Virus record (IMG/VR): IMGVR_UViG_3300022752_000156
Coordinates: 1-40,343 of that record
Strand: one strand, 5' to 3'
Origin: a virus
Length of the DNA: 40,343 nt
Shown one piece after another: positions 1-40,343 of the stretch (its first letter is position 1; the number at the start of each line of letters is the position of its first letter). The translations under genes and the position numbers were made by a program. The notes below the pieces were generated by a model. That model worked only from the letters and a program-made list of their open reading frames with translations. It was not told where the DNA came from and did no database searches.

Positions 1-373
1 CTGGAACTTTTTCTTTTAACCAAGAATTCATTACTCCAAAATAAACAAGATGTTCATTATCAATTAAAAATAAATCATTTCCATAACGATCTTTGTATGG
101 TTTGATTCCTGCACCTTCTACTAGTTCAATAGCTTTTTCTTTTTTAAATTTTACTTTATACATTTCAATTAATTTATTATAGCGGTCTTTTGCTTGACTT
201 GTAATTACTGCTCCATTTTCTAGTAAAGCAATAACCCCACCATTATCTTGATTATATTGAGATGGCGTAGAAGCATCATAGGATGCATTACTATCTTGTA
301 TTTTATCTGGTGTTACAGTAGCGCAACCAATAAGTAAAAAATTAAGAACCAATACGCTTGCGAATCTCTTCAA
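1..373 (-). CDS. Putative phage lipoprotein (partial, TTG start)
   Basis: The frame is open from 373 to the window edge, so the C-terminus is missing; 124 codons are visible. It begins with TTG, chosen because AAGGAG lies 7 bases upstream and the next residues form a lipoprotein signal: LKRF, then a hydrophobic stretch ending LLIGC, a lipobox with Cys at residue 17. The mature part is hydrophilic (ATVTPDKIQDSNASYDAS...) and has no domain I recognise. It overlaps the end of the preceding 65-aa gene by 32 bases, so both are probably translated from one late lysis-region transcript. A spanin-like or superinfection-exclusion lipoprotein is possible from position alone; that is inference. Confidence 0.75.
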   Translation of the reverse strand, partial: MKRFASVLVLNFLLIGCATVTPDKIQDSNASYDASTPSQYNQDNGGVIALLENGAVITSQAKDRYNKLIEMYKVKFKKEKAIELVEGAGIKPYKDRYGNDLFLIDNEHLVYFGVMNSWLKEKVP

Positions 374-539
374 GATTTTTCTCCTTAATAGATTTTTCTA
401 TTTCATTCTGATGATCTACTTCTTTTTGAGCCTCTTGGCGCTCTTTCATCTCTTTAGTATTTTTTGCGCCAAAGACATTATTGATCGCTTCGAATATTCC
501 GCCAACAAGCCTAACAAATGCGCCAATAAATTCTGTCAC
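342..539 (-). CDS. Small hypothetical protein of lysis cluster (65 aa)
   Basis: Starts with GTG directly after the stop of the upstream lipoprotein gene (TAAGTG), so it is translationally coupled. The first 25 residues are amphipathic to hydrophobic (MTEFIGAFVRLVGGIFEAIN); the rest is a highly charged helix rich in K/E (about residues 26-65), likely a short coiled coil. No family recognised. Its place between holin-like and lipoprotein genes suggests a lysis accessory such as a holin partner or inner spanin, but the N-terminal segment is weak for a true membrane span. Confidence 0.6.
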   Translation of the reverse strand: MTEFIGAFVRLVGGIFEAINNVFGAKNTKEMKERQEAQKEVDHQNEIEKSIKEKNLEEIRKRIGS

Positions 540-998
540 TTATTCTACGTATTCTGCCGTTGCGTCTTTACATCCTGCTGCGATAGCATTAAGAACTTTG
601 ACGGCTAGAGCTGCGTCTCCATTTATCTTTGCGAACTGTGCGGCGTATATGTCTTTAACTGCTACGATATACTTTGCCCAATGCGTTTTTTCTGCTGGAA
701 GATAATCCATAAGAGCTTTTTGTAATTGATCAGGAGTTGGAGTTGCGCCAATAGTTAGGCTTTCAACAATAGTTGAAACATGATTAATCATTTTGGCTTT
801 TTCTTTTCGATCTTCTACAGATAGAGCCTGCTCAAGTACAACGGTACAAATTAGAATTGTGGCTGGTTTAATATATGGAAGAGCATTCTCTACGGCAGTT
901 GTTCCGCCAATTTGATTATCTCCACCAGTATTTGTTGTAGAGCAACCAATCATAAAAATACCCATAAGGGCAACAGCAATTAAGTTTAATTTATTCAT
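540..998 (-). CDS. Phage lipoprotein (152 aa)
   Basis: The signal is a lipoprotein type: MNKLNLIAVALMGIFMIGC with lipobox MIGC and Cys at residue 19. The mature protein is alpha-helical, with small residues and several Ala-rich helices; no catalytic motif is visible. Its ATG overlaps the TGA of the preceding holin-like gene (ATGA), indicating coupling. In tailed phages a lipoprotein beside a holin is often an outer-membrane spanin, but this one is longer than usual o-spanins and is not proline-rich, so the spanin role is only a possibility. A Gram-negative host is implied. Confidence 0.75.
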   Translation of the reverse strand: MNKLNLIAVALMGIFMIGCSTTNTGGDNQIGGTTAVENALPYIKPATILICTVVLEQALSVEDRKEKAKMINHVSTIVESLTIGATPTPDQLQKALMDYLPAEKTHWAKYIVAVKDIYAAQFAKINGDAALAVKVLNAIAAGCKDATAEYVE

Positions 999-1294
999 AT
1001 ATTTTCTCCATGTCCGATTTCTTTTTTTACTCTCTTTTTCGCTTCTTTTGTTTGAGCTACTTTACCGCCTGTAACAGCGGCATCTTTTACTGTAAGAGCA
1101 AAAATAATTCCGCTAACTACAGCAATAAGTTTAGAAATTCCAACTATATATTCTTCTGCTTTATCTGGTAGAAATGCCACTAATGAATTGTCTCCATGAA
1201 TTGCAAAAGCTGTAGCTACTGCTACGACGGTTATAATTCCTGATGTCGAAGATCTCCAATTTGGACCAAAAATTTTAGATAGCATAGTTTTCAT
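995..1294 (-). CDS. Holin-like small membrane protein
   Basis: A 99-aa protein with two hydrophobic segments (about residues 19-34 and 50-67) separated by an acidic loop (LPDKAEEY), and a strongly basic C-terminal tail (KEAKKRVKKEIGHG). This two-span layout with a charged tail is that of class II holins, which make the inner-membrane lesion at the end of infection. The start ATG lies 6 bases after an AAGTGTAA-type late element (1300-1307). It heads a run of overlapping genes ending in two lipoproteins. No endolysin is next to it; the only muralytic enzyme in the window is the SleB protein near 31.3 kb. Function is inferred from topology and neighbours. Confidence 0.6.
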   Translation of the reverse strand: MKTMLSKIFGPNWRSSTSGIITVVAVATAFAIHGDNSLVAFLPDKAEEYIVGISKLIAVVSGIIFALTVKDAAVTGGKVAQTKEAKKRVKKEIGHGENI

Positions 1295-1299
1295 TATAT

Positions 1300-1307
1300 A
1301 TTACACT
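1300..1307 (-). promoter_or_regulatory. Late-type element ATAGTGTAATA
   Basis: GTGTAA lies 6 bases before the ATG of the holin-like gene, just after the stop of the preceding gene. It is one of the 17 sites of this motif. Confidence 0.5.
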
Positions 1308-1313
1308 ATAATA

Positions 1314-1628
1314 TTAAGAGAAATCTTTTATATATTTATTAATAAAATTAACAGCTACTTCTGCTACTGGTAATTTATCTATTTGTAAAGAATCAAATAT
1401 TTCTGATTCTATTTCAACCTCTTCTTTTGTCTTATTTTCTTTATTTGCTCTATTAGAGAAGGCTTTTCCCTCTAGAGGATTTTTCTTATTATTATAAGCT
1501 TGTTCATCAACATATCCAGCTAATATAACTGTAATAGTTTTATTTTTTGTATTAATAATAGTCTCAACTATTTCCCATAGAGAAGCATCTACTCCATAAG
1601 AAGTCTCTAATTTTTTATTAAAAATCAT
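1314..1628 (-). CDS. Conserved-looking hypothetical phage protein (104 aa)
   Basis: A soluble alpha/beta protein beginning MIFNKKLETSYGVDASLWEI and containing KNKTITVILAGYVDEQAY, a stretch that resembles short virion-associated proteins found behind tail-fibre genes in other phages. I cannot name the family. The C-terminal half is charged and helical. It lies between the terminal tail-fibre gene and the lysis cluster, with 40 noncoding bases upstream and no late element, so it is likely read through from the fibre gene at 2637. Confidence 0.6.
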   Translation of the reverse strand: MIFNKKLETSYGVDASLWEIVETIINTKNKTITVILAGYVDEQAYNNKKNPLEGKAFSNRANKENKTKEEVEIESEIFDSLQIDKLPVAEVAVNFINKYIKDFS

Positions 1629-1668
1629 TTAATATATTATATTAAGTTTTAGATACAAAGTCAATTTT

Positions 1669-2637
1669 TTAGGCATTTACACTTTTTATTACTGCAAAAT
1701 TGATAACTGGCGCTTCAGCTAAGGCACCCGCTGATAAATTTGTTATAGATATTACGCATGAATTTACTGCGACAGCATCCACATGGAGATTATATGCTCC
1801 CGCAGTTGCTCCAGAACTTATAGATAAAATAACTATATCTGTAGCTGCAATCGAAGTATTATTTAAAGTAAATGAAACTTCTGCTCCCGCTGCTAAACTT
1901 GCATTATTCATAGTTATTTGACCACAAATTTTATTTAATGTTACAGCTGTTGATTTACTAGTTAATTGAGTAACAGTTCCTCCTACCCCAGTACCAGAAA
2001 GATTTCCATATCCAATTTTGCCGCTAGATGAAATTGTTCCTGTAACAAAAATACTTCCAGATCCAGCAAAGCGAACTCTTTCTACTAAAGCACTTGCATC
2101 TGCTATATTTAAACTGACATTTGCTCTTCCATCTGTATCCCATCCTTGCATTATACTTGCCGCACTAATAACTGTTCCAGTATTCAATGGGGATCTAAAT
2201 AATAAACGACTTCCATATTTAGTATTTGTATTTGTTATTATTATGCCTTGCACATAATCTGCTGTAGCATGAGAAATTTCTAGAATTGAAGTTGGACTTG
2301 TTGACCCAATCCCAACTCGACCGCTAGAATCAATTCGGAGGCGTTCAGTTGTGTCTGTATAAAATCTTATATAGCCCGTAGCTCCAGTAGATTCTGCATT
2401 TATTTTTAATGTGCTGTCAAATTGATAATCATTACCAGATCCAATTCTTGTAGATCCATTAACATGAAGCTTTACGAGTGGAACTGCTACTCCAATCCCA
2501 ACGTTTCCAGAAGAATCTATAGAAATAGTTTGGCCTGTAAATCTTTTTAATTCTCCAGCTACAACTGCTAAAATTGAAGAAGAACTTAAATCAATAGAAT
2601 TGACCGCGGGAAAATTTTTTATATTTTTACTTGGCAT
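1669..2637 (-). CDS. Tail fibre protein with VGIG repeats
   Basis: A 322-aa beta-rich protein. After a short N-terminus (MPSKNIKNFPAVN) it has two copies of the tail-fibre repeat in which an SSGxVGIG motif leads into a short beta segment: SGNVGIGVAVPLVKLHV near residue 45 and SGRVGIGSTSPTSILEI near residue 105. This repeat is typical of trimeric phage fibres and of the stalk before S74 chaperone domains; no S74 domain follows, so the C-terminus (Ser/Ala/Gly-rich, about 210-322) is probably the receptor-facing or trimerising end. The late element AAGTGTAAA sits 9 bases before the start and overlaps the stop of the upstream gene. Confidence 0.8.
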   Translation of the reverse strand: MPSKNIKNFPAVNSIDLSSSSILAVVAGELKRFTGQTISIDSSGNVGIGVAVPLVKLHVNGSTRIGSGNDYQFDSTLKINAESTGATGYIRFYTDTTERLRIDSSGRVGIGSTSPTSILEISHATADYVQGIIITNTNTKYGSRLLFRSPLNTGTVISAASIMQGWDTDGRANVSLNIADASALVERVRFAGSGSIFVTGTISSSGKIGYGNLSGTGVGGTVTQLTSKSTAVTLNKICGQITMNNASLAAGAEVSFTLNNTSIAATDIVILSISSGATAGAYNLHVDAVAVNSCVISITNLSAGALAEAPVINFAVIKSVNA

Positions 2638-2645
2638 ATTATTTA

Positions 2646-2654
2646 TTTACACTT
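2646..2654 (-). promoter_or_regulatory. Late-type element AAGTGTAAA
   Basis: The motif lies 9 bases upstream of the fibre gene that starts at 2637, and overlaps the TAA of the upstream gene. Confidence 0.5.
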
Positions 2655-3948
2655 AATAGTTGAGTATATAAGTATCAAACCAAGAAAGATCATATTCAAT
2701 AGAACTTTCTGTCCCTGAGAGCCCTGAGGTTAGCCCTGCATTTGATCCGTCTAATAAACCACTTGCATATCCATATAATACATTTCCACTAGCAAATATC
2801 CCTCTATTACCAAAATCTGGATCAAGATCAAAGTTAAAACTTAAATTTGCTGTTTTGTTACTTCCTATAGAGGAATTATAGTTTATATTATTAAATTTAG
2901 CTCCGCTAAATAAAAATCTAGAGGGATACACTCCATTGGGATTACAACTTGAATTAAAATTAATTATTATATTATAATCTTGATCTCTATTTAAAGTGTC
3001 AAAAAATGAACCTGATAAATTTTCTTCTACGATAAAACTTAAATCAAGATTACAATTAACTGGAAAACGAATTGTTCTGCCTAAAGGAAATTTATAATTT
3101 AATGAACGTAAATTATCCCTTTCAAATGATATATCTAAATTAATACTTTGCAAAGTATCTGTATAGAATAAAACTCCAGTCGTATTAGCTGTAGAAAATA
3201 TTACATTAGAATCTCCTGGTAATAAAATATTATTCCCACTAACTTGAGTGTCATTTGGATTTAAATATTTTGGTATTATAATTTTTTCATTGTTTGTAAT
3301 TAAGTTTCCAGACTTAGGATTTAATATAGTATATGGAATATCATTTCCACTTATATAGTAAATAATATTATCTGCAATGTAAGCCTGACGAACATCGGGT
3401 AACTCTCCAACAGATAAAGAAAATGAATAATTAGTAAGATAACAATTTTGAAAATGTAGTAAAGAATAACCTGTAGATGCTGGATCAAGTACATCAACTA
3501 AACCTGTTGGATTTACAGAATAATCTGTTAATGGGTAATTATTAAAAAGATCTTCATCATTATTATTAATCACAACATAGAAATCTTTTTTATCAACCAA
3601 AGAATTATCCTGACAAATTCCAGAAAACATCGGTCCTTGAATTGAAGATTGAAAGGTTGCAACGTCAAAGTTTAATCTATTTTCATTTGTAAATCCATCT
3701 GGAATATAATTAAAATTTAAATTAACTGTTGGCTGGGAAGCTAGTCCACGAAATATATTTTTCTTTGATCCAAATCCAGCAAGATTAATTCTATTTTCGT
3801 CTATGCTATAATTTACGCTTTGTATTTTTTCTATTCTTTTTAGAATTTGATATCCGCTTAAATAATAGTCAGTATATGGGTTTTGTTCTCCAGAATATGG
3901 ACTAACAAATAAGCCTTCTACATTATAGATTATTCTATTTCTAGCCAT
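2653..3948 (-). CDS. Virion structural protein with repeated beta-domains (tail-tube-like)
   Basis: A 431-aa beta-rich, Asn-rich protein. The sequence alternates segments of the kind VNLNFNYIPDGFTNENRL (about residue 75) and NCNLDLSFIVEENLSGSFF (about 300) with YLTNYSFSLSVGELPDVRQA (about 170), suggesting two related domains fused in tandem. The pattern, strands around a loop followed by an SVG-P turn, resembles tail-tube or tube-related virion proteins, but I cannot confirm this by eye. It sits among fibre genes and has a late element 22 bases upstream of its ATG with GGATTAAGG between them acting as a plausible ribosome site. Confidence 0.6.
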   Translation of the reverse strand: MARNRIIYNVEGLFVSPYSGEQNPYTDYYLSGYQILKRIEKIQSVNYSIDENRINLAGFGSKKNIFRGLASQPTVNLNFNYIPDGFTNENRLNFDVATFQSSIQGPMFSGICQDNSLVDKKDFYVVINNNDEDLFNNYPLTDYSVNPTGLVDVLDPASTGYSLLHFQNCYLTNYSFSLSVGELPDVRQAYIADNIIYYISGNDIPYTILNPKSGNLITNNEKIIIPKYLNPNDTQVSGNNILLPGDSNVIFSTANTTGVLFYTDTLQSINLDISFERDNLRSLNYKFPLGRTIRFPVNCNLDLSFIVEENLSGSFFDTLNRDQDYNIIINFNSSCNPNGVYPSRFLFSGAKFNNINYNSSIGSNKTANLSFNFDLDPDFGNRGIFASGNVLYGYASGLLDGSNAGLTSGLSGTESSIEYDLSWFDTYILNY

Positions 3949-3969
3949 TTACCTTAATCCTTATATAGG

Positions 3970-3978
3970 ATTACACTT
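3970..3978 (-). promoter_or_regulatory. Late-type element AAGTGTAAT
   Basis: The exact consensus lies 22 bases upstream of the ATG at 3948, leaving room for a ribosome-binding site in this case. Confidence 0.55.
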
Positions 3979-3995
3979 TTATTTGAATTTATATT

Positions 3996-5396
3996 TTACC
4001 AAGTAGACATCGCAGTTCTTGTCCAATTGGAACCATTATGTCTATAGAAATAATTATCTTCAAATGCCAATTGACCACTATATCCAGGACTATTTGGGCT
4101 AGTTGGCGAAACTTGAGATCTTAATATTATATTACAATAATCTACTGTAAATGTATGTGAACCTGGAGATTGTTTTGTTCTAGACGAAGCATCTCCAATA
4201 AGGAATGCTCCTGTCATACTTGACGTTGATATTAAAGAATTAACTCCTCCTAAGATAAAATTACCACTTCCATATAGTATTTGTGATCCTAATGAGCCAA
4301 TGATAAAATTATCTGATTTTGCTTGAAAGATAACATTGCTTCGACCACCGATTATCGTATTGCCTACAGTTGAAGAATCAAAATTACTATTTACGGTAGA
4401 ATTACAAGAAAAAGCTAAGAATGAACCTTTACTTGAACTAATATTAGATCTTGGTGAGCTTATTAGATGAGAATCTGAAGATGAACTAATAAAAGCCACA
4501 TCTGAGGAAAAAATAGAGCTATTATTACCGACAAGTAAACATCCGCTTGTAGAATTAATTACTGCGGAGTCTATTGCATAATTAGCGCAACTACGACTAG
4601 AATTTAAAACTGTGGCTTGAGATCCAAAAGCTATTGAAGAATCTTGAGAGCCTATAATAGTTGAATATTTTGAACGGCAGATGCATGCTCGTGCAGAATG
4701 AGATATATTATTATAAAATCCAGTTTCATTTGGATCATAAATAGATATGCCAGTATTATTTATAACATTATCGCAACCAGCAAGAATATTAGAATACACA
4801 CCTTCTAAAATTGCATTATTTTGTCCTCCAAATATTGAAGAGATATATGGATCAGATCCACTAATTAAAGAAAACATAGAAGAGATAATGCCACCACCAT
4901 ATGCACGGACTGTTTTATTACTGTCACCATTGATGATTGTAGACCAAGAACTTGAATTTATTTCATTAGAATTTCCTCCTATAATTGCATTATCGCAGAA
5001 ATCAACATTTTGTGTTCCAGATAATTTATTAAATGCTCCTCCTAAAATTACTGAGTTTGAATGTTGATTTGTATTTCTAGTACCTCCAAGAATTAAAGAA
5101 CTGCAAGCGGGAGTAGTACCGAATGCTCCAACGCCTCTGGTTCCGCTCAGTACATTAAGTGATCCACCTAATATTATAGAATTTGTTGATCCAATAATAT
5201 TATTTGTTCCAGCTATAAATGCTGAAGAGTTAATCTCATATCCTACACTCCTGCCTCCTGTTACAAAAATACCATTTTTTGAAAAATTTAATCCTGGAGG
5301 TTTTATTTGAAAATTTAACTCACTCCCAGGCACTTGCACTAATCTAGGATTATCAGCAGTTTGAGCTAATAAGAATACATCATAATCTGTAGCCAT
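3996..5396 (-). CDS. Tail fibre / adhesin with YadA-head-like beta-roll repeats
   Basis: A 466-aa protein. After an N-terminal segment (MATDYDVFLLAQTADNPRL) it is built of about 14-residue repeats of the type NSIILGGSLNVLSGT, NSVILGGAFNKLSGT, NAIIGGNSNEI, the pattern of left-handed beta-roll heads in YadA-like trimeric adhesins. The last 40 residues (SPTSPNSPGYSGQLAFED then YFYRHNGSNWTRTAMSTW) form a C-terminal module shared with the proteins at 5400, 5724 and 7521. It is separated by 3 bases from the stop side of its upstream neighbour, so it is co-transcribed. The repeats are degenerate and rich in Ser/Cys. It probably binds the host surface. Confidence 0.75.
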   Translation of the reverse strand: MATDYDVFLLAQTADNPRLVQVPGSELNFQIKPPGLNFSKNGIFVTGGRSVGYEINSSAFIAGTNNIIGSTNSIILGGSLNVLSGTRGVGAFGTTPACSSLILGGTRNTNQHSNSVILGGAFNKLSGTQNVDFCDNAIIGGNSNEINSSSWSTIINGDSNKTVRAYGGGIISSMFSLISGSDPYISSIFGGQNNAILEGVYSNILAGCDNVINNTGISIYDPNETGFYNNISHSARACICRSKYSTIIGSQDSSIAFGSQATVLNSSRSCANYAIDSAVINSTSGCLLVGNNSSIFSSDVAFISSSSDSHLISSPRSNISSSKGSFLAFSCNSTVNSNFDSSTVGNTIIGGRSNVIFQAKSDNFIIGSLGSQILYGSGNFILGGVNSLISTSSMTGAFLIGDASSRTKQSPGSHTFTVDYCNIILRSQVSPTSPNSPGYSGQLAFEDNYFYRHNGSNWTRTAMSTW

Positions 5397-5399
5397 AAA

Positions 5400-5669
5400 T
5401 TAAAAAGTCTCCAAGCTTAATTTAGCCCAAAGACCATTGGTCACTCCATCTCCGCTAATACAGAGATAAAGACCACTTTGGTTCCAAGCTAATTGTCCAG
5501 AATATCCTATAGAATTTTGAGAAACTGGAGCAGAATTCGCACCAATTCTAACTCCAGCATTTAAATTTACTTCAGAAATATTTCCCGTAATTCTAGGATA
5601 CCTTAAATCTAATTGACCAGAATTAGTAAGTTGTTCTGTAAATATTTGTAATCCATTAAATGTACGCAT
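5400..5669 (-). CDS. Short tail-fibre accessory protein (89 aa)
   Basis: I place the start at 5669, not at an in-frame ATG 54 bases earlier. From 5669 the protein begins MRTFNGLQIFTEQLTNSGQL, matching the start of its paralogue at 7521-7799, and the late element lies 8 bases upstream of this ATG. The C-terminal half (IGYSGQLAWNQSGLYLCISG, then NGLWAKLSLETF) is the fibre C-terminal module found in its neighbours. It has no beta-roll repeats. It may be a fibre cap, adaptor or minor tip protein. The two short proteins each sit directly upstream of a long beta-roll fibre, giving short-long, short-long pairs. Confidence 0.7.
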   Translation of the reverse strand: MRTFNGLQIFTEQLTNSGQLDLRYPRITGNISEVNLNAGVRIGANSAPVSQNSIGYSGQLAWNQSGLYLCISGDGVTNGLWAKLSLETF

Positions 5670-5676
5670 ATAATAA

Positions 5677-5685
5677 ATTACACAG
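5677..5685 (-). promoter_or_regulatory. Late-type element CTGTGTAAT
   Basis: GTGTAA is followed by 8 bases and then the ATG at 5669. This fixes the start of the 89-aa gene. Confidence 0.5.
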
Positions 5686-5723
5686 AATATAAAAATATTA
5701 AATAAATTTAGATTGTGTATCAA

Positions 5724-7517
5724 TTACCATTCAGATAAAGCGCTTCTTCTCCATTTTATACCATTATGATAGTAAATATAATTAGAGTCTACGATGAATT
5801 GTCCGCTTTGCCCAACGCTATTTGATGTTATTGGATATACTTCATTTGCTAATTGAAATTTAATAGAAGTGAAAGTTTTTGTACCGTTAATTGTCTGGTT
5901 ACCAGTATTATAAACTAAATTAGAAGCAATTACGCCTCCGCTTGGTGCATAGATTCCACTTGCAAAATCTAGCGTTAGTGTATTAGGGCCATAGGAATTA
6001 TGAATTCTATTTTGTCCATCGCTTAAAACTGCGGAGCCATCATGACCAGACTGAATTATTGCACATCTTCCGCCAATGACATAACTATAAGGAGAATTTA
6101 TAATACAATGATTACCGCCACCTCCTATAAAAGAATAATTTGAACCTGTGCAGATCCAGTTTGCGCATCCCCCAACTATAGTAGAATGCTGTTGAGTACA
6201 GTTTCTATTGGCTTGTCCACCTCCAATAAAATTAAAATTCCCACTTATAGTACTAAAAAATCCTCCTCCAATAAAGCTTTGACATCCATTCACAGTATTA
6301 GAATCTCCACCAACTAGAGAATAGCAGCTTTTTTGTCTTAAAATATTAGATTTTCCACCTATTATTATTCCGCCCAAACTTTCATTATTGATTATGTTAG
6401 CGCAACCACCTAAAATTACAGAACAACTTGATCCTGTTAAAATTTGATTTGCTCTACCTCCTAAGATTGCAGAAGCAGTAACTAATCTACTTGTTTGAAA
6501 TCCCGATCCATCATGTCTATAGTAATAAGGATAGCAACTAGCGCGAATTGTATTAGAGCATCCTCCTAAAATTATACTGTGTTCTACTTGATCAGCTATT
6601 AAACTACCAGCACCACCTAAAACTGCATTAACGCTAGTATCCCTCCAACATGCGATATCTCCACCCCATATAGGACCGCCAAGATAAGCAATATTTGTAG
6701 TTCCACAAATACGCGAATTTGAAGAACCTAAAATAGCCGATGATGAGCCTTTTATAATAGAGTTACTTCCGCCACCTAAAATCATATTCATGCTACTTGA
6801 ACTATAAGCAGAGTAAAAATTAGTTACTCCACTTAAATAACCTGTGCCAAAAGTTCCATTAAAAGCTAATATACCAGTAAATGCAGATCGATCTGCGTTT
6901 TTCTCTGAAAAAGAATTTTGACTCCCACCAATAATAGCATTACCGAACCCACCCTTTTCCGTTGCATATAAACCGCCAGTTCCGTCAAGAAACCTAATAG
7001 TTCCTAACGAACTGCTATACCATGCACTCAAAAGAGAGGTGCAAGTAGTATTTATTATTGAACCTCCATAAGAATTTATAATAGATTGCCATATTCCTCC
7101 AGATATTTGACTCGAATAAGAGTTTAGTATCATGCCACCATAGGATTTTCTAATTGATGAATTGACTGATCCAACAATAGAATTAAAGCAGGTATAAGTA
7201 TTTAAATCATCTTGAAGAAATTCTCCAGAAATAATTGAAGATTCTGAATTTATAATTGTTTGATTTTGACCATATATTGTTGACGAATTACTTCCAATCA
7301 AAACATTATCTAAAACTGTTGGAAAAAGATAGTATTGATATCCTGTTGGCCTAATGATTTTATTATTAGAATTTTTATTATATAAAGCTAGGTTATTTGT
7401 ATTAAATATTAAATCGCCTGTATCATTTAATATTAATGGAGAAACTCCTGGGCTTAAATTAGTATAACCTTTTGTTATACTATCATAAACTACGGTTGAT
7501 AAAATTCTATCAGGCAT
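5724..7517 (-). CDS. Long tail fibre with YadA-head-like beta-roll repeats
   Basis: The largest fibre here (597 aa). The N-terminus starts MPDRILSTVVYDSITKGYTN. Residues about 70-500 are repeats such as NAVLGGAGSLI, HSIILGGCSNTI, SAILGGRANQIL and SVILGGCANII, each about 14-16 residues, the beta-roll type seen in trimeric adhesin heads. A short KTFTSIKFQLANEV segment then leads into the shared C-terminal module (SVGQSGQFIVDSNYIYYHNG, ending RRSALSEW). Unusually many cysteines fall within the repeats. It follows the 92-aa paralogue with a 3-base gap and is probably on the same transcript. Predicted role: host recognition. Confidence 0.8.
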   Translation of the reverse strand: MPDRILSTVVYDSITKGYTNLSPGVSPLILNDTGDLIFNTNNLALYNKNSNNKIIRPTGYQYYLFPTVLDNVLIGSNSSTIYGQNQTIINSESSIISGEFLQDDLNTYTCFNSIVGSVNSSIRKSYGGMILNSYSSQISGGIWQSIINSYGGSIINTTCTSLLSAWYSSSLGTIRFLDGTGGLYATEKGGFGNAIIGGSQNSFSEKNADRSAFTGILAFNGTFGTGYLSGVTNFYSAYSSSSMNMILGGGSNSIIKGSSSAILGSSNSRICGTTNIAYLGGPIWGGDIACWRDTSVNAVLGGAGSLIADQVEHSIILGGCSNTIRASCYPYYYRHDGSGFQTSRLVTASAILGGRANQILTGSSCSVILGGCANIINNESLGGIIIGGKSNILRQKSCYSLVGGDSNTVNGCQSFIGGGFFSTISGNFNFIGGGQANRNCTQQHSTIVGGCANWICTGSNYSFIGGGGNHCIINSPYSYVIGGRCAIIQSGHDGSAVLSDGQNRIHNSYGPNTLTLDFASGIYAPSGGVIASNLVYNTGNQTINGTKTFTSIKFQLANEVYPITSNSVGQSGQFIVDSNYIYYHNGIKWRRSALSEW

Positions 7518-7520
7518 AAA

Positions 7521-7799
7521 TTAAAAACTTCCTATAATCGTCTTTTTCCAAAGACCATTTCCTACTCCGTTTCCACTTGTACAAATATAAAGTGAATTTG
7601 AATCCCAACAAATTTGTCCACTTACTCCTGGTGCTATAGAACCAGTTGGTATACCAAATGGTTGAATGACAAATAAATTTTGAAATGTTTTTGGACCAGT
7701 AATAGTATTTTCTCCTGTAATTCCAACGTAACGAGCGTCTAATTGACCACTATTTGTTAGTTGTTCAGTAAAGATTTGATAACCATTAAAAGTACGCAT
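7521..7799 (-). CDS. Short tail-fibre accessory protein (92 aa)
   Basis: Begins MRTFNGYQIFTEQLTNSGQL, nearly identical over 20 residues to the paralogue at 5400-5669, then diverges (ITGENTITGPKTFQNLFV) and ends in the shared module (APGVSGQICWDSNSLYICTS, then NGLWKKTIIGSF). The segment TGPKTFQNL resembles the short connector found near the end of many tail fibres. It heads a late unit: a late element lies 8 bases before the ATG. Its conserved N-terminus may be an attachment module to the baseplate or fibre. Function is inferred. Confidence 0.7.
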   Translation of the reverse strand: MRTFNGYQIFTEQLTNSGQLDARYVGITGENTITGPKTFQNLFVIQPFGIPTGSIAPGVSGQICWDSNSLYICTSGNGVGNGLWKKTIIGSF

Positions 7800-7806
7800 A
7801 CATATT

Positions 7807-7815
7807 ATTACACAA
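7807..7815 (-). promoter_or_regulatory. Late-type element TTGTGTAAT
   Basis: GTGTAA is followed by 8 bases and then the ATG at 7799. It is nearly back to back with a plus-strand site at 7819-7827. Confidence 0.5.
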
Positions 7816-7818
7816 AAA

Positions 7819-7827
7819 TAGTGTATA
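7819..7827 (+). promoter_or_regulatory. Late-type element TAGTGTATA (plus strand)
   Basis: GTGTAT is followed by 8 bases and then the ATG at 7835. The 17 bases GTGTATATATTTATATG are identical to those at the start of the gene at 15374. Confidence 0.45.
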
Positions 7828-7834
7828 TATTTAT

Positions 7835-8026
7835 ATGAAAGAAATATGCTACGTCGCAGATAAAAAAGAGAATTCGTATGTGATTTTAAAAAAAGAAATT
7901 GACCTGGATACTGGAAATTCTATCTTAACAGAACTAGAAGAAATTAAAGATATTGGAGCAGCTCGGTTAAAATATGGAGATTTAAAAATGATATTTTCTT
8001 CTGACTCAGAGTCTGCTATGGTATAA
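7835..8026 (+). CDS. Small hypothetical protein on opposite strand (63 aa)
   Basis: The only plus-strand gene in the tail block. It fills the gap between the fibre cluster and the portal gene and ends 21 bases inside the portal 3-prime end (convergent). Composition is that of a real soluble protein: charged, K/E-rich, MKEICYVADKKENSYVILKK, with no repeats. A late element with the same 8-base spacing as neighbours supports its reality. No Shine-Dalgarno is present. Function unknown. Confidence 0.55.
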   Translation: MKEICYVADKKENSYVILKKEIDLDTGNSILTELEEIKDIGAARLKYGDLKMIFSSDSESAMV

Positions 8027-9898
8027 AAGACTAGCTAAATAATTATTTACTTGATGCTCTAAGGCTATATCTTGTATTTCATTTACTTGATCTTTATTTT
8101 GATCGAAAGGGTTATTGATATAATCTTGTATTTTAGTTTTCCAATTTTCTGGCTTCTCATTAGAGATTATTGTTTCTAGAATTTTCTCTGAATCTTCTTT
8201 TTGCTGATTGCTTAATTTTTTAACTTGTAATTTTTTTCTTACTGAAGATTTTACTTCCTCTTCAAGATTTTGAACTGCTAAAATTGTATCTTTTATTTTA
8301 AGCACAGAGTAATTTGCATTCGTACCGATTGGTTTTACATTTTTAGTAGATTGAGGTATGCCAGTAGAACCTGCTGGACGACCAGCTGAAGAAGCTCCCC
8401 CACCTATGATTGGTTGATATAAACCTTGGTCTTTGAAATCTCTTAATTTCTGCTGTGATTCTAAAGATTCTTCTGGAGTAGGAAGTCTACCAGTCTTAAT
8501 TGCCTGAACGCCTTCATCTGGAGTTAATATACCTAATTCAATTAGTCTATTAAATATTCTAGAATACTGAACATCATCCTTAAGATTTACTTCTTCGAAT
8601 GCTGGTTGAGGAAAGTTCTTAAATCCAAGATCTTTACTTATTCTTCTAATTTCTGGAACCAAAAACTCGTTTAAGAAAACTTCGCGAGCTTGTTTTAGTC
8701 TTTCAATAAATACTTGAACTTTGATACTTTGATTTGCAAATTTTTCGCTACCAATAAGAATATTATTAAGACCAATTTGAATATCTCTATCAACAACTTC
8801 ATATTTTTCTGGACCAATTAGACTGCCAATATCTGGAATTACAAATTCAGCTTTAGTTGTATAATCCGCAATTAATACTCTTCCGACGCTTTGATTTTCA
8901 AAAAGAGCTTGCATCGCTTGTAAATTTTTTTGATTAACACCGCCTTTTTCTGGCTCTGCACCCATAGTAACCAGAAGGATTGCTTGTTGTGTTGTTCTTG
9001 TAACAGCCATGTCCATTTTTTTCATTTCTAATTTCCAGTTTATATCGTCCAGAACTGGAAATCCCATTGGAATAGAGAGTGGCTCGTAATCTTGCTTTTT
9101 GTAAAAAACTGCTCCTAACTTCTTAGGATCGAGTGGAACAAGTATATAAGTATTTGATTTATTTTTTATCTGTTGTCTTGTATTATCTGGAAGCGATTTA
9201 AAAACTTCTAGATCTTCTTCCGTCTTTGGATCTCTAAGTCTTTCTAGTTCGTAATCGCTTAACAATTTATAATAAATATTAAATGAATAATTTACCGCTC
9301 CACCTACGTAAACATCGGCTGGATTTAAAATAGTATATCTTGCTGGAATTTTTATATTATTTTTTGCTGCATTTGAGAAATCTATCTTAGAACCAAAAAC
9401 TTGCACAATTTTAAGCATTTCATCTAAACCTAATTCTGTGTCGAATCTGTAAGTAAAAACATTTCCGCTTCTGTAATATTCTCTAAAGAATTGGTCTTGA
9501 AAACTAGCTAAATTAATTTTCCTAAAATATGCCTCAAAAAATTCTCTGGACTTTTTACTTCCACCCGTTAAATATATTGGGCTAGCAGAAAATTCCGTCA
9601 TTAAATCAATTGTATTTCTAAATATACCAACATTATAGTAAGCTTTTTGACAGAGCACAATTGCGTCTCTTGCATCAAGGGTAGATAAATTTTGAATATT
9701 TGGGCTATACCTAAATGGTATGATCCCCCGATCTATATTTGTAAATCTACTAGTTCTTTCTATGTCCGCGGCAGCGTTTCTTCTAATAGATGTAGAAGCT
9801 CTTATCTCCGATAGATTAGCTTTCTTAGAAGCCTCTACCATCAATGGGGTTATTTCTGAGGCCGTTGAGATTTGAGTTTTTTTATTTTTTTTACTCAT
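8006..9898 (-). CDS. Portal protein
   Basis: A 630-aa protein that I take to be the portal, the dodecameric ring at the capsid vertex through which DNA passes. Supporting features: an N-terminal part with RFTNIDRGIIPFRYSPN and a stem-like region (YYNVGIFRNTIDLMTEFSAS), a central alpha/beta portion containing NPADVYVGG, and the conserved stretch DINWKLEMKKMDMAVTRTTQ followed by an IGLNNILIGS segment typical of large-phage portals. The C-terminal third is a charged helical tail (about 480-630) with a Gly/Ser/Pro linker near residues 500-520. It lies directly downstream of the large terminase, the usual order. A late element lies 23 bases upstream of the ATG. Confidence 0.85.
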   Translation of the reverse strand: MSKKNKKTQISTASEITPLMVEASKKANLSEIRASTSIRRNAAADIERTSRFTNIDRGIIPFRYSPNIQNLSTLDARDAIVLCQKAYYNVGIFRNTIDLMTEFSASPIYLTGGSKKSREFFEAYFRKINLASFQDQFFREYYRSGNVFTYRFDTELGLDEMLKIVQVFGSKIDFSNAAKNNIKIPARYTILNPADVYVGGAVNYSFNIYYKLLSDYELERLRDPKTEEDLEVFKSLPDNTRQQIKNKSNTYILVPLDPKKLGAVFYKKQDYEPLSIPMGFPVLDDINWKLEMKKMDMAVTRTTQQAILLVTMGAEPEKGGVNQKNLQAMQALFENQSVGRVLIADYTTKAEFVIPDIGSLIGPEKYEVVDRDIQIGLNNILIGSEKFANQSIKVQVFIERLKQAREVFLNEFLVPEIRRISKDLGFKNFPQPAFEEVNLKDDVQYSRIFNRLIELGILTPDEGVQAIKTGRLPTPEESLESQQKLRDFKDQGLYQPIIGGGASSAGRPAGSTGIPQSTKNVKPIGTNANYSVLKIKDTILAVQNLEEEVKSSVRKKLQVKKLSNQQKEDSEKILETIISNEKPENWKTKIQDYINNPFDQNKDQVNEIQDIALEHQVNNYLASLLYHSRL

Positions 9899-9920
9899 TT
9901 TTAATTATATATTATAAATA

Positions 9921-9929
9921 TTTACACTT
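9921..9929 (-). promoter_or_regulatory. Late-type element AAGTGTAAA
   Basis: The motif lies 23 bases before the portal ATG and overlaps the stop codon of the terminase gene. Confidence 0.5.
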
Positions 9930-11772
9930 ATTTCACCATTATTGGTGAAAAAGTCGAAGATATTTGTTCTTTTGGCTGCATCATTAAATCATTATAGCAC
10001 TTTAGACCCCAGTTGGCTAACATAAATGCAGAATAATTATCTTTTCTAGCTTTATTAGCGGATGCGCTTCTTTTAAGATGTTGAGGTAAATCAAAGGATT
10101 GTGTTCCACGACTAGTAGCAGAATGTTCAATTAATACGCATTGTTTTTTTGTTTGATACATGAAATCATCCTGATGTTCTATAAAATCTAACATCTCCCA
10201 ATCTTTTTTATCTTCCGTCTTTAATAATTCCATTGGTAATCTTAGAGAGAATTGAGAATTAAAAAAATCATCAGAAGCTGAGGTTTTACTTGCAAACCAA
10301 ACTTTTTTATAGTCTATACATGCTTGAAGATGCTCGTTAGCTCGTCTTATGAAATTACTTGTAAATACTTGGTTAAAGCATATTTTTTTATTCTCTAGAT
10401 TATATTGATTTTTAGCTTTTCTAATCATTTGATTATAATCTTCTCCTTCTAAATCAGAATCAAATTCAAAACAATTAATCTCTAATTTATTATTTTTAAA
10501 AAGTTCTGATTGATTTGCCGCAGCTAAAAATACATCTGCGCCAGCGTTATCAATAATAATTAGTTGTATATTAAAATTTGTCAATATATAATAAAAATAA
10601 TTTACATGATTTTTAAGATTACCCAAGCCAGCATAAGTATGAACTAAAGTTCCTTGCTTAGTTTCATCATCAATTTCTAAAACTGCCATCGCAAAATAGT
10701 CTGCATTTGGACTGTCGCTCATGTTAGGGTCAATTCCTAAGATATATTTTTTCTTTGGATCTCCTTTTAATAGAGTATGAGGAGATTCCCCATTCTTTAT
10801 TGTACATTCTTCCATCTTCTTTGCGTTGAAATAACTATCACTACCATCAGTAAATCTAGCACAATATTCTCTCAAAAAACTGCTATGACTTGCTCCACCA
10901 GCTTGAGCTTCTTCAATAATTGTTTTATCAATCATCTCTTCTGGTAATGCTTCATAGCTTAATTGACTAACGAAATATGTCGCCTCACCCTTTTCTTGAC
11001 TATAAATTTTTTCTGACCATTCTGTGTAAGTCTTGTATAGATTTTCGAAAGTATAACTCGCTGAAGAAAGCGCAATCATTTTACTTGTATTTTCAAAAAC
11101 CATTCGATCTGATTCTTTCATTAGTCCTTCTGAAATTAATTTATCTTCAAATTCTCTAATTTCCATTCTTTCTTTCATGTTTTGGGGAGCGACAAGAAAT
11201 GGCATTAGAACATTTTTAATAATTTCTTCTGGTAATAATAAAAACTCGTCAAGCACTAAAACATTTGCTCGAAAACCTCGTATCTTTTCTCCATTCAGAG
11301 GAATAGCCACAATGCTACCGCCATTAATTTGCCACTCAAATTGATCATTCCTTTTAGCTTTTGCCCCAAAACATTGAGATAAAAGCTCTGCGCCTTTGCT
11401 ATTTACAATTTTCTCTAAATTATTAAATATAAATCTTGCTGTACGAAAAGTTGGTCCAGCTATTAATATTTTTGTATTTGGCTCAAAAATACATTGTAAA
11501 AAACAAAATACGGCGGCCATGAAAGATTTACCACAACCACGACCAAAAACGCATAAACTAAAATTTCTATTAAGCAAGCCTTTTAAATGAAGTTCTTGAT
11601 AGTTAGCTAATTTAACACCACTAATTAATTCTGTAGTGAAACCGATATTTGCTCTTAAAAATTTTGCAAGAGTTATCTTTGCTTCTTTATCATTAAGAAT
11701 TCCTCTTAGAGAGGAGAGTTCTAAATTTGTGTCAGTAATAGATTTAATATATTTTTCTGGGCAATATATCAT
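9928..11772 (-). CDS. terL: Terminase large subunit
   Basis: The DNA-packaging motor ATPase and headful nuclease. I start it at the ATG at 11772, which overlaps the TGA of the upstream ERCC4 gene as ATGA; an in-frame ATG 51 bases earlier would overlap that gene more deeply. With this start (614 aa) the Walker A is FGRGCGKS at 76-83, Walker B VLVLDE at 171-176, and a coupling motif IALSSAS near 233-239. The RNase-H-like nuclease domain has acidic residues in YILGIDPN (D348) and LIIIDNAGAD (D408). Length is normal for a T4-like terminase. It is the last gene of the sigma-factor/packaging operon. Confidence 0.95.
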   Translation of the reverse strand: MIYCPEKYIKSITDTNLELSSLRGILNDKEAKITLAKFLRANIGFTTELISGVKLANYQELHLKGLLNRNFSLCVFGRGCGKSFMAAVFCFLQCIFEPNTKILIAGPTFRTARFIFNNLEKIVNSKGAELLSQCFGAKAKRNDQFEWQINGGSIVAIPLNGEKIRGFRANVLVLDEFLLLPEEIIKNVLMPFLVAPQNMKERMEIREFEDKLISEGLMKESDRMVFENTSKMIALSSASYTFENLYKTYTEWSEKIYSQEKGEATYFVSQLSYEALPEEMIDKTIIEEAQAGGASHSSFLREYCARFTDGSDSYFNAKKMEECTIKNGESPHTLLKGDPKKKYILGIDPNMSDSPNADYFAMAVLEIDDETKQGTLVHTYAGLGNLKNHVNYFYYILTNFNIQLIIIDNAGADVFLAAANQSELFKNNKLEINCFEFDSDLEGEDYNQMIRKAKNQYNLENKKICFNQVFTSNFIRRANEHLQACIDYKKVWFASKTSASDDFFNSQFSLRLPMELLKTEDKKDWEMLDFIEHQDDFMYQTKKQCVLIEHSATSRGTQSFDLPQHLKRSASANKARKDNYSAFMLANWGLKCYNDLMMQPKEQISSTFSPIMVK

Positions 11773-12704
11773 AGAATTTTCATATCGTATGCTAATTGTA
11801 AGTCTATCTTTTGATAAAAGCATTTGCTAGCGAATATCGCTTCTATTAGTCTCGTCATCTCTTGTCTTCCATCTACAAAAATAAATTGTAGATTATTATA
11901 TTCCTGGAGGAGTTCTCTAACATTATGGAATATATATTCTGGAGTTGCTTTTATTTTCTTACTAATATGAGGAAGATATCTAAAGCTTAAAGCGTTTGAT
12001 AAAACTTCTTCAACCATAACAATTATATAAGAATTATTCTTTTTCGCTTTTTCTATTTCATTTTTAAAACGATCATAGTTTTTAACACTCAGAGTGCTAA
12101 TAAAATCACTAAGACTTTTTCTTTCAATAAAACAATTACAATTGTTATTAGAACAACTATAATCTCCGAAAGAAAGGGTTTTTATTTCAAATGGAGTATT
12201 AAATTTTAACCAACTTTGTTCCCTTGTATCAACATATATCATATCTTTATTTGATAATTTATATTTAAAATTATCTTTAATTAAATCTGGATGAACAAAT
12301 CTATTCTCCAATCCTAAAGATGAGCATAAATCATAATAATTTTTAAATATCTTATTATAAAATACTATAGATGGAGCCATGATTGTTCTTAGTTCTACTT
12401 GCGTTGGTGTATAAATTAAATTCTTATTGTTTTTTCTTTTTAATAATAATTCTTTGCAATATTCTTGAGCCTTTTCAATAGATTGTTCTTTTAACCATCT
12501 TTTCATATTATTTTTATCATTAAAATCACTATTAAGATATTGTTCTTTTGTCTTAAAATTTATTAATTCATTAGTCAGTAGGTCTCTACGTTCATAATAT
12601 TTTTGATAATATTTTACCTTATTTAAACCATAGCTTTTTAGCGCAAGATGAAGACTCTTCTCATCTTTAAACTCCTTACCGTCTATTTTACATATTACGC
12701 TCAT
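11769..12704 (-). CDS. ERCC4/XPF-type nuclease domain protein
   Basis: A 311-aa protein whose C-terminal half carries the ERCC4 nuclease motifs in order: YVDTREQ (D159, E162), LSFGDYS (G180-D181), FIERKSLSD (the ERKxxxD signature, E194-R195-K196-D200) and DRFKNEI (R212), followed by a hydrophobic strand IIVMVEE. Family members cut branched or structured DNA. The N-terminal 130 residues are helical, basic and unassigned and could bind DNA. The gene overlaps both neighbours by 4 bases (ATGA type), so it is tightly coupled to the terminase. A role in trimming branched DNA before or during packaging, analogous to T4 endonuclease VII, is my inference. Confidence 0.85.
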   Translation of the reverse strand: MSVICKIDGKEFKDEKSLHLALKSYGLNKVKYYQKYYERRDLLTNELINFKTKEQYLNSDFNDKNNMKRWLKEQSIEKAQEYCKELLLKRKNNKNLIYTPTQVELRTIMAPSIVFYNKIFKNYYDLCSSLGLENRFVHPDLIKDNFKYKLSNKDMIYVDTREQSWLKFNTPFEIKTLSFGDYSCSNNNCNCFIERKSLSDFISTLSVKNYDRFKNEIEKAKKNNSYIIVMVEEVLSNALSFRYLPHISKKIKATPEYIFHNVRELLQEYNNLQFIFVDGRQEMTRLIEAIFASKCFYQKIDLQLAYDMKIL

Positions 12705-13795
12705 CCATTTAAAATTTCGTCTTTAGATATTCCTAAAATCTTACATTTTATTTCATCCATAGAAGATAATCTCTCTATTTCGTTTGAAAGACTTTTTTTC
12801 CTTAATTCTGCCATTTTAATTAGTTTATTCCTAGCCTCTTCCTCTTTCCACATCTCAACAAGATTTAAAATGCTAGCAGTTTCTTTAACTTGTTTACTTA
12901 ATCTATCACTTCTCTTCACTTTTAATTCATTTAGAAGTTTTTGCTGACGATTAACGCAATCATTATATTCTTTACGAGCCGTGTTGCTTGCTTCAACCAA
13001 AGCCATGGGTATTTTTCCATCTCCCTCAATTGATAAATCTATCTGATTTTGTAATACATTAATGGTTTGTTGAATATTAGAGGAAATAACTACTTCTGTG
13101 CATAAAACAATATATTGATCTACCTCCTCTTGAGTTAGATCTCCTTTATCATAAGTATATCTTACGAAACTACTTTCGAATAATTCTCTGTCTTTTTCAT
13201 CATCATATAGATTAATTTGATGACTAAATCTGTACGTGTTCATATATCCAATTAAGGAAAATATTTCTTTTTTTTGTTTATGAGTTATTTTACTTTTATC
13301 TATTCCATCTAGAATGTATTTATTAATTTTCGCTAACATTCTTTCTTCCGTTTTCGGGGCTCTGTAATCTTCGGTTGGTATATTATTATCTTGATTATTG
13401 TTGTATTTTATATTGTTAGGTATTGTTTTTATAAAATCTAAAACACTTCTGGTTTCTTGAGAGAGGTTCGTTAGGCTTTCATTTTTAAATAAAATTTTTG
13501 CGATTTCTAAACCAGTCATAGTATGACAATTATTCGTTATATATTCTTTCTGTTCAGTCGTTAACTCTATTAAACCTTTAGGTTGATATTCATGGCTTTT
13601 TTTAGGTTTGATTTGTCTAGAAGCTAGAAAAGCTTTAACAACTTTCCCTTCTTTTGATCTTCCATCTAAATCTTCTCTATCAAAAGCAATTTTAACTAGT
13701 TCATTTAGTGAAGGAGGATTGTTTGGTCTATCATTCCATTCTTTAAGCAGCTTGAGCTGTTGTTCTTCTGTTAAAATAGGTAAATTTTCTGACAT
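12701..13795 (-). CDS. Putative terminase small subunit / helical DNA-binding protein
   Basis: A 364-aa, mostly alpha-helical protein. The N-terminal third has helix-turn-helix-like segments (NELVKIAFDREDLDGRSKEG and TGLEIAKILF). A long coiled-coil region occupies about residues 265-345 (ARKEYNDCVNRQQKLLNELK, then ASILNLVEMWKEEEARNKL). No enzymatic motif is seen. Its position between the sigma factor and the packaging genes, and the pattern of N-terminal HTH plus helical oligomerisation region, suggest the small terminase, but it is larger than most and I cannot confirm it. It overlaps the nuclease gene by 4 bases. Confidence 0.55.
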   Translation of the reverse strand: MSENLPILTEEQQLKLLKEWNDRPNNPPSLNELVKIAFDREDLDGRSKEGKVVKAFLASRQIKPKKSHEYQPKGLIELTTEQKEYITNNCHTMTGLEIAKILFKNESLTNLSQETRSVLDFIKTIPNNIKYNNNQDNNIPTEDYRAPKTEERMLAKINKYILDGIDKSKITHKQKKEIFSLIGYMNTYRFSHQINLYDDEKDRELFESSFVRYTYDKGDLTQEEVDQYIVLCTEVVISSNIQQTINVLQNQIDLSIEGDGKIPMALVEASNTARKEYNDCVNRQQKLLNELKVKRSDRLSKQVKETASILNLVEMWKEEEARNKLIKMAELRKKSLSNEIERLSSMDEIKCKILGISKDEILNG

Positions 13796-13799
13796 ATGA

Positions 13800-14480
13800 T
13801 TAAATATCTATCTCTCCACTATAAATATACTTTTTAACTTTTTGAATGATTGATTTCTTTAAATTTTTAATCTGTTTATAGCCAGCAGATCTATTCTTTT
13901 CTGTAGTTTTATATCCCATCATTTTTGCTGCTTCTTCGTCTGATTTATGTTGAATATATACTAATTCATAAAACTTCCATTCAGAATATTTTAAAATTTT
14001 AGACATTTTTTCGTGAATATTCTTTGCGGCTTTTTCTATATTAATATTATCATGAGTCATATTATGGACTTCCCTAGTATGATTTTCTAAAGCTACTGGT
14101 AATTTAATATCATAGGCAGCTTTCTTTCTTTTCTCCCATTTCTTATAAAGAGAACAGTTGCCGCATTGTTTGCCGTAGATTTTACATAAATCTTCTCCTT
14201 CCGCCGCAGAGCATTTCAGACAAGGTCTTGAATAATTTCCGTAATTATTACGAATTAAATTCTTTATCTGATTGCTAATAATCCTATTAACCCATGGTGC
14301 AAGAGGCTGTTTTTGATCATATAATTTCCATTTATTACTTATATGAATTCTTAAAATTTGAGATACGTCGTTGAAATCCATCCAAGCAAGCGCGGTCAAG
14401 TTCCATTTATTTTTTCTCTTAAATATTTCTTGATCTATCTCTTGGATTTTTTCCTCAAACTTTACTTTTTTCTTAATCAT
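13800..14480 (-). CDS. Phage RNA polymerase sigma factor with zinc-binding insert
   Basis: A 226-aa protein with a sigma region 2-like segment at about 28-78: ALAWMDFNDVSQILRI, then KQPLAPWVNRIISNQIKNLI, the pattern used for core-polymerase and -10 binding. A cysteine cluster follows (C87, C90, C99, C106, C109), likely a zinc site. A C-terminal HTH-like segment lies at about 178-217 (DEEAAKMMGY...KQIKNLKKSI), comparable to region 4. This arrangement matches a sigma family common in large phages and functionally akin to T4 gp55. It would redirect host RNA polymerase to late promoters, here probably the AAGTGTAAT sites. It is coupled to the upstream zinc-ribbon gene by an ATGA overlap. Confidence 0.8.
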   Translation of the reverse strand: MIKKKVKFEEKIQEIDQEIFKRKNKWNLTALAWMDFNDVSQILRIHISNKWKLYDQKQPLAPWVNRIISNQIKNLIRNNYGNYSRPCLKCSAAEGEDLCKIYGKQCGNCSLYKKWEKRKKAAYDIKLPVALENHTREVHNMTHDNINIEKAAKNIHEKMSKILKYSEWKFYELVYIQHKSDEEAAKMMGYKTTEKNRSAGYKQIKNLKKSIIQKVKKYIYSGEIDI

Positions 14481-14896
14481 TTTCTTCTAGATGGCCTTAA
14501 TGCTCCAGCCTCTTTTTGGAAATTTTCTAATGTTTCTTTTTTTGAGATTTTTTTGACTTTAGGTTTAATTCGATTTTTTTTATCTTGTCTTTTATCTGTA
14601 CCGATAATTTCTCCAATTTTAATCCCCCTACTTGATCTTTCCTGTTCTATCTCGACATCTAATTTATTTATGTTAGGAACTGAAGTAATATCTTCTCCAT
14701 CAATATCATCAAAATCATCTTCTATTTCTAGATTTTCTTCATTTATATTTCTAGCTATTGTCTTTTTTGGGATAAGACTTTTTTGTACTACCATTGGTGA
14801 AGATCCTTCAAAAGATTTACCACAGCTAGAACAAAATGTTGGTTTTTTTAAAGAATATTCGGTAGGAGCGCCACAGGATAAGCAATATCTCTTCAT
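14477..14896 (-). CDS. Zinc-ribbon protein (139 aa)
   Basis: The N-terminus is a CxxC-x(n)-CxxC zinc ribbon: CLSCGAPTEY, then FCSSCGKSF (C5, C8, C22, C25). The remaining 110 residues are disordered-looking, with acidic (DDFDDIDGED) and then very basic (KNRIKPKVKKISKKE) stretches. It precedes and overlaps the sigma factor, a pairing that suggests a partner in late transcription such as a co-activator or clamp-like adaptor; that is inference. It is the first gene of the operon, with a sigma70-like promoter placing +1 at or near its ATG. Confidence 0.7.
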   Translation of the reverse strand: MKRYCLSCGAPTEYSLKKPTFCSSCGKSFEGSSPMVVQKSLIPKKTIARNINEENLEIEDDFDDIDGEDITSVPNINKLDVEIEQERSSRGIKIGEIIGTDKRQDKKNRIKPKVKKISKKETLENFQKEAGALRPSRRK

Positions 14897-14903
14897 TATT
14901 TAT

Positions 14904-14932
14904 ATTATAATGAAATTAAATTTAAAATTCAA
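14904..14932 (-). promoter_or_regulatory. Sigma70-type promoter of the sigma-factor operon
   Basis: On the minus strand: TTGAAT, 17-base spacer, TATAAT, then 7 bases to the ATG at 14896. The spacing predicts a leaderless message. It lacks the AAGTGTAAT motif, fitting expression before the late genes. Confidence 0.6.
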
Positions 14933-14939
14933 ATTTATA

Positions 14940-15374
14940 TTAACTTAGATTATGCTCTTTTTTTGTCGAATCTGGAATTGCAGCTACAAAATCTGGACCT
15001 TTGCTCTTGGCCTTTTGATATAATTTTTTAATAAAGGTGTCGTAGGTCATTTCACTTTTCATACGACCAAAATTATTAATTGCATCTCTTACGTCTTGAG
15101 GGCTAACTATTGGAAAACTACGTGTTTCTGGAAAAAGAAAATCACTATCTTTTAGTTCGCTTCTTTTTTGGCCTTTATAAGTCTTTTGATATGCCTCAGT
15201 ATCGCAAATATCTACTTCCATAGCCTTAGCTTTTTGTTTCTTGCCTTTTCTAAAAGTTGTTAAACAAACTGCGACTCTTTGATCTTGACTTGTAAATTCT
15301 TCTTTAATAGCTGGCATGCAACGGCCCATATAAGAGCTTTCTTTTTCATTCTTTTTTGGTTTTGGTATAGGCAT
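14940..15374 (-). CDS. Conserved phage head-region protein (144 aa)
   Basis: Start set at 15374 (MPIPKPKKNEKESSYMGRCM), because the late element lies 8 bases upstream; an ATG 18 bases earlier would sit inside that element. The N-terminal MPxPKPKKxE...RCM segment, followed by QRVAVCLTTF, is seen at the start of head-maturation or portal-linked proteins in other phages. The C-terminal half (ETRSFPIVSPQDVRDAINNF, then GRM...TYDTFIKKLYQKAKSKG, VAAIPDS) is another recurrent phage module that I know only as a conserved domain. No protease triad is evident. Role unknown, probably virion-related. Confidence 0.65.
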   Translation of the reverse strand: MPIPKPKKNEKESSYMGRCMPAIKEEFTSQDQRVAVCLTTFRKGKKQKAKAMEVDICDTEAYQKTYKGQKRSELKDSDFLFPETRSFPIVSPQDVRDAINNFGRMKSEMTYDTFIKKLYQKAKSKGPDFVAAIPDSTKKEHNLS

Positions 15375-15384
15375 ATATAAATAT

Positions 15385-15392
15385 ATACACAT
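15385..15392 (-). promoter_or_regulatory. Late-type element ATGTGTAT
   Basis: GTGTAT is followed by 8 bases and then the ATG at 15374. It is a variant of the motif, shared exactly with the site at 7819. Confidence 0.45.
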
Positions 15393-15491
15393 AAACTTAT
15401 TTAAACTAGAAATGAGTCATTTTGTCAATATATTAAATTTTAATATTATGTCATTTTGTCTCTTTTTAAGATTTTTATCTCTGTAGAAAGT

Positions 15492-15508
15492 TGGCATGGA
15501 TCTTGCAT
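15492..15508 (+). promoter_or_regulatory. Sigma54-like promoter upstream of hsp20
   Basis: TGGCATGGATCTTGCAT fits the -24/-12 consensus TGGCACGNNNNTTGCA with one mismatch and correct GG-to-GC spacing (10 bases between). The predicted start, near 15518, is just before the AAGGAGG ribosome site. No sigma70 pair with acceptable spacing is seen. Confidence 0.45.
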
Positions 15509-15536
15509 ATAAATAAAACAAAGGAGGCATAAAACT

Positions 15537-15893
15537 ATGCTATTAACATTAAGAAACGGACATGGACCATTAGATATATTTCAAAATATATTTAATGACC
15601 CTATATTTAATTATGATAAGGGATATTCTGACTTTGCTTTAGAAAATGATCAATATTCTCTTGAAATTCCTCTAGCAGGATTTAAAAAGGAAAATATTGA
15701 TATTACTACAAATCAAGAATATCTAACAGTTAGGGCTACAAGAAAAGAAGGCAAAGTAAAATATGAAAAGTCTTTTTACTTGCCAAGAAAAGTAGATCTT
15801 TCCGAAGTAAAAGCAAAACATGAGGATGGTTTGCTTGTTATTACTTTCGGTAAAGAAAATAAAAAACTACAAAATAAAATCAAAATAGACTAA
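15537..15893 (+). CDS. Small heat-shock protein Hsp20
   Basis: A 118-aa alpha-crystallin-type chaperone that holds unfolded proteins without ATP. Residues about 30-118 form the alpha-crystallin domain: YSLEIPLAGFKKENIDITTN, the strand YLTVRATRKEGKVKYEKSF, and the end signature VKAKHEDGLLVITF. The N-terminal arm is short (about 25 residues) and the usual C-terminal IxI is replaced by NKIKID. The ribosome site AAGGAGG lies 9 bases upstream of the ATG. It is transcribed opposite to nearly all surrounding genes. Phage-borne Hsp20 genes are known from cyanophages. A sigma54-like promoter lies upstream and a hairpin downstream. Confidence 0.92.
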   Translation: MLLTLRNGHGPLDIFQNIFNDPIFNYDKGYSDFALENDQYSLEIPLAGFKKENIDITTNQEYLTVRATRKEGKVKYEKSFYLPRKVDLSEVKAKHEDGLLVITFGKENKKLQNKIKID

Positions 15894-15900
15894 TAATAAT

Positions 15901-15931
15901 CTTAGCGTCAAGTTCAATCCTTGGCGCTAAG
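15901..15931 (+). terminator. Hairpin after hsp20
   Basis: A 12-base arm CTTAGCGTCAAG, loop TTCAATC, and second arm CTTGGCGCTAAG (one G-U pair). The following bases are only moderately T-rich, so termination efficiency is uncertain. It abuts the late element at 15929. Confidence 0.55.
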
Positions 15932-15937
15932 TGTAAT
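15929..15937 (+). promoter_or_regulatory. Late-type element AAGTGTAAT (plus strand)
   Basis: The exact consensus is followed by 8 bases and then the ATG of the 24-aa membrane protein at 15946. Confidence 0.5.
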
Positions 15938-15945
15938 ACTTTTAT

Positions 15946-16020
15946 ATGACACTTGCTTCTTGGTTAATTTGTGGGGCAGTTTTAATTTATGTTCTTTATC
16001 TAAAAGAAAGAATAAAGTAA
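15946..16020 (+). CDS. 24-aa single-span membrane microprotein
   Basis: Encodes MTLASWLICGAVLIYVLYLK plus ERIK. One hydrophobic helix (about residues 3-19) is followed by a basic end, giving an N-out/C-in prediction by the positive-inside rule. It is placed between the Hsp20 hairpin and the stop of the convergent depolymerase gene, 1 base away. The late element upstream at standard spacing is the main reason to call it. No SD site is present. Function unknown. Confidence 0.5.
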   Translation: MTLASWLICGAVLIYVLYLKERIK

Positions 16021-16021
16021 A

Positions 16022-18292
16022 CTATTTTTGATATACTTTAACCCAATCAATTTCCATCGTAGATGGAAATGCTTCTTGGCTTGGAGTTGCTCCGTATGAT
16101 CCACCAACTGCTAAATTTAATTTAATCCAAAATGGTTGATTGAATGGCCAATGAGTGTCAGAAGTATCACAACTAACTGAACTTGTAATTGACATTCTTG
16201 CGCCGTTAGGAAATGCTCCACTTACATTTCTTGTTGCGTCATAATTACATCCTGGATCTGTTATAGATACATTACCAGCGCTTATTGTAAATCTTCCTCC
16301 TTGATCTACCCCATCTTGATATATGGTATAATTTCCATCTGCTGGCTGCGGATCAATAAATGTAAACGATCCTATTCCACCACCAGCTTGATTTTTTGTA
16401 ACTGTATAGAAAGTCTGATTATTAAAATGAAAACTTACTTGTTCTGGTGTCCATTCAGCGCCATAAATATTAAATTGAGTATTATAATTTGCGCTAGCAA
16501 TTTCTTTCCCTTGCACCCATCCTCCTTTTGAAGTAAGATGGCTACGATTAAGAGTATGTAGTGCTGCTGTATAACTTGGTTGTATATTTGCATGTTCCAT
16601 TATATCAATTTCTCCACATCGTGGAAAACCTATTCCTGGATCAAAATAATTCATGCCTAGCATCCAAAATGCTGGCCATAAACCTGAACCGCTTGGCATT
16701 CTAATGCTTGCTTCAATTTTACCATATTCAAATTGTCTCTTATTTAAAGTTTCTACAAGAGCAGAAGTAAATTGCGCTGTTTTTGGCGCTGGCATCCAAG
16801 GACCTTTAGCCGTATAACTTCCACTTCTTGCGGTTAAATATAAAATACTTCCACTAACATTTAAATTTCCTGTTATGCCAGTTCTACTAGTATAGAATTG
16901 TAATTCTCCATTTGATTCTGGGTAATCGTCATGAGCATACCAATTATTCGTATTAAGGATTGTCCCATTAAAATCATCTTCCCAAACTAATCTATATCCA
17001 GTTGAATTATTCCAAATTCCAGTAACTATTGGCTTTAAAACTTGAGTTACTTTTGCATAACCAGAAGCTGTTAAGTGTCTATCGTCCGCTCTAAAAAGTC
17101 CAGTTTCTAATGCATTACCGCTAACATCAGCTAATAAACTATTAATATCAACAAAAGTTATATTGCTTCCAGTAAGTGCATAGTTTTGAACTGAATTATT
17201 TATTTGATTAATTGTTTCTATCTTTCCAGCGGTTTTTTGATCTGGAGATCTTATAATTGAGAGATAAACAATTTCTGTACTTGGATTAAATGTTTTAATA
17301 TCATTAAAAAATTTAACAGTATTATTGTATACTGTATTTGCGCTATTTCCATATGTAACATCATTTGATCCTACATTAATAATTACAAGAGGATTTCTTT
17401 CTACAGCGAGTCTGTTATTCCAGTAATTTTGAGGAGATCCTTGCATCCATTCAACCAAAGATGATCCTGCTATTCCATTGTTTAATATAGGAACTGGTGA
17501 TAAATCTGTATTTATTGTATCCCAATAATTTATTTGACTACCACCAACGGCTAATGCTCTTGTGGGGCCATAAAGATTTTCTTTAATTTTCATCGCGTTT
17601 ATATACTGAAGATTTCCAGAAACTGAGTTTGTATAAAATAATATCTGACCATTTGCATTAGCCTGAATACCGCTAATTGTTAATATTTTATTATCATTTC
17701 CATCATAAATTCCATCTGAACCTATATTTGGTCCAGTAGTAGTTAGTGTTCCGCTATAGATTCCATTAGCTCCAGAAACAAAATACGCTGTTACTCTTGG
17801 TGGGGTAATATCAAGGTTTCTTGATCCAAAAAAAGAAAAATCATAAATATTATATGTACTTAAATTATGTACTCTAAAACCGATATTTTTAAATATTGGG
17901 GCTGTTACGTCTACAAAATAATAATCCGTTGTTGCTGTTGATATAGCAAAATCACCCAATAAACTAGGATTTGGATTAACTAATCCGCCACCAGCTCCTG
18001 TGCCAAAACCAAATCCACTAGCACTTAATACATTAATATTTGTATTAATATTTTTAGTGCTTCTTATACCTGATATTGTTGCTTGTCCAGTAAAGTTATT
18101 CCAGTAATTATTATTTATATCTGGACTTGATGTAATATATGTTTGAGTACTATTCTTGGCTCCGAAATCAAAAAGATAATATCTAGGGTAAGAGTAAAAT
18201 TCTTTCGCTCTCTCTTGTGGAAAAGATCCGAGAGTATTTAAATTTATTCCATTTGAAATATATCCTAGTTGCTGTGTGCCTTGAACCCTCAT
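16022..18292 (-). CDS. SGNH esterase plus GH16 glucanase tail depolymerase
   Basis: A 756-aa protein with three parts. Residues 38-200 are a beta-rich domain starting FDFGAKNSTQ...NNNYWNNFTG, resembling the N-terminal half of the PEP-CTERM protein at 19160. Residues about 245-425 are an SGNH hydrolase: block I GGS (250-252), block II NNGIAGSS, block III VGSND (307-311), and block V DDRHLT with D403 and H406. Residues 434-756 are glycoside hydrolase family 16 with catalytic GEIDIMEH (E561, D563, E566) and the terminal strand MEIDWVKVYQK. The likely role is to de-esterify and cut a beta-glucan-like polysaccharide on the host surface. There is no signal peptide, consistent with a virion-borne enzyme. 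A late element is upstream. Confidence 0.9.
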   Translation of the reverse strand: MRVQGTQQLGYISNGINLNTLGSFPQERAKEFYSYPRYYLFDFGAKNSTQTYITSSPDINNNYWNNFTGQATISGIRSTKNINTNINVLSASGFGFGTGAGGGLVNPNPSLLGDFAISTATTDYYFVDVTAPIFKNIGFRVHNLSTYNIYDFSFFGSRNLDITPPRVTAYFVSGANGIYSGTLTTTGPNIGSDGIYDGNDNKILTISGIQANANGQILFYTNSVSGNLQYINAMKIKENLYGPTRALAVGGSQINYWDTINTDLSPVPILNNGIAGSSLVEWMQGSPQNYWNNRLAVERNPLVIINVGSNDVTYGNSANTVYNNTVKFFNDIKTFNPSTEIVYLSIIRSPDQKTAGKIETINQINNSVQNYALTGSNITFVDINSLLADVSGNALETGLFRADDRHLTASGYAKVTQVLKPIVTGIWNNSTGYRLVWEDDFNGTILNTNNWYAHDDYPESNGELQFYTSRTGITGNLNVSGSILYLTARSGSYTAKGPWMPAPKTAQFTSALVETLNKRQFEYGKIEASIRMPSGSGLWPAFWMLGMNYFDPGIGFPRCGEIDIMEHANIQPSYTAALHTLNRSHLTSKGGWVQGKEIASANYNTQFNIYGAEWTPEQVSFHFNNQTFYTVTKNQAGGGIGSFTFIDPQPADGNYTIYQDGVDQGGRFTISAGNVSITDPGCNYDATRNVSGAFPNGARMSITSSVSCDTSDTHWPFNQPFWIKLNLAVGGSYGATPSQEAFPSTMEIDWVKVYQK

Positions 18293-18306
18293 ATTATAAT
18301 ATTAAT

Positions 18307-18315
18307 ATTACACTT
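18307..18315 (-). promoter_or_regulatory. Late-type element AAGTGTAAT
   Basis: The exact consensus lies 15 bases before the ATG of the depolymerase at 18292. Confidence 0.55.
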
Positions 18316-18316
18316 T

Positions 18317-18583
18317 TTACTTATCTAAGTAATCTTTAATATCTTTTATTAATTGTTTTCTTTTTCGACGTTCTAGAGCAGTAATATAAAGGGCTAAAGA
18401 GATCGGAAAAAAGATCCTAAGAAAGAATCCCAAATGATGCTCTTTAGTAAGAAGATCAAAATGATTAAGATAAAGATCGCTGAGTCCGTAAATTGTAAAC
18501 AAAATAGCTGGAATAAAAACAATAAAAAAGAACTTTTCGTAATGTTCAAGTCTATTCCACCAATTTATTAGCTTGTATATCAT
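18317..18583 (-). CDS. Two-span membrane protein (88 aa)
   Basis: MIYKLINWWNRLEHYEKFFF opens the protein. Hydrophobic helices lie at about 17-37 and 51-68, and the C-terminus is very basic (ERRKRKQLIKDIKDYLDK). The topology could suit a holin-like or antiholin-like protein, or a host-membrane modifier; nothing in the sequence decides. The late variant GGGTGTAAG lies 8 bases before the ATG. It follows the secreted-protein cassette. Confidence 0.6.
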   Translation of the reverse strand: MIYKLINWWNRLEHYEKFFFIVFIPAILFTIYGLSDLYLNHFDLLTKEHHLGFFLRIFFPISLALYITALERRKRKQLIKDIKDYLDK

Positions 18584-18590
18584 ACATAGG

Positions 18591-18599
18591 CTTACACCC
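18591..18599 (-). promoter_or_regulatory. Late-type element GGGTGTAAG
   Basis: A variant of the motif, 8 bases upstream of the ATG at 18583. Confidence 0.4.
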
Positions 18600-18931
18600 T
18601 AATATGGTGTTGCTAGAGGTGGATTAGGATTAATACTATTAGAAACTGGTGGTATTTGAGAGTCTATGCTAGATTGCTCAACTCCGCTTGCTGTATCCAT
18701 ATCATCAACTTTAACATCCATAGCTTCATCTAGATTGATCTCATTATCTCCAACATTAAACATTACAGATTTACCATTCATCTCTATAACTACTGGCGAT
18801 GTATGTCCTGTTATTTTTAATAAAATTTCACCTTTATTATTTCTATTTATATTGAGTTTAATTTGATTTTCTGTATAGCAGTGTGTTGTTAGAAATATTG
18901 CGGCTAATATAATTAATAATAATTTTTTCAT
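18599..18931 (-). CDS. Secreted hypothetical protein (110 aa)
   Basis: The N-terminus is a Sec signal peptide (MKKLLLIILAAIFLTTHCYT), probably cleaved near residue 20. A Cys is present but lacks a good lipobox. The mature part has a small beta region (EILLKITGHTSPVVIEMNG) followed by an acidic stretch (EINLDEAMDVKVDDMD) and a Pro/Asn-rich tail. No family recognised. Its ATG overlaps the stop of the single-span protein upstream (ATGA), linking it to the PEP-CTERM cassette. Confidence 0.6.
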   Translation of the reverse strand: MKKLLLIILAAIFLTTHCYTENQIKLNINRNNKGEILLKITGHTSPVVIEMNGKSVMFNVGDNEINLDEAMDVKVDDMDTASGVEQSSIDSQIPPVSNSINPNPPLATPY

Positions 18932-19167
18932 TTTTGAATTTCTCCTGCTGCGGTTTGTATATCTAATTTATTTATTGTTTCTTTAACGGCTATTGATCCT
19001 AATAAAGTAACAATCAATAAAAGTACTAACGATAAAGAATAATATGTTTTTTCTTCTGCTTTCTTTTTAGCTCTATACTGATGAAAATTATGTATAAACT
19101 TTTCTGTTTGTTCAGAAGTTGGAGTATAATAAGTTTCTTTTAATAAAGTTTTCAATTGGTTATCCAT
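18928..19167 (-). CDS. Single-span membrane protein (79 aa)
   Basis: A soluble N-terminal helix pair (MDNQLKTLLKETYYTPTSEQ, then FIHNFHQYRAKKKAEE) precedes one membrane span at about 44-62 and a short outside tail. The layout, a small cytoplasmic domain and one TM, resembles anti-sigma or assembly factors but no motif proves this. It overlaps the PEP-CTERM gene by 8 bases and the secreted-protein gene by 4. Confidence 0.6.
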   Translation of the reverse strand: MDNQLKTLLKETYYTPTSEQTEKFIHNFHQYRAKKKAEEKTYYSLSLVLLLIVTLLGSIAVKETINKLDIQTAAGEIQK

Positions 19168-19948
19168 TTCTTCTTAATCTCCTCAGAGCATATAAAGCTG
19201 TTCCTCCAAAAATTAAAAGCCCAAACGCAGAGGGCTCTGGAACTGCAACCATTTCTATACTCATGGCATTAATTAAACCTGTCCCTCCATTCGCGCCTTG
19301 CATTTCAAAATATAATGAACCAGTTGAGGTTGATATATTAGATAGTACGCCAATATCAGTTGTATTAATAACCCATGCTTGTGTAGAACTTTGATAATTT
19401 GCAACGGCAGTAGATAATAAACTGCCCGAACTAAATGTATTATCGCTATATATATTTAACCTAGTGGCATAATCATTTTGATATTTTGCTGATCCATAAA
19501 ATTTAACAGTATATAAGAGTGATGAATCTAAACCATTCACACTCCATTGAACTTTAGGAGTAGTTGTTGAAGTTTTAATATAATCTACCAATGCTTCTTT
19601 AACTCCAAATACGCCTGCGCCAGAAGTAAAGACGGTAGCATCAATTTGTGCCTGTGTTAGAGGATTAGAAGTAGCGCCAGCAGGACCATTGTAGCTGCCA
19701 AATGTCATGCCTGTTAAAAATCCAAATCCTCCGATTGATGTCGCTACCCCACTAGTATTTAATAAGTTAGAATAATATGTTCCAGAAGTAACGCTATTCC
19801 AATAATTGCCATTTGCATCTGCGCCAACTACAGAAGCTCCACCATACCATCCAGCTCCAGAAGTACCAAAATCAATTAAAAGCATCTCAGCATAAACGCT
19901 TGTATTAATTAATAATATTAGTAGTGTTTTTAGTATTAGTTTTTTCAT
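19160..19948 (-). CDS. PEP-CTERM sorting-signal protein
   Basis: A 262-aa exported protein. A signal peptide (MKKLILKTLLILLINTSVYA) is followed by a beta-rich domain opening MLLIDFGTSG and GNYWNSVTSG, then a C-terminal sorting signal: VPEPSAFG, a hydrophobic helix, and the basic end RRLRRNG (about 236-262). That tripartite tail is recognised by exosortases, which host bacteria with extracellular polysaccharide encode; none is in this window. Such a signal in a phage gene implies use of the host exosortase. The N-terminal domain resembles that of the depolymerase at 16022. The gene sits 3 bases from the beta-strand-repeat gene, in a late operon. Confidence 0.88.
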   Translation of the reverse strand: MKKLILKTLLILLINTSVYAEMLLIDFGTSGAGWYGGASVVGADANGNYWNSVTSGTYYSNLLNTSGVATSIGGFGFLTGMTFGSYNGPAGATSNPLTQAQIDATVFTSGAGVFGVKEALVDYIKTSTTTPKVQWSVNGLDSSLLYTVKFYGSAKYQNDYATRLNIYSDNTFSSGSLLSTAVANYQSSTQAWVINTTDIGVLSNISTSTGSLYFEMQGANGGTGLINAMSIEMVAVPEPSAFGLLIFGGTALYALRRLRRNG

Positions 19949-19951
19949 AAA

Positions 19952-21913
19952 TCAATAGCCCCTTTCATTATACGTGGGTCCTAAAGAAGCATGTAATTTA
20001 ATTAAATATTTTAGAGTTTTAATAGGCATATTTATAAGATCAGAAATCGAAGGTTCTGGAATGACATTTACTGTAGATATAAATCCAAAATTAGAATCAA
20101 CAAGCGTTGTGGTAGTGGTATTAACGGAGTAAGAAACGTCAGATGATGCAGTTCTAGTTAAGAATTCGTTATATGTTTCATATGTTAATCCATTAAATAC
20201 AACTGTTCCAAATCCACTTTGAAAATACATATTATAAGTTGCATTTGCTATATCAGTATTAAAATCATTAGCATTAAAAAATCCAGTTTGAAAAGATGAA
20301 CTTATTCCAGATAGTAAATTATTATACATTAAATTATATGCATTTGAATTTAAATATAGATTAACAATATTTGCAGATGTTAATGCTACAGTAAATGGTG
20401 GAGTATTTGTTATTTTTAATACGTCATTATTATAAGATGTACTATTATGCAATGAATCGCTAGTAATCTCAAATGCAAAACTCATACCTGCACTTGGGTC
20501 TACTGCTCCTACGGTTAATAATCCTGGGCTATTACCTGGACTTACAATCGTGTCACCTCCAATAGTTCCAGCAATAATTCCATTTCCATTTAATGTTGTG
20601 CCTGTATTATTTGCGCTTAAAGAAGTTCCTTTGTATATAAAAACATTTCCTGTTCCAAAAGCAGATCCATTAGTATTGTTTACGCTAATATTCCAACCTG
20701 TTCCACTAGAATTAAAGTATGTGTTGCCAGAATATGTGCTAGCGCCATTAAATGCCATTGTTCTGCCTCCTACAGAACTTGAACTATTTGTAAATATTAA
20801 GCCTGTACTGCTATTAACAAATCCTCCATAAATGGTAGTAGAGTTGTCTACTTTGATAGATCTAGTAGCATTATTTAAATCTATATTACCCCCAAGAATA
20901 TTTGCCCAACTTAATCCACCAATAGTAACATCTCCATTTAATAAAATATTATTGTTAATTATTCGAACTGCATCACTATTGTCTCCTATGCTTTGACTCT
21001 GACCTAGTGTTGCGCCTTGATTGAGTACTAGTCTTGCAGTACCAAATGCATTTTTATTAGCATATCCTAATTGTCCATATACATTAATATCTCCTGTAAC
21101 GGTATTGCTTCCTCTTAATTCTACGAGGCCTGTATTACCACTCTCATTAATAGACAGCGCACCATCTGCGGATGAAGTAATATCGCCAGTAACAATTAAT
21201 GCTCTGCTAGTAGATGACCCTGTGCCAAGAATAAGTCTAGAACCATTATTAATCGTTATGTTTCCATTAATTCTATTTGTCGTAGAAGAGTCTGTGACAG
21301 AAACTACTGCATAACCTGTTCCTGTAGTAGCTATTGTCATAGGCACATTCACGACTGTCGCAATAGCGTTTGATGATAATCCTATCCTAGAATTTACTCC
21401 AGTAGATGCATCTGTGCTGCCCACAATGGTTAAAAGCGAACCTGCTCCACCATTTATTGGTCCAGTTACTCCTAGAGTTGCGCCAGATGATCCCCAATTT
21501 AAATTTACTCCAGCTCCAAGTGTTATACCATTCGTACTTCTAATATACCTATTTTGTGAAGATGTGGTGCCACTATTCCAAAAAGTATAACCAGAAGAAT
21601 TTACTTGAACATTATTTACGTATACGGTACTACTACTTAAAGTAACTTGACCAGCTGTTCCTTGAAATATAGCTACATTAGTTGGCCCCGTTCCCGCGCT
21701 TGTCCAACCTCCAGATACAGTTGTGGTTGTTCCATTGGAATCGGTGGACCATGTTGTTCCTGTGGTTGTCCAATTTCCAGTCCCACCAACTCCAGAAGTT
21801 GCACCATTAACATCCCAATATAATGTTGCAGCTTTGGCATTTGAGCATAAAAAAACCGCAATTAAACTTGCGGCTGTATTTTTTAGTAACCTTTTTAATA
21901 GGTTTATTTTCAT
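19952..21913 (-). CDS. Exported autotransporter-associated beta-strand-repeat protein
   Basis: A 653-aa protein. The signal peptide (MKINLLKRLL, hydrophobic core to CSNAKA) is followed by ATLYWDVNGATSGVGGTGNW, an opening highly typical of Verrucomicrobia and Planctomycetes beta-helix proteins. Repeats of the type LTIVGSTDASTG, LIVTGDITSSADGALSI and STYSGNTYF build a Gly/Ser/Thr-rich beta-helix to about residue 450. Near the end IPEPS appears, as in PEP-CTERM tails, but the hydrophobic helix and Arg cluster are missing (ISDLINMPIKTLKYLIKLHA follows), so the sorting signal is degenerate. AAGGAG precedes the ATG by 8 bases. It is probably surface-exposed or periplasmic in the infected cell. Confidence 0.8.
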   Translation of the reverse strand: MKINLLKRLLKNTAASLIAVFLCSNAKAATLYWDVNGATSGVGGTGNWTTTGTTWSTDSNGTTTTVSGGWTSAGTGPTNVAIFQGTAGQVTLSSSTVYVNNVQVNSSGYTFWNSGTTSSQNRYIRSTNGITLGAGVNLNWGSSGATLGVTGPINGGAGSLLTIVGSTDASTGVNSRIGLSSNAIATVVNVPMTIATTGTGYAVVSVTDSSTTNRINGNITINNGSRLILGTGSSTSRALIVTGDITSSADGALSINESGNTGLVELRGSNTVTGDINVYGQLGYANKNAFGTARLVLNQGATLGQSQSIGDNSDAVRIINNNILLNGDVTIGGLSWANILGGNIDLNNATRSIKVDNSTTIYGGFVNSSTGLIFTNSSSSVGGRTMAFNGASTYSGNTYFNSSGTGWNISVNNTNGSAFGTGNVFIYKGTSLSANNTGTTLNGNGIIAGTIGGDTIVSPGNSPGLLTVGAVDPSAGMSFAFEITSDSLHNSTSYNNDVLKITNTPPFTVALTSANIVNLYLNSNAYNLMYNNLLSGISSSFQTGFFNANDFNTDIANATYNMYFQSGFGTVVFNGLTYETYNEFLTRTASSDVSYSVNTTTTTLVDSNFGFISTVNVIPEPSISDLINMPIKTLKYLIKLHASLGPTYNERGY

Positions 21914-21919
21914 ATTTCC

Positions 21920-22453
21920 TTACTCCTTTTTGAGTTCATCTAAATGAATAGACACCTCTGGTTTAGTTTCGTTCATTCTTTTTTCTTTTAATCTTTGCAC
22001 ATATATCCAATCATCTGCAAAAAATCCTTCTTTAATTATTATACCATAAGTTTTGGTAATGTATAATTTTATTTTTTCTTGATACTCTTCTCTCTTGCCA
22101 GCAGAAGCAATAGGCATGGTTCCCCAATTTGGATCATACATCCATAATGAATTACCATATTCAAATATTGTAACTGCATGACCGATGATCATATCTGGAT
22201 CATCTTTATAAAAATAAACAAAGCAATATATCGTATTCCAAACCTCTGTATGAGTTTTAAGATAAAAATTACATTTAGAAGCCCAAATTAAAGAATCAAC
22301 AAAACAAGAATTAGGTATATTTGTTACAGATGTATAATATTTAAAATTAAACCCCCATTTAAAGAAAAACCACCAAGATATTATTACTGCAAGTCCAACT
22401 AATATTAGTTTTGATTTACCAAACCATTTTTTAATTTTCTTTTTGATTTTCAA
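21920..22453 (-). CDS. Membrane-anchored papain/transglutaminase-like protein (TTG start)
   Basis: A 177-aa protein that begins at TTG inside the 3-prime end of the upstream gene. The N-terminus is very basic (LKIKKKIKKWFGKSK) and is followed by a membrane span (about 16-32). The soluble domain shows an apparent Cys-His-Asp order: NSCFVDSLIW (Cys), GHAVTIFEYG (His), and WMYDPNWGT (Asp/Asn), the layout of papain-like and transglutaminase-like folds. Its substrate is unknown. It lies ahead of the exported beta-strand-repeat and PEP-CTERM genes, so processing or cross-linking of envelope proteins is conceivable. Confidence 0.6.
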   Translation of the reverse strand: MKIKKKIKKWFGKSKLILVGLAVIISWWFFFKWGFNFKYYTSVTNIPNSCFVDSLIWASKCNFYLKTHTEVWNTIYCFVYFYKDDPDMIIGHAVTIFEYGNSLWMYDPNWGTMPIASAGKREEYQEKIKLYITKTYGIIIKEGFFADDWIYVQRLKEKRMNETKPEVSIHLDELKKE

Positions 22454-23480
22454 TCTTTTTAAGTTGAATTTCTGTTTTTCCTAAAAGGTCACCTTTTTTC
22501 CATGTTGATCCATCATTTGAGCATTCATAAACTACCCCATATCCCATATCTTCTGGAAGTTCTCGAATTTCTTTTACTGTACCCTCACTACCATAATGTT
22601 TGCACATAGCGTTAATGTTCCTAACTTTATCTCCTATATCAAACATACAATGGTGATCCATCGGTTGATGCATCATTTCTTGAGCTTGAGATTCTTCTTT
22701 ATTAAACATTACATAATTATGAATTGTAATTATATAATCTTCGGCAAGCGCTGCCATTTGTTGTAAAAATGGTTCTGTCAAATTTTCTTTAACCATTGGA
22801 TCTTCTAGTTTATTTAAAATATTTTGAGCATGAGCTTGGATTGAAGTAATTGAACCAACAATCATGCCATAAAAATCTTCCTTATAATCTTGTAGTTCTT
22901 CTTCTGGATCATCAATTTCTTCTACATCATTTAATTCTGCAACCATTAATTCTTTTTGTTCAAATTCTGTTTTTCCATCCCATTCATAGCTTTCATCAAA
23001 ATATTCTGAAGCTTGAGCTTTTTTGATTGCTTCTTCTGTTGGGCGATCTGGCGAACCTAGTTTTGCTGGACGATAATTTTTACCCATTCTTTTTTTCTTT
23101 TGCTGAATATTGTACCAAAGACCTTTGCCTTTTGCTTGTATTTCGGCCTCTAGAGAAAGCTCTTCTTCTGAGCCTTTTGTATAATCTGTAACTGATTTTT
23201 TTGCTTCCCACATTTTGCAACTCCAATATCTTGCTTTCCATTTTGGACCAGGATTATCATCGCAAGAATGGCGAGAACGAAAAGCTTTGCGACGATTTGG
23301 ATTATCTCTTTTAATAGACATATTTGGGTCACCAAACTTAACCATTACAATGTTCCCTTTATCATTTTTTACATAAACTCCAAATTTTTTCTTATTTCCT
23401 TTTGGAAGACGAAATGGTTTATTAAGTGGGGCTTTACCTTTTTTTGCTGCTTTTAATTGTTCTGTAAAATCTATCTCCAT
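22431..23480 (-). CDS. Conserved phage protein, RRKAFRSRHxC domain (349 aa)
   Basis: Residues about 30-95 contain VYVKNDKGNIVMVKFGDPNM and RRKAFRSRHSC, then GPKWKARYWSCKMW, a Cys/His/Trp-rich module that recurs in many large phages; I do not know a proven function. The middle (about 100-260) is acidic and helical. The C-terminal region (MFDIGDKVRNINAMCKHYGS, EGTVKEI..) looks like a small SH3/KOW-type beta-barrel. Such proteins often lie near head genes, so a prohead-core or internal virion protein is possible. It is downstream of virion protein genes with a 5-base gap. Confidence 0.6.
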   Translation of the reverse strand: MEIDFTEQLKAAKKGKAPLNKPFRLPKGNKKKFGVYVKNDKGNIVMVKFGDPNMSIKRDNPNRRKAFRSRHSCDDNPGPKWKARYWSCKMWEAKKSVTDYTKGSEEELSLEAEIQAKGKGLWYNIQQKKKRMGKNYRPAKLGSPDRPTEEAIKKAQASEYFDESYEWDGKTEFEQKELMVAELNDVEEIDDPEEELQDYKEDFYGMIVGSITSIQAHAQNILNKLEDPMVKENLTEPFLQQMAALAEDYIITIHNYVMFNKEESQAQEMMHQPMDHHCMFDIGDKVRNINAMCKHYGSEGTVKEIRELPEDMGYGVVYECSNDGSTWKKGDLLGKTEIQLKKIENQKEN

Positions 23481-23485
23481 AAAAT

Positions 23486-24091
23486 TTAATTAGGCATTGG
23501 GAATTTTGGCGAAGATCTTTCCCACCCAATATAATTTATATTTCCTCGCCCGCTTACACTTACATTTCCAATATAACTTTGATCTGATAAACTTCCTCCA
23601 TCTCCTGCGTTATTGGTTGTACATGCCGCTAAGATAAAGTTAAAACTAGAAGCATTTGCATTTAAACCATATTTAACATAAAGTATGCCTGTTGATAAAT
23701 TTTGTATATATAATTCTCTTCTAAATTGATTATAACTTAAAACTGTACCATTTGTTCCACTTGGGGTAAAATTATTAATTCCCGTACTTTGCTCTGAAAA
23801 AACTGTTACTCCATCGAACTGCTGACTAAGATCTGCTTGGAATACAATATTTCCTTGAACTCCACCTGGAAATGTATCTCCAGTTACAAAAAGTTTACTG
23901 TTTATTGATTGAACGCCACTATTAATACCGCTTAAATAATAGTTAGGAGTCGTTCCACCTATACCAGTTAATATATCTTCTATACTATCTAATTTTGTCC
24001 AATCTAATCCTTTATATCCAGTAAATCCTGGCTCTTCTGTATAAACCTCAACTACATTTTTATTAAAATTTTTATCGTAAACATTGGCCAT
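23486..24091 (-). CDS. Virion protein sharing its N-terminal module with the next gene (201 aa)
   Basis: The first 45 residues (MANVYDKNFNKNVVEVYTEE PGFTGYKGL) are almost the same as in the 460-aa protein at 24134. After that it has its own beta-domain, with RRELYIQNLSTGILYVKYG, the strand pattern of head-decoration or fibre domains, and ends GNINYIGWERSSPKFPMPN. The shared N-terminus is likely the virion attachment part and the rest an exchangeable display domain. A late element lies 11 bases before the ATG. Confidence 0.65.
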   Translation of the reverse strand: MANVYDKNFNKNVVEVYTEEPGFTGYKGLDWTKLDSIEDILTGIGGTTPNYYLSGINSGVQSINSKLFVTGDTFPGGVQGNIVFQADLSQQFDGVTVFSEQSTGINNFTPSGTNGTVLSYNQFRRELYIQNLSTGILYVKYGLNANASSFNFILAACTTNNAGDGGSLSDQSYIGNVSVSGRGNINYIGWERSSPKFPMPN

Positions 24092-24101
24092 AATAATATT
24101 T

Positions 24102-24110
24102 ATTACACTT
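24102..24110 (-). promoter_or_regulatory. Late-type element AAGTGTAAT
   Basis: The exact consensus lies 11 bases upstream of the ATG at 24091. It heads a long unit of overlapping or closely spaced genes to about 18.6 kb. Confidence 0.55.
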
Positions 24111-24133
24111 TAAAAATAAAAATATATTATAAA

Positions 24134-25516
24134 TTATCTAGTTTCTCGCCATTGAAGCGAAGCAAAGGTGCTTGTGGGATATACTCCTCCTGCATCAATT
24201 CCTGACCCAACAATAACAAAAATATTACTATTATTACTATCTATATTTTGACTAATATAACCTCGTTTTGCGCTAGATATTGCTGCAATAGCTGTTTGAC
24301 TAGCGTATGCACCTGCTCCAACTCCTCCCGCAATTACAAATCCGTCATTTATCATTATACCACTTGTATAATCTACGCTGCTAGCATTTGAATTATATAA
24401 CACAACACTTTCATTATTCGCACTAAGCCAATTTCCACCAATAAGCGATCCAGTACTTGGTAAACGCCAAAATTCATAAACTATAGAAGCACCTAACGTA
24501 GTTACATTTACGTTAAGTGGCCTAACAACACTTCTGTTTGGTTTGCCATAATAACCAGTTTTCAATGCAATTGCTAAAATTGGAATTTTTGATGTTTTTG
24601 ATACACTTATCGGATCATTATTCCTTACGCTAAAATCAACTCCAGCTTCATTATAACCACCTTCACTAAGTACAGTAGCACAAATTTGATCCATAGTATC
24701 TATTCCTATAGCTGTAGAATAATTTCTAATTTCGCACCTAATTGGAAGATTAGGATTGCTCCAATAAACAGATGGCTTATAGTTACTATTATAAAACTCA
24801 TGAGCAGTTATAGAATTACCATTATGAACAAATCCTGCTCTGACTCGCCCTACGCCTAACCATTGGAAATCAGCCGTAAATAATTGAGTTTTAGTTGGAT
24901 CTAAATTAAACTCTGAAATACCCGTGCCTTTACAAGTGTCTATATTCCAATTATCTTGTAATATTATATCATCATGTACATAGCCTGATACATCGCTCCT
25001 TAAAACAAAAGCTAAAGATCCATCTCCACTTTGCATAATAAATATGCCATTATAATCATCAAAAAGACCAACTCTTTTATTTGTACCAGCTCTATATCCT
25101 GTAAAATTAAAACTTTCAAAAGCTAATTGGCTTTTCCCTGGCATATAATGATGATACATTCTACTTTGATGAATGGCATAAGCGCCCGATTCTGTACCTA
25201 CGCTAAGAATTGCTTTTGCTTTATTTATATTGAAAGTTATAGTAGAATTTGATCCACTAGTCTTTGATAATAATTCTGTTTCTTCTCCGTAAACATGAGA
25301 ATAATCTGCTAGCGTAAATGGATTAGAAACTCTTTGGCGACCAAATGCATCTACTGGAAAATTTGTTACATTGCTCTCAACTCCTACCCCAGTTAAAATT
25401 TCTTCAATATTATCTAATTTATTCCACTCTAAACCTTTATAGCCTGTAAAACCAATCTCTTCGGTATAAACTTCTATTACGTTTTTATTAAAATTTTTAT
25501 CGTAAATATTAGACAT
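24134..25516 (-). CDS. Virion structural protein with FGRxRVSxPFTL signature (460 aa)
   Basis: After the N-terminal module (MSNIYDKNFNKNVIEVYTEE) comes VDAFGRQRVSNPFTLADYSH, a signature found in large structural proteins of many T4-like and jumbo phages, followed by beta-rich segments (STITFNINKAKAILSVGTES; HHYMPGKSQLAFESF). The whole C-terminal domain looks like a trimeric jelly-roll or head/tail decoration protein. It follows the 97-aa gene with a 3-base gap and shares its late promoter. Exact location in the virion is unknown. Confidence 0.75.
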   Translation of the reverse strand: MSNIYDKNFNKNVIEVYTEEIGFTGYKGLEWNKLDNIEEILTGVGVESNVTNFPVDAFGRQRVSNPFTLADYSHVYGEETELLSKTSGSNSTITFNINKAKAILSVGTESGAYAIHQSRMYHHYMPGKSQLAFESFNFTGYRAGTNKRVGLFDDYNGIFIMQSGDGSLAFVLRSDVSGYVHDDIILQDNWNIDTCKGTGISEFNLDPTKTQLFTADFQWLGVGRVRAGFVHNGNSITAHEFYNSNYKPSVYWSNPNLPIRCEIRNYSTAIGIDTMDQICATVLSEGGYNEAGVDFSVRNNDPISVSKTSKIPILAIALKTGYYGKPNRSVVRPLNVNVTTLGASIVYEFWRLPSTGSLIGGNWLSANNESVVLYNSNASSVDYTSGIMINDGFVIAGGVGAGAYASQTAIAAISSAKRGYISQNIDSNNSNIFVIVGSGIDAGGVYPTSTFASLQWRETR

Positions 25517-25519
25517 ATA

Positions 25520-25813
25520 TTAATTTGTGTGATAAATTACTGAAACTGGACCAGAAGAATTTACATATAGAGCTTTTCCATCTCCAACTTTTACTGTTGC
25601 TGGTAAATTATAATTTCCAGCTCCTACATTCATTATTATCTCTCCAGAATTATCATCTTGTTTTAAGATTGTATTGCTATGACAACTTATTCCTAAAATA
25701 TATATACTCTTACTATTATTCTCTGGAGCATTTAAAATAACTCCATTTCCAGTAATATTTGCTGAAAGAGCTTCTGCTTCAAAACCTGTATCTCTAAAAT
25801 AGTATTTTGACAT
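25520..25813 (-). CDS. Small beta-rich virion-associated protein (97 aa)
   Basis: Sequence is beta-strand-rich: ENNSKSIYILGISCHSNTIL, then GEIIMNVGAGNYNLPATVKV and ALYVNSSGPVSVIYHTN. This compact beta-sandwich pattern with a terminal VSVIYHT strand recurs in phage decoration or fibre-tip proteins. It is the first gene of a late unit with the structural protein at 24134. The late element lies 8 bases upstream of the ATG. Confidence 0.6.
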   Translation of the reverse strand: MSKYYFRDTGFEAEALSANITGNGVILNAPENNSKSIYILGISCHSNTILKQDDNSGEIIMNVGAGNYNLPATVKVGDGKALYVNSSGPVSVIYHTN

Positions 25814-25820
25814 CTAATAG

Positions 25821-25829
25821 ATTACACTT
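25821..25829 (-). promoter_or_regulatory. Late-type element AAGTGTAAT
   Basis: The exact consensus is followed by 8 bases and then the ATG at 25813. Confidence 0.55.
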
Positions 25830-25839
25830 TTAATTATTA

Positions 25840-26571
25840 TTATTTCTTATTATCTAATTCTTCAAATTTCTCAATAATATAAGCTAATATATCATTTCGC
25901 ATAATATCATCTGTTCCAAATTTGAAAGTCATTATTCCTTTATCAGAGCTCTTCTTATCATCGAATAAATCGTATATTTTCTCAAATCCACTATTCTTGA
26001 TATCAGATTGACGAATATCACCAATTAATATTAATTTACTAAATTTACCCATTCTAGTAGTAATTAATAAAAGATCATGTATACTTAAATTTTGAGCTTC
26101 ATCACAGATAATATAACTAGCATTTATACTTAAACCTCGAAGAAAACCTACTGGTAGCCCTTTTACTCTTTCCTCTTTTAGCAGTCTTTCAACTTGCCCT
26201 TTTGGTAGTAATTCATGTAACTTATCCATAAGCGGTTGAAGATAAGGATCTAATTTACTATGAAGATCTCCTTTAAGGAAGCCAAGATTATGAGTAGAAC
26301 TTTCTACTGGATTACGAATATAAAAAATTTCGCCAATCTTTTTTTCATTTAAAGATTTTAATGCTGCATATACCGACAAAAGACTTTTAGCTGTTCCAGC
26401 TGGGCCTTTACAAAATACAATTTTTGTTTCTTTTGATTGAAGAAGTTGTATAAATTTCTTTTGATTGTCTGTCCATTGTAATTCACGAACATCCAAGCAT
26501 CCTTCAATTTTATCTCTTTGAGGTACAACTGGTGATTTATCTTCTATCTTACGTTTATTTTTTTTAGACAT
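25840..26571 (-). CDS. phoH: PhoH-like ATPase
   Basis: A 243-aa P-loop ATPase. Walker A is CKGPAGTAKS (G56-S63), Walker B YIICDEAQN (D157-E158), and LILIGDIRQSDIKNSG is the conserved sensor region of PhoH. The family occurs in very many marine and freshwater phages; bacterial PhoH is linked to phosphate starvation and RNA metabolism, but the role in phages is unproven. The basic N-terminus (about 1-25) is an extension. The late variant GGGTGTAAT lies 19 bases upstream. Confidence 0.95.
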   Translation of the reverse strand: MSKKNKRKIEDKSPVVPQRDKIEGCLDVRELQWTDNQKKFIQLLQSKETKIVFCKGPAGTAKSLLSVYAALKSLNEKKIGEIFYIRNPVESSTHNLGFLKGDLHSKLDPYLQPLMDKLHELLPKGQVERLLKEERVKGLPVGFLRGLSINASYIICDEAQNLSIHDLLLITTRMGKFSKLILIGDIRQSDIKNSGFEKIYDLFDDKKSSDKGIMTFKFGTDDIMRNDILAYIIEKFEELDNKK

Positions 26572-26589
26572 TCTAACTTACCGTAAATA

Positions 26590-26598
26590 ATTACACCC
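26590..26598 (-). promoter_or_regulatory. Late-type element GGGTGTAAT
   Basis: The motif lies 19 bases upstream of the phoH ATG at 26571. Confidence 0.5.
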
Positions 26599-26638
26599 GT
26601 ATTGTATTAATTTTAATTATTTTTAATTTTTATTAAGA

Positions 26639-26920
26639 TTAAACTAAAGCGTATCCTTTTTTAAACTTTAAATTTAGTTCAAAAGGATTTACTGCTAAAC
26701 CGCGATCAAATCTTTTGATAAAAGCTGTTCCTTCTTTTGGCATAGGAGCAACAAACATCTTATTGTCAATTCTTAGAGTAATTTGAGTTGGGAGTACAGA
26801 AACTTCTTCTATTTCTTTTCTCATTTTACTTTTAATTGCGCGAGCTATTGCACAATTTTGTGGATTTGCTTTCTCGCCTTCGAGAATATTTTTATTTGTT
26901 ATTTTTAATGTTCGCTTCAT
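26639..26920 (-). CDS. Conserved hypothetical protein (93 aa)
   Basis: MKRTLKITNKNILEGEKANP is followed by QNCAIARAIKSKM and ends IKRFDRGLAVNPFELNLKF. The order of an N-CAIA motif and then a FIxRFDRGLxVxPFxF strand is one I have seen in small proteins of phages and actinobacteria without known function. The conserved Cys could be a ligand or catalytic. It overlaps the HiPIP-like gene by 29 bases, with GGAG upstream of its ATG, and shares its unit. Confidence 0.6.
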   Translation of the reverse strand: MKRTLKITNKNILEGEKANPQNCAIARAIKSKMRKEIEEVSVLPTQITLRIDNKMFVAPMPKEGTAFIKRFDRGLAVNPFELNLKFKKGYALV

Positions 26921-27293
26921 TCTTTTCTCCGTTATTGTTTTTATAAACTACTTCAAATGCTTTGGCTTTTGAATTTAATAGTTTAAAAGCTGCTTCAGAT
27001 TCTTTTCTTATATCTTCTTCGCTTATAATCCAAAATTTGCACCAACCTTCTGGATCTATTGAGCCTTGAATTAATTCGCATCTTGGAGCATTTCCTTCAA
27101 GATAATAAAATACGCAGTATTCACATTCAAGATTTTGTTCTTTAAATGGATTTTGTGCTGCACTTAAATATTGAATTCCATTTGGACCTAATCCACGATC
27201 AAAATATCCATATGTCTGTAGATTAGTTATAATTTTAAGATAAAGATCCTTTTGTCTCTCGTTGAGTTTTGGGAATATAAGTCCTTCGTTCAT
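26892..27293 (-). CDS. HiPIP-like four-cysteine protein
   Basis: A 133-aa protein with C57-x2-C60, C72 and C85. The stretch from C72 to W88 (CELIQGSIDPEGWCKFW) fits the high-potential iron-sulfur protein signature C-x(6,9)-[LIVM]-x(3)-G-[YW]-C-x(2)-[FYW], and the C57/C60 pair supplies the other ligands. It therefore probably binds a [4Fe-4S] cluster, although it has no signal peptide while classical HiPIPs are periplasmic electron carriers. The N-terminal 50 residues are helical; the tail is charged. It is coupled by ATGA overlap to the 212-aa conserved phage protein. Confidence 0.65.
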   Translation of the reverse strand: MNEGLIFPKLNERQKDLYLKIITNLQTYGYFDRGLGPNGIQYLSAAQNPFKEQNLECEYCVFYYLEGNAPRCELIQGSIDPEGWCKFWIISEEDIRKESEAAFKLLNSKAKAFEVVYKNNNGEKNEANIKNNK

Positions 27294-27928
27294 TTTATCT
27301 CATTTACACCATATTCATAGTTATCAGAATCTTCCGTGACCCACTTGGGACAGTTTTCTACGCTATAGATATGACTATTTACTTTTCTTTCAATAAGATT
27401 TTGACCCTGCTTTGTAACAAAGTTTGGGTCATATAATCTTAATCTATTATTAGGTTGTATTGCAAAATTTCCATTATCTAATTGAAGAACATGCCCGCAT
27501 TTATGCTGTCCTGGATTTTCACTAAATCCAAAGTTTAGTTCATTAAAATCACTATGTGCCCAATCTAATGTGAAAAGATAAGTTCCAAAATATTCTTTGC
27601 CATTGCGCGAAAGGAATTTTAATTTTTTATTTTGAAGTATTGAAAATTTAGTTACTGCAATATGATAACTAAAACTGTCCCAAAGCTCTAATTCATGAAG
27701 ATCTTGCTCTGCTATTCCTTCTTTTGTGCAAAAAGCACTAATTGGAGCATGCCACCAAATCCCTCCATCTTCCATTATAAAATTAAATAATGGCACCTGT
27801 CCTGGAAGACTAGTAACCCCAAAAATAAGACAAGAAAAATATTTATCATGACTATCCTTTTGATTCCTAAGATAATTGCCTCTTACAAAGCATTCGATTG
27901 GAGGTATATTTGCATTAAGAAAAGCCAT
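27290..27928 (-). CDS. Conserved hypothetical phage protein (212 aa)
   Basis: Opens ANIPPIECFVRGNYLRNQKD, with further blocks CLIFGVTSLPGQVPLFNFIM, WHAPISAFC, LELWDSFSYHIAVTKF, LFTLDWAHSDF, and QHKCGHVLQLDNGNFAIQPN NRLRLYDPNF. I recognise this set of blocks from other large-phage genomes but not a function. His and Cys within QHKCGH might bind metal. It starts a three-gene unit with the HiPIP-like and 93-aa proteins. A late element lies 12 bases upstream. Confidence 0.65.
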   Translation of the reverse strand: MAFLNANIPPIECFVRGNYLRNQKDSHDKYFSCLIFGVTSLPGQVPLFNFIMEDGGIWWHAPISAFCTKEGIAEQDLHELELWDSFSYHIAVTKFSILQNKKLKFLSRNGKEYFGTYLFTLDWAHSDFNELNFGFSENPGQHKCGHVLQLDNGNFAIQPNNRLRLYDPNFVTKQGQNLIERKVNSHIYSVENCPKWVTEDSDNYEYGVNEIK

Positions 27929-27939
27929 GTTTTATTTTA

Positions 27940-27948
27940 ATTACACTA
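27940..27948 (-). promoter_or_regulatory. Late-type element TAGTGTAAT
   Basis: The motif lies 12 bases before the ATG at 27928. It is divergent from the plus-strand copy at 27958, with 9 bases between. Confidence 0.5.
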
Positions 27949-27957
27949 TTGAAAAAA

Positions 27958-27966
27958 ATGTGTAAT
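27958..27966 (+). promoter_or_regulatory. Late-type element ATGTGTAAT (plus strand)
   Basis: GTGTAA is followed by 8 bases and then the ATG at 27974. Confidence 0.5.
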
Positions 27967-27973
27967 ATAAAAT

Positions 27974-28345
27974 ATGATAGATTTCTTAAGAAATTTACTT
28001 TTCAAATCTTTTAACTCTAAGATAGTAAAAGGATTCCCAACATGTGAAGATTGTCCTCCTCCAGAACCAGATTGTACAAATCCTTGCGGATGTGATAATG
28101 GTGGAGGCGGTGGATGCGGCGGAGGGGGGCCAGATGGATTTCGGGGGCCAGGTGGTGAGATAAGCATGGAAGATGATGTGGCTGAATTTTTAGCCGTAGG
28201 ACAACAAGCCCCAGAGGGTGGTGAACTGGTAGTTTGTCCTGTTCCTCAACCAGATCCACCAAAATGTCAAGAATGTTCTGGTAGCGGTGGCGTAAATAAT
28301 GGAGCTGGAACTGGCGTTTGCATAACTGTAACAACCACCTATTAA
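27974..28345 (+). CDS. Gly/Cys/Pro-rich small protein (123 aa)
   Basis: A plus-strand gene among minus-strand late genes. The N-terminal helix is basic (MIDFLRNLLFKSFNSKIVKG), then CEDCPPPEPDCTNPCGCDNG, a glycine run, an acidic patch (SMEDDVAEFLAVG) and a second Cys motif CQECSGSGGV. About 9 Cys suggest disulfides or metal. A late element at standard spacing supports expression. Its TAA overlaps the stop of the convergent gene at 28342. No family recognised; it might be a cross-linked virion or envelope peptide. Confidence 0.6.
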   Translation: MIDFLRNLLFKSFNSKIVKGFPTCEDCPPPEPDCTNPCGCDNGGGGGCGGGGPDGFRGPGGEISMEDDVAEFLAVGQQAPEGGELVVCPVPQPDPPKCQECSGSGGVNNGAGTGVCITVTTTY

Positions 28346-28767
28346 AAATACAAAAATTTTATATTTTTAAATTTTGTATTATCTTTATATAATTGGTTTG
28401 ATTCAGGCTCAAAGAATATATAATCTATATTATCGTCTTTTTTATAAAATATTAGATTTAATGCATGATCATATTGTGATTTCTTCAGTTCTATGTGAGC
28501 TATTGATATAGCAAAATGCGCATCACAATTTTTTTCTTTATAATATATATCGCACACAAGTTTAAAAGTTTGGCTAAATTTAGAACAATTCCAAGAATTA
28601 TTTCTGCCTATATTGTATCTTTTAATAAAATCATTATATAAGGGTATAATATTAATTTCTATCTCTTCTAAAGAAGGTATATAGTACTTTTCATTACAAA
28701 ATACTATTTCTGGAAGATTCCATGGTAATTTCCAAAATTTTTGAAATTTTTTTCTATCAACTATCAT
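28342..28767 (-). CDS. Papain/transglutaminase-like phage protein, copy 1 (141 aa)
   Basis: Paralogue of the 153-aa protein at 29740. Shared order: WNCSKFSQTFK (Cys), YDHALNLIF (His), YIFFEPESNQLY (Glu) and a C-terminal FKNIKFLYF. The Cys-His-Glu order suggests a papain-like or transglutaminase-like fold, active or not. This copy is more degenerate (NCS for DCD, EPES for EPQN). It overlaps the coiled-coil membrane protein gene by 4 bases. Confidence 0.6.
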   Translation of the reverse strand: MIVDRKKFQKFWKLPWNLPEIVFCNEKYYIPSLEEIEINIIPLYNDFIKRYNIGRNNSWNCSKFSQTFKLVCDIYYKEKNCDAHFAISIAHIELKKSQYDHALNLIFYKKDDNIDYIFFEPESNQLYKDNTKFKNIKFLYF

Positions 28768-29747
28768 TTATTTTCTTTTATATTAGGGTCTGAAAGTGGC
28801 TCGTTATGAACTTTTTTTGTTCCTCTTTTAAAAGATTTATTAAAATCTTCATATATTTTTTTTATTTTATCTTGAATTGGTTCGATATTATTATCTTTGA
28901 TATTTTGCTTGATTTCTATTATTTTTTTATTTATTGATATATTATATGATAGTATTAGAGCTACTGCGAGTGGATCAAATACAACAACTATAAATAATAT
29001 AAACCATTTTACTACTGTTTCAATCTCAACATTAAAAGCTTTTGCTATAAATTTATAAGTACCTATATCTGAAGATATTATTTGTTTTTTTAATTGTATT
29101 ATTTGATTATCTGTATTATTAATCTCTTGAGCTAAACTAGTATTTATAGCATTAAGTTTTTCGACATTTGATTCTAGGTTTGATATATTACTTTGCATTG
29201 TCACTAATGTTTGATTCTTTAATTCTAATGACTTCTTATCTACAACCGTATCCTGTTTATCTGTCCCAAATAATCCTCCAGATTTTGTTACTGTTGTAGT
29301 TGTAGACTGATCTAAAGCTTTTGTTAAATTATTTTCTTGACTTTTACGAGTTTCTATAAGTATTTTAATTCTGTCATTGTTCGAGGTAATTTGAGAATTT
29401 AAAGTATTTTTTTTATTTTCTAGTAGATTTATCTCTGATTCCGCAGCATCTATGTTTGATTTTGTTGCATAAAAGGCTTGAGAAAGAAAACCAAATATAC
29501 CTAAGCTGGTAATACCCATCAATATAATAACTGCGCTAATAAGATATATTTTAAGTAATTTATTAATTTTCTCCCAATATCGATATAAGAAACTTGTAGC
29601 CATAATTTTGCCAAATTCAAGGCTGCTGGCCATTATTATAGATGACCAAAAACTACCAGAGAATAAGAGTCCTATCCCTTTAACTGAAAAAAATCCACCA
29701 CAAAATGCTACAAATAATGCGCTTAATCCAAGTAGATAATTAAACAT
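28764..29747 (-). CDS. Multi-span membrane protein with coiled coil (327 aa)
   Basis: Start placed at 29747, where the protein opens MFNYLLGLSALFVAFCGGFF and overlaps the upstream gene by only 8 bases; an in-frame ATG 66 bases earlier adds a poor N-terminus. Three membrane spans lie at the N-terminus, with SVKGIGLLFSGSFWSSIIMA, SLEFGKIMATSFLYRYW and IYLISAVIILMGITSLGIFG, a sequence pattern widespread in cyanophage and pelagiphage proteins of unknown function. A long coiled coil (about 95-235) with a GGLFG hinge precedes another span (about 240-265) and a charged tail. It may span the host envelope or act on the membrane during infection. Confidence 0.7.
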   Translation of the reverse strand: MFNYLLGLSALFVAFCGGFFSVKGIGLLFSGSFWSSIIMASSLEFGKIMATSFLYRYWEKINKLLKIYLISAVIILMGITSLGIFGFLSQAFYATKSNIDAAESEINLLENKKNTLNSQITSNNDRIKILIETRKSQENNLTKALDQSTTTTVTKSGGLFGTDKQDTVVDKKSLELKNQTLVTMQSNISNLESNVEKLNAINTSLAQEINNTDNQIIQLKKQIISSDIGTYKFIAKAFNVEIETVVKWFILFIVVVFDPLAVALILSYNISINKKIIEIKQNIKDNNIEPIQDKIKKIYEDFNKSFKRGTKKVHNEPLSDPNIKENK

Positions 29748-30201
29748 ACAAAAATGAAATAGATTTAAATTCGTTATCTGTAAAATTATATAATTTTCCG
29801 TTTTGTGGTTCAAAATAAGTAATTAACATACCATTATTACCTTCATTAAGATAAATTATATTGCCTGCGTGTGGTCCACTCGTACCATTTTCTGCTCTAC
29901 TTTCTGCAATGTAGTGAACAATGCCTACTGCAATTGATTCTGCGCCACTTTCTATATGATTAAAATAATATCCATTAGTAAAAACCTTAAAAGCATCTGA
30001 AAAATTATCACAATCCCATTTATGATACCATTTGCCTAGATTAAGAGAAGCAAGCCATTTCCTAAAGTTTGGATATAATTCATTTATTACTAAATCTTTT
30101 GTTGGGCAATAATAAGAAACATCTCCTGCTACTGCATTTCTAGGAGGTGGTAGATTCTTGTTTTTCCAAGGTTCTAGTAGTCTTTGAGGTTGTATTACCA
30201 T
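29740..30201 (-). CDS. Papain/transglutaminase-like phage protein, copy 2 (153 aa)
   Basis: The better-preserved paralogue of the gene at 28342. Blocks: VSYYCPTKDLVINELYPNF, WYHKWDCDNFSDAFK (Cys), SGPHAGNIIYL (His) and LITYFEPQNGKLY (Glu). The order Cys-DN...HAxN...EPQ recurs in small phage proteins that look like papain-like or transglutaminase folds; activity is unproven. It heads the unit that also carries the coiled-coil membrane protein. The late element lies 11 bases before the ATG. Confidence 0.65.
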   Translation of the reverse strand: MVIQPQRLLEPWKNKNLPPPRNAVAGDVSYYCPTKDLVINELYPNFRKWLASLNLGKWYHKWDCDNFSDAFKVFTNGYYFNHIESGAESIAVGIVHYIAESRAENGTSGPHAGNIIYLNEGNNGMLITYFEPQNGKLYNFTDNEFKSISFLYV

Positions 30202-30211
30202 ATTACTTTTA

Positions 30212-30220
30212 TTTACACTT
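30212..30220 (-). promoter_or_regulatory. Late-type element AAGTGTAAA
   Basis: The motif lies 11 bases before the ATG at 30201. It is the rightmost site on the minus-strand late block. Confidence 0.5.
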
Positions 30221-30521
30221 CTTATATATATAAAGAGTTTATAATAAAAAATAGCCTCCCGTATTTTTTAACCTTAAGAGATATATATTCTAATAAATTT
30301 TAATAGATTTTAAAAAAGGGGGTATATAAGGATAGATATAACTATAAGATAAGATATAAGTATATTATTGTATAAATAGGTATATATAGGTAAATAGTAT
30401 TAATTATAGGGGAGATTGATATTAGTACCCCCTCGTCAGATTTTCATTTTGCGTTCTTCTGATTTTTTCAAAAATGGGGTGGTCATATGCAAATATAACA
30501 GGGGTAGGGTAGCTTCAGAGT
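30221..30521. other. Gene-free strand-switch region with G-tracts and AT repeats
   Basis: No gene seen. The left two-thirds is very AT-rich, with short direct repeats built on ATAAGATA and TATATAGGTA. Tracts GGGGG, GGGG, CCCCC, GGGG and GGGG punctuate the stretch, including AGGGG and CCCCT 16 bases apart in inverted orientation near 30,410-30,436. All late genes point left from here and the first early genes point right. It could hold a replication origin or divergent control region; not proven. Confidence 0.4.
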
Positions 30522-30551
30522 CCTAAGTCGTTGACTATCAATGAAATTTAA
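30522..30551. repeat. Early-region palindrome, single copy (E1)
   Basis: TAAGTCGTTGACTATCAATG, then AAATTTAA. It is the promoter-proximal form of the palindrome, 14 bases upstream of the -35 at 30566. Confidence 0.7.
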
Positions 30552-30565
30552 CTGAAGAAAATCCC

Positions 30566-30593
30566 TTGCATAATCCCTAAAGTGTGATAGATT
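30566..30593 (+). promoter_or_regulatory. Early sigma70 promoter, leaderless start
   Basis: TTGCAT, 16-base spacer, extended -10 TGATAGATT; 6 bases then ATG at 30600. Confidence 0.7.
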
Positions 30594-30599
30594 AAGAGT

Positions 30600-30764
30600 A
30601 TGAAAGTTAAAGCAAACATCAAGTTCGACCTGAACGAAACCATCCGCAGACTCAACGCTATCGCAGAAGGCTACAAAGCCTCGGCTCAACGCCTCGAAAA
30701 CATCGTGGCAGAAGCCCAAGCGAAGAAGGACGAAGCCCACCAGAAGTATATGGGGAACAAATAA
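30600..30764 (+). CDS. Small early protein, KIKFDxNETIxRL family copy 1 (54 aa)
   Basis: Encodes MKVKANIKFDLNETIRRLNA IAEGYKASAQ..., a short amphipathic helical protein. The protein at 32026 shares IKFDxNETIxRLxxIxxGYxxSAxRxExI, so the two are duplicates. The start is fixed by the promoter: 6 bases from -10 to ATG, implying a leaderless mRNA. Its TAA overlaps the next ATG (TAATG). Function unknown; small helical early proteins often inhibit host factors. Confidence 0.7.
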   Translation: MKVKANIKFDLNETIRRLNAIAEGYKASAQRLENIVAEAQAKKDEAHQKYMGNK

Positions 30765-30847
30765 TGAATCCTATGGAAATCATCTTTGCCCTTACTATCG
30801 GCTGTCTTATACTTGGCGTTATCGCTATGGCTACGGCGAAAAATTAA
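30764..30847 (+). CDS. 27-aa membrane microprotein
   Basis: MNPMEIIFALTIGCLILGVI then AMATAKN: almost entirely one hydrophobic helix. It is coupled to the previous gene by a shared A (TAATG), so it is probably translated. It is one of several tiny single-span proteins in the window. Function unknown. Confidence 0.55.
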   Translation: MNPMEIIFALTIGCLILGVIAMATAKN

Positions 30848-30886
30848 CCCTTGACGAAAACCAAACCAGAAAGCAATATAGACCAA

Positions 30887-31306
30887 ATGAAAAACCAAAT
30901 CACAATCACAACTCAACCCTTCGGCAACACCACCGCTTTTCTTTTAGAAGGCGACAAAAAGCACATTCGCACTTTTCATAATGCGATGTATAACTATGCG
31001 GCAACCAATGGCAAATTACATGATCTAGGCAACGGCAAAGCGTTCTACTTTTACGCACAGCCCGAAGCCGTGTTGCAAGCGATGACCAAAGTTGCTCTCT
31101 ATGCTCTATGCAATAAGATCAAAGCAAAGGGTTTGAAGGGTGGCTTGCTATCCCTTGCAAAGCAAAAGGCCCAAGATAAGTTCGATAGCTTTAAGGAAGG
31201 ACGCTTCCTTCGCACTAGCATCAGCACAGATGTCTTTAACCTTGGAAGCATCACCGCAGAGAAGCCCTCTGACTACTGTGGGGCGATCAGTGCAGGGAGA
31301 GACTAA
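30887..31306 (+). CDS. Paralogous early protein family, copy A (139 aa)
   Basis: I start at ATG 30887 (MKNQITITTQPFGNTTAFLL) rather than an upstream TTG, by comparison with the paralogue at 34473. The conserved block is FHNAMYNYAATNGKLHDLGN GKAFYFYAQP at about residues 28-57, followed by helices; the C-terminus (LGSITAEKP) also matches the copy at 39310. Homologues lie at 34473 and 39310. No known domain recognised. A TTGACG box at 30851 may be a promoter -35 but the -10 is weak. Its stop overlaps the SleB start (TAATG). Confidence 0.7.
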   Translation: MKNQITITTQPFGNTTAFLLEGDKKHIRTFHNAMYNYAATNGKLHDLGNGKAFYFYAQPEAVLQAMTKVALYALCNKIKAKGLKGGLLSLAKQKAQDKFDSFKEGRFLRTSISTDVFNLGSITAEKPSDYCGAISAGRD

Positions 31307-31683
31307 TGACCGCTGAGATTCTTGTTATAGCTTTAACCATCCTTGGCGAAGCACGAGGCGAAGGCTTTGAGGGAATGGCGGGTGTTGCGTCTGTCATTCA
31401 GACACGAGCCATTGAACGGAAGCAAACGCCCACGCAAGTCTGCCTTGCACCAAAGCAATTCAGCTTCTGGAATGGTGGAGTGAGTGAGGCGAAGAAGCAG
31501 GAGCTTCTAAAGAACCCGCAAGCACACAACGCCATTCGTCTTGCTAAACTTGTAGCAGAGAAACGAATGCCCGATGTTGTGAAGGGTGCAAATCACTATC
31601 ATACTTTCCAAGTATCGCCCAAATGGTCAAAGGGTGAGGAGGTTGTTGCGACAATTCGCAATCACAAGTTTTATCGTTTGTGA
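31306..31683 (+). CDS. SleB-type cell-wall hydrolase (endolysin candidate)
   Basis: A 125-aa protein matching the SleB hydrolase domain: GEARGEGFEGMAGVASVIQT (with the catalytic-type Glu of GEARGE at 14-19), TQVCLAPKQFSFWN, ANHYHTFQVSPKWSKG and the end IRNHKFYRL. The family cuts peptidoglycan. There is no signal peptide, so it would need a holin or the membrane microproteins to reach the wall. It is the minimal domain only. It lies in the early block, coupled to copy A by TAATG, far from the holin-like gene at 995, which is unusual for a lysis enzyme. Confidence 0.88.
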   Translation: MTAEILVIALTILGEARGEGFEGMAGVASVIQTRAIERKQTPTQVCLAPKQFSFWNGGVSEAKKQELLKNPQAHNAIRLAKLVAEKRMPDVVKGANHYHTFQVSPKWSKGEEVVATIRNHKFYRL

Positions 31684-31687
31684 ATCT

Positions 31688-31762
31688 GTAAGTCTCTAAG
31701 CATCAACGACTTACGCGGGGCGGGAGGCAGTCTCTGCAAGTGCTTGATAATCAACATGTTAT
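31688..31762. repeat. Paired palindromes with G-rich core (E2)
   Basis: First palindrome 31688-31714, core CGGGGCGGGAGGCAG, second palindrome 31736-31762. It immediately follows the SleB gene. No promoter is adjacent. Confidence 0.7.
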
Positions 31763-31820
31763 ATCCAAATAAATTGGGCACAACATTTTAATGTTATGCT
31801 CTCCAGTTCGATCTTGCGAC

Positions 31821-31877
31821 AAAACCTGATGGAAGCGAAAAGATCACGAATGATCTTTGACTAAAACCTGATGGAAC
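31821..31877. repeat. Direct repeats flanking a perfect hairpin
   Basis: The 14-mer AAAACCTGATGGAA occurs at 31821-31834 and 31864-31877. Between them is AAAGATCA-CGAA-TGATCTTT (31839-31858), an 8-bp stem with tetraloop. It lies in the 342-base gene-free gap 31684-32025 between repeats E2 and E3. It may be a small RNA or protein site. Confidence 0.5.
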
Positions 31878-31886
31878 GCATAAAAC

Positions 31887-31963
31887 CTAAGTTCTTAACC
31901 ATCAAGGACTTGCATAACCCGCCTCCCTTGCGTTGTAAGTCATTATCAATCAACGAAATTTAA
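31887..31963. repeat. Paired palindromes with G-rich core (E3)
   Basis: Palindromes lie at 31887-31913 and 31935-31963, with core (read on minus) GCAAGGGAGGCGGG. The right copy ends GAAATTTAA, 13 bases before a -35. Confidence 0.7.
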
Positions 31964-31976
31964 ATGTAAAAATATC

Positions 31977-32004
31977 TTGCGAAAATAAAAATTTATGATA
32001 GATT
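31977..32004 (+). promoter_or_regulatory. Early sigma70 promoter
   Basis: TTGCGA, 16-base spacer, extended -10 TGATAGATT. It gives a short purine-rich leader before the ATG at 32026. Confidence 0.65.
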
Positions 32005-32025
32005 AAAGGTAGAAAGAAGAAAGAA

Positions 32026-32172
32026 ATGAAAACAAAAACCAAAATCAAATTCGACATCAACGAAACCATCAAACGCCTAGAAGAAATTTCTAAAGGCTAT
32101 CAAGAATCCGCAAAGCGGATGGAAAAAATCATCGTGAAACTCGATGAAATCGAAACCCTCAAAAAAGGATAA
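32026..32172 (+). CDS. Small early protein, KIKFDxNETIxRL family copy 2 (48 aa)
   Basis: MKTKTKIKFDINETIKRLEE ISKGYQESAK..., a helical, charged protein and clear duplicate of the 54-aa protein at 30600. GAAAGAAGAAAG precedes the ATG as a weak ribosome site. It is followed after 4 bases by the 60-aa gene. Function unknown. Confidence 0.65.
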   Translation: MKTKTKIKFDINETIKRLEEISKGYQESAKRMEKIIVKLDEIETLKKG

Positions 32173-32176
32173 AACA

Positions 32177-32359
32177 ATGAACCTAGAACAATTCGAACAA
32201 CTACTGAAAAACCACGATTGGACTTATGCTATGAGCGATGACTCACGCTACTACCGCAGAGGTCAACAACAATGGTTTGAGATTCGTGACGCTATCGAAA
32301 AGAATGGCGAAGAGTTTCAGAAACTCTATGACCAATACAACGCCAAATTTGGTGTTTGA
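32177..32359 (+). CDS. Small early hypothetical protein (60 aa)
   Basis: Start placed at ATG 32177 (MNLEQFEQLLKNHDWTYAMS), just after the upstream stop and with AAAGGA 6 bases ahead. An ATG 33 bases earlier would overlap the previous gene. The block HDWTYAMSDDSRYYRRGQQQ resembles short proteins of phages and plasmids that carry a DWxYxxSDD motif; the function is unknown to me. Aromatic and charged, soluble. Confidence 0.65.
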   Translation: MNLEQFEQLLKNHDWTYAMSDDSRYYRRGQQQWFEIRDAIEKNGEEFQKLYDQYNAKFGV

Positions 32360-32384
32360 CAAAATCAACAAAAGGAGATAGCCT
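32356..32384 (+). promoter_or_regulatory. Possible early promoter inside preceding gene end
   Basis: TTGACA, 17-base spacer, TAGCCT, then 6 bases to the ATG at 32391. An AAGGAG lies in the same stretch, so it could equally act as a distant ribosome site. Confidence 0.35.
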
Positions 32385-32390
32385 AAACCT

Positions 32391-32540
32391 ATGAATAAAA
32401 CCATCAACAACGAAGAAGTGATTGAGTTGGCTAGTCGTCTGGTCAATATCATCAAAGAGCTAAACGATAACCGCTTCAGCAAAACCGCTGGAGTTTATCT
32501 CAACGAATTGAGCAACCTACTCAACACAAGGAGTATCTAA
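32391..32540 (+). CDS. Small early hypothetical protein (49 aa)
   Basis: MNKTINNEEVIELASRLVNI IKELNDNRFS..., a short amphipathic two-helix protein. It is followed 1 base after its stop by the DUF3846 gene, and AAGGAG at its 3-prime end serves as that gene's ribosome site. No family recognised. Confidence 0.6.
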   Translation: MNKTINNEEVIELASRLVNIIKELNDNRFSKTAGVYLNELSNLLNTRSI

Positions 32541-32541
32541 T

Positions 32542-32922
32542 ATGATGGCAAGAGCTATCCTCATTGACCCATTCACCGAAACCGTGTCACAGGTGACGCT
32601 TGCTGACACTAAATTCCAAACCCTTCGCAACATCATCGATTGCGAGATCATCACAATGACAGGTTTAGCTGATGGTGTGGATATGATCCTAGACGATGAA
32701 GGACTCTTGAAAGATTCAAACTCTCAAGCCTACTTCAAGTTTGGGATTGGCTCACAGCCTTTCGCTGGTAAAGCTTTGATTGTTGGCACAAACGAAGAAG
32801 GCGAAACCGTTTCGCTTCCAGAAAATGTCACAACCGAAAAAGTTTTCGAGCGTATCATCTTTTTTAAGCCTTCAAAAAAATATCTCGATGAATCTTTAGA
32901 GATCAAAGTTATGCCATTCTAA
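32542..32922 (+). CDS. DUF3846 family protein (126 aa)
   Basis: RAILIDPFTETVSQVTL at the N-terminus, DGVDMILDDEGLLKDSN in the middle and FAGKALIVGTNEEGETVSLP match the block order of DUF3846, a family of small proteins common in phages and plasmids with unknown function. AAGGAG precedes the start. It is last in a run of four small early genes (32026-32922). The C-terminus (FERIIFFKPSKKYLDESLEI) is an extension. Confidence in the family call is good; function unknown. Confidence 0.75.
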   Translation: MMARAILIDPFTETVSQVTLADTKFQTLRNIIDCEIITMTGLADGVDMILDDEGLLKDSNSQAYFKFGIGSQPFAGKALIVGTNEEGETVSLPENVTTEKVFERIIFFKPSKKYLDESLEIKVMPF

Positions 32923-32932
32923 AGGCAGTCTT

Positions 32933-33010
32933 CGTAAGTTGTTGAATATCAATGACTTACGCAAGACGGGTCCCTTGCGTTGTAACTCGTTGATGGTCAA
33001 TGAAATTTAA
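32933..33010. repeat. Paired palindromes with G-rich core (E4)
   Basis: Palindromes lie at 32933-32961 (arm CGTAAGTTGTTGA) and 32981-33010, core on the minus strand GCAAGGGACCCGTC. The right copy ends GAAATTTAA, 13 bases before a -35. Confidence 0.75.
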
Positions 33011-33023
33011 ATGAAGATTTTTC

Positions 33024-33051
33024 TTGCAAAAATTGAAAAATATGATAGATT
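33024..33051 (+). promoter_or_regulatory. Early sigma70 promoter
   Basis: TTGCAA, 16-base spacer, extended -10 TGATAGATT. The leader of about 45 bases is purine-rich. Confidence 0.65.
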
Positions 33052-33104
33052 ATATGTAGAAAGAAAAAAGAAAGTGAAAGAAAGTAAGAAAGGTAATAAA
33101 TAAA

Positions 33105-33377
33105 ATGAGTCATAGAATGATAAATTGGAACTATCAGCGAAAGCTGATGCGTGAAACGATGCGTAAGGCATCAAGCGAAGTAGATGCTTCTAAAGTCTAC
33201 CCAAAAACCGAAACCTTCTTCGGTGATGTTTACTTATACGAAGGAGTTTTAGTCAAACTCGTTTACAAAACAACGGCAGAAACTGCTGTTGCTGAAATCC
33301 TCGAAGGTGAGGATAAGGGTAAGACTACAACGATCTACCTTAACAAAGCAGAATTCGTAAAGAAAGAGAATAAATAA
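33105..33377 (+). CDS. Early hypothetical protein (90 aa)
   Basis: The N-terminal third is basic and helical (MSHRMINWNYQRKLMRETMR). The C-terminal part is a small beta domain (YLYEGVLVKLVYKTTAETAV, then KTTTIYLNKAEFV). GAAAGG lies 12 bases upstream of the ATG. No family recognised. It is followed 1 base later by the 59-aa gene. Confidence 0.6.
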   Translation: MSHRMINWNYQRKLMRETMRKASSEVDASKVYPKTETFFGDVYLYEGVLVKLVYKTTAETAVAEILEGEDKGKTTTIYLNKAEFVKKENK

Positions 33378-33378
33378 A

Positions 33379-33558
33379 ATGAATAAAGATAATAAAAAAC
33401 AACTAACTTCCCAAGAGTGGGAACTTCAGCGTTGGGAAAATAACAATAAGAAGTGGGCTAGACTCAAAAAGAGTTGGGCTGATTGGAAAAAGAACAATCC
33501 AGAAAAAGCTAAAGCTCACGCCTTACTAAAGGCAAAACTTAATGGAAAGAAGTCCTAA
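33379..33558 (+). CDS. Trp/Lys-rich early protein (59 aa)
   Basis: MNKDNKKQLTSQEWELQRWE..., with heptad-like WxxxKKxWA repeats (WARLKKSWADWKKNNPEKAK): five Trp and about 16 Lys in 59 residues, strongly basic and helical. It could bind nucleic acid or membranes. Its stop codon overlaps the E5 palindrome (TAAGTCG). Confidence 0.55.
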   Translation: MNKDNKKQLTSQEWELQRWENNNKKWARLKKSWADWKKNNPEKAKAHALLKAKLNGKKS

Positions 33559-33580
33559 GTCGTTGATAATCAACGCAAAA
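33554..33580. repeat. Early-region palindrome, single copy (E5)
   Basis: TAAGTCGTTGATAATCAACG, a near-perfect dyad. The left end supplies the TAA of the upstream gene. It lies 6 bases upstream of the -35 at 33587. Confidence 0.75.
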
Positions 33581-33586
33581 TAAAAG

Positions 33587-33614
33587 TTGACAAAATCAGA
33601 AAGTGTGATAGATT
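33587..33614 (+). promoter_or_regulatory. Early sigma70 promoter, leaderless start
   Basis: TTGACA, 16-base spacer, extended -10 TGATAGATT; 6 bases then ATG at 33621. Confidence 0.75.
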
Positions 33615-33620
33615 AAAGGT

Positions 33621-34040
33621 ATGACAAAGAAAGAACAAATGAAAGCAAACAGAGAGAAACTACAAGCCATCCGTGCAGAGAACGCACGAAAAGAAGCGGA
33701 AGCCATTGAGACTTTTCGCTCACTCAACATTCAAGCGGGAGACTTCATCCAAGTTTCCTACAAATCGTTTTGGAGAATCGGTGGAGAAACTACCGAAACC
33801 GAAATCTGGTATGCTGATGCTACCGAAAACGATCATTACCCAAACCTTCCTTTCCTCAAAAAGGTAATGTTTTGGAACTTGTCTGGTGGATACAATCTCC
33901 TCACCAGCGTTGGAAAATACTTCGACATTCAAAAAGTCGAAGCAACTTCCGAACTCTTGGAGAGAGTTGAAACTAGCAAAGGAATCTCTGCTGGAATCCA
34001 CGAAGCATATAACAGCGGTGGACAATACAAAGGAGACTAA
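33621..34040 (+). CDS. Early hypothetical protein (139 aa)
   Basis: The N-terminal 35 residues form a charged helix (KKEQMKANREKLQAIRAENA). The rest is a beta-rich domain (AGDFIQVSYKSFWRIGGETT, then WYADATENDHYPNLPFLKKV). No family recognised. Start fixed by the promoter (6 bases after -10). AAAGGAG at its 3-prime end serves the next gene. Confidence 0.65.
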   Translation: MTKKEQMKANREKLQAIRAENARKEAEAIETFRSLNIQAGDFIQVSYKSFWRIGGETTETEIWYADATENDHYPNLPFLKKVMFWNLSGGYNLLTSVGKYFDIQKVEATSELLERVETSKGISAGIHEAYNSGGQYKGD

Positions 34041-34041
34041 T

Positions 34042-34227
34042 ATGGTAACCGAATATCAAAAAAGAATGAATGAAGCACAAAACAAAGGATGGGCAAAAGG
34101 TTGCCTTTCCGCTGCGATTATCAAACTGGAATGTTTGGAATCGGGAACACAATACCGATATGAAAAAGAAACGATCAAAGGTGCGTTACAACTTTTGAAA
34201 GAAGCTATGGAAAGTTTAAGCAAATGA
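34042..34227 (+). CDS. Small early hypothetical protein (61 aa)
   Basis: Start at ATG 34042 (MVTEYQKRMNEAQNKGWAKG), chosen because AAAGGAG lies 6 bases upstream and the previous stop is 1 base away; a longer frame exists but overlaps the 139-aa gene. It looks all-helical, with CLSAAIIKLECL as the hydrophobic face. Function unknown. Confidence 0.6.
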   Translation: MVTEYQKRMNEAQNKGWAKGCLSAAIIKLECLESGTQYRYEKETIKGALQLLKEAMESLSK

Positions 34228-34361
34228 AAAAAATCCTTTTCAAAATAAATAAAAAAACTTATAGACTCGCAGTTTCTCACGGCGAGAGAAAAAACTTTTT
34301 AAGGGAAAAATTTTTTTACTATGTTTCTGCGAGTTGCTTGCATCTAAAAGACCTCTTATAA
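34224..34361 (+). CDS. Possible small basic protein (45 aa)
   Basis: ATGA overlap with the previous gene. Encodes MKKILFKINKKTYRLAVSHG ERKNFLREKF..., very basic. The 3-prime end runs into palindrome E6, and its codons are less convincing than those of its neighbours. Called because of the coupling; it may be spurious. Confidence 0.35.
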   Translation: MKKILFKINKKTYRLAVSHGERKNFLREKFFYYVSASCLHLKDLL

Positions 34362-34434
34362 GTCTTTCAGCATCAACTACTTAGGACGCAAGGGAGCCCC
34401 CGCGCGCAAACCCTTGACTATCAACGACTTATAA
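34357..34434. repeat. Paired palindromes with G-rich core (E6)
   Basis: Palindromes lie at 34357-34385 and 34412-34434, core GCAAGGGAGCCCCCGCGCGC. The right copy (TTGACTATCAACGACTTATA) lies 4 bases upstream of a -35. Confidence 0.75.
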
Positions 34435-34438
34435 AAGC

Positions 34439-34466
34439 TTGACAAAAATAAAAAATCTGATATCCT
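34439..34466 (+). promoter_or_regulatory. Early sigma70 promoter, leaderless start
   Basis: TTGACA, 16-base spacer, extended -10 TGATATCCT; 6 bases then ATG at 34473. Confidence 0.7.
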
Positions 34467-34472
34467 CTTTTT

Positions 34473-34838
34473 ATGCAAAACAAAATAAGAATCTTTGCCG
34501 AACCTTTTGGCCCTAACCTCGCCTATTTAATTGAGGCAGATTTCGCGTCTGCTGAAAGATTCTACAATGCAATTTACAATTTCGGCGGAACCAATTACAA
34601 ATTACAAGATCGTGGAAGCGGAAAAGCATTTTACTTTTATGCCGAACCAGCAAAGTTTCGCAGGGCTTTATCTCTCGCACTCGCCACGAATCTCGAATCA
34701 TCTTTTGCTCAAGGTGATTGGAACTCTCACGCAGAAGCGTTGGCAGACCAAATAATTTCAGAAATAAAACCAGCAACTTTTGTAAGGCGTTGTCATTCAA
34801 TGGAATATTCTTGCAGAAAATCTTTGACAGAATCGTAA
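34473..34838 (+). CDS. Paralogous early protein family, copy B (121 aa)
   Basis: MQNKIRIFAEPFGPNLAYLI, with the family block FYNAIYNFGGTNYKLQDRGS GKAFYFYAEP at about 30-59, shared with copies at 30887 and 39310. The C-terminal half differs (SSFAQGDWNSHAEALADQII). No known domain. Start fixed by the promoter. It sits alone between E6 and the next promoter. Confidence 0.7.
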   Translation: MQNKIRIFAEPFGPNLAYLIEADFASAERFYNAIYNFGGTNYKLQDRGSGKAFYFYAEPAKFRRALSLALATNLESSFAQGDWNSHAEALADQIISEIKPATFVRRCHSMEYSCRKSLTES

Positions 34839-34851
34839 TCTGTGATACATT
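34824..34851 (+). promoter_or_regulatory. Early sigma70 promoter, leaderless start
   Basis: TTGACA, 16-base spacer, extended -10 TGATACATT; 6 bases then ATG at 34858. It overlaps the 3-prime end of copy B and has no palindrome beside it. Confidence 0.7.
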
Positions 34852-34857
34852 ACCTAT

Positions 34858-35082
34858 ATGAACCAAAACGACATATCCTACCTAGCCTCGATTAACTGCA
34901 CCGAAGCCTTTGCTGATGCGGAAGCATTCTTCGATTACATCAACTCCGCTGATGCCATCAACGAGATGCTCGACAAGATGGCTCCCTCTTACGATGAGAG
35001 GGATACCGAGGTCACCAACTTCTTTGGCGTGAAGGCTGTTCCTTTTCGCCTCACCTGTCAGAATGGAATGGAGGTCAAATAA
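34858..35082 (+). CDS. Acidic early hypothetical protein (74 aa)
   Basis: MNQNDISYLASINCTEAFAD AEAFFDYINS..., acidic and helical. GGAGG near its 3-prime end serves the next gene. Start fixed by the promoter. GC and codon use are richer than in the late genes. No family recognised. Many acidic early phage proteins are DNA mimics or inhibitors; here that is only a thought. Confidence 0.65.
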   Translation: MNQNDISYLASINCTEAFADAEAFFDYINSADAINEMLDKMAPSYDERDTEVTNFFGVKAVPFRLTCQNGMEVK

Positions 35083-35083
35083 C

Positions 35084-35362
35084 ATGGACTATAAATTCGA
35101 ACTGCAAAAGTGGATGAGTGAGCATATGCTGACTCCGCTGGATGTGCGCGACATCCTAAGTGAAATTCGTAAGGATCGCGAAAACGAGCGCGTCCTCGCA
35201 TCTTCTCAATCTAACCTCTCTGATGTGGACGAATCGATGGATGGCGACTTCGATTCTGCTATGGCCTCTGCTGGTCATGGAACCGATGAAGACTATGGTG
35301 GCGGATGCTACCAGATGGAAGACTTCGGTTGGGCTGGTGATCCAGAAATCTGTGGAGAATAA
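35084..35362 (+). CDS. Acidic early hypothetical protein (92 aa)
   Basis: Start at ATG 35084 (MDYKFELQKWMSEHMLTPLD), with GGAGG 9 bases ahead, in preference to an upstream in-frame ATG that overlaps the previous gene. The first half is helical (DVRDILSEIRKDRENERVLA); the second half is an acidic Gly/Asp-rich tail (DESMDGDFDSAMASAGHGTD, then EDYGGG). No family recognised. Confidence 0.65.
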   Translation: MDYKFELQKWMSEHMLTPLDVRDILSEIRKDRENERVLASSQSNLSDVDESMDGDFDSAMASAGHGTDEDYGGGCYQMEDFGWAGDPEICGE

Positions 35363-35364
35363 TT

Positions 35365-35478
35365 ATGGAAAAATATATACTCGCAATCGCGGGGCTTGGA
35401 ATTTTTTTCCTCTCTCTCGCCTCATTAGAAACCATTATCAACTTTGCTGTATGGCTTTGGGAGCGTAAGCGTAAGTAG
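35365..35478 (+). CDS. 37-aa single-span membrane microprotein
   Basis: MEKYILAIAGLGIFFLSLAS LETIINFAVW, ending LWERKRK. One hydrophobic helix is followed by a basic cytoplasmic end. It starts 2 bases after the previous stop. Its TAG lies inside palindrome E7. Function unknown. Confidence 0.55.
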   Translation: MEKYILAIAGLGIFFLSLASLETIINFAVWLWERKRK

Positions 35479-35546
35479 TTAACTATCAACAACTTACGGC
35501 GGCGGGGAGGGCACCCTCGTAAGTCTTTGATAATCAGAAGCTTACA
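35470..35546. repeat. Paired palindromes with G-rich core (E7)
   Basis: Palindromes lie at 35470-35499 and 35518-35546, core CGGCGGGGAGGGCACCC. It lies between convergent genes and supplies stop codons on both sides (35478 plus, 35542 minus); no promoter is here. It may act as a two-way terminator. Confidence 0.75.
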
Positions 35547-35691
35547 TCGAAGCTCGCCAACCCTCAAAAAATTCGTCTATCTCTCTTTCTTTTTGCAGAA
35601 AAGTTTTTCCAGCATCGAGTGGAGGATTATCGTTGTCGCTCCACGGATAGAAAGATTCTAGATTTTCGTTTAATAGTTTTTCGATGTTCAT
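35542..35691 (-). CDS. Small early hypothetical protein (49 aa)
   Basis: MNIEKLLNENLESFYPWSDN DNPPLDAGKT..., an acidic protein with a WSDNDNPP turn; the C-terminal helix EREIDEFFEGWRASM ends in palindrome E7. It overlaps the upstream 20-aa frame by ATGA and is downstream of the GP88 gene, so it is likely co-transcribed from 36395. No family recognised. Confidence 0.55.
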   Translation of the reverse strand: MNIEKLLNENLESFYPWSDNDNPPLDAGKTFLQKEREIDEFFEGWRASM

Positions 35692-35750
35692 TTTGAGATT
35701 ATAAATGTTAAAATTAGTCCACAGGTTATAATTGCAATAAATGTTTCCAT
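35688..35750 (-). CDS. Possible 20-aa membrane peptide
   Basis: METFIAIITCGLILTFIISK: one hydrophobic helix with a basic end. It lies between the GP88 stop (9 bases upstream) and the 49-aa gene, overlapping the latter by ATGA. There is no ribosome site, so the call rests on spacing and composition only. Confidence 0.35.
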   Translation of the reverse strand: METFIAIITCGLILTFIISK

Positions 35751-35759
35751 TGGGACATC

Positions 35760-36395
35760 TTAGTGCTTTTTGTAGTTAATTGCAAACTCATTTTTATGCC
35801 AGCATGCACGGCACGAACCGCACTTGTTTCCTTGTTTAGAGGATGGGCAATTAAACTCTCCCTTGTTGCTCGCACCGCTAACGCAAAGACCAAGGCGTTC
35901 TGCTAACCCAACGGGTGCGGGGCCGTTCATCATAAGAGCAGATAAACGAATAGTAAGATTGAAAGGAACTTCACCGCCCTTTGCTATATACTCTGAAACG
36001 AAAGAATATTCCCGAGTAGGCAACCAAAAAGAAATATGCGGAAGATTCTTTGCAACTTTGACAATCTTCTCAAGATGCCAAATGCCTTGCAAATCTCCCG
36101 AATCGTGCCAACGAAAGTGAGGGTTGTTTGCTTTACCAATAAGGTAAGTCATCGCATCCACCCAAAGATCGTGGGTAAGAGAAGCGAAACGCTTTTCCAT
36201 CGCCGCTTGAACATTAGGGAAAACATACCGCCCTTTAAGAGCATAGCAGAAAGCACAAATGCTTCCAGCAACTTGACGCATTTTTTGCCCGATGATACAA
36301 CGCTTTGCTGGCGTTGAATAAGCATAACCTGGCATCTTCGAAGGTTTAGATAGTGTGCCGACAATAGCTTCGGCTTGCTTTTTGTTTTTGAACAT
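35760..36395 (-). CDS. GP88-family phage protein
   Basis: A 211-aa protein matching the gene-product-88 family: KMPGYAYSTPAKRCIIGQKM, SICAFCYALKGRYVFPNVQA, FRWHDSGDLQGIWHLEKIVK and SFWLPTREYSF. Conserved Cys C33, C47 and C50 (CxxC followed by YA) and a C-terminal CPSSKQGNKCGSC...C suggest a metal or iron-sulfur site; the CxxCYA and HDSGDLQ blocks recall radical-SAM-like proteins, but the full CxxxCxxC is absent. Function unknown. Start fixed by the promoter (6 bases after -10). It heads a minus-strand unit with two tiny genes. Confidence 0.8.
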   Translation of the reverse strand: MFKNKKQAEAIVGTLSKPSKMPGYAYSTPAKRCIIGQKMRQVAGSICAFCYALKGRYVFPNVQAAMEKRFASLTHDLWVDAMTYLIGKANNPHFRWHDSGDLQGIWHLEKIVKVAKNLPHISFWLPTREYSFVSEYIAKGGEVPFNLTIRLSALMMNGPAPVGLAERLGLCVSGASNKGEFNCPSSKQGNKCGSCRACWHKNEFAINYKKH

Positions 36396-36401
36396 AAAAA
36401 T

Positions 36402-36429
36402 ACTTTATCAGTTTTTTTTCTTGTGACAA
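36402..36429 (-). promoter_or_regulatory. Early sigma70 promoter, leaderless start
   Basis: On minus: TTGTCA, 16-base spacer, extended -10 TGATAAAGT; 6 bases then ATG at 36395. Confidence 0.7.
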
Positions 36430-36445
36430 GTTTTTTTTGTAGTTA

Positions 36446-36521
36446 AATCTCGTTGAGTATCAATGACTTACAACTGCAGGGAGGTCGCTTGCCTAAGTTG
36501 TTGAAACTTAAGCAGTTATAG
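36446..36521. repeat. Paired palindromes with G-rich core (E8)
   Basis: Palindromes lie at 36446-36472 and 36492-36521, core GCAGGGAGGTCGCTTGC. The left copy faces the GP88 promoter; the right copy covers the end of the ArdC gene. Confidence 0.7.
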
Positions 36522-37347
36522 TTTCTTCTTCTGGAATCTCTTCACTTTCTTTTTTGCCAAGAAAAGCGTCAAATCTTTTTTGGGCTTTGCTAGAAGCTGA
36601 TATGATAAAATTCATATCCTTCTTTAATACTTGGAGCCAACTCGAAAGATAGCTCGCAGAATTGTTAAAACATTTTTCAGAATCAATCCCGCAGAAGTTA
36701 AGACAAAGACTCGCAAAAATCTCTGCGGTCAATTCTTCTTTGCTATAATTCTCTGAACCAAATCCATTTTTGATATCATCATTGGTTGCCTTGTGCATAG
36801 CGTGACCGATCTCGTGAAACGCCGTGGAATAATACTCCTCAACGCTGTTAAAGTTTTCTTTCTCGGGCAGATCAATCTTATGCTCCTGCGGATAATAACA
36901 GGCACGGCTTCCACCATACTTGATCTTGATGATGCACTTATTGATCAACTTTTCTGCTTCTTCTACTGGAGAAAATTCCAGCTTCTTAACTTCGGGCTGT
37001 TTCCACTTTAGCCCCTCGACATCGCTCAAACCAAAGACTCTGTAATAACGCATCATCGGAAAGCTTTTGGTTTCATTGTCTTTTTCAGACTTCAATAGTT
37101 TGTAATAAACTACCATATGAGACTTGGCACCAGTTTTGATCTTTCCACCAAGTTCTTTGATCTGGTTAAAGGTAAAGAAAAAATCATCCGATGAAAACAT
37201 CCGAAGCAAAAACTGATTGATGCCACGATAATTCTTTTTGGAAACGCCGTTACAGAGGTCAAAAACTTTCCAAGGTTTCTGCCAAGGGCAAACGCCTTTG
37301 TTGAGGGCTTCGATGAATTTTTCTGTGATGATTTCATTTACTTTCAT
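36508..37347 (-). CDS. ardC: ArdC-like antirestriction protein
   Basis: A 279-aa protein with the ArdC N-terminal ssDNA-binding pattern (ALNKGVCPWQKPWK, NYRGINQFLL, YYRVFGLSDV) and a C-terminal zincin-like metallopeptidase: FHEIGHAM (HExxH at 178-182) with a downstream Glu in EELTAEI. Plasmid ArdC protects incoming DNA from type I restriction; polyvalent metalloprotease domains of this kind accompany mobile DNA entry. It probably counters host restriction early in infection. Start fixed by the promoter. Length is normal for the two-domain core. Confidence 0.88.
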   Translation of the reverse strand: MKVNEIITEKFIEALNKGVCPWQKPWKVFDLCNGVSKKNYRGINQFLLRMFSSDDFFFTFNQIKELGGKIKTGAKSHMVVYYKLLKSEKDNETKSFPMMRYYRVFGLSDVEGLKWKQPEVKKLEFSPVEEAEKLINKCIIKIKYGGSRACYYPQEHKIDLPEKENFNSVEEYYSTAFHEIGHAMHKATNDDIKNGFGSENYSKEELTAEIFASLCLNFCGIDSEKCFNNSASYLSSWLQVLKKDMNFIISASSKAQKRFDAFLGKKESEEIPEEETITA

Positions 37348-37353
37348 ACGATA

Positions 37354-37381
37354 AATATATCAGAATTTTTCTTTTTGTCTA
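37354..37381 (-). promoter_or_regulatory. Early sigma70 promoter, leaderless start
   Basis: On minus: TAGACA, 16-base spacer, extended -10 TGATATATT; 6 bases then ATG at 37347. Confidence 0.7.
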
Positions 37382-37387
37382 CAAAAG

Positions 37388-37463
37388 AATCTCATTGTAT
37401 ATTAAAGACTTACAGAGCAAGGGAGGTTCCATTTATAAATCATTAATAATCAATGAAATAAAA
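37388..37463. repeat. Paired palindromes with G-rich core (E9)
   Basis: Palindromes lie at 37388-37413 and 37433-37463, core AGCAAGGGAGGTTCC. It lies between divergent promoters for ArdC (minus) and the 44-aa gene (plus), each promoter next to one palindrome. Confidence 0.75.
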
Positions 37464-37466
37464 TTG

Positions 37467-37494
37467 TTGACTATATAGATAAATATGATAATCT
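37467..37494 (+). promoter_or_regulatory. Early sigma70 promoter
   Basis: TTGACT, 16-base spacer, extended -10 TGATAATCT. The leader contains AGAGG before the ATG at 37518. Confidence 0.7.
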
Positions 37495-37517
37495 ATAAAA
37501 AGAAAAGAGGTAATAAA

Positions 37518-37652
37518 ATGATGCATGATATATTCGATGACCAAAAAACATTAGACCTGTGGGCGAAAAAAATGCTGGATGATCAAGCTATAGAGCGAGC
37601 CTTAGAAACTCAAGCAGAACTTGATGCTGACCAAGTTATTAATAATCAATAA
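37518..37652 (+). CDS. Acidic early microprotein (44 aa)
   Basis: MMHDIFDDQKTLDLWAKKML DDQAIERALE..., acidic and helical, ending QVINNQ. Its last seven codons and stop are part of palindrome E10, so the repeat has been recruited as coding sequence. AGAGG lies 8 bases before the ATG. No family recognised. Confidence 0.6.
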   Translation: MMHDIFDDQKTLDLWAKKMLDDQAIERALETQAELDADQVINNQ

Positions 37653-37706
37653 CTTATAACAGAAGGGACCCCGCTTCTGTAAGTGCTTGATAGTAAAAGA
37701 CTTAGG
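37633..37706. repeat. Paired palindromes with G-rich core (E10)
   Basis: Palindromes lie at 37633-37660 and 37679-37706, core CAGAAGGGACCCCGCTTCTG, itself a dyad. The left copy encodes the end of the 44-aa protein, and the right copy touches the 3-prime end of tRNA-Glu. Confidence 0.75.
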
Positions 37707-37774
37707 GCTAAACGGATTCGAACCGATACACCCTCATTGAAAGCGAGGAGTCCTAACCATTAGACGATAGCCCC
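37703..37774 (-). tRNA. tRNA-Glu (UUC)
   Basis: Acceptor GGGGCTA pairs with TAGCCCT (one G-U). Anticodon loop CTTTCAA gives UUC, stem CCTCG/TGAGG, T-loop TTCGAAT with one T-T mismatch in the T-stem. No CCA encoded. The 3-prime end touches palindrome E10. Confidence 0.85.
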
Positions 37775-37831
37775 AATATGTAGTATTATTATATTAGGTA
37801 TTTAGCTATTTAGCAATTATTATTTGCTATT

Positions 37832-37840
37832 TTGTGTAAT
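37832..37840 (+). promoter_or_regulatory. Late-type element TTGTGTAAT (plus strand)
   Basis: The motif lies 18 bases before the ATG at 37859. It is the only well-placed late-type site in the right-hand block. Confidence 0.4.
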
Positions 37841-37858
37841 CTACTTTAGAATTTAGAG

Positions 37859-38044
37859 ATGAAACAAAAAGCCAGTGGTATATTAGAGAACTCTGCATTA
37901 TATAAAGAATTTCTCCGTGAGCGCGAGGAGATATTAAAACACAAATGGATTGAAAGTGAAAAAGCTGGTAAGGATGTTGGTTTTGAGTGGGCTTTGCTTG
38001 ATTGGAACTTCCACCACAGAATTAATTGGAAGCAAAATAAATAA
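37859..38044 (+). CDS. Small conserved-looking protein (61 aa)
   Basis: MKQKASGILENSALYKEFLR EREEILKHKW is followed by IESEKAGKDVGFEWALLDWN and FHHRINW. The block HKWxxSEKAGxDVGFExALxDW recurs at the end of bacterial proteins and as short phage proteins; the function is unknown to me. It ends 1 base before tRNA-Tyr. A late-type element upstream suggests late expression, unlike its neighbours. Confidence 0.6.
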   Translation: MKQKASGILENSALYKEFLREREEILKHKWIESEKAGKDVGFEWALLDWNFHHRINWKQNK

Positions 38045-38127
38045 TGGGCAGAAGTGGATTCGAACCACTGAAGGCGTAAGCCAAGAGATTTACAGTCTCC
38101 CCCGTTTGGCCACTTCGGTATCTGCCC
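38045..38127 (-). tRNA. tRNA-Tyr (GUA)
   Basis: Class II tRNA. Acceptor GGGCAGA pairs with TCTGCCC, discriminator A. Anticodon loop CTGTAAA reads GUA, with a long variable arm (TTGGCTTACGCC) and T-loop TTCGAAT. It is 8 bases downstream of the structured RNA and probably in one transcript with it. Confidence 0.92.
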
Positions 38128-38135
38128 AAAAATTT

Positions 38136-38287
38136 AGTTCTTCCGCTCTCCTTGATTAGATGTTCTAGAAACATCAGAGAAATATACCCACCTTTAAAGT
38201 GCCTCAGACTCTGGGCGTTGGGGCTTCAAGCGCTATTTATCCGATAGCTCGTCTGTGGTTAGTCTGACCACGCTTGCGGAAAGAACT
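38136..38287 (-). ncRNA. Structured RNA with pseudoknot (152 nt), unknown class
   Basis: Read on minus. The ends pair: AGTTCTTTCCGC with GCGGAAGAACT (11 bp, one bulge). Inside, CAAGC/GCTTG encloses two hairpins with 7-base loops, GTGG-tCAGACTa-CCAC and GCTAT-CGGATAA-ATAGC. The loop UCAGACU is perfectly complementary to AGUCUGA 40 bases downstream (7-bp pseudoknot). Near the 3-prime end GATGTT-TCTAG-AACATC forms another hairpin. A matching promoter (38294-38321) puts +1 on the first base of the closing stem. No reading frame of note. It is not tmRNA, RNase P or 6S by any sequence mark I can see. Confidence 0.65.
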
Positions 38288-38293
38288 ATAATT

Positions 38294-38321
38294 ATCTTAA
38301 CATAATTTTGTTTTAGTGCAA
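38294..38321 (-). promoter_or_regulatory. Early sigma70 promoter of the structured RNA
   Basis: On minus: TTGCAC, 16-base spacer, extended -10 TGTTAAGAT; the seventh base after the -10 is 38287, the first base of the closing stem. Confidence 0.65.
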
Positions 38322-38325
38322 TAAA

Positions 38326-38354
38326 AAAGGCGAGATTTTTTAGGTCTCGCCCTT
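38326..38354 (-). terminator. Intrinsic terminator of the 86-aa gene
   Basis: On minus: AAAGGCGAGA, 9-base loop, TCTCGCCTTT, followed by a T-run (TTTTTTAT). A strong rho-independent form, just upstream of the structured-RNA promoter. Confidence 0.8.
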
Positions 38355-38376
38355 TCTATAAATAATCTCTCTGTTA

Positions 38377-38637
38377 TTAAACTGGCGAGAGACCTCCAGA
38401 AATCCGATCATAACGGAACTGGCGATGGCCGAATCCGTCACGACCAGAGAAGCACCAAGAAATGAAAAGTTTGTTTCCAGCCTTGGAGACATAATGGGTA
38501 GTAGGAACGCCAACGATGTAAGTATAAGTCTCGGTTCCATTGTAAGGCTTATAGTTGATGATATACCGCTGTCCTAAAATAAAATAGAACAGACCCTTAA
38601 TCATCTCCCACAGGGTGATGTTGTTTTGTTTCTTCAT
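38377..38637 (-). CDS. Small WYL-like protein (86 aa)
   Basis: After a short hydrophobic N-terminus (ITLWEMIKGLFYFILG) come IINYKPYNGTETYTYIVGVP, NKLFISWCFSG and HRQFRYDRISGG. The order of a Y.P.NG strand, a hydrophobic core strand and a final RxFRxDRI is that of WYL domains, which sense ligands and regulate transcription or defence. It is shorter than a full domain and has no DNA-binding part. The start is set by the promoter 6 bases upstream; the gene ends in an intrinsic terminator, so it is a monocistronic cassette. Confidence 0.6.
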   Translation of the reverse strand: MKKQNNITLWEMIKGLFYFILGQRYIINYKPYNGTETYTYIVGVPTTHYVSKAGNKLFISWCFSGRDGFGHRQFRYDRISGGLSPV

Positions 38638-38643
38638 TTAATA

Positions 38644-38671
38644 ATCATACCATAATTTGTTTTCTCTGCAA
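38644..38671 (-). promoter_or_regulatory. Early sigma70 promoter, leaderless start
   Basis: On minus: TTGCAG, 16-base spacer, extended -10 TGGTATGAT; 6 bases then ATG at 38637. Confidence 0.7.
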
Positions 38672-38677
38672 GAAAAG

Positions 38678-38752
38678 AATCTCGTTGTCCATCAACAACT
38701 TACGCAGCGAAAGTCCCCGCCGATGTAACTACTTGATAATCAAAGACTTACA
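38678..38752. repeat. Paired palindromes with G/C-rich core (E11)
   Basis: Palindromes lie at 38678-38704 and 38724-38752, core CAGCGAAAGTCCCCGCCGA. The left copy faces the 38637 promoter, 6 bases from its -35; the right copy follows the 53-aa gene. Confidence 0.75.
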
Positions 38753-38761
38753 AAAGCTAAA

Positions 38762-38923
38762 TTATTCTTCTGATTCTTTCCAATTGGGATGCGCTTTAGC
38801 CCACTTAACGAAAACAACTTCCAGTTCTGCCAAGTACTTATCTATTTGTGAAATTAGTTTAGGATCCTCATCTTTGAGAACTCTCTTCTCTAAAATTTTA
38901 CTGATCCTATTTTCATGTTTCAT
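38762..38923 (-). CDS. Small helical early protein (53 aa)
   Basis: MKHENRISKILEKRVLKDED PKLISQIDKYLAELEVVFVK WAKAHPNWKESEE: two charged helices, soluble. The promoter has TG before the -10 and 7 bases to the ATG, again implying no leader. No family recognised. Confidence 0.6.
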   Translation of the reverse strand: MKHENRISKILEKRVLKDEDPKLISQIDKYLAELEVVFVKWAKAHPNWKESEE

Positions 38924-38930
38924 ATATATG

Positions 38931-38959
38931 ATTTTACAGTGCTATGAGAAATATTTCAA
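38931..38959 (-). promoter_or_regulatory. Early sigma70 promoter
   Basis: On minus: TTGAAA, 17-base spacer ending TG, -10 TAAAAT; 7 bases then ATG at 38923. Confidence 0.5.
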
Positions 38960-38994
38960 TTATTATTTTCTATTTGAATGATTTTTAGGAAAAA

Positions 38995-39108
38995 TTATTT
39001 TAAATGTGTAATTAATATTTTCGCTAGCTCTATCATTACTCCCCAAGATATACTCCCACAAATCATAATAAGAAAAATCCACCAAAAATTTCTTTCATAC
39101 CATCTCAC
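38995..39108 (-). CDS. Possible 37-aa membrane microprotein (GTG start)
   Basis: Encodes (V)RWYERNFWWIFLIMICGS ISWGVMIELAKIL..., with one hydrophobic helix at about residues 8-26 and Trp-rich ends. TG-TAAAGT lies 6 bases before the GTG, like neighbouring -10 boxes, but no good -35 is seen. Frame integrity and composition support it; otherwise uncertain. It fills the gap between the 53-aa gene and tRNA-Arg. Confidence 0.4.
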   Translation of the reverse strand: MRWYERNFWWIFLIMICGSISWGVMIELAKILITHLK

Positions 39109-39150
39109 ATAAAGACTTTACATAAGAAAAAATCTTTTGGGAAAAATTCT

Positions 39151-39224
39151 CGCTTTCAGCAGGGATCGAACCTGCAACCTACGGATTAGAAATCCGTTGC
39201 TCTATCCAATTGAGCTATGAAAGC
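39151..39224 (-). tRNA. tRNA-Arg (UCU)
   Basis: Acceptor GCTTTCA pairs with TGAAAGC, discriminator G. D-stem GCTC/GAGC, anticodon stem ACGGA/TCCGT with loop TTTCTAA (UCU), T-stem GCAGG/CCTGC. It decodes AGA, common in the AT-rich late genes. No CCA encoded. Confidence 0.92.
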
Positions 39225-39229
39225 GATGG

Positions 39230-39302
39230 TCGCCTAGGTCAGACTCGAACTGACACTATAACGATTTTAAGTCGTTTGCCTCTGCCATTGGGCTACTAGG
39301 CG
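39230..39302 (-). tRNA. tRNA with UAA anticodon (Leu by codon), short variable loop
   Basis: Acceptor CGCCTAG pairs with CTAGGCG, discriminator A. Anticodon stem AACGA/TCGTT with loop CTTAAAA gives UAA, decoding UUA. T-stem GTCAG/CTGAC. The variable loop is only ATAGT (5 bases), so this is class I, whereas bacterial tRNA-Leu is class II. Its aminoacylation identity is therefore uncertain. Confidence 0.8.
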
Positions 39303-39309
39303 GATTGTT

Positions 39310-39705
39310 TTAGCTGTCGTTATCTAACTTTTCAGCCGAAACTTGTCCGAGAGAATAAGTATGTTCTACTTGTTCTGTGCGAACAAAGAAATCCGTAGGA
39401 ATCTTGCTGATCGTATTCTTCACACGATTCAATACAACTTCTTTTAGTCCACCTTTAGAGCCACGAAACTTTTTGCCAAGTTTATCGCTCATACTATTCA
39501 TAACATACTTAAACATACAACGCTCTAACTTTTCCATAGTAATCCAGAAATAAGCGAAATCCCTAGACATCCATTTGAGTTTTCCATTTGTTCCACCCCA
39601 ATTATAGACTCTGTTGTGAAATTGCTCGATACGATCTTTGGAACCTTTAATTCCAATAACCCAATGAGCCCCAAGGTTTTGTTTATATAATTTGATATGT
39701 TTCAT
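39310..39705 (-). CDS. Paralogous early protein family, copy C (131 aa)
   Basis: MKHIKLYKQNLGAHWVIGIK, with the family block FHNRVYNWGGTNGKLKWMSR DFAYFWITMEK at about 29-60 and C-terminal LGQVSAEKLDNDS matching copy A (LGSITAEKPSDY). It is the most diverged of three copies and retains the GGTN-KL core. The promoter (TTGACA, 16 bases, TGTTAAACT) lies 7 bases before the ATG. It lies between tRNA-Leu-like and tRNA-Lys genes. Function unknown. Confidence 0.7.
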   Translation of the reverse strand: MKHIKLYKQNLGAHWVIGIKGSKDRIEQFHNRVYNWGGTNGKLKWMSRDFAYFWITMEKLERCMFKYVMNSMSDKLGKKFRGSKGGLKEVVLNRVKNTISKIPTDFFVRTEQVEHTYSLGQVSAEKLDNDS

Positions 39706-39712
39706 TGTTTTT

Positions 39713-39740
39713 AGTTTAACAGGTTTTGTTTTTTTGTCAA
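39713..39740 (-). promoter_or_regulatory. Early sigma70 promoter, leaderless start
   Basis: On minus: TTGACA, 16-base spacer, extended -10 TGTTAAACT; 7 bases then ATG at 39705. Confidence 0.7.
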
Positions 39741-39760
39741 GGGTTTTTGTAAACTTTTTT

Positions 39761-39832
39761 TGGATCGCGTAGGACTCGAACCTACAACCAATTGGTTAAA
39801 AGCCAACTGCTCTACCATTGAGCTAGCGATCC
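39761..39832 (-). tRNA. tRNA-Lys (UUU)
   Basis: Acceptor GGATCGC pairs with GCGATCC, discriminator A. D-stem GCTC/GAGC, anticodon loop CTTTTAA (UUU) on stem GTTGG/CCAAT, T-stem GTAGG/CCTAC. It fits the Lys-AAA-rich gene content. No CCA encoded. Confidence 0.92.
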
Positions 39833-39840
39833 GAAAGTCT

Positions 39841-39913
39841 TGGGCCTGATAGGATTTGAACCTATAACCAAAGGATTATGAGTCCTCTGCTCTAACCGTT
39901 GAGCTACAAGCCC
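39841..39913 (-). tRNA. tRNA with CAU anticodon (Met or Ile2)
   Basis: Acceptor GGGCTTG pairs with CAGGCCC (one G-U), discriminator A. Anticodon stem GAGGA/TCCTT, loop CTCATAA (CAU). T-loop TTCAAAT. GGTTAGAGCAG and CTCATAATC are compatible with tRNA-Ile2, whose C34 is modified by TilS to read AUA, and also with elongator Met; I cannot decide. No initiator features (the 1-72 pair is intact). Confidence 0.85.
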
Positions 39914-39919
39914 AATAAA

Positions 39920-40150
39920 TTAAGCCGCTGAAATCTCCGTTGGAAATTCGCTAGGCTCTGGAACGAGCTTGAACGCCACATTAAAAGCCTTGCTAATTCT
40001 ATAAAGATCCTGCAAGCTGTATGTGTTCTGTTTGGTTGCTTCACGGATTCGAGCATCCATAATGTAAGCCCTACGCTCACCAAAGATCACTCTGGTATAG
40101 TAAGGAGTCCACTTGGGAGCTTCCCAGTTTGAGGTGTTGTTGTTTGTCAT
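39920..40150 (-). CDS. XRE-like small regulator (76 aa)
   Basis: Start set at 40150 (MTNNNTSNWEAPKWTPYYTR) because the -10 TATATT lies exactly 6 bases upstream; an earlier ATG at 40165 falls inside the promoter. Residues about 36-66 (RIREATKQNTYSLQDLYRIS KAFNVAFKLVPEP) resemble the second half of an XRE helix-turn-helix, as in HigA-type antitoxins (LxDLxRIxKAxxVxxxLVP). A good candidate for a binding protein of the early-region palindromes, which is a guess. It lies between two tRNA genes. Confidence 0.55.
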   Translation of the reverse strand: MTNNNTSNWEAPKWTPYYTRVIFGERRAYIMDARIREATKQNTYSLQDLYRISKAFNVAFKLVPEPSEFPTEISAA

Positions 40151-40156
40151 AGGTTT

Positions 40157-40184
40157 AATATACAATAGTTTCTTAAATAGTCAA
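40157..40184 (-). promoter_or_regulatory. Early sigma70 promoter, leaderless start
   Basis: On minus: TTGACT, 16-base spacer, -10 TATATT; 6 bases then ATG at 40150. TG is adjacent to the -10 rather than one base away. Confidence 0.65.
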
Positions 40185-40192
40185 TAAAAATA

Positions 40193-40219
40193 ATTGGTTG
40201 AATATCAAAGGTTTAGATA
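40193..40219. repeat. Degenerate early-region palindrome (E12)
   Basis: TTGGTTGAATATCAAAGGTT, a weak single copy of the dyad, lying upstream (minus strand) of the 40150 promoter as in other cassettes. Confidence 0.45.
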
Positions 40220-40231
40220 TAATAAGATTGG

Positions 40232-40322
40232 TACGAGGGGAAGGATTCGAACCTTCATTTTGCCCCAATCTAGAGCGACTACCTTATAAGGGTAGGGTCT
40301 TAACCAGTTAGACGACCCTCGC
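40232..40322 (-). tRNA. Class II tRNA with UAU anticodon (Ile by codon)
   Basis: Acceptor GCGAGGG pairs with CCCTCGT (G1-U72), discriminator A. D-stem GTCT/AGAC, anticodon stem CTACC/GGTAG with loop CTTATAA (UAU, reads AUA). The variable arm is about 22 bases with GCTC/GGGC stem, T-stem GAAGG/CCTTC. A long arm is a mark of Leu, Ser or Tyr tRNAs, not Ile, so the charged amino acid is uncertain. Confidence 0.8.
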
Positions 40323-40343
40323 AACGCCAGCTCCGTAGCTAGT

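Follow-up and report, generated by a model that had tools for sequence, protein, structure and literature searches.

A free-standing structured RNA family encoded beside tRNA genes in uncultured phages

The RNA locus

The stretch of DNA analysed here, called the window, is a 40,343-base piece of an uncultured tailed-phage genome (IMG/VR record IMGVR_UViG_3300022752_000156). It encodes a T4-type large terminase, and ARAGORN finds seven tRNA genes in it, each of them on the minus strand. An initial annotation, made from the letters alone, placed an orphan structured RNA 8 bases before tRNA-Tyr, and the gap to that gene (38128-38044) measures 7-8 nt. The elements of the RNA and its surroundings are as follows.

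38316-38321, minus strand: -35 box TTGCAC (TTGACA in many relatives)
38294-38299, minus strand: -10 box TAAGAT, after a 16-nt spacer and 6 nt before the putative +1 on the first stem base
38136-38287, minus strand: whole RNA, 5' end 38287 and 3' end 38136 (covariance model R1 matches 38287-38134)
38277-38287, minus strand: P1 5' strand AGUUCUUuCCG, with pairing kept in relatives of different P1 sequence
38272-38276, minus strand: P2 5' strand CAAGC, with three family pairs changed on both sides
38255-38271, minus strand: P3 hairpin GUGGU-CAGACUA-ACCAC, loop L3 with GACU invariant in all members, stem covarying
38232-38248, minus strand: extra hairpin GCUAU-CGGAUAA-AUAGC, seen in none of the 30 other distinct members
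38227-38231, minus strand: P2 3' strand GCUUG
38220-38224, minus strand: P4 5' strand GCCCC (CCUGC/GCAGG instead in the long form)
38200-38217, minus strand: P5 hairpin CGCC-CAGAGUCUGA-GGCA, loop L5 with invariant AGUC, predicted to pair with L3
38186-38192, minus strand: P4 3' strand GGUGGGU
38147-38180, minus strand: P6 hairpin region, abutting P1, with 7 family pairs changed on both sides
38164-38169, minus strand: palindromic hexamer UCUAGA in the 9-nt P6 loop, the proposed self-pairing site
38136-38145, minus strand: P1 3' strand CGGAAGAACU
38044-38128, minus strand: tRNA-Tyr (GTA), the downstream neighbour, outside the RNA

The structural elements described in the initial annotation are all present. 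The terminal stem is formed by AGUUCUU-(bulged U)-CCGC and GCGGAAGAACU (11 pairs), the inner stem CAAGC/GCUUG encloses the two hairpins with 7-nt loops (GUGGU-CAGACUA-ACCAC and GCUAU-CGGAUAA-AUAGC), and the additional hairpin reads GAUG-UUUCUAGAA-CAUC. The loop UCAGACU (38267-38261) is perfectly complementary over 7 nt to AGUCUGA (38210-38204). The folding energy of this single sequence is unremarkable (z = -1.49, with 14 of 200 shuffles equally good), so the window by itself is no proof of an RNA, and the proof comes from its homologues. Among these the window RNA is an outlier, since the extra hairpin (nt 40-56 of the RNA) and a longer P6 occur in the window only.

Several other features of the window were recorded. 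Close to the RNA lies the gene of an ArdC-like anti-restriction protein (36508-37347, minus strand), which carries a zincin-like metallopeptidase domain and is conserved in the window's own lineage, lineage (i) below. A palindromic intergenic repeat, TAAGTNNTTGATNATCAA, occurs in 37 copies in the window at up to 3 mismatches (6.2 expected; equalled in 0 of 100 shuffles), often as pairs 48 nt apart. It was noted over 30524-38750 (e.g., at 31689-31761, 34359-34431, 35472-35544, and 38685-38750) and could serve as an operator, form an RNA hairpin, or be a mobile element. Two proteins hint at a PEP-CTERM-bearing Gram-negative host: one (19160-19948, minus strand) has a weak PEP-CTERM motif that scores below the curated cut-off, and the other (16022-18292, minus strand) is a GH16 plus GDSL-lipase protein; our guess is that this host is presumably a member of the Verrucomicrobiota.

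Homologues and their distribution

Relatives were collected by retrieving loci through the neighbouring ArdC-like gene and then by blastn. A scan with the invariant core AAYGCCCAGAGTCNGAGGC recovered 37 other uncultured phage records, all confirmed by the covariance model, and the family including the window comprises 31 distinct sequences of 130-217 nt. Each carrying record holds one copy, including a contig of 171,916 bases. Two further loci, L144 and L217, were rejected as chance matches without the structure. No relative was found by blastn among the 50,697 isolate phage records of INPHARED, where matches were short or weak and at the level of chance. The exact core turns up 8 times in 84,980 bacterial and archaeal genomes, never with the flanks of the RNA. 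An exact 20-nt loop probe gave zero matches. TerL was used as a guide to the breadth of the family, and because many TerL-bearing fragments stop short of the RNA locus, absence from those fragments is uninformative.

By their common proteins, the carriers fall into four lineages: (i) the window and, for example, G015 and G024; (ii) G039 and G045; (iii) G040; and (iv) G043, which has a G+C content of 48.7% versus 30-39% in the other lineages. A tRNA island lies near the RNA, with the exceptions of L139 and L182, where the stretches fetched contain no tRNA. The downstream neighbour varies and may be tRNA-Tyr (as in the window), tRNA-Lys, tRNA-Pro, or no same-strand gene, and in lineage (ii) the RNA is placed after the tRNAs.

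A conserved four-arm fold

The comparison demonstrates, computationally, the conservation of a predicted four-arm junction fold made up of P1, P2/P3, P4/P5, and P6, with P6 abutting P1. A covariance model (R1) built from 19 short relatives, with the window excluded, finds the window RNA with 77.4 bits (E = 4e-16). In the 19 short forms, 94.0% of cells are paired versus 42.7-50.8% in slid controls, and changes on both sides affect 58 cells against 4-16 in the controls. For all 31 sequences, in an alignment that was fitted to the model and so somewhat favours structure, 92.1% of cells pair; a phylogeny-aware null, in which each branch keeps its number and kind of substitutions, gives 53.0 +/- 3.9. 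Cells changed on both sides number 178 versus 29.5 +/- 11.4, and neither value was reached in 500 simulations. A pairwise test like that of R-scape, which has little power at this depth, returned E < 0.05 for 3 of the 37 structure pairs and zero significant pairs elsewhere, and one P4 pair has a two-set E of 0.02.

Compensatory changes, including G-U pairs, are found in all six stems. P1 of L127 has been replaced whole and still pairs (GGUGAACAAUCC.../...GGAUUGUUCACC), and L116, L124, and L139 carry AGUUCCUUCCG/CGGAAGGAGCU in the same place. P2 has variants changed on both sides (CAAGG/CCUUG, CAAUG/CAUUG, and CAGUAC/GUACUG), and the P5 stem changes from UGCC/GGCA to CGCC/GGCG. The stems thus covary among the homologues and do not refute the structure put forward for the window; the pseudoknot does not vary. 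In the long forms, of about 217 nt, P1 and P2 are separated by an extra side domain (about 90 nt), which has compensatory changes of its own, and both short and long forms are present in lineages (i) and (ii). It is virtually certain that an RNA family exists here. The observation made in the initial annotation was real, and it had missed the long form, the palindromic P6 loop, and the spread over four lineages.

The promoter and transcription of the RNA

The initial annotation also placed an early promoter with its +1 on the first stem base. Boxes resembling -35 (TTGACA or near variants) and -10 sequences are found at a fixed distance before this base in 30 of the 31 members, with L127 lacking a recognisable promoter. 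The claim holds as to the conserved position of the boxes and is weaker for the window itself, whose -35 box agrees with only 3 of the 6 consensus bases and is not listed by a generic promoter scan. Most members have a U-rich stretch after the RNA. Assigned from position and conservation only, the promoter is probably of the sigma-70 type and the RNA's own, at a site beside or inside the tRNA island.

Kissing and palindromic loops

The motifs GACU in L3 and AGUC in L5 occur in every member without exception, and scans of the collection in which L5 was left largely free found no variant of AGUC. L5 and its flanks are the most conserved part of the RNA. As the pairing is invariant, covariation cannot test it, and its support is universal complementarity. 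Because the two loops are universally complementary and almost invariant, an L3-L5 kiss through GACU/AGUC is likely, not proven. The pseudoknot claimed for the window therefore stands as a complementarity, of which the 7-bp version is confined to the window and the family-wide core is 4 bp. At the fifth L3-L5 pair the window has A-U, six long-form sequences have U-A, and most other members are unpaired. A local CAG/CUG stem inside L5, proposed by default folding, was rejected because L108-type and L140 sequences break it.

The P6 loop is usually 9 nt long and holds a self-complementary hexamer, which is UCUAGA in most members, UCAUGA in many long forms, and UCCGGA in L140. A palindromic hexamer is found at the aligned site in 29 of the 31 distinct members; the other two, L116 and L139, have ACUAGA there, not a full palindrome, adjoined by a different palindrome, GUCGAC. 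Between L112 and L131 there are 3 differences in 215 nt, two of them at the palindrome centre (AU versus UA), and in the long forms the central dinucleotide flips while the loop bases around it stay fixed. These switches amount to two double changes (UA to AU and UA to CG). Adjacent bases are unable to pair with each other within one chain, so the switches point to pairing between chains, and palindrome switching has been taken as evidence for the intermolecular loops of OLE and GOLLD (Kretsch et al. 2025; PMC12286853). With only two double changes, the case for interchain pairing is suggestive, not conclusive. On this reasoning the RNA probably self-associates.

Relation to known RNAs

The initial annotation recognised no class for this RNA, and none emerges from Rfam. 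When all Rfam 15 families were searched with cmscan, no family reached its gathering threshold, and nothing credible appeared at E <= 10 for the short form or E <= 5 for the long form; the weak matches at E <= 10 all score far below gathering. A tRNA or tRNA-like RNA is disfavoured, as ARAGORN and RF00005 find only the seven ordinary tRNAs. By these sequence comparisons the RNA is a free-standing phage RNA family that is new and in no RNA catalogue.

In location and small size the RNA is akin to T4 stable RNAs C and D (species 1 and 2; 139 and 119 nt), which a tailed phage encodes within its tRNA cluster. Their predicted folds are unlike that of the RNA described here, and homology was rejected since the best overlap with R1 in an unfiltered covariance model search is 2.6 bits, which is chance level. 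Phi29 pRNA and the HIV-1 dimer initiation site are viral RNAs that oligomerise by loop-loop pairing, the latter through a 6-nt palindrome in a 9-nt loop. Both differ from our RNA, which has no Rfam match, in genome context and overall fold. OLE RNA dimerises without protein through a symmetric palindromic kissing loop that shows tetranucleotide switching between palindromes (PMC12286853), and the P6 loop likewise switches between palindromes. OLE is much larger than the present RNA, which has no Rfam match.

GOLLD and ROOL offer a further parallel in setting. Both are encoded in phages near tRNA islands and form homo-oligomers held partly by kissing loops (PMC12286853). Like them, the present RNA is free-standing, orphan, phage-encoded, and often near tRNA islands, and its P6 loop shows palindrome switching as a GOLLD loop does. 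However, GOLLD and ROOL are large, with a very elaborate fold (GOLLD is often over 800 nt), whereas this RNA is 130-217 nt, and their covariance models do not match it (Rfam 15 cmscan). By analogy, the RNA would be a small functional analogue of GOLLD and ROOL and not a homologue or member.

Exchange between lineages and the RNA slot

When the window (40 kb) is compared with G043 (66 kb), from the most distant lineage, blastn matches at E <= 1e-4 are confined to the RNA, which suggests its passage between lineages as an autonomous cassette. The long RNAs of G039 and G015 are 89% identical over 227 nt versus 68-85% for other common stretches longer than 50 nt. Such similarity across lineages would require either exchange or extreme constraint, and exchange is favoured because the neighbours differ.

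Two side observations concern the same genomes and site. Two adjacent genes of G040 and G015 (27211-30561 and 73672-76995, respectively; 759 and 357 aa), putative ribonucleotide reductase subunits by appearance, are 78-83% identical, a sign of gene exchange in otherwise unrelated lineages that carry the RNA. In L093-L096, which are without the RNA, a similar promoter leads into a different structured RNA at the same site (L093:9460-9640). This second RNA is about 180 nt long, with a closing stem UCGAUGG/CCAUCGA and a GAAA-capped hairpin; it has no match in Rfam, and an 18-nt core probe found it in only three viral records. Because these genomes have an unrelated RNA there, the site behaves like a slot for exchangeable RNAs.

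Proposed role

Our preferred reading, to which we give a probability of roughly 0.55, is that of a structured phage RNA transcribed from its own promoter, locked by the kiss, dimerising through P6, and acting in trans on the host as a compact analogue of GOLLD and ROOL. The conserved loops strongly suggest that the L3-L5 kiss GACU/AGUC would lock two arms side by side. Two copies may then join by a symmetric kissing loop at the palindromic P6 hexamer, which suggests a homodimer or larger assembly as the working form. Such a stable RNA would act in trans on host machinery as a protein-binding scaffold, a decoy, or an RNA-only assembly. A phage protein partner would not be needed, because the RNA moves between otherwise unrelated phages; no phage protein near the RNA is evident as common to all four lineages, a judgement made on incomplete records. 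A host-directed role is something we can only infer. More tentatively, and at somewhat under even odds, the family could be a self-assembling class in which a kiss-locked four-arm monomer forms a palindrome dimer and travels as an autonomous cassette into a tRNA-island slot, making it a minimal counterpart of the GOLLD and ROOL nanocages.

The strongest competitor, though an unlikely one, is a structured RNA that acts in trans as a monomer, for example as a host-protein decoy or scaffold, with the palindrome a protein site or a chance feature. The L3-L5 kiss would by itself give a compact monomer, the strongest conservation is in L5 and its flanks, and symmetric hexamers may be conserved for other reasons. 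This reading fits poorly with a palindrome that is retained through double changes and whose centre flips in the long forms between fixed bases.

A regulatory sRNA, antisense to host or phage mRNA, is improbable. The RNA is free-standing, driven by a promoter, and mostly followed by a U-rich 3' tail, as many sRNAs are, but its conservation is highest in closed loops that pair with each other and in short A-rich joints, rather than in an open seed, and phage mRNA targets common to four lineages are unlikely. Antisense pairing to rRNA was rejected as a candidate, with pairing to E. coli 16S and 23S at chance level, although E. coli may not be the host.

Still less credible is a role in cis, with the RNA leading whichever tRNA or gene follows as a riboswitch, attenuator, or processing signal. 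A tRNA does follow within about 10 nt in the window, L085, L089, and L106, where co-transcription is likely, but the class of the neighbour changes across the family while the core of the RNA does not, and the RNA of lineage (ii) comes after the tRNAs. A DNA element conserved, for example, for recombination or packaging would also agree with lineage exchange and a palindrome, but it can hardly account for compensatory changes in six stems that include G-U pairs tolerated by RNA only, or for a promoter-like sequence directed into the RNA.

Implications

To our knowledge, nobody knows the function of the orphan stable RNAs encoded beside phage tRNA genes, namely T4 RNA C and D, GOLLD, and ROOL. 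At about 130 nt, the short form of the family described here is small enough for easy synthesis, folding, probing, and imaging, and the near-identical pair L112 and L131 provides a natural, clean test of dimerisation. Its passage between unrelated phages points to a function that is directed at the host and self-sufficient. This family could therefore render the question of the tRNA-island RNAs experimentally tractable.
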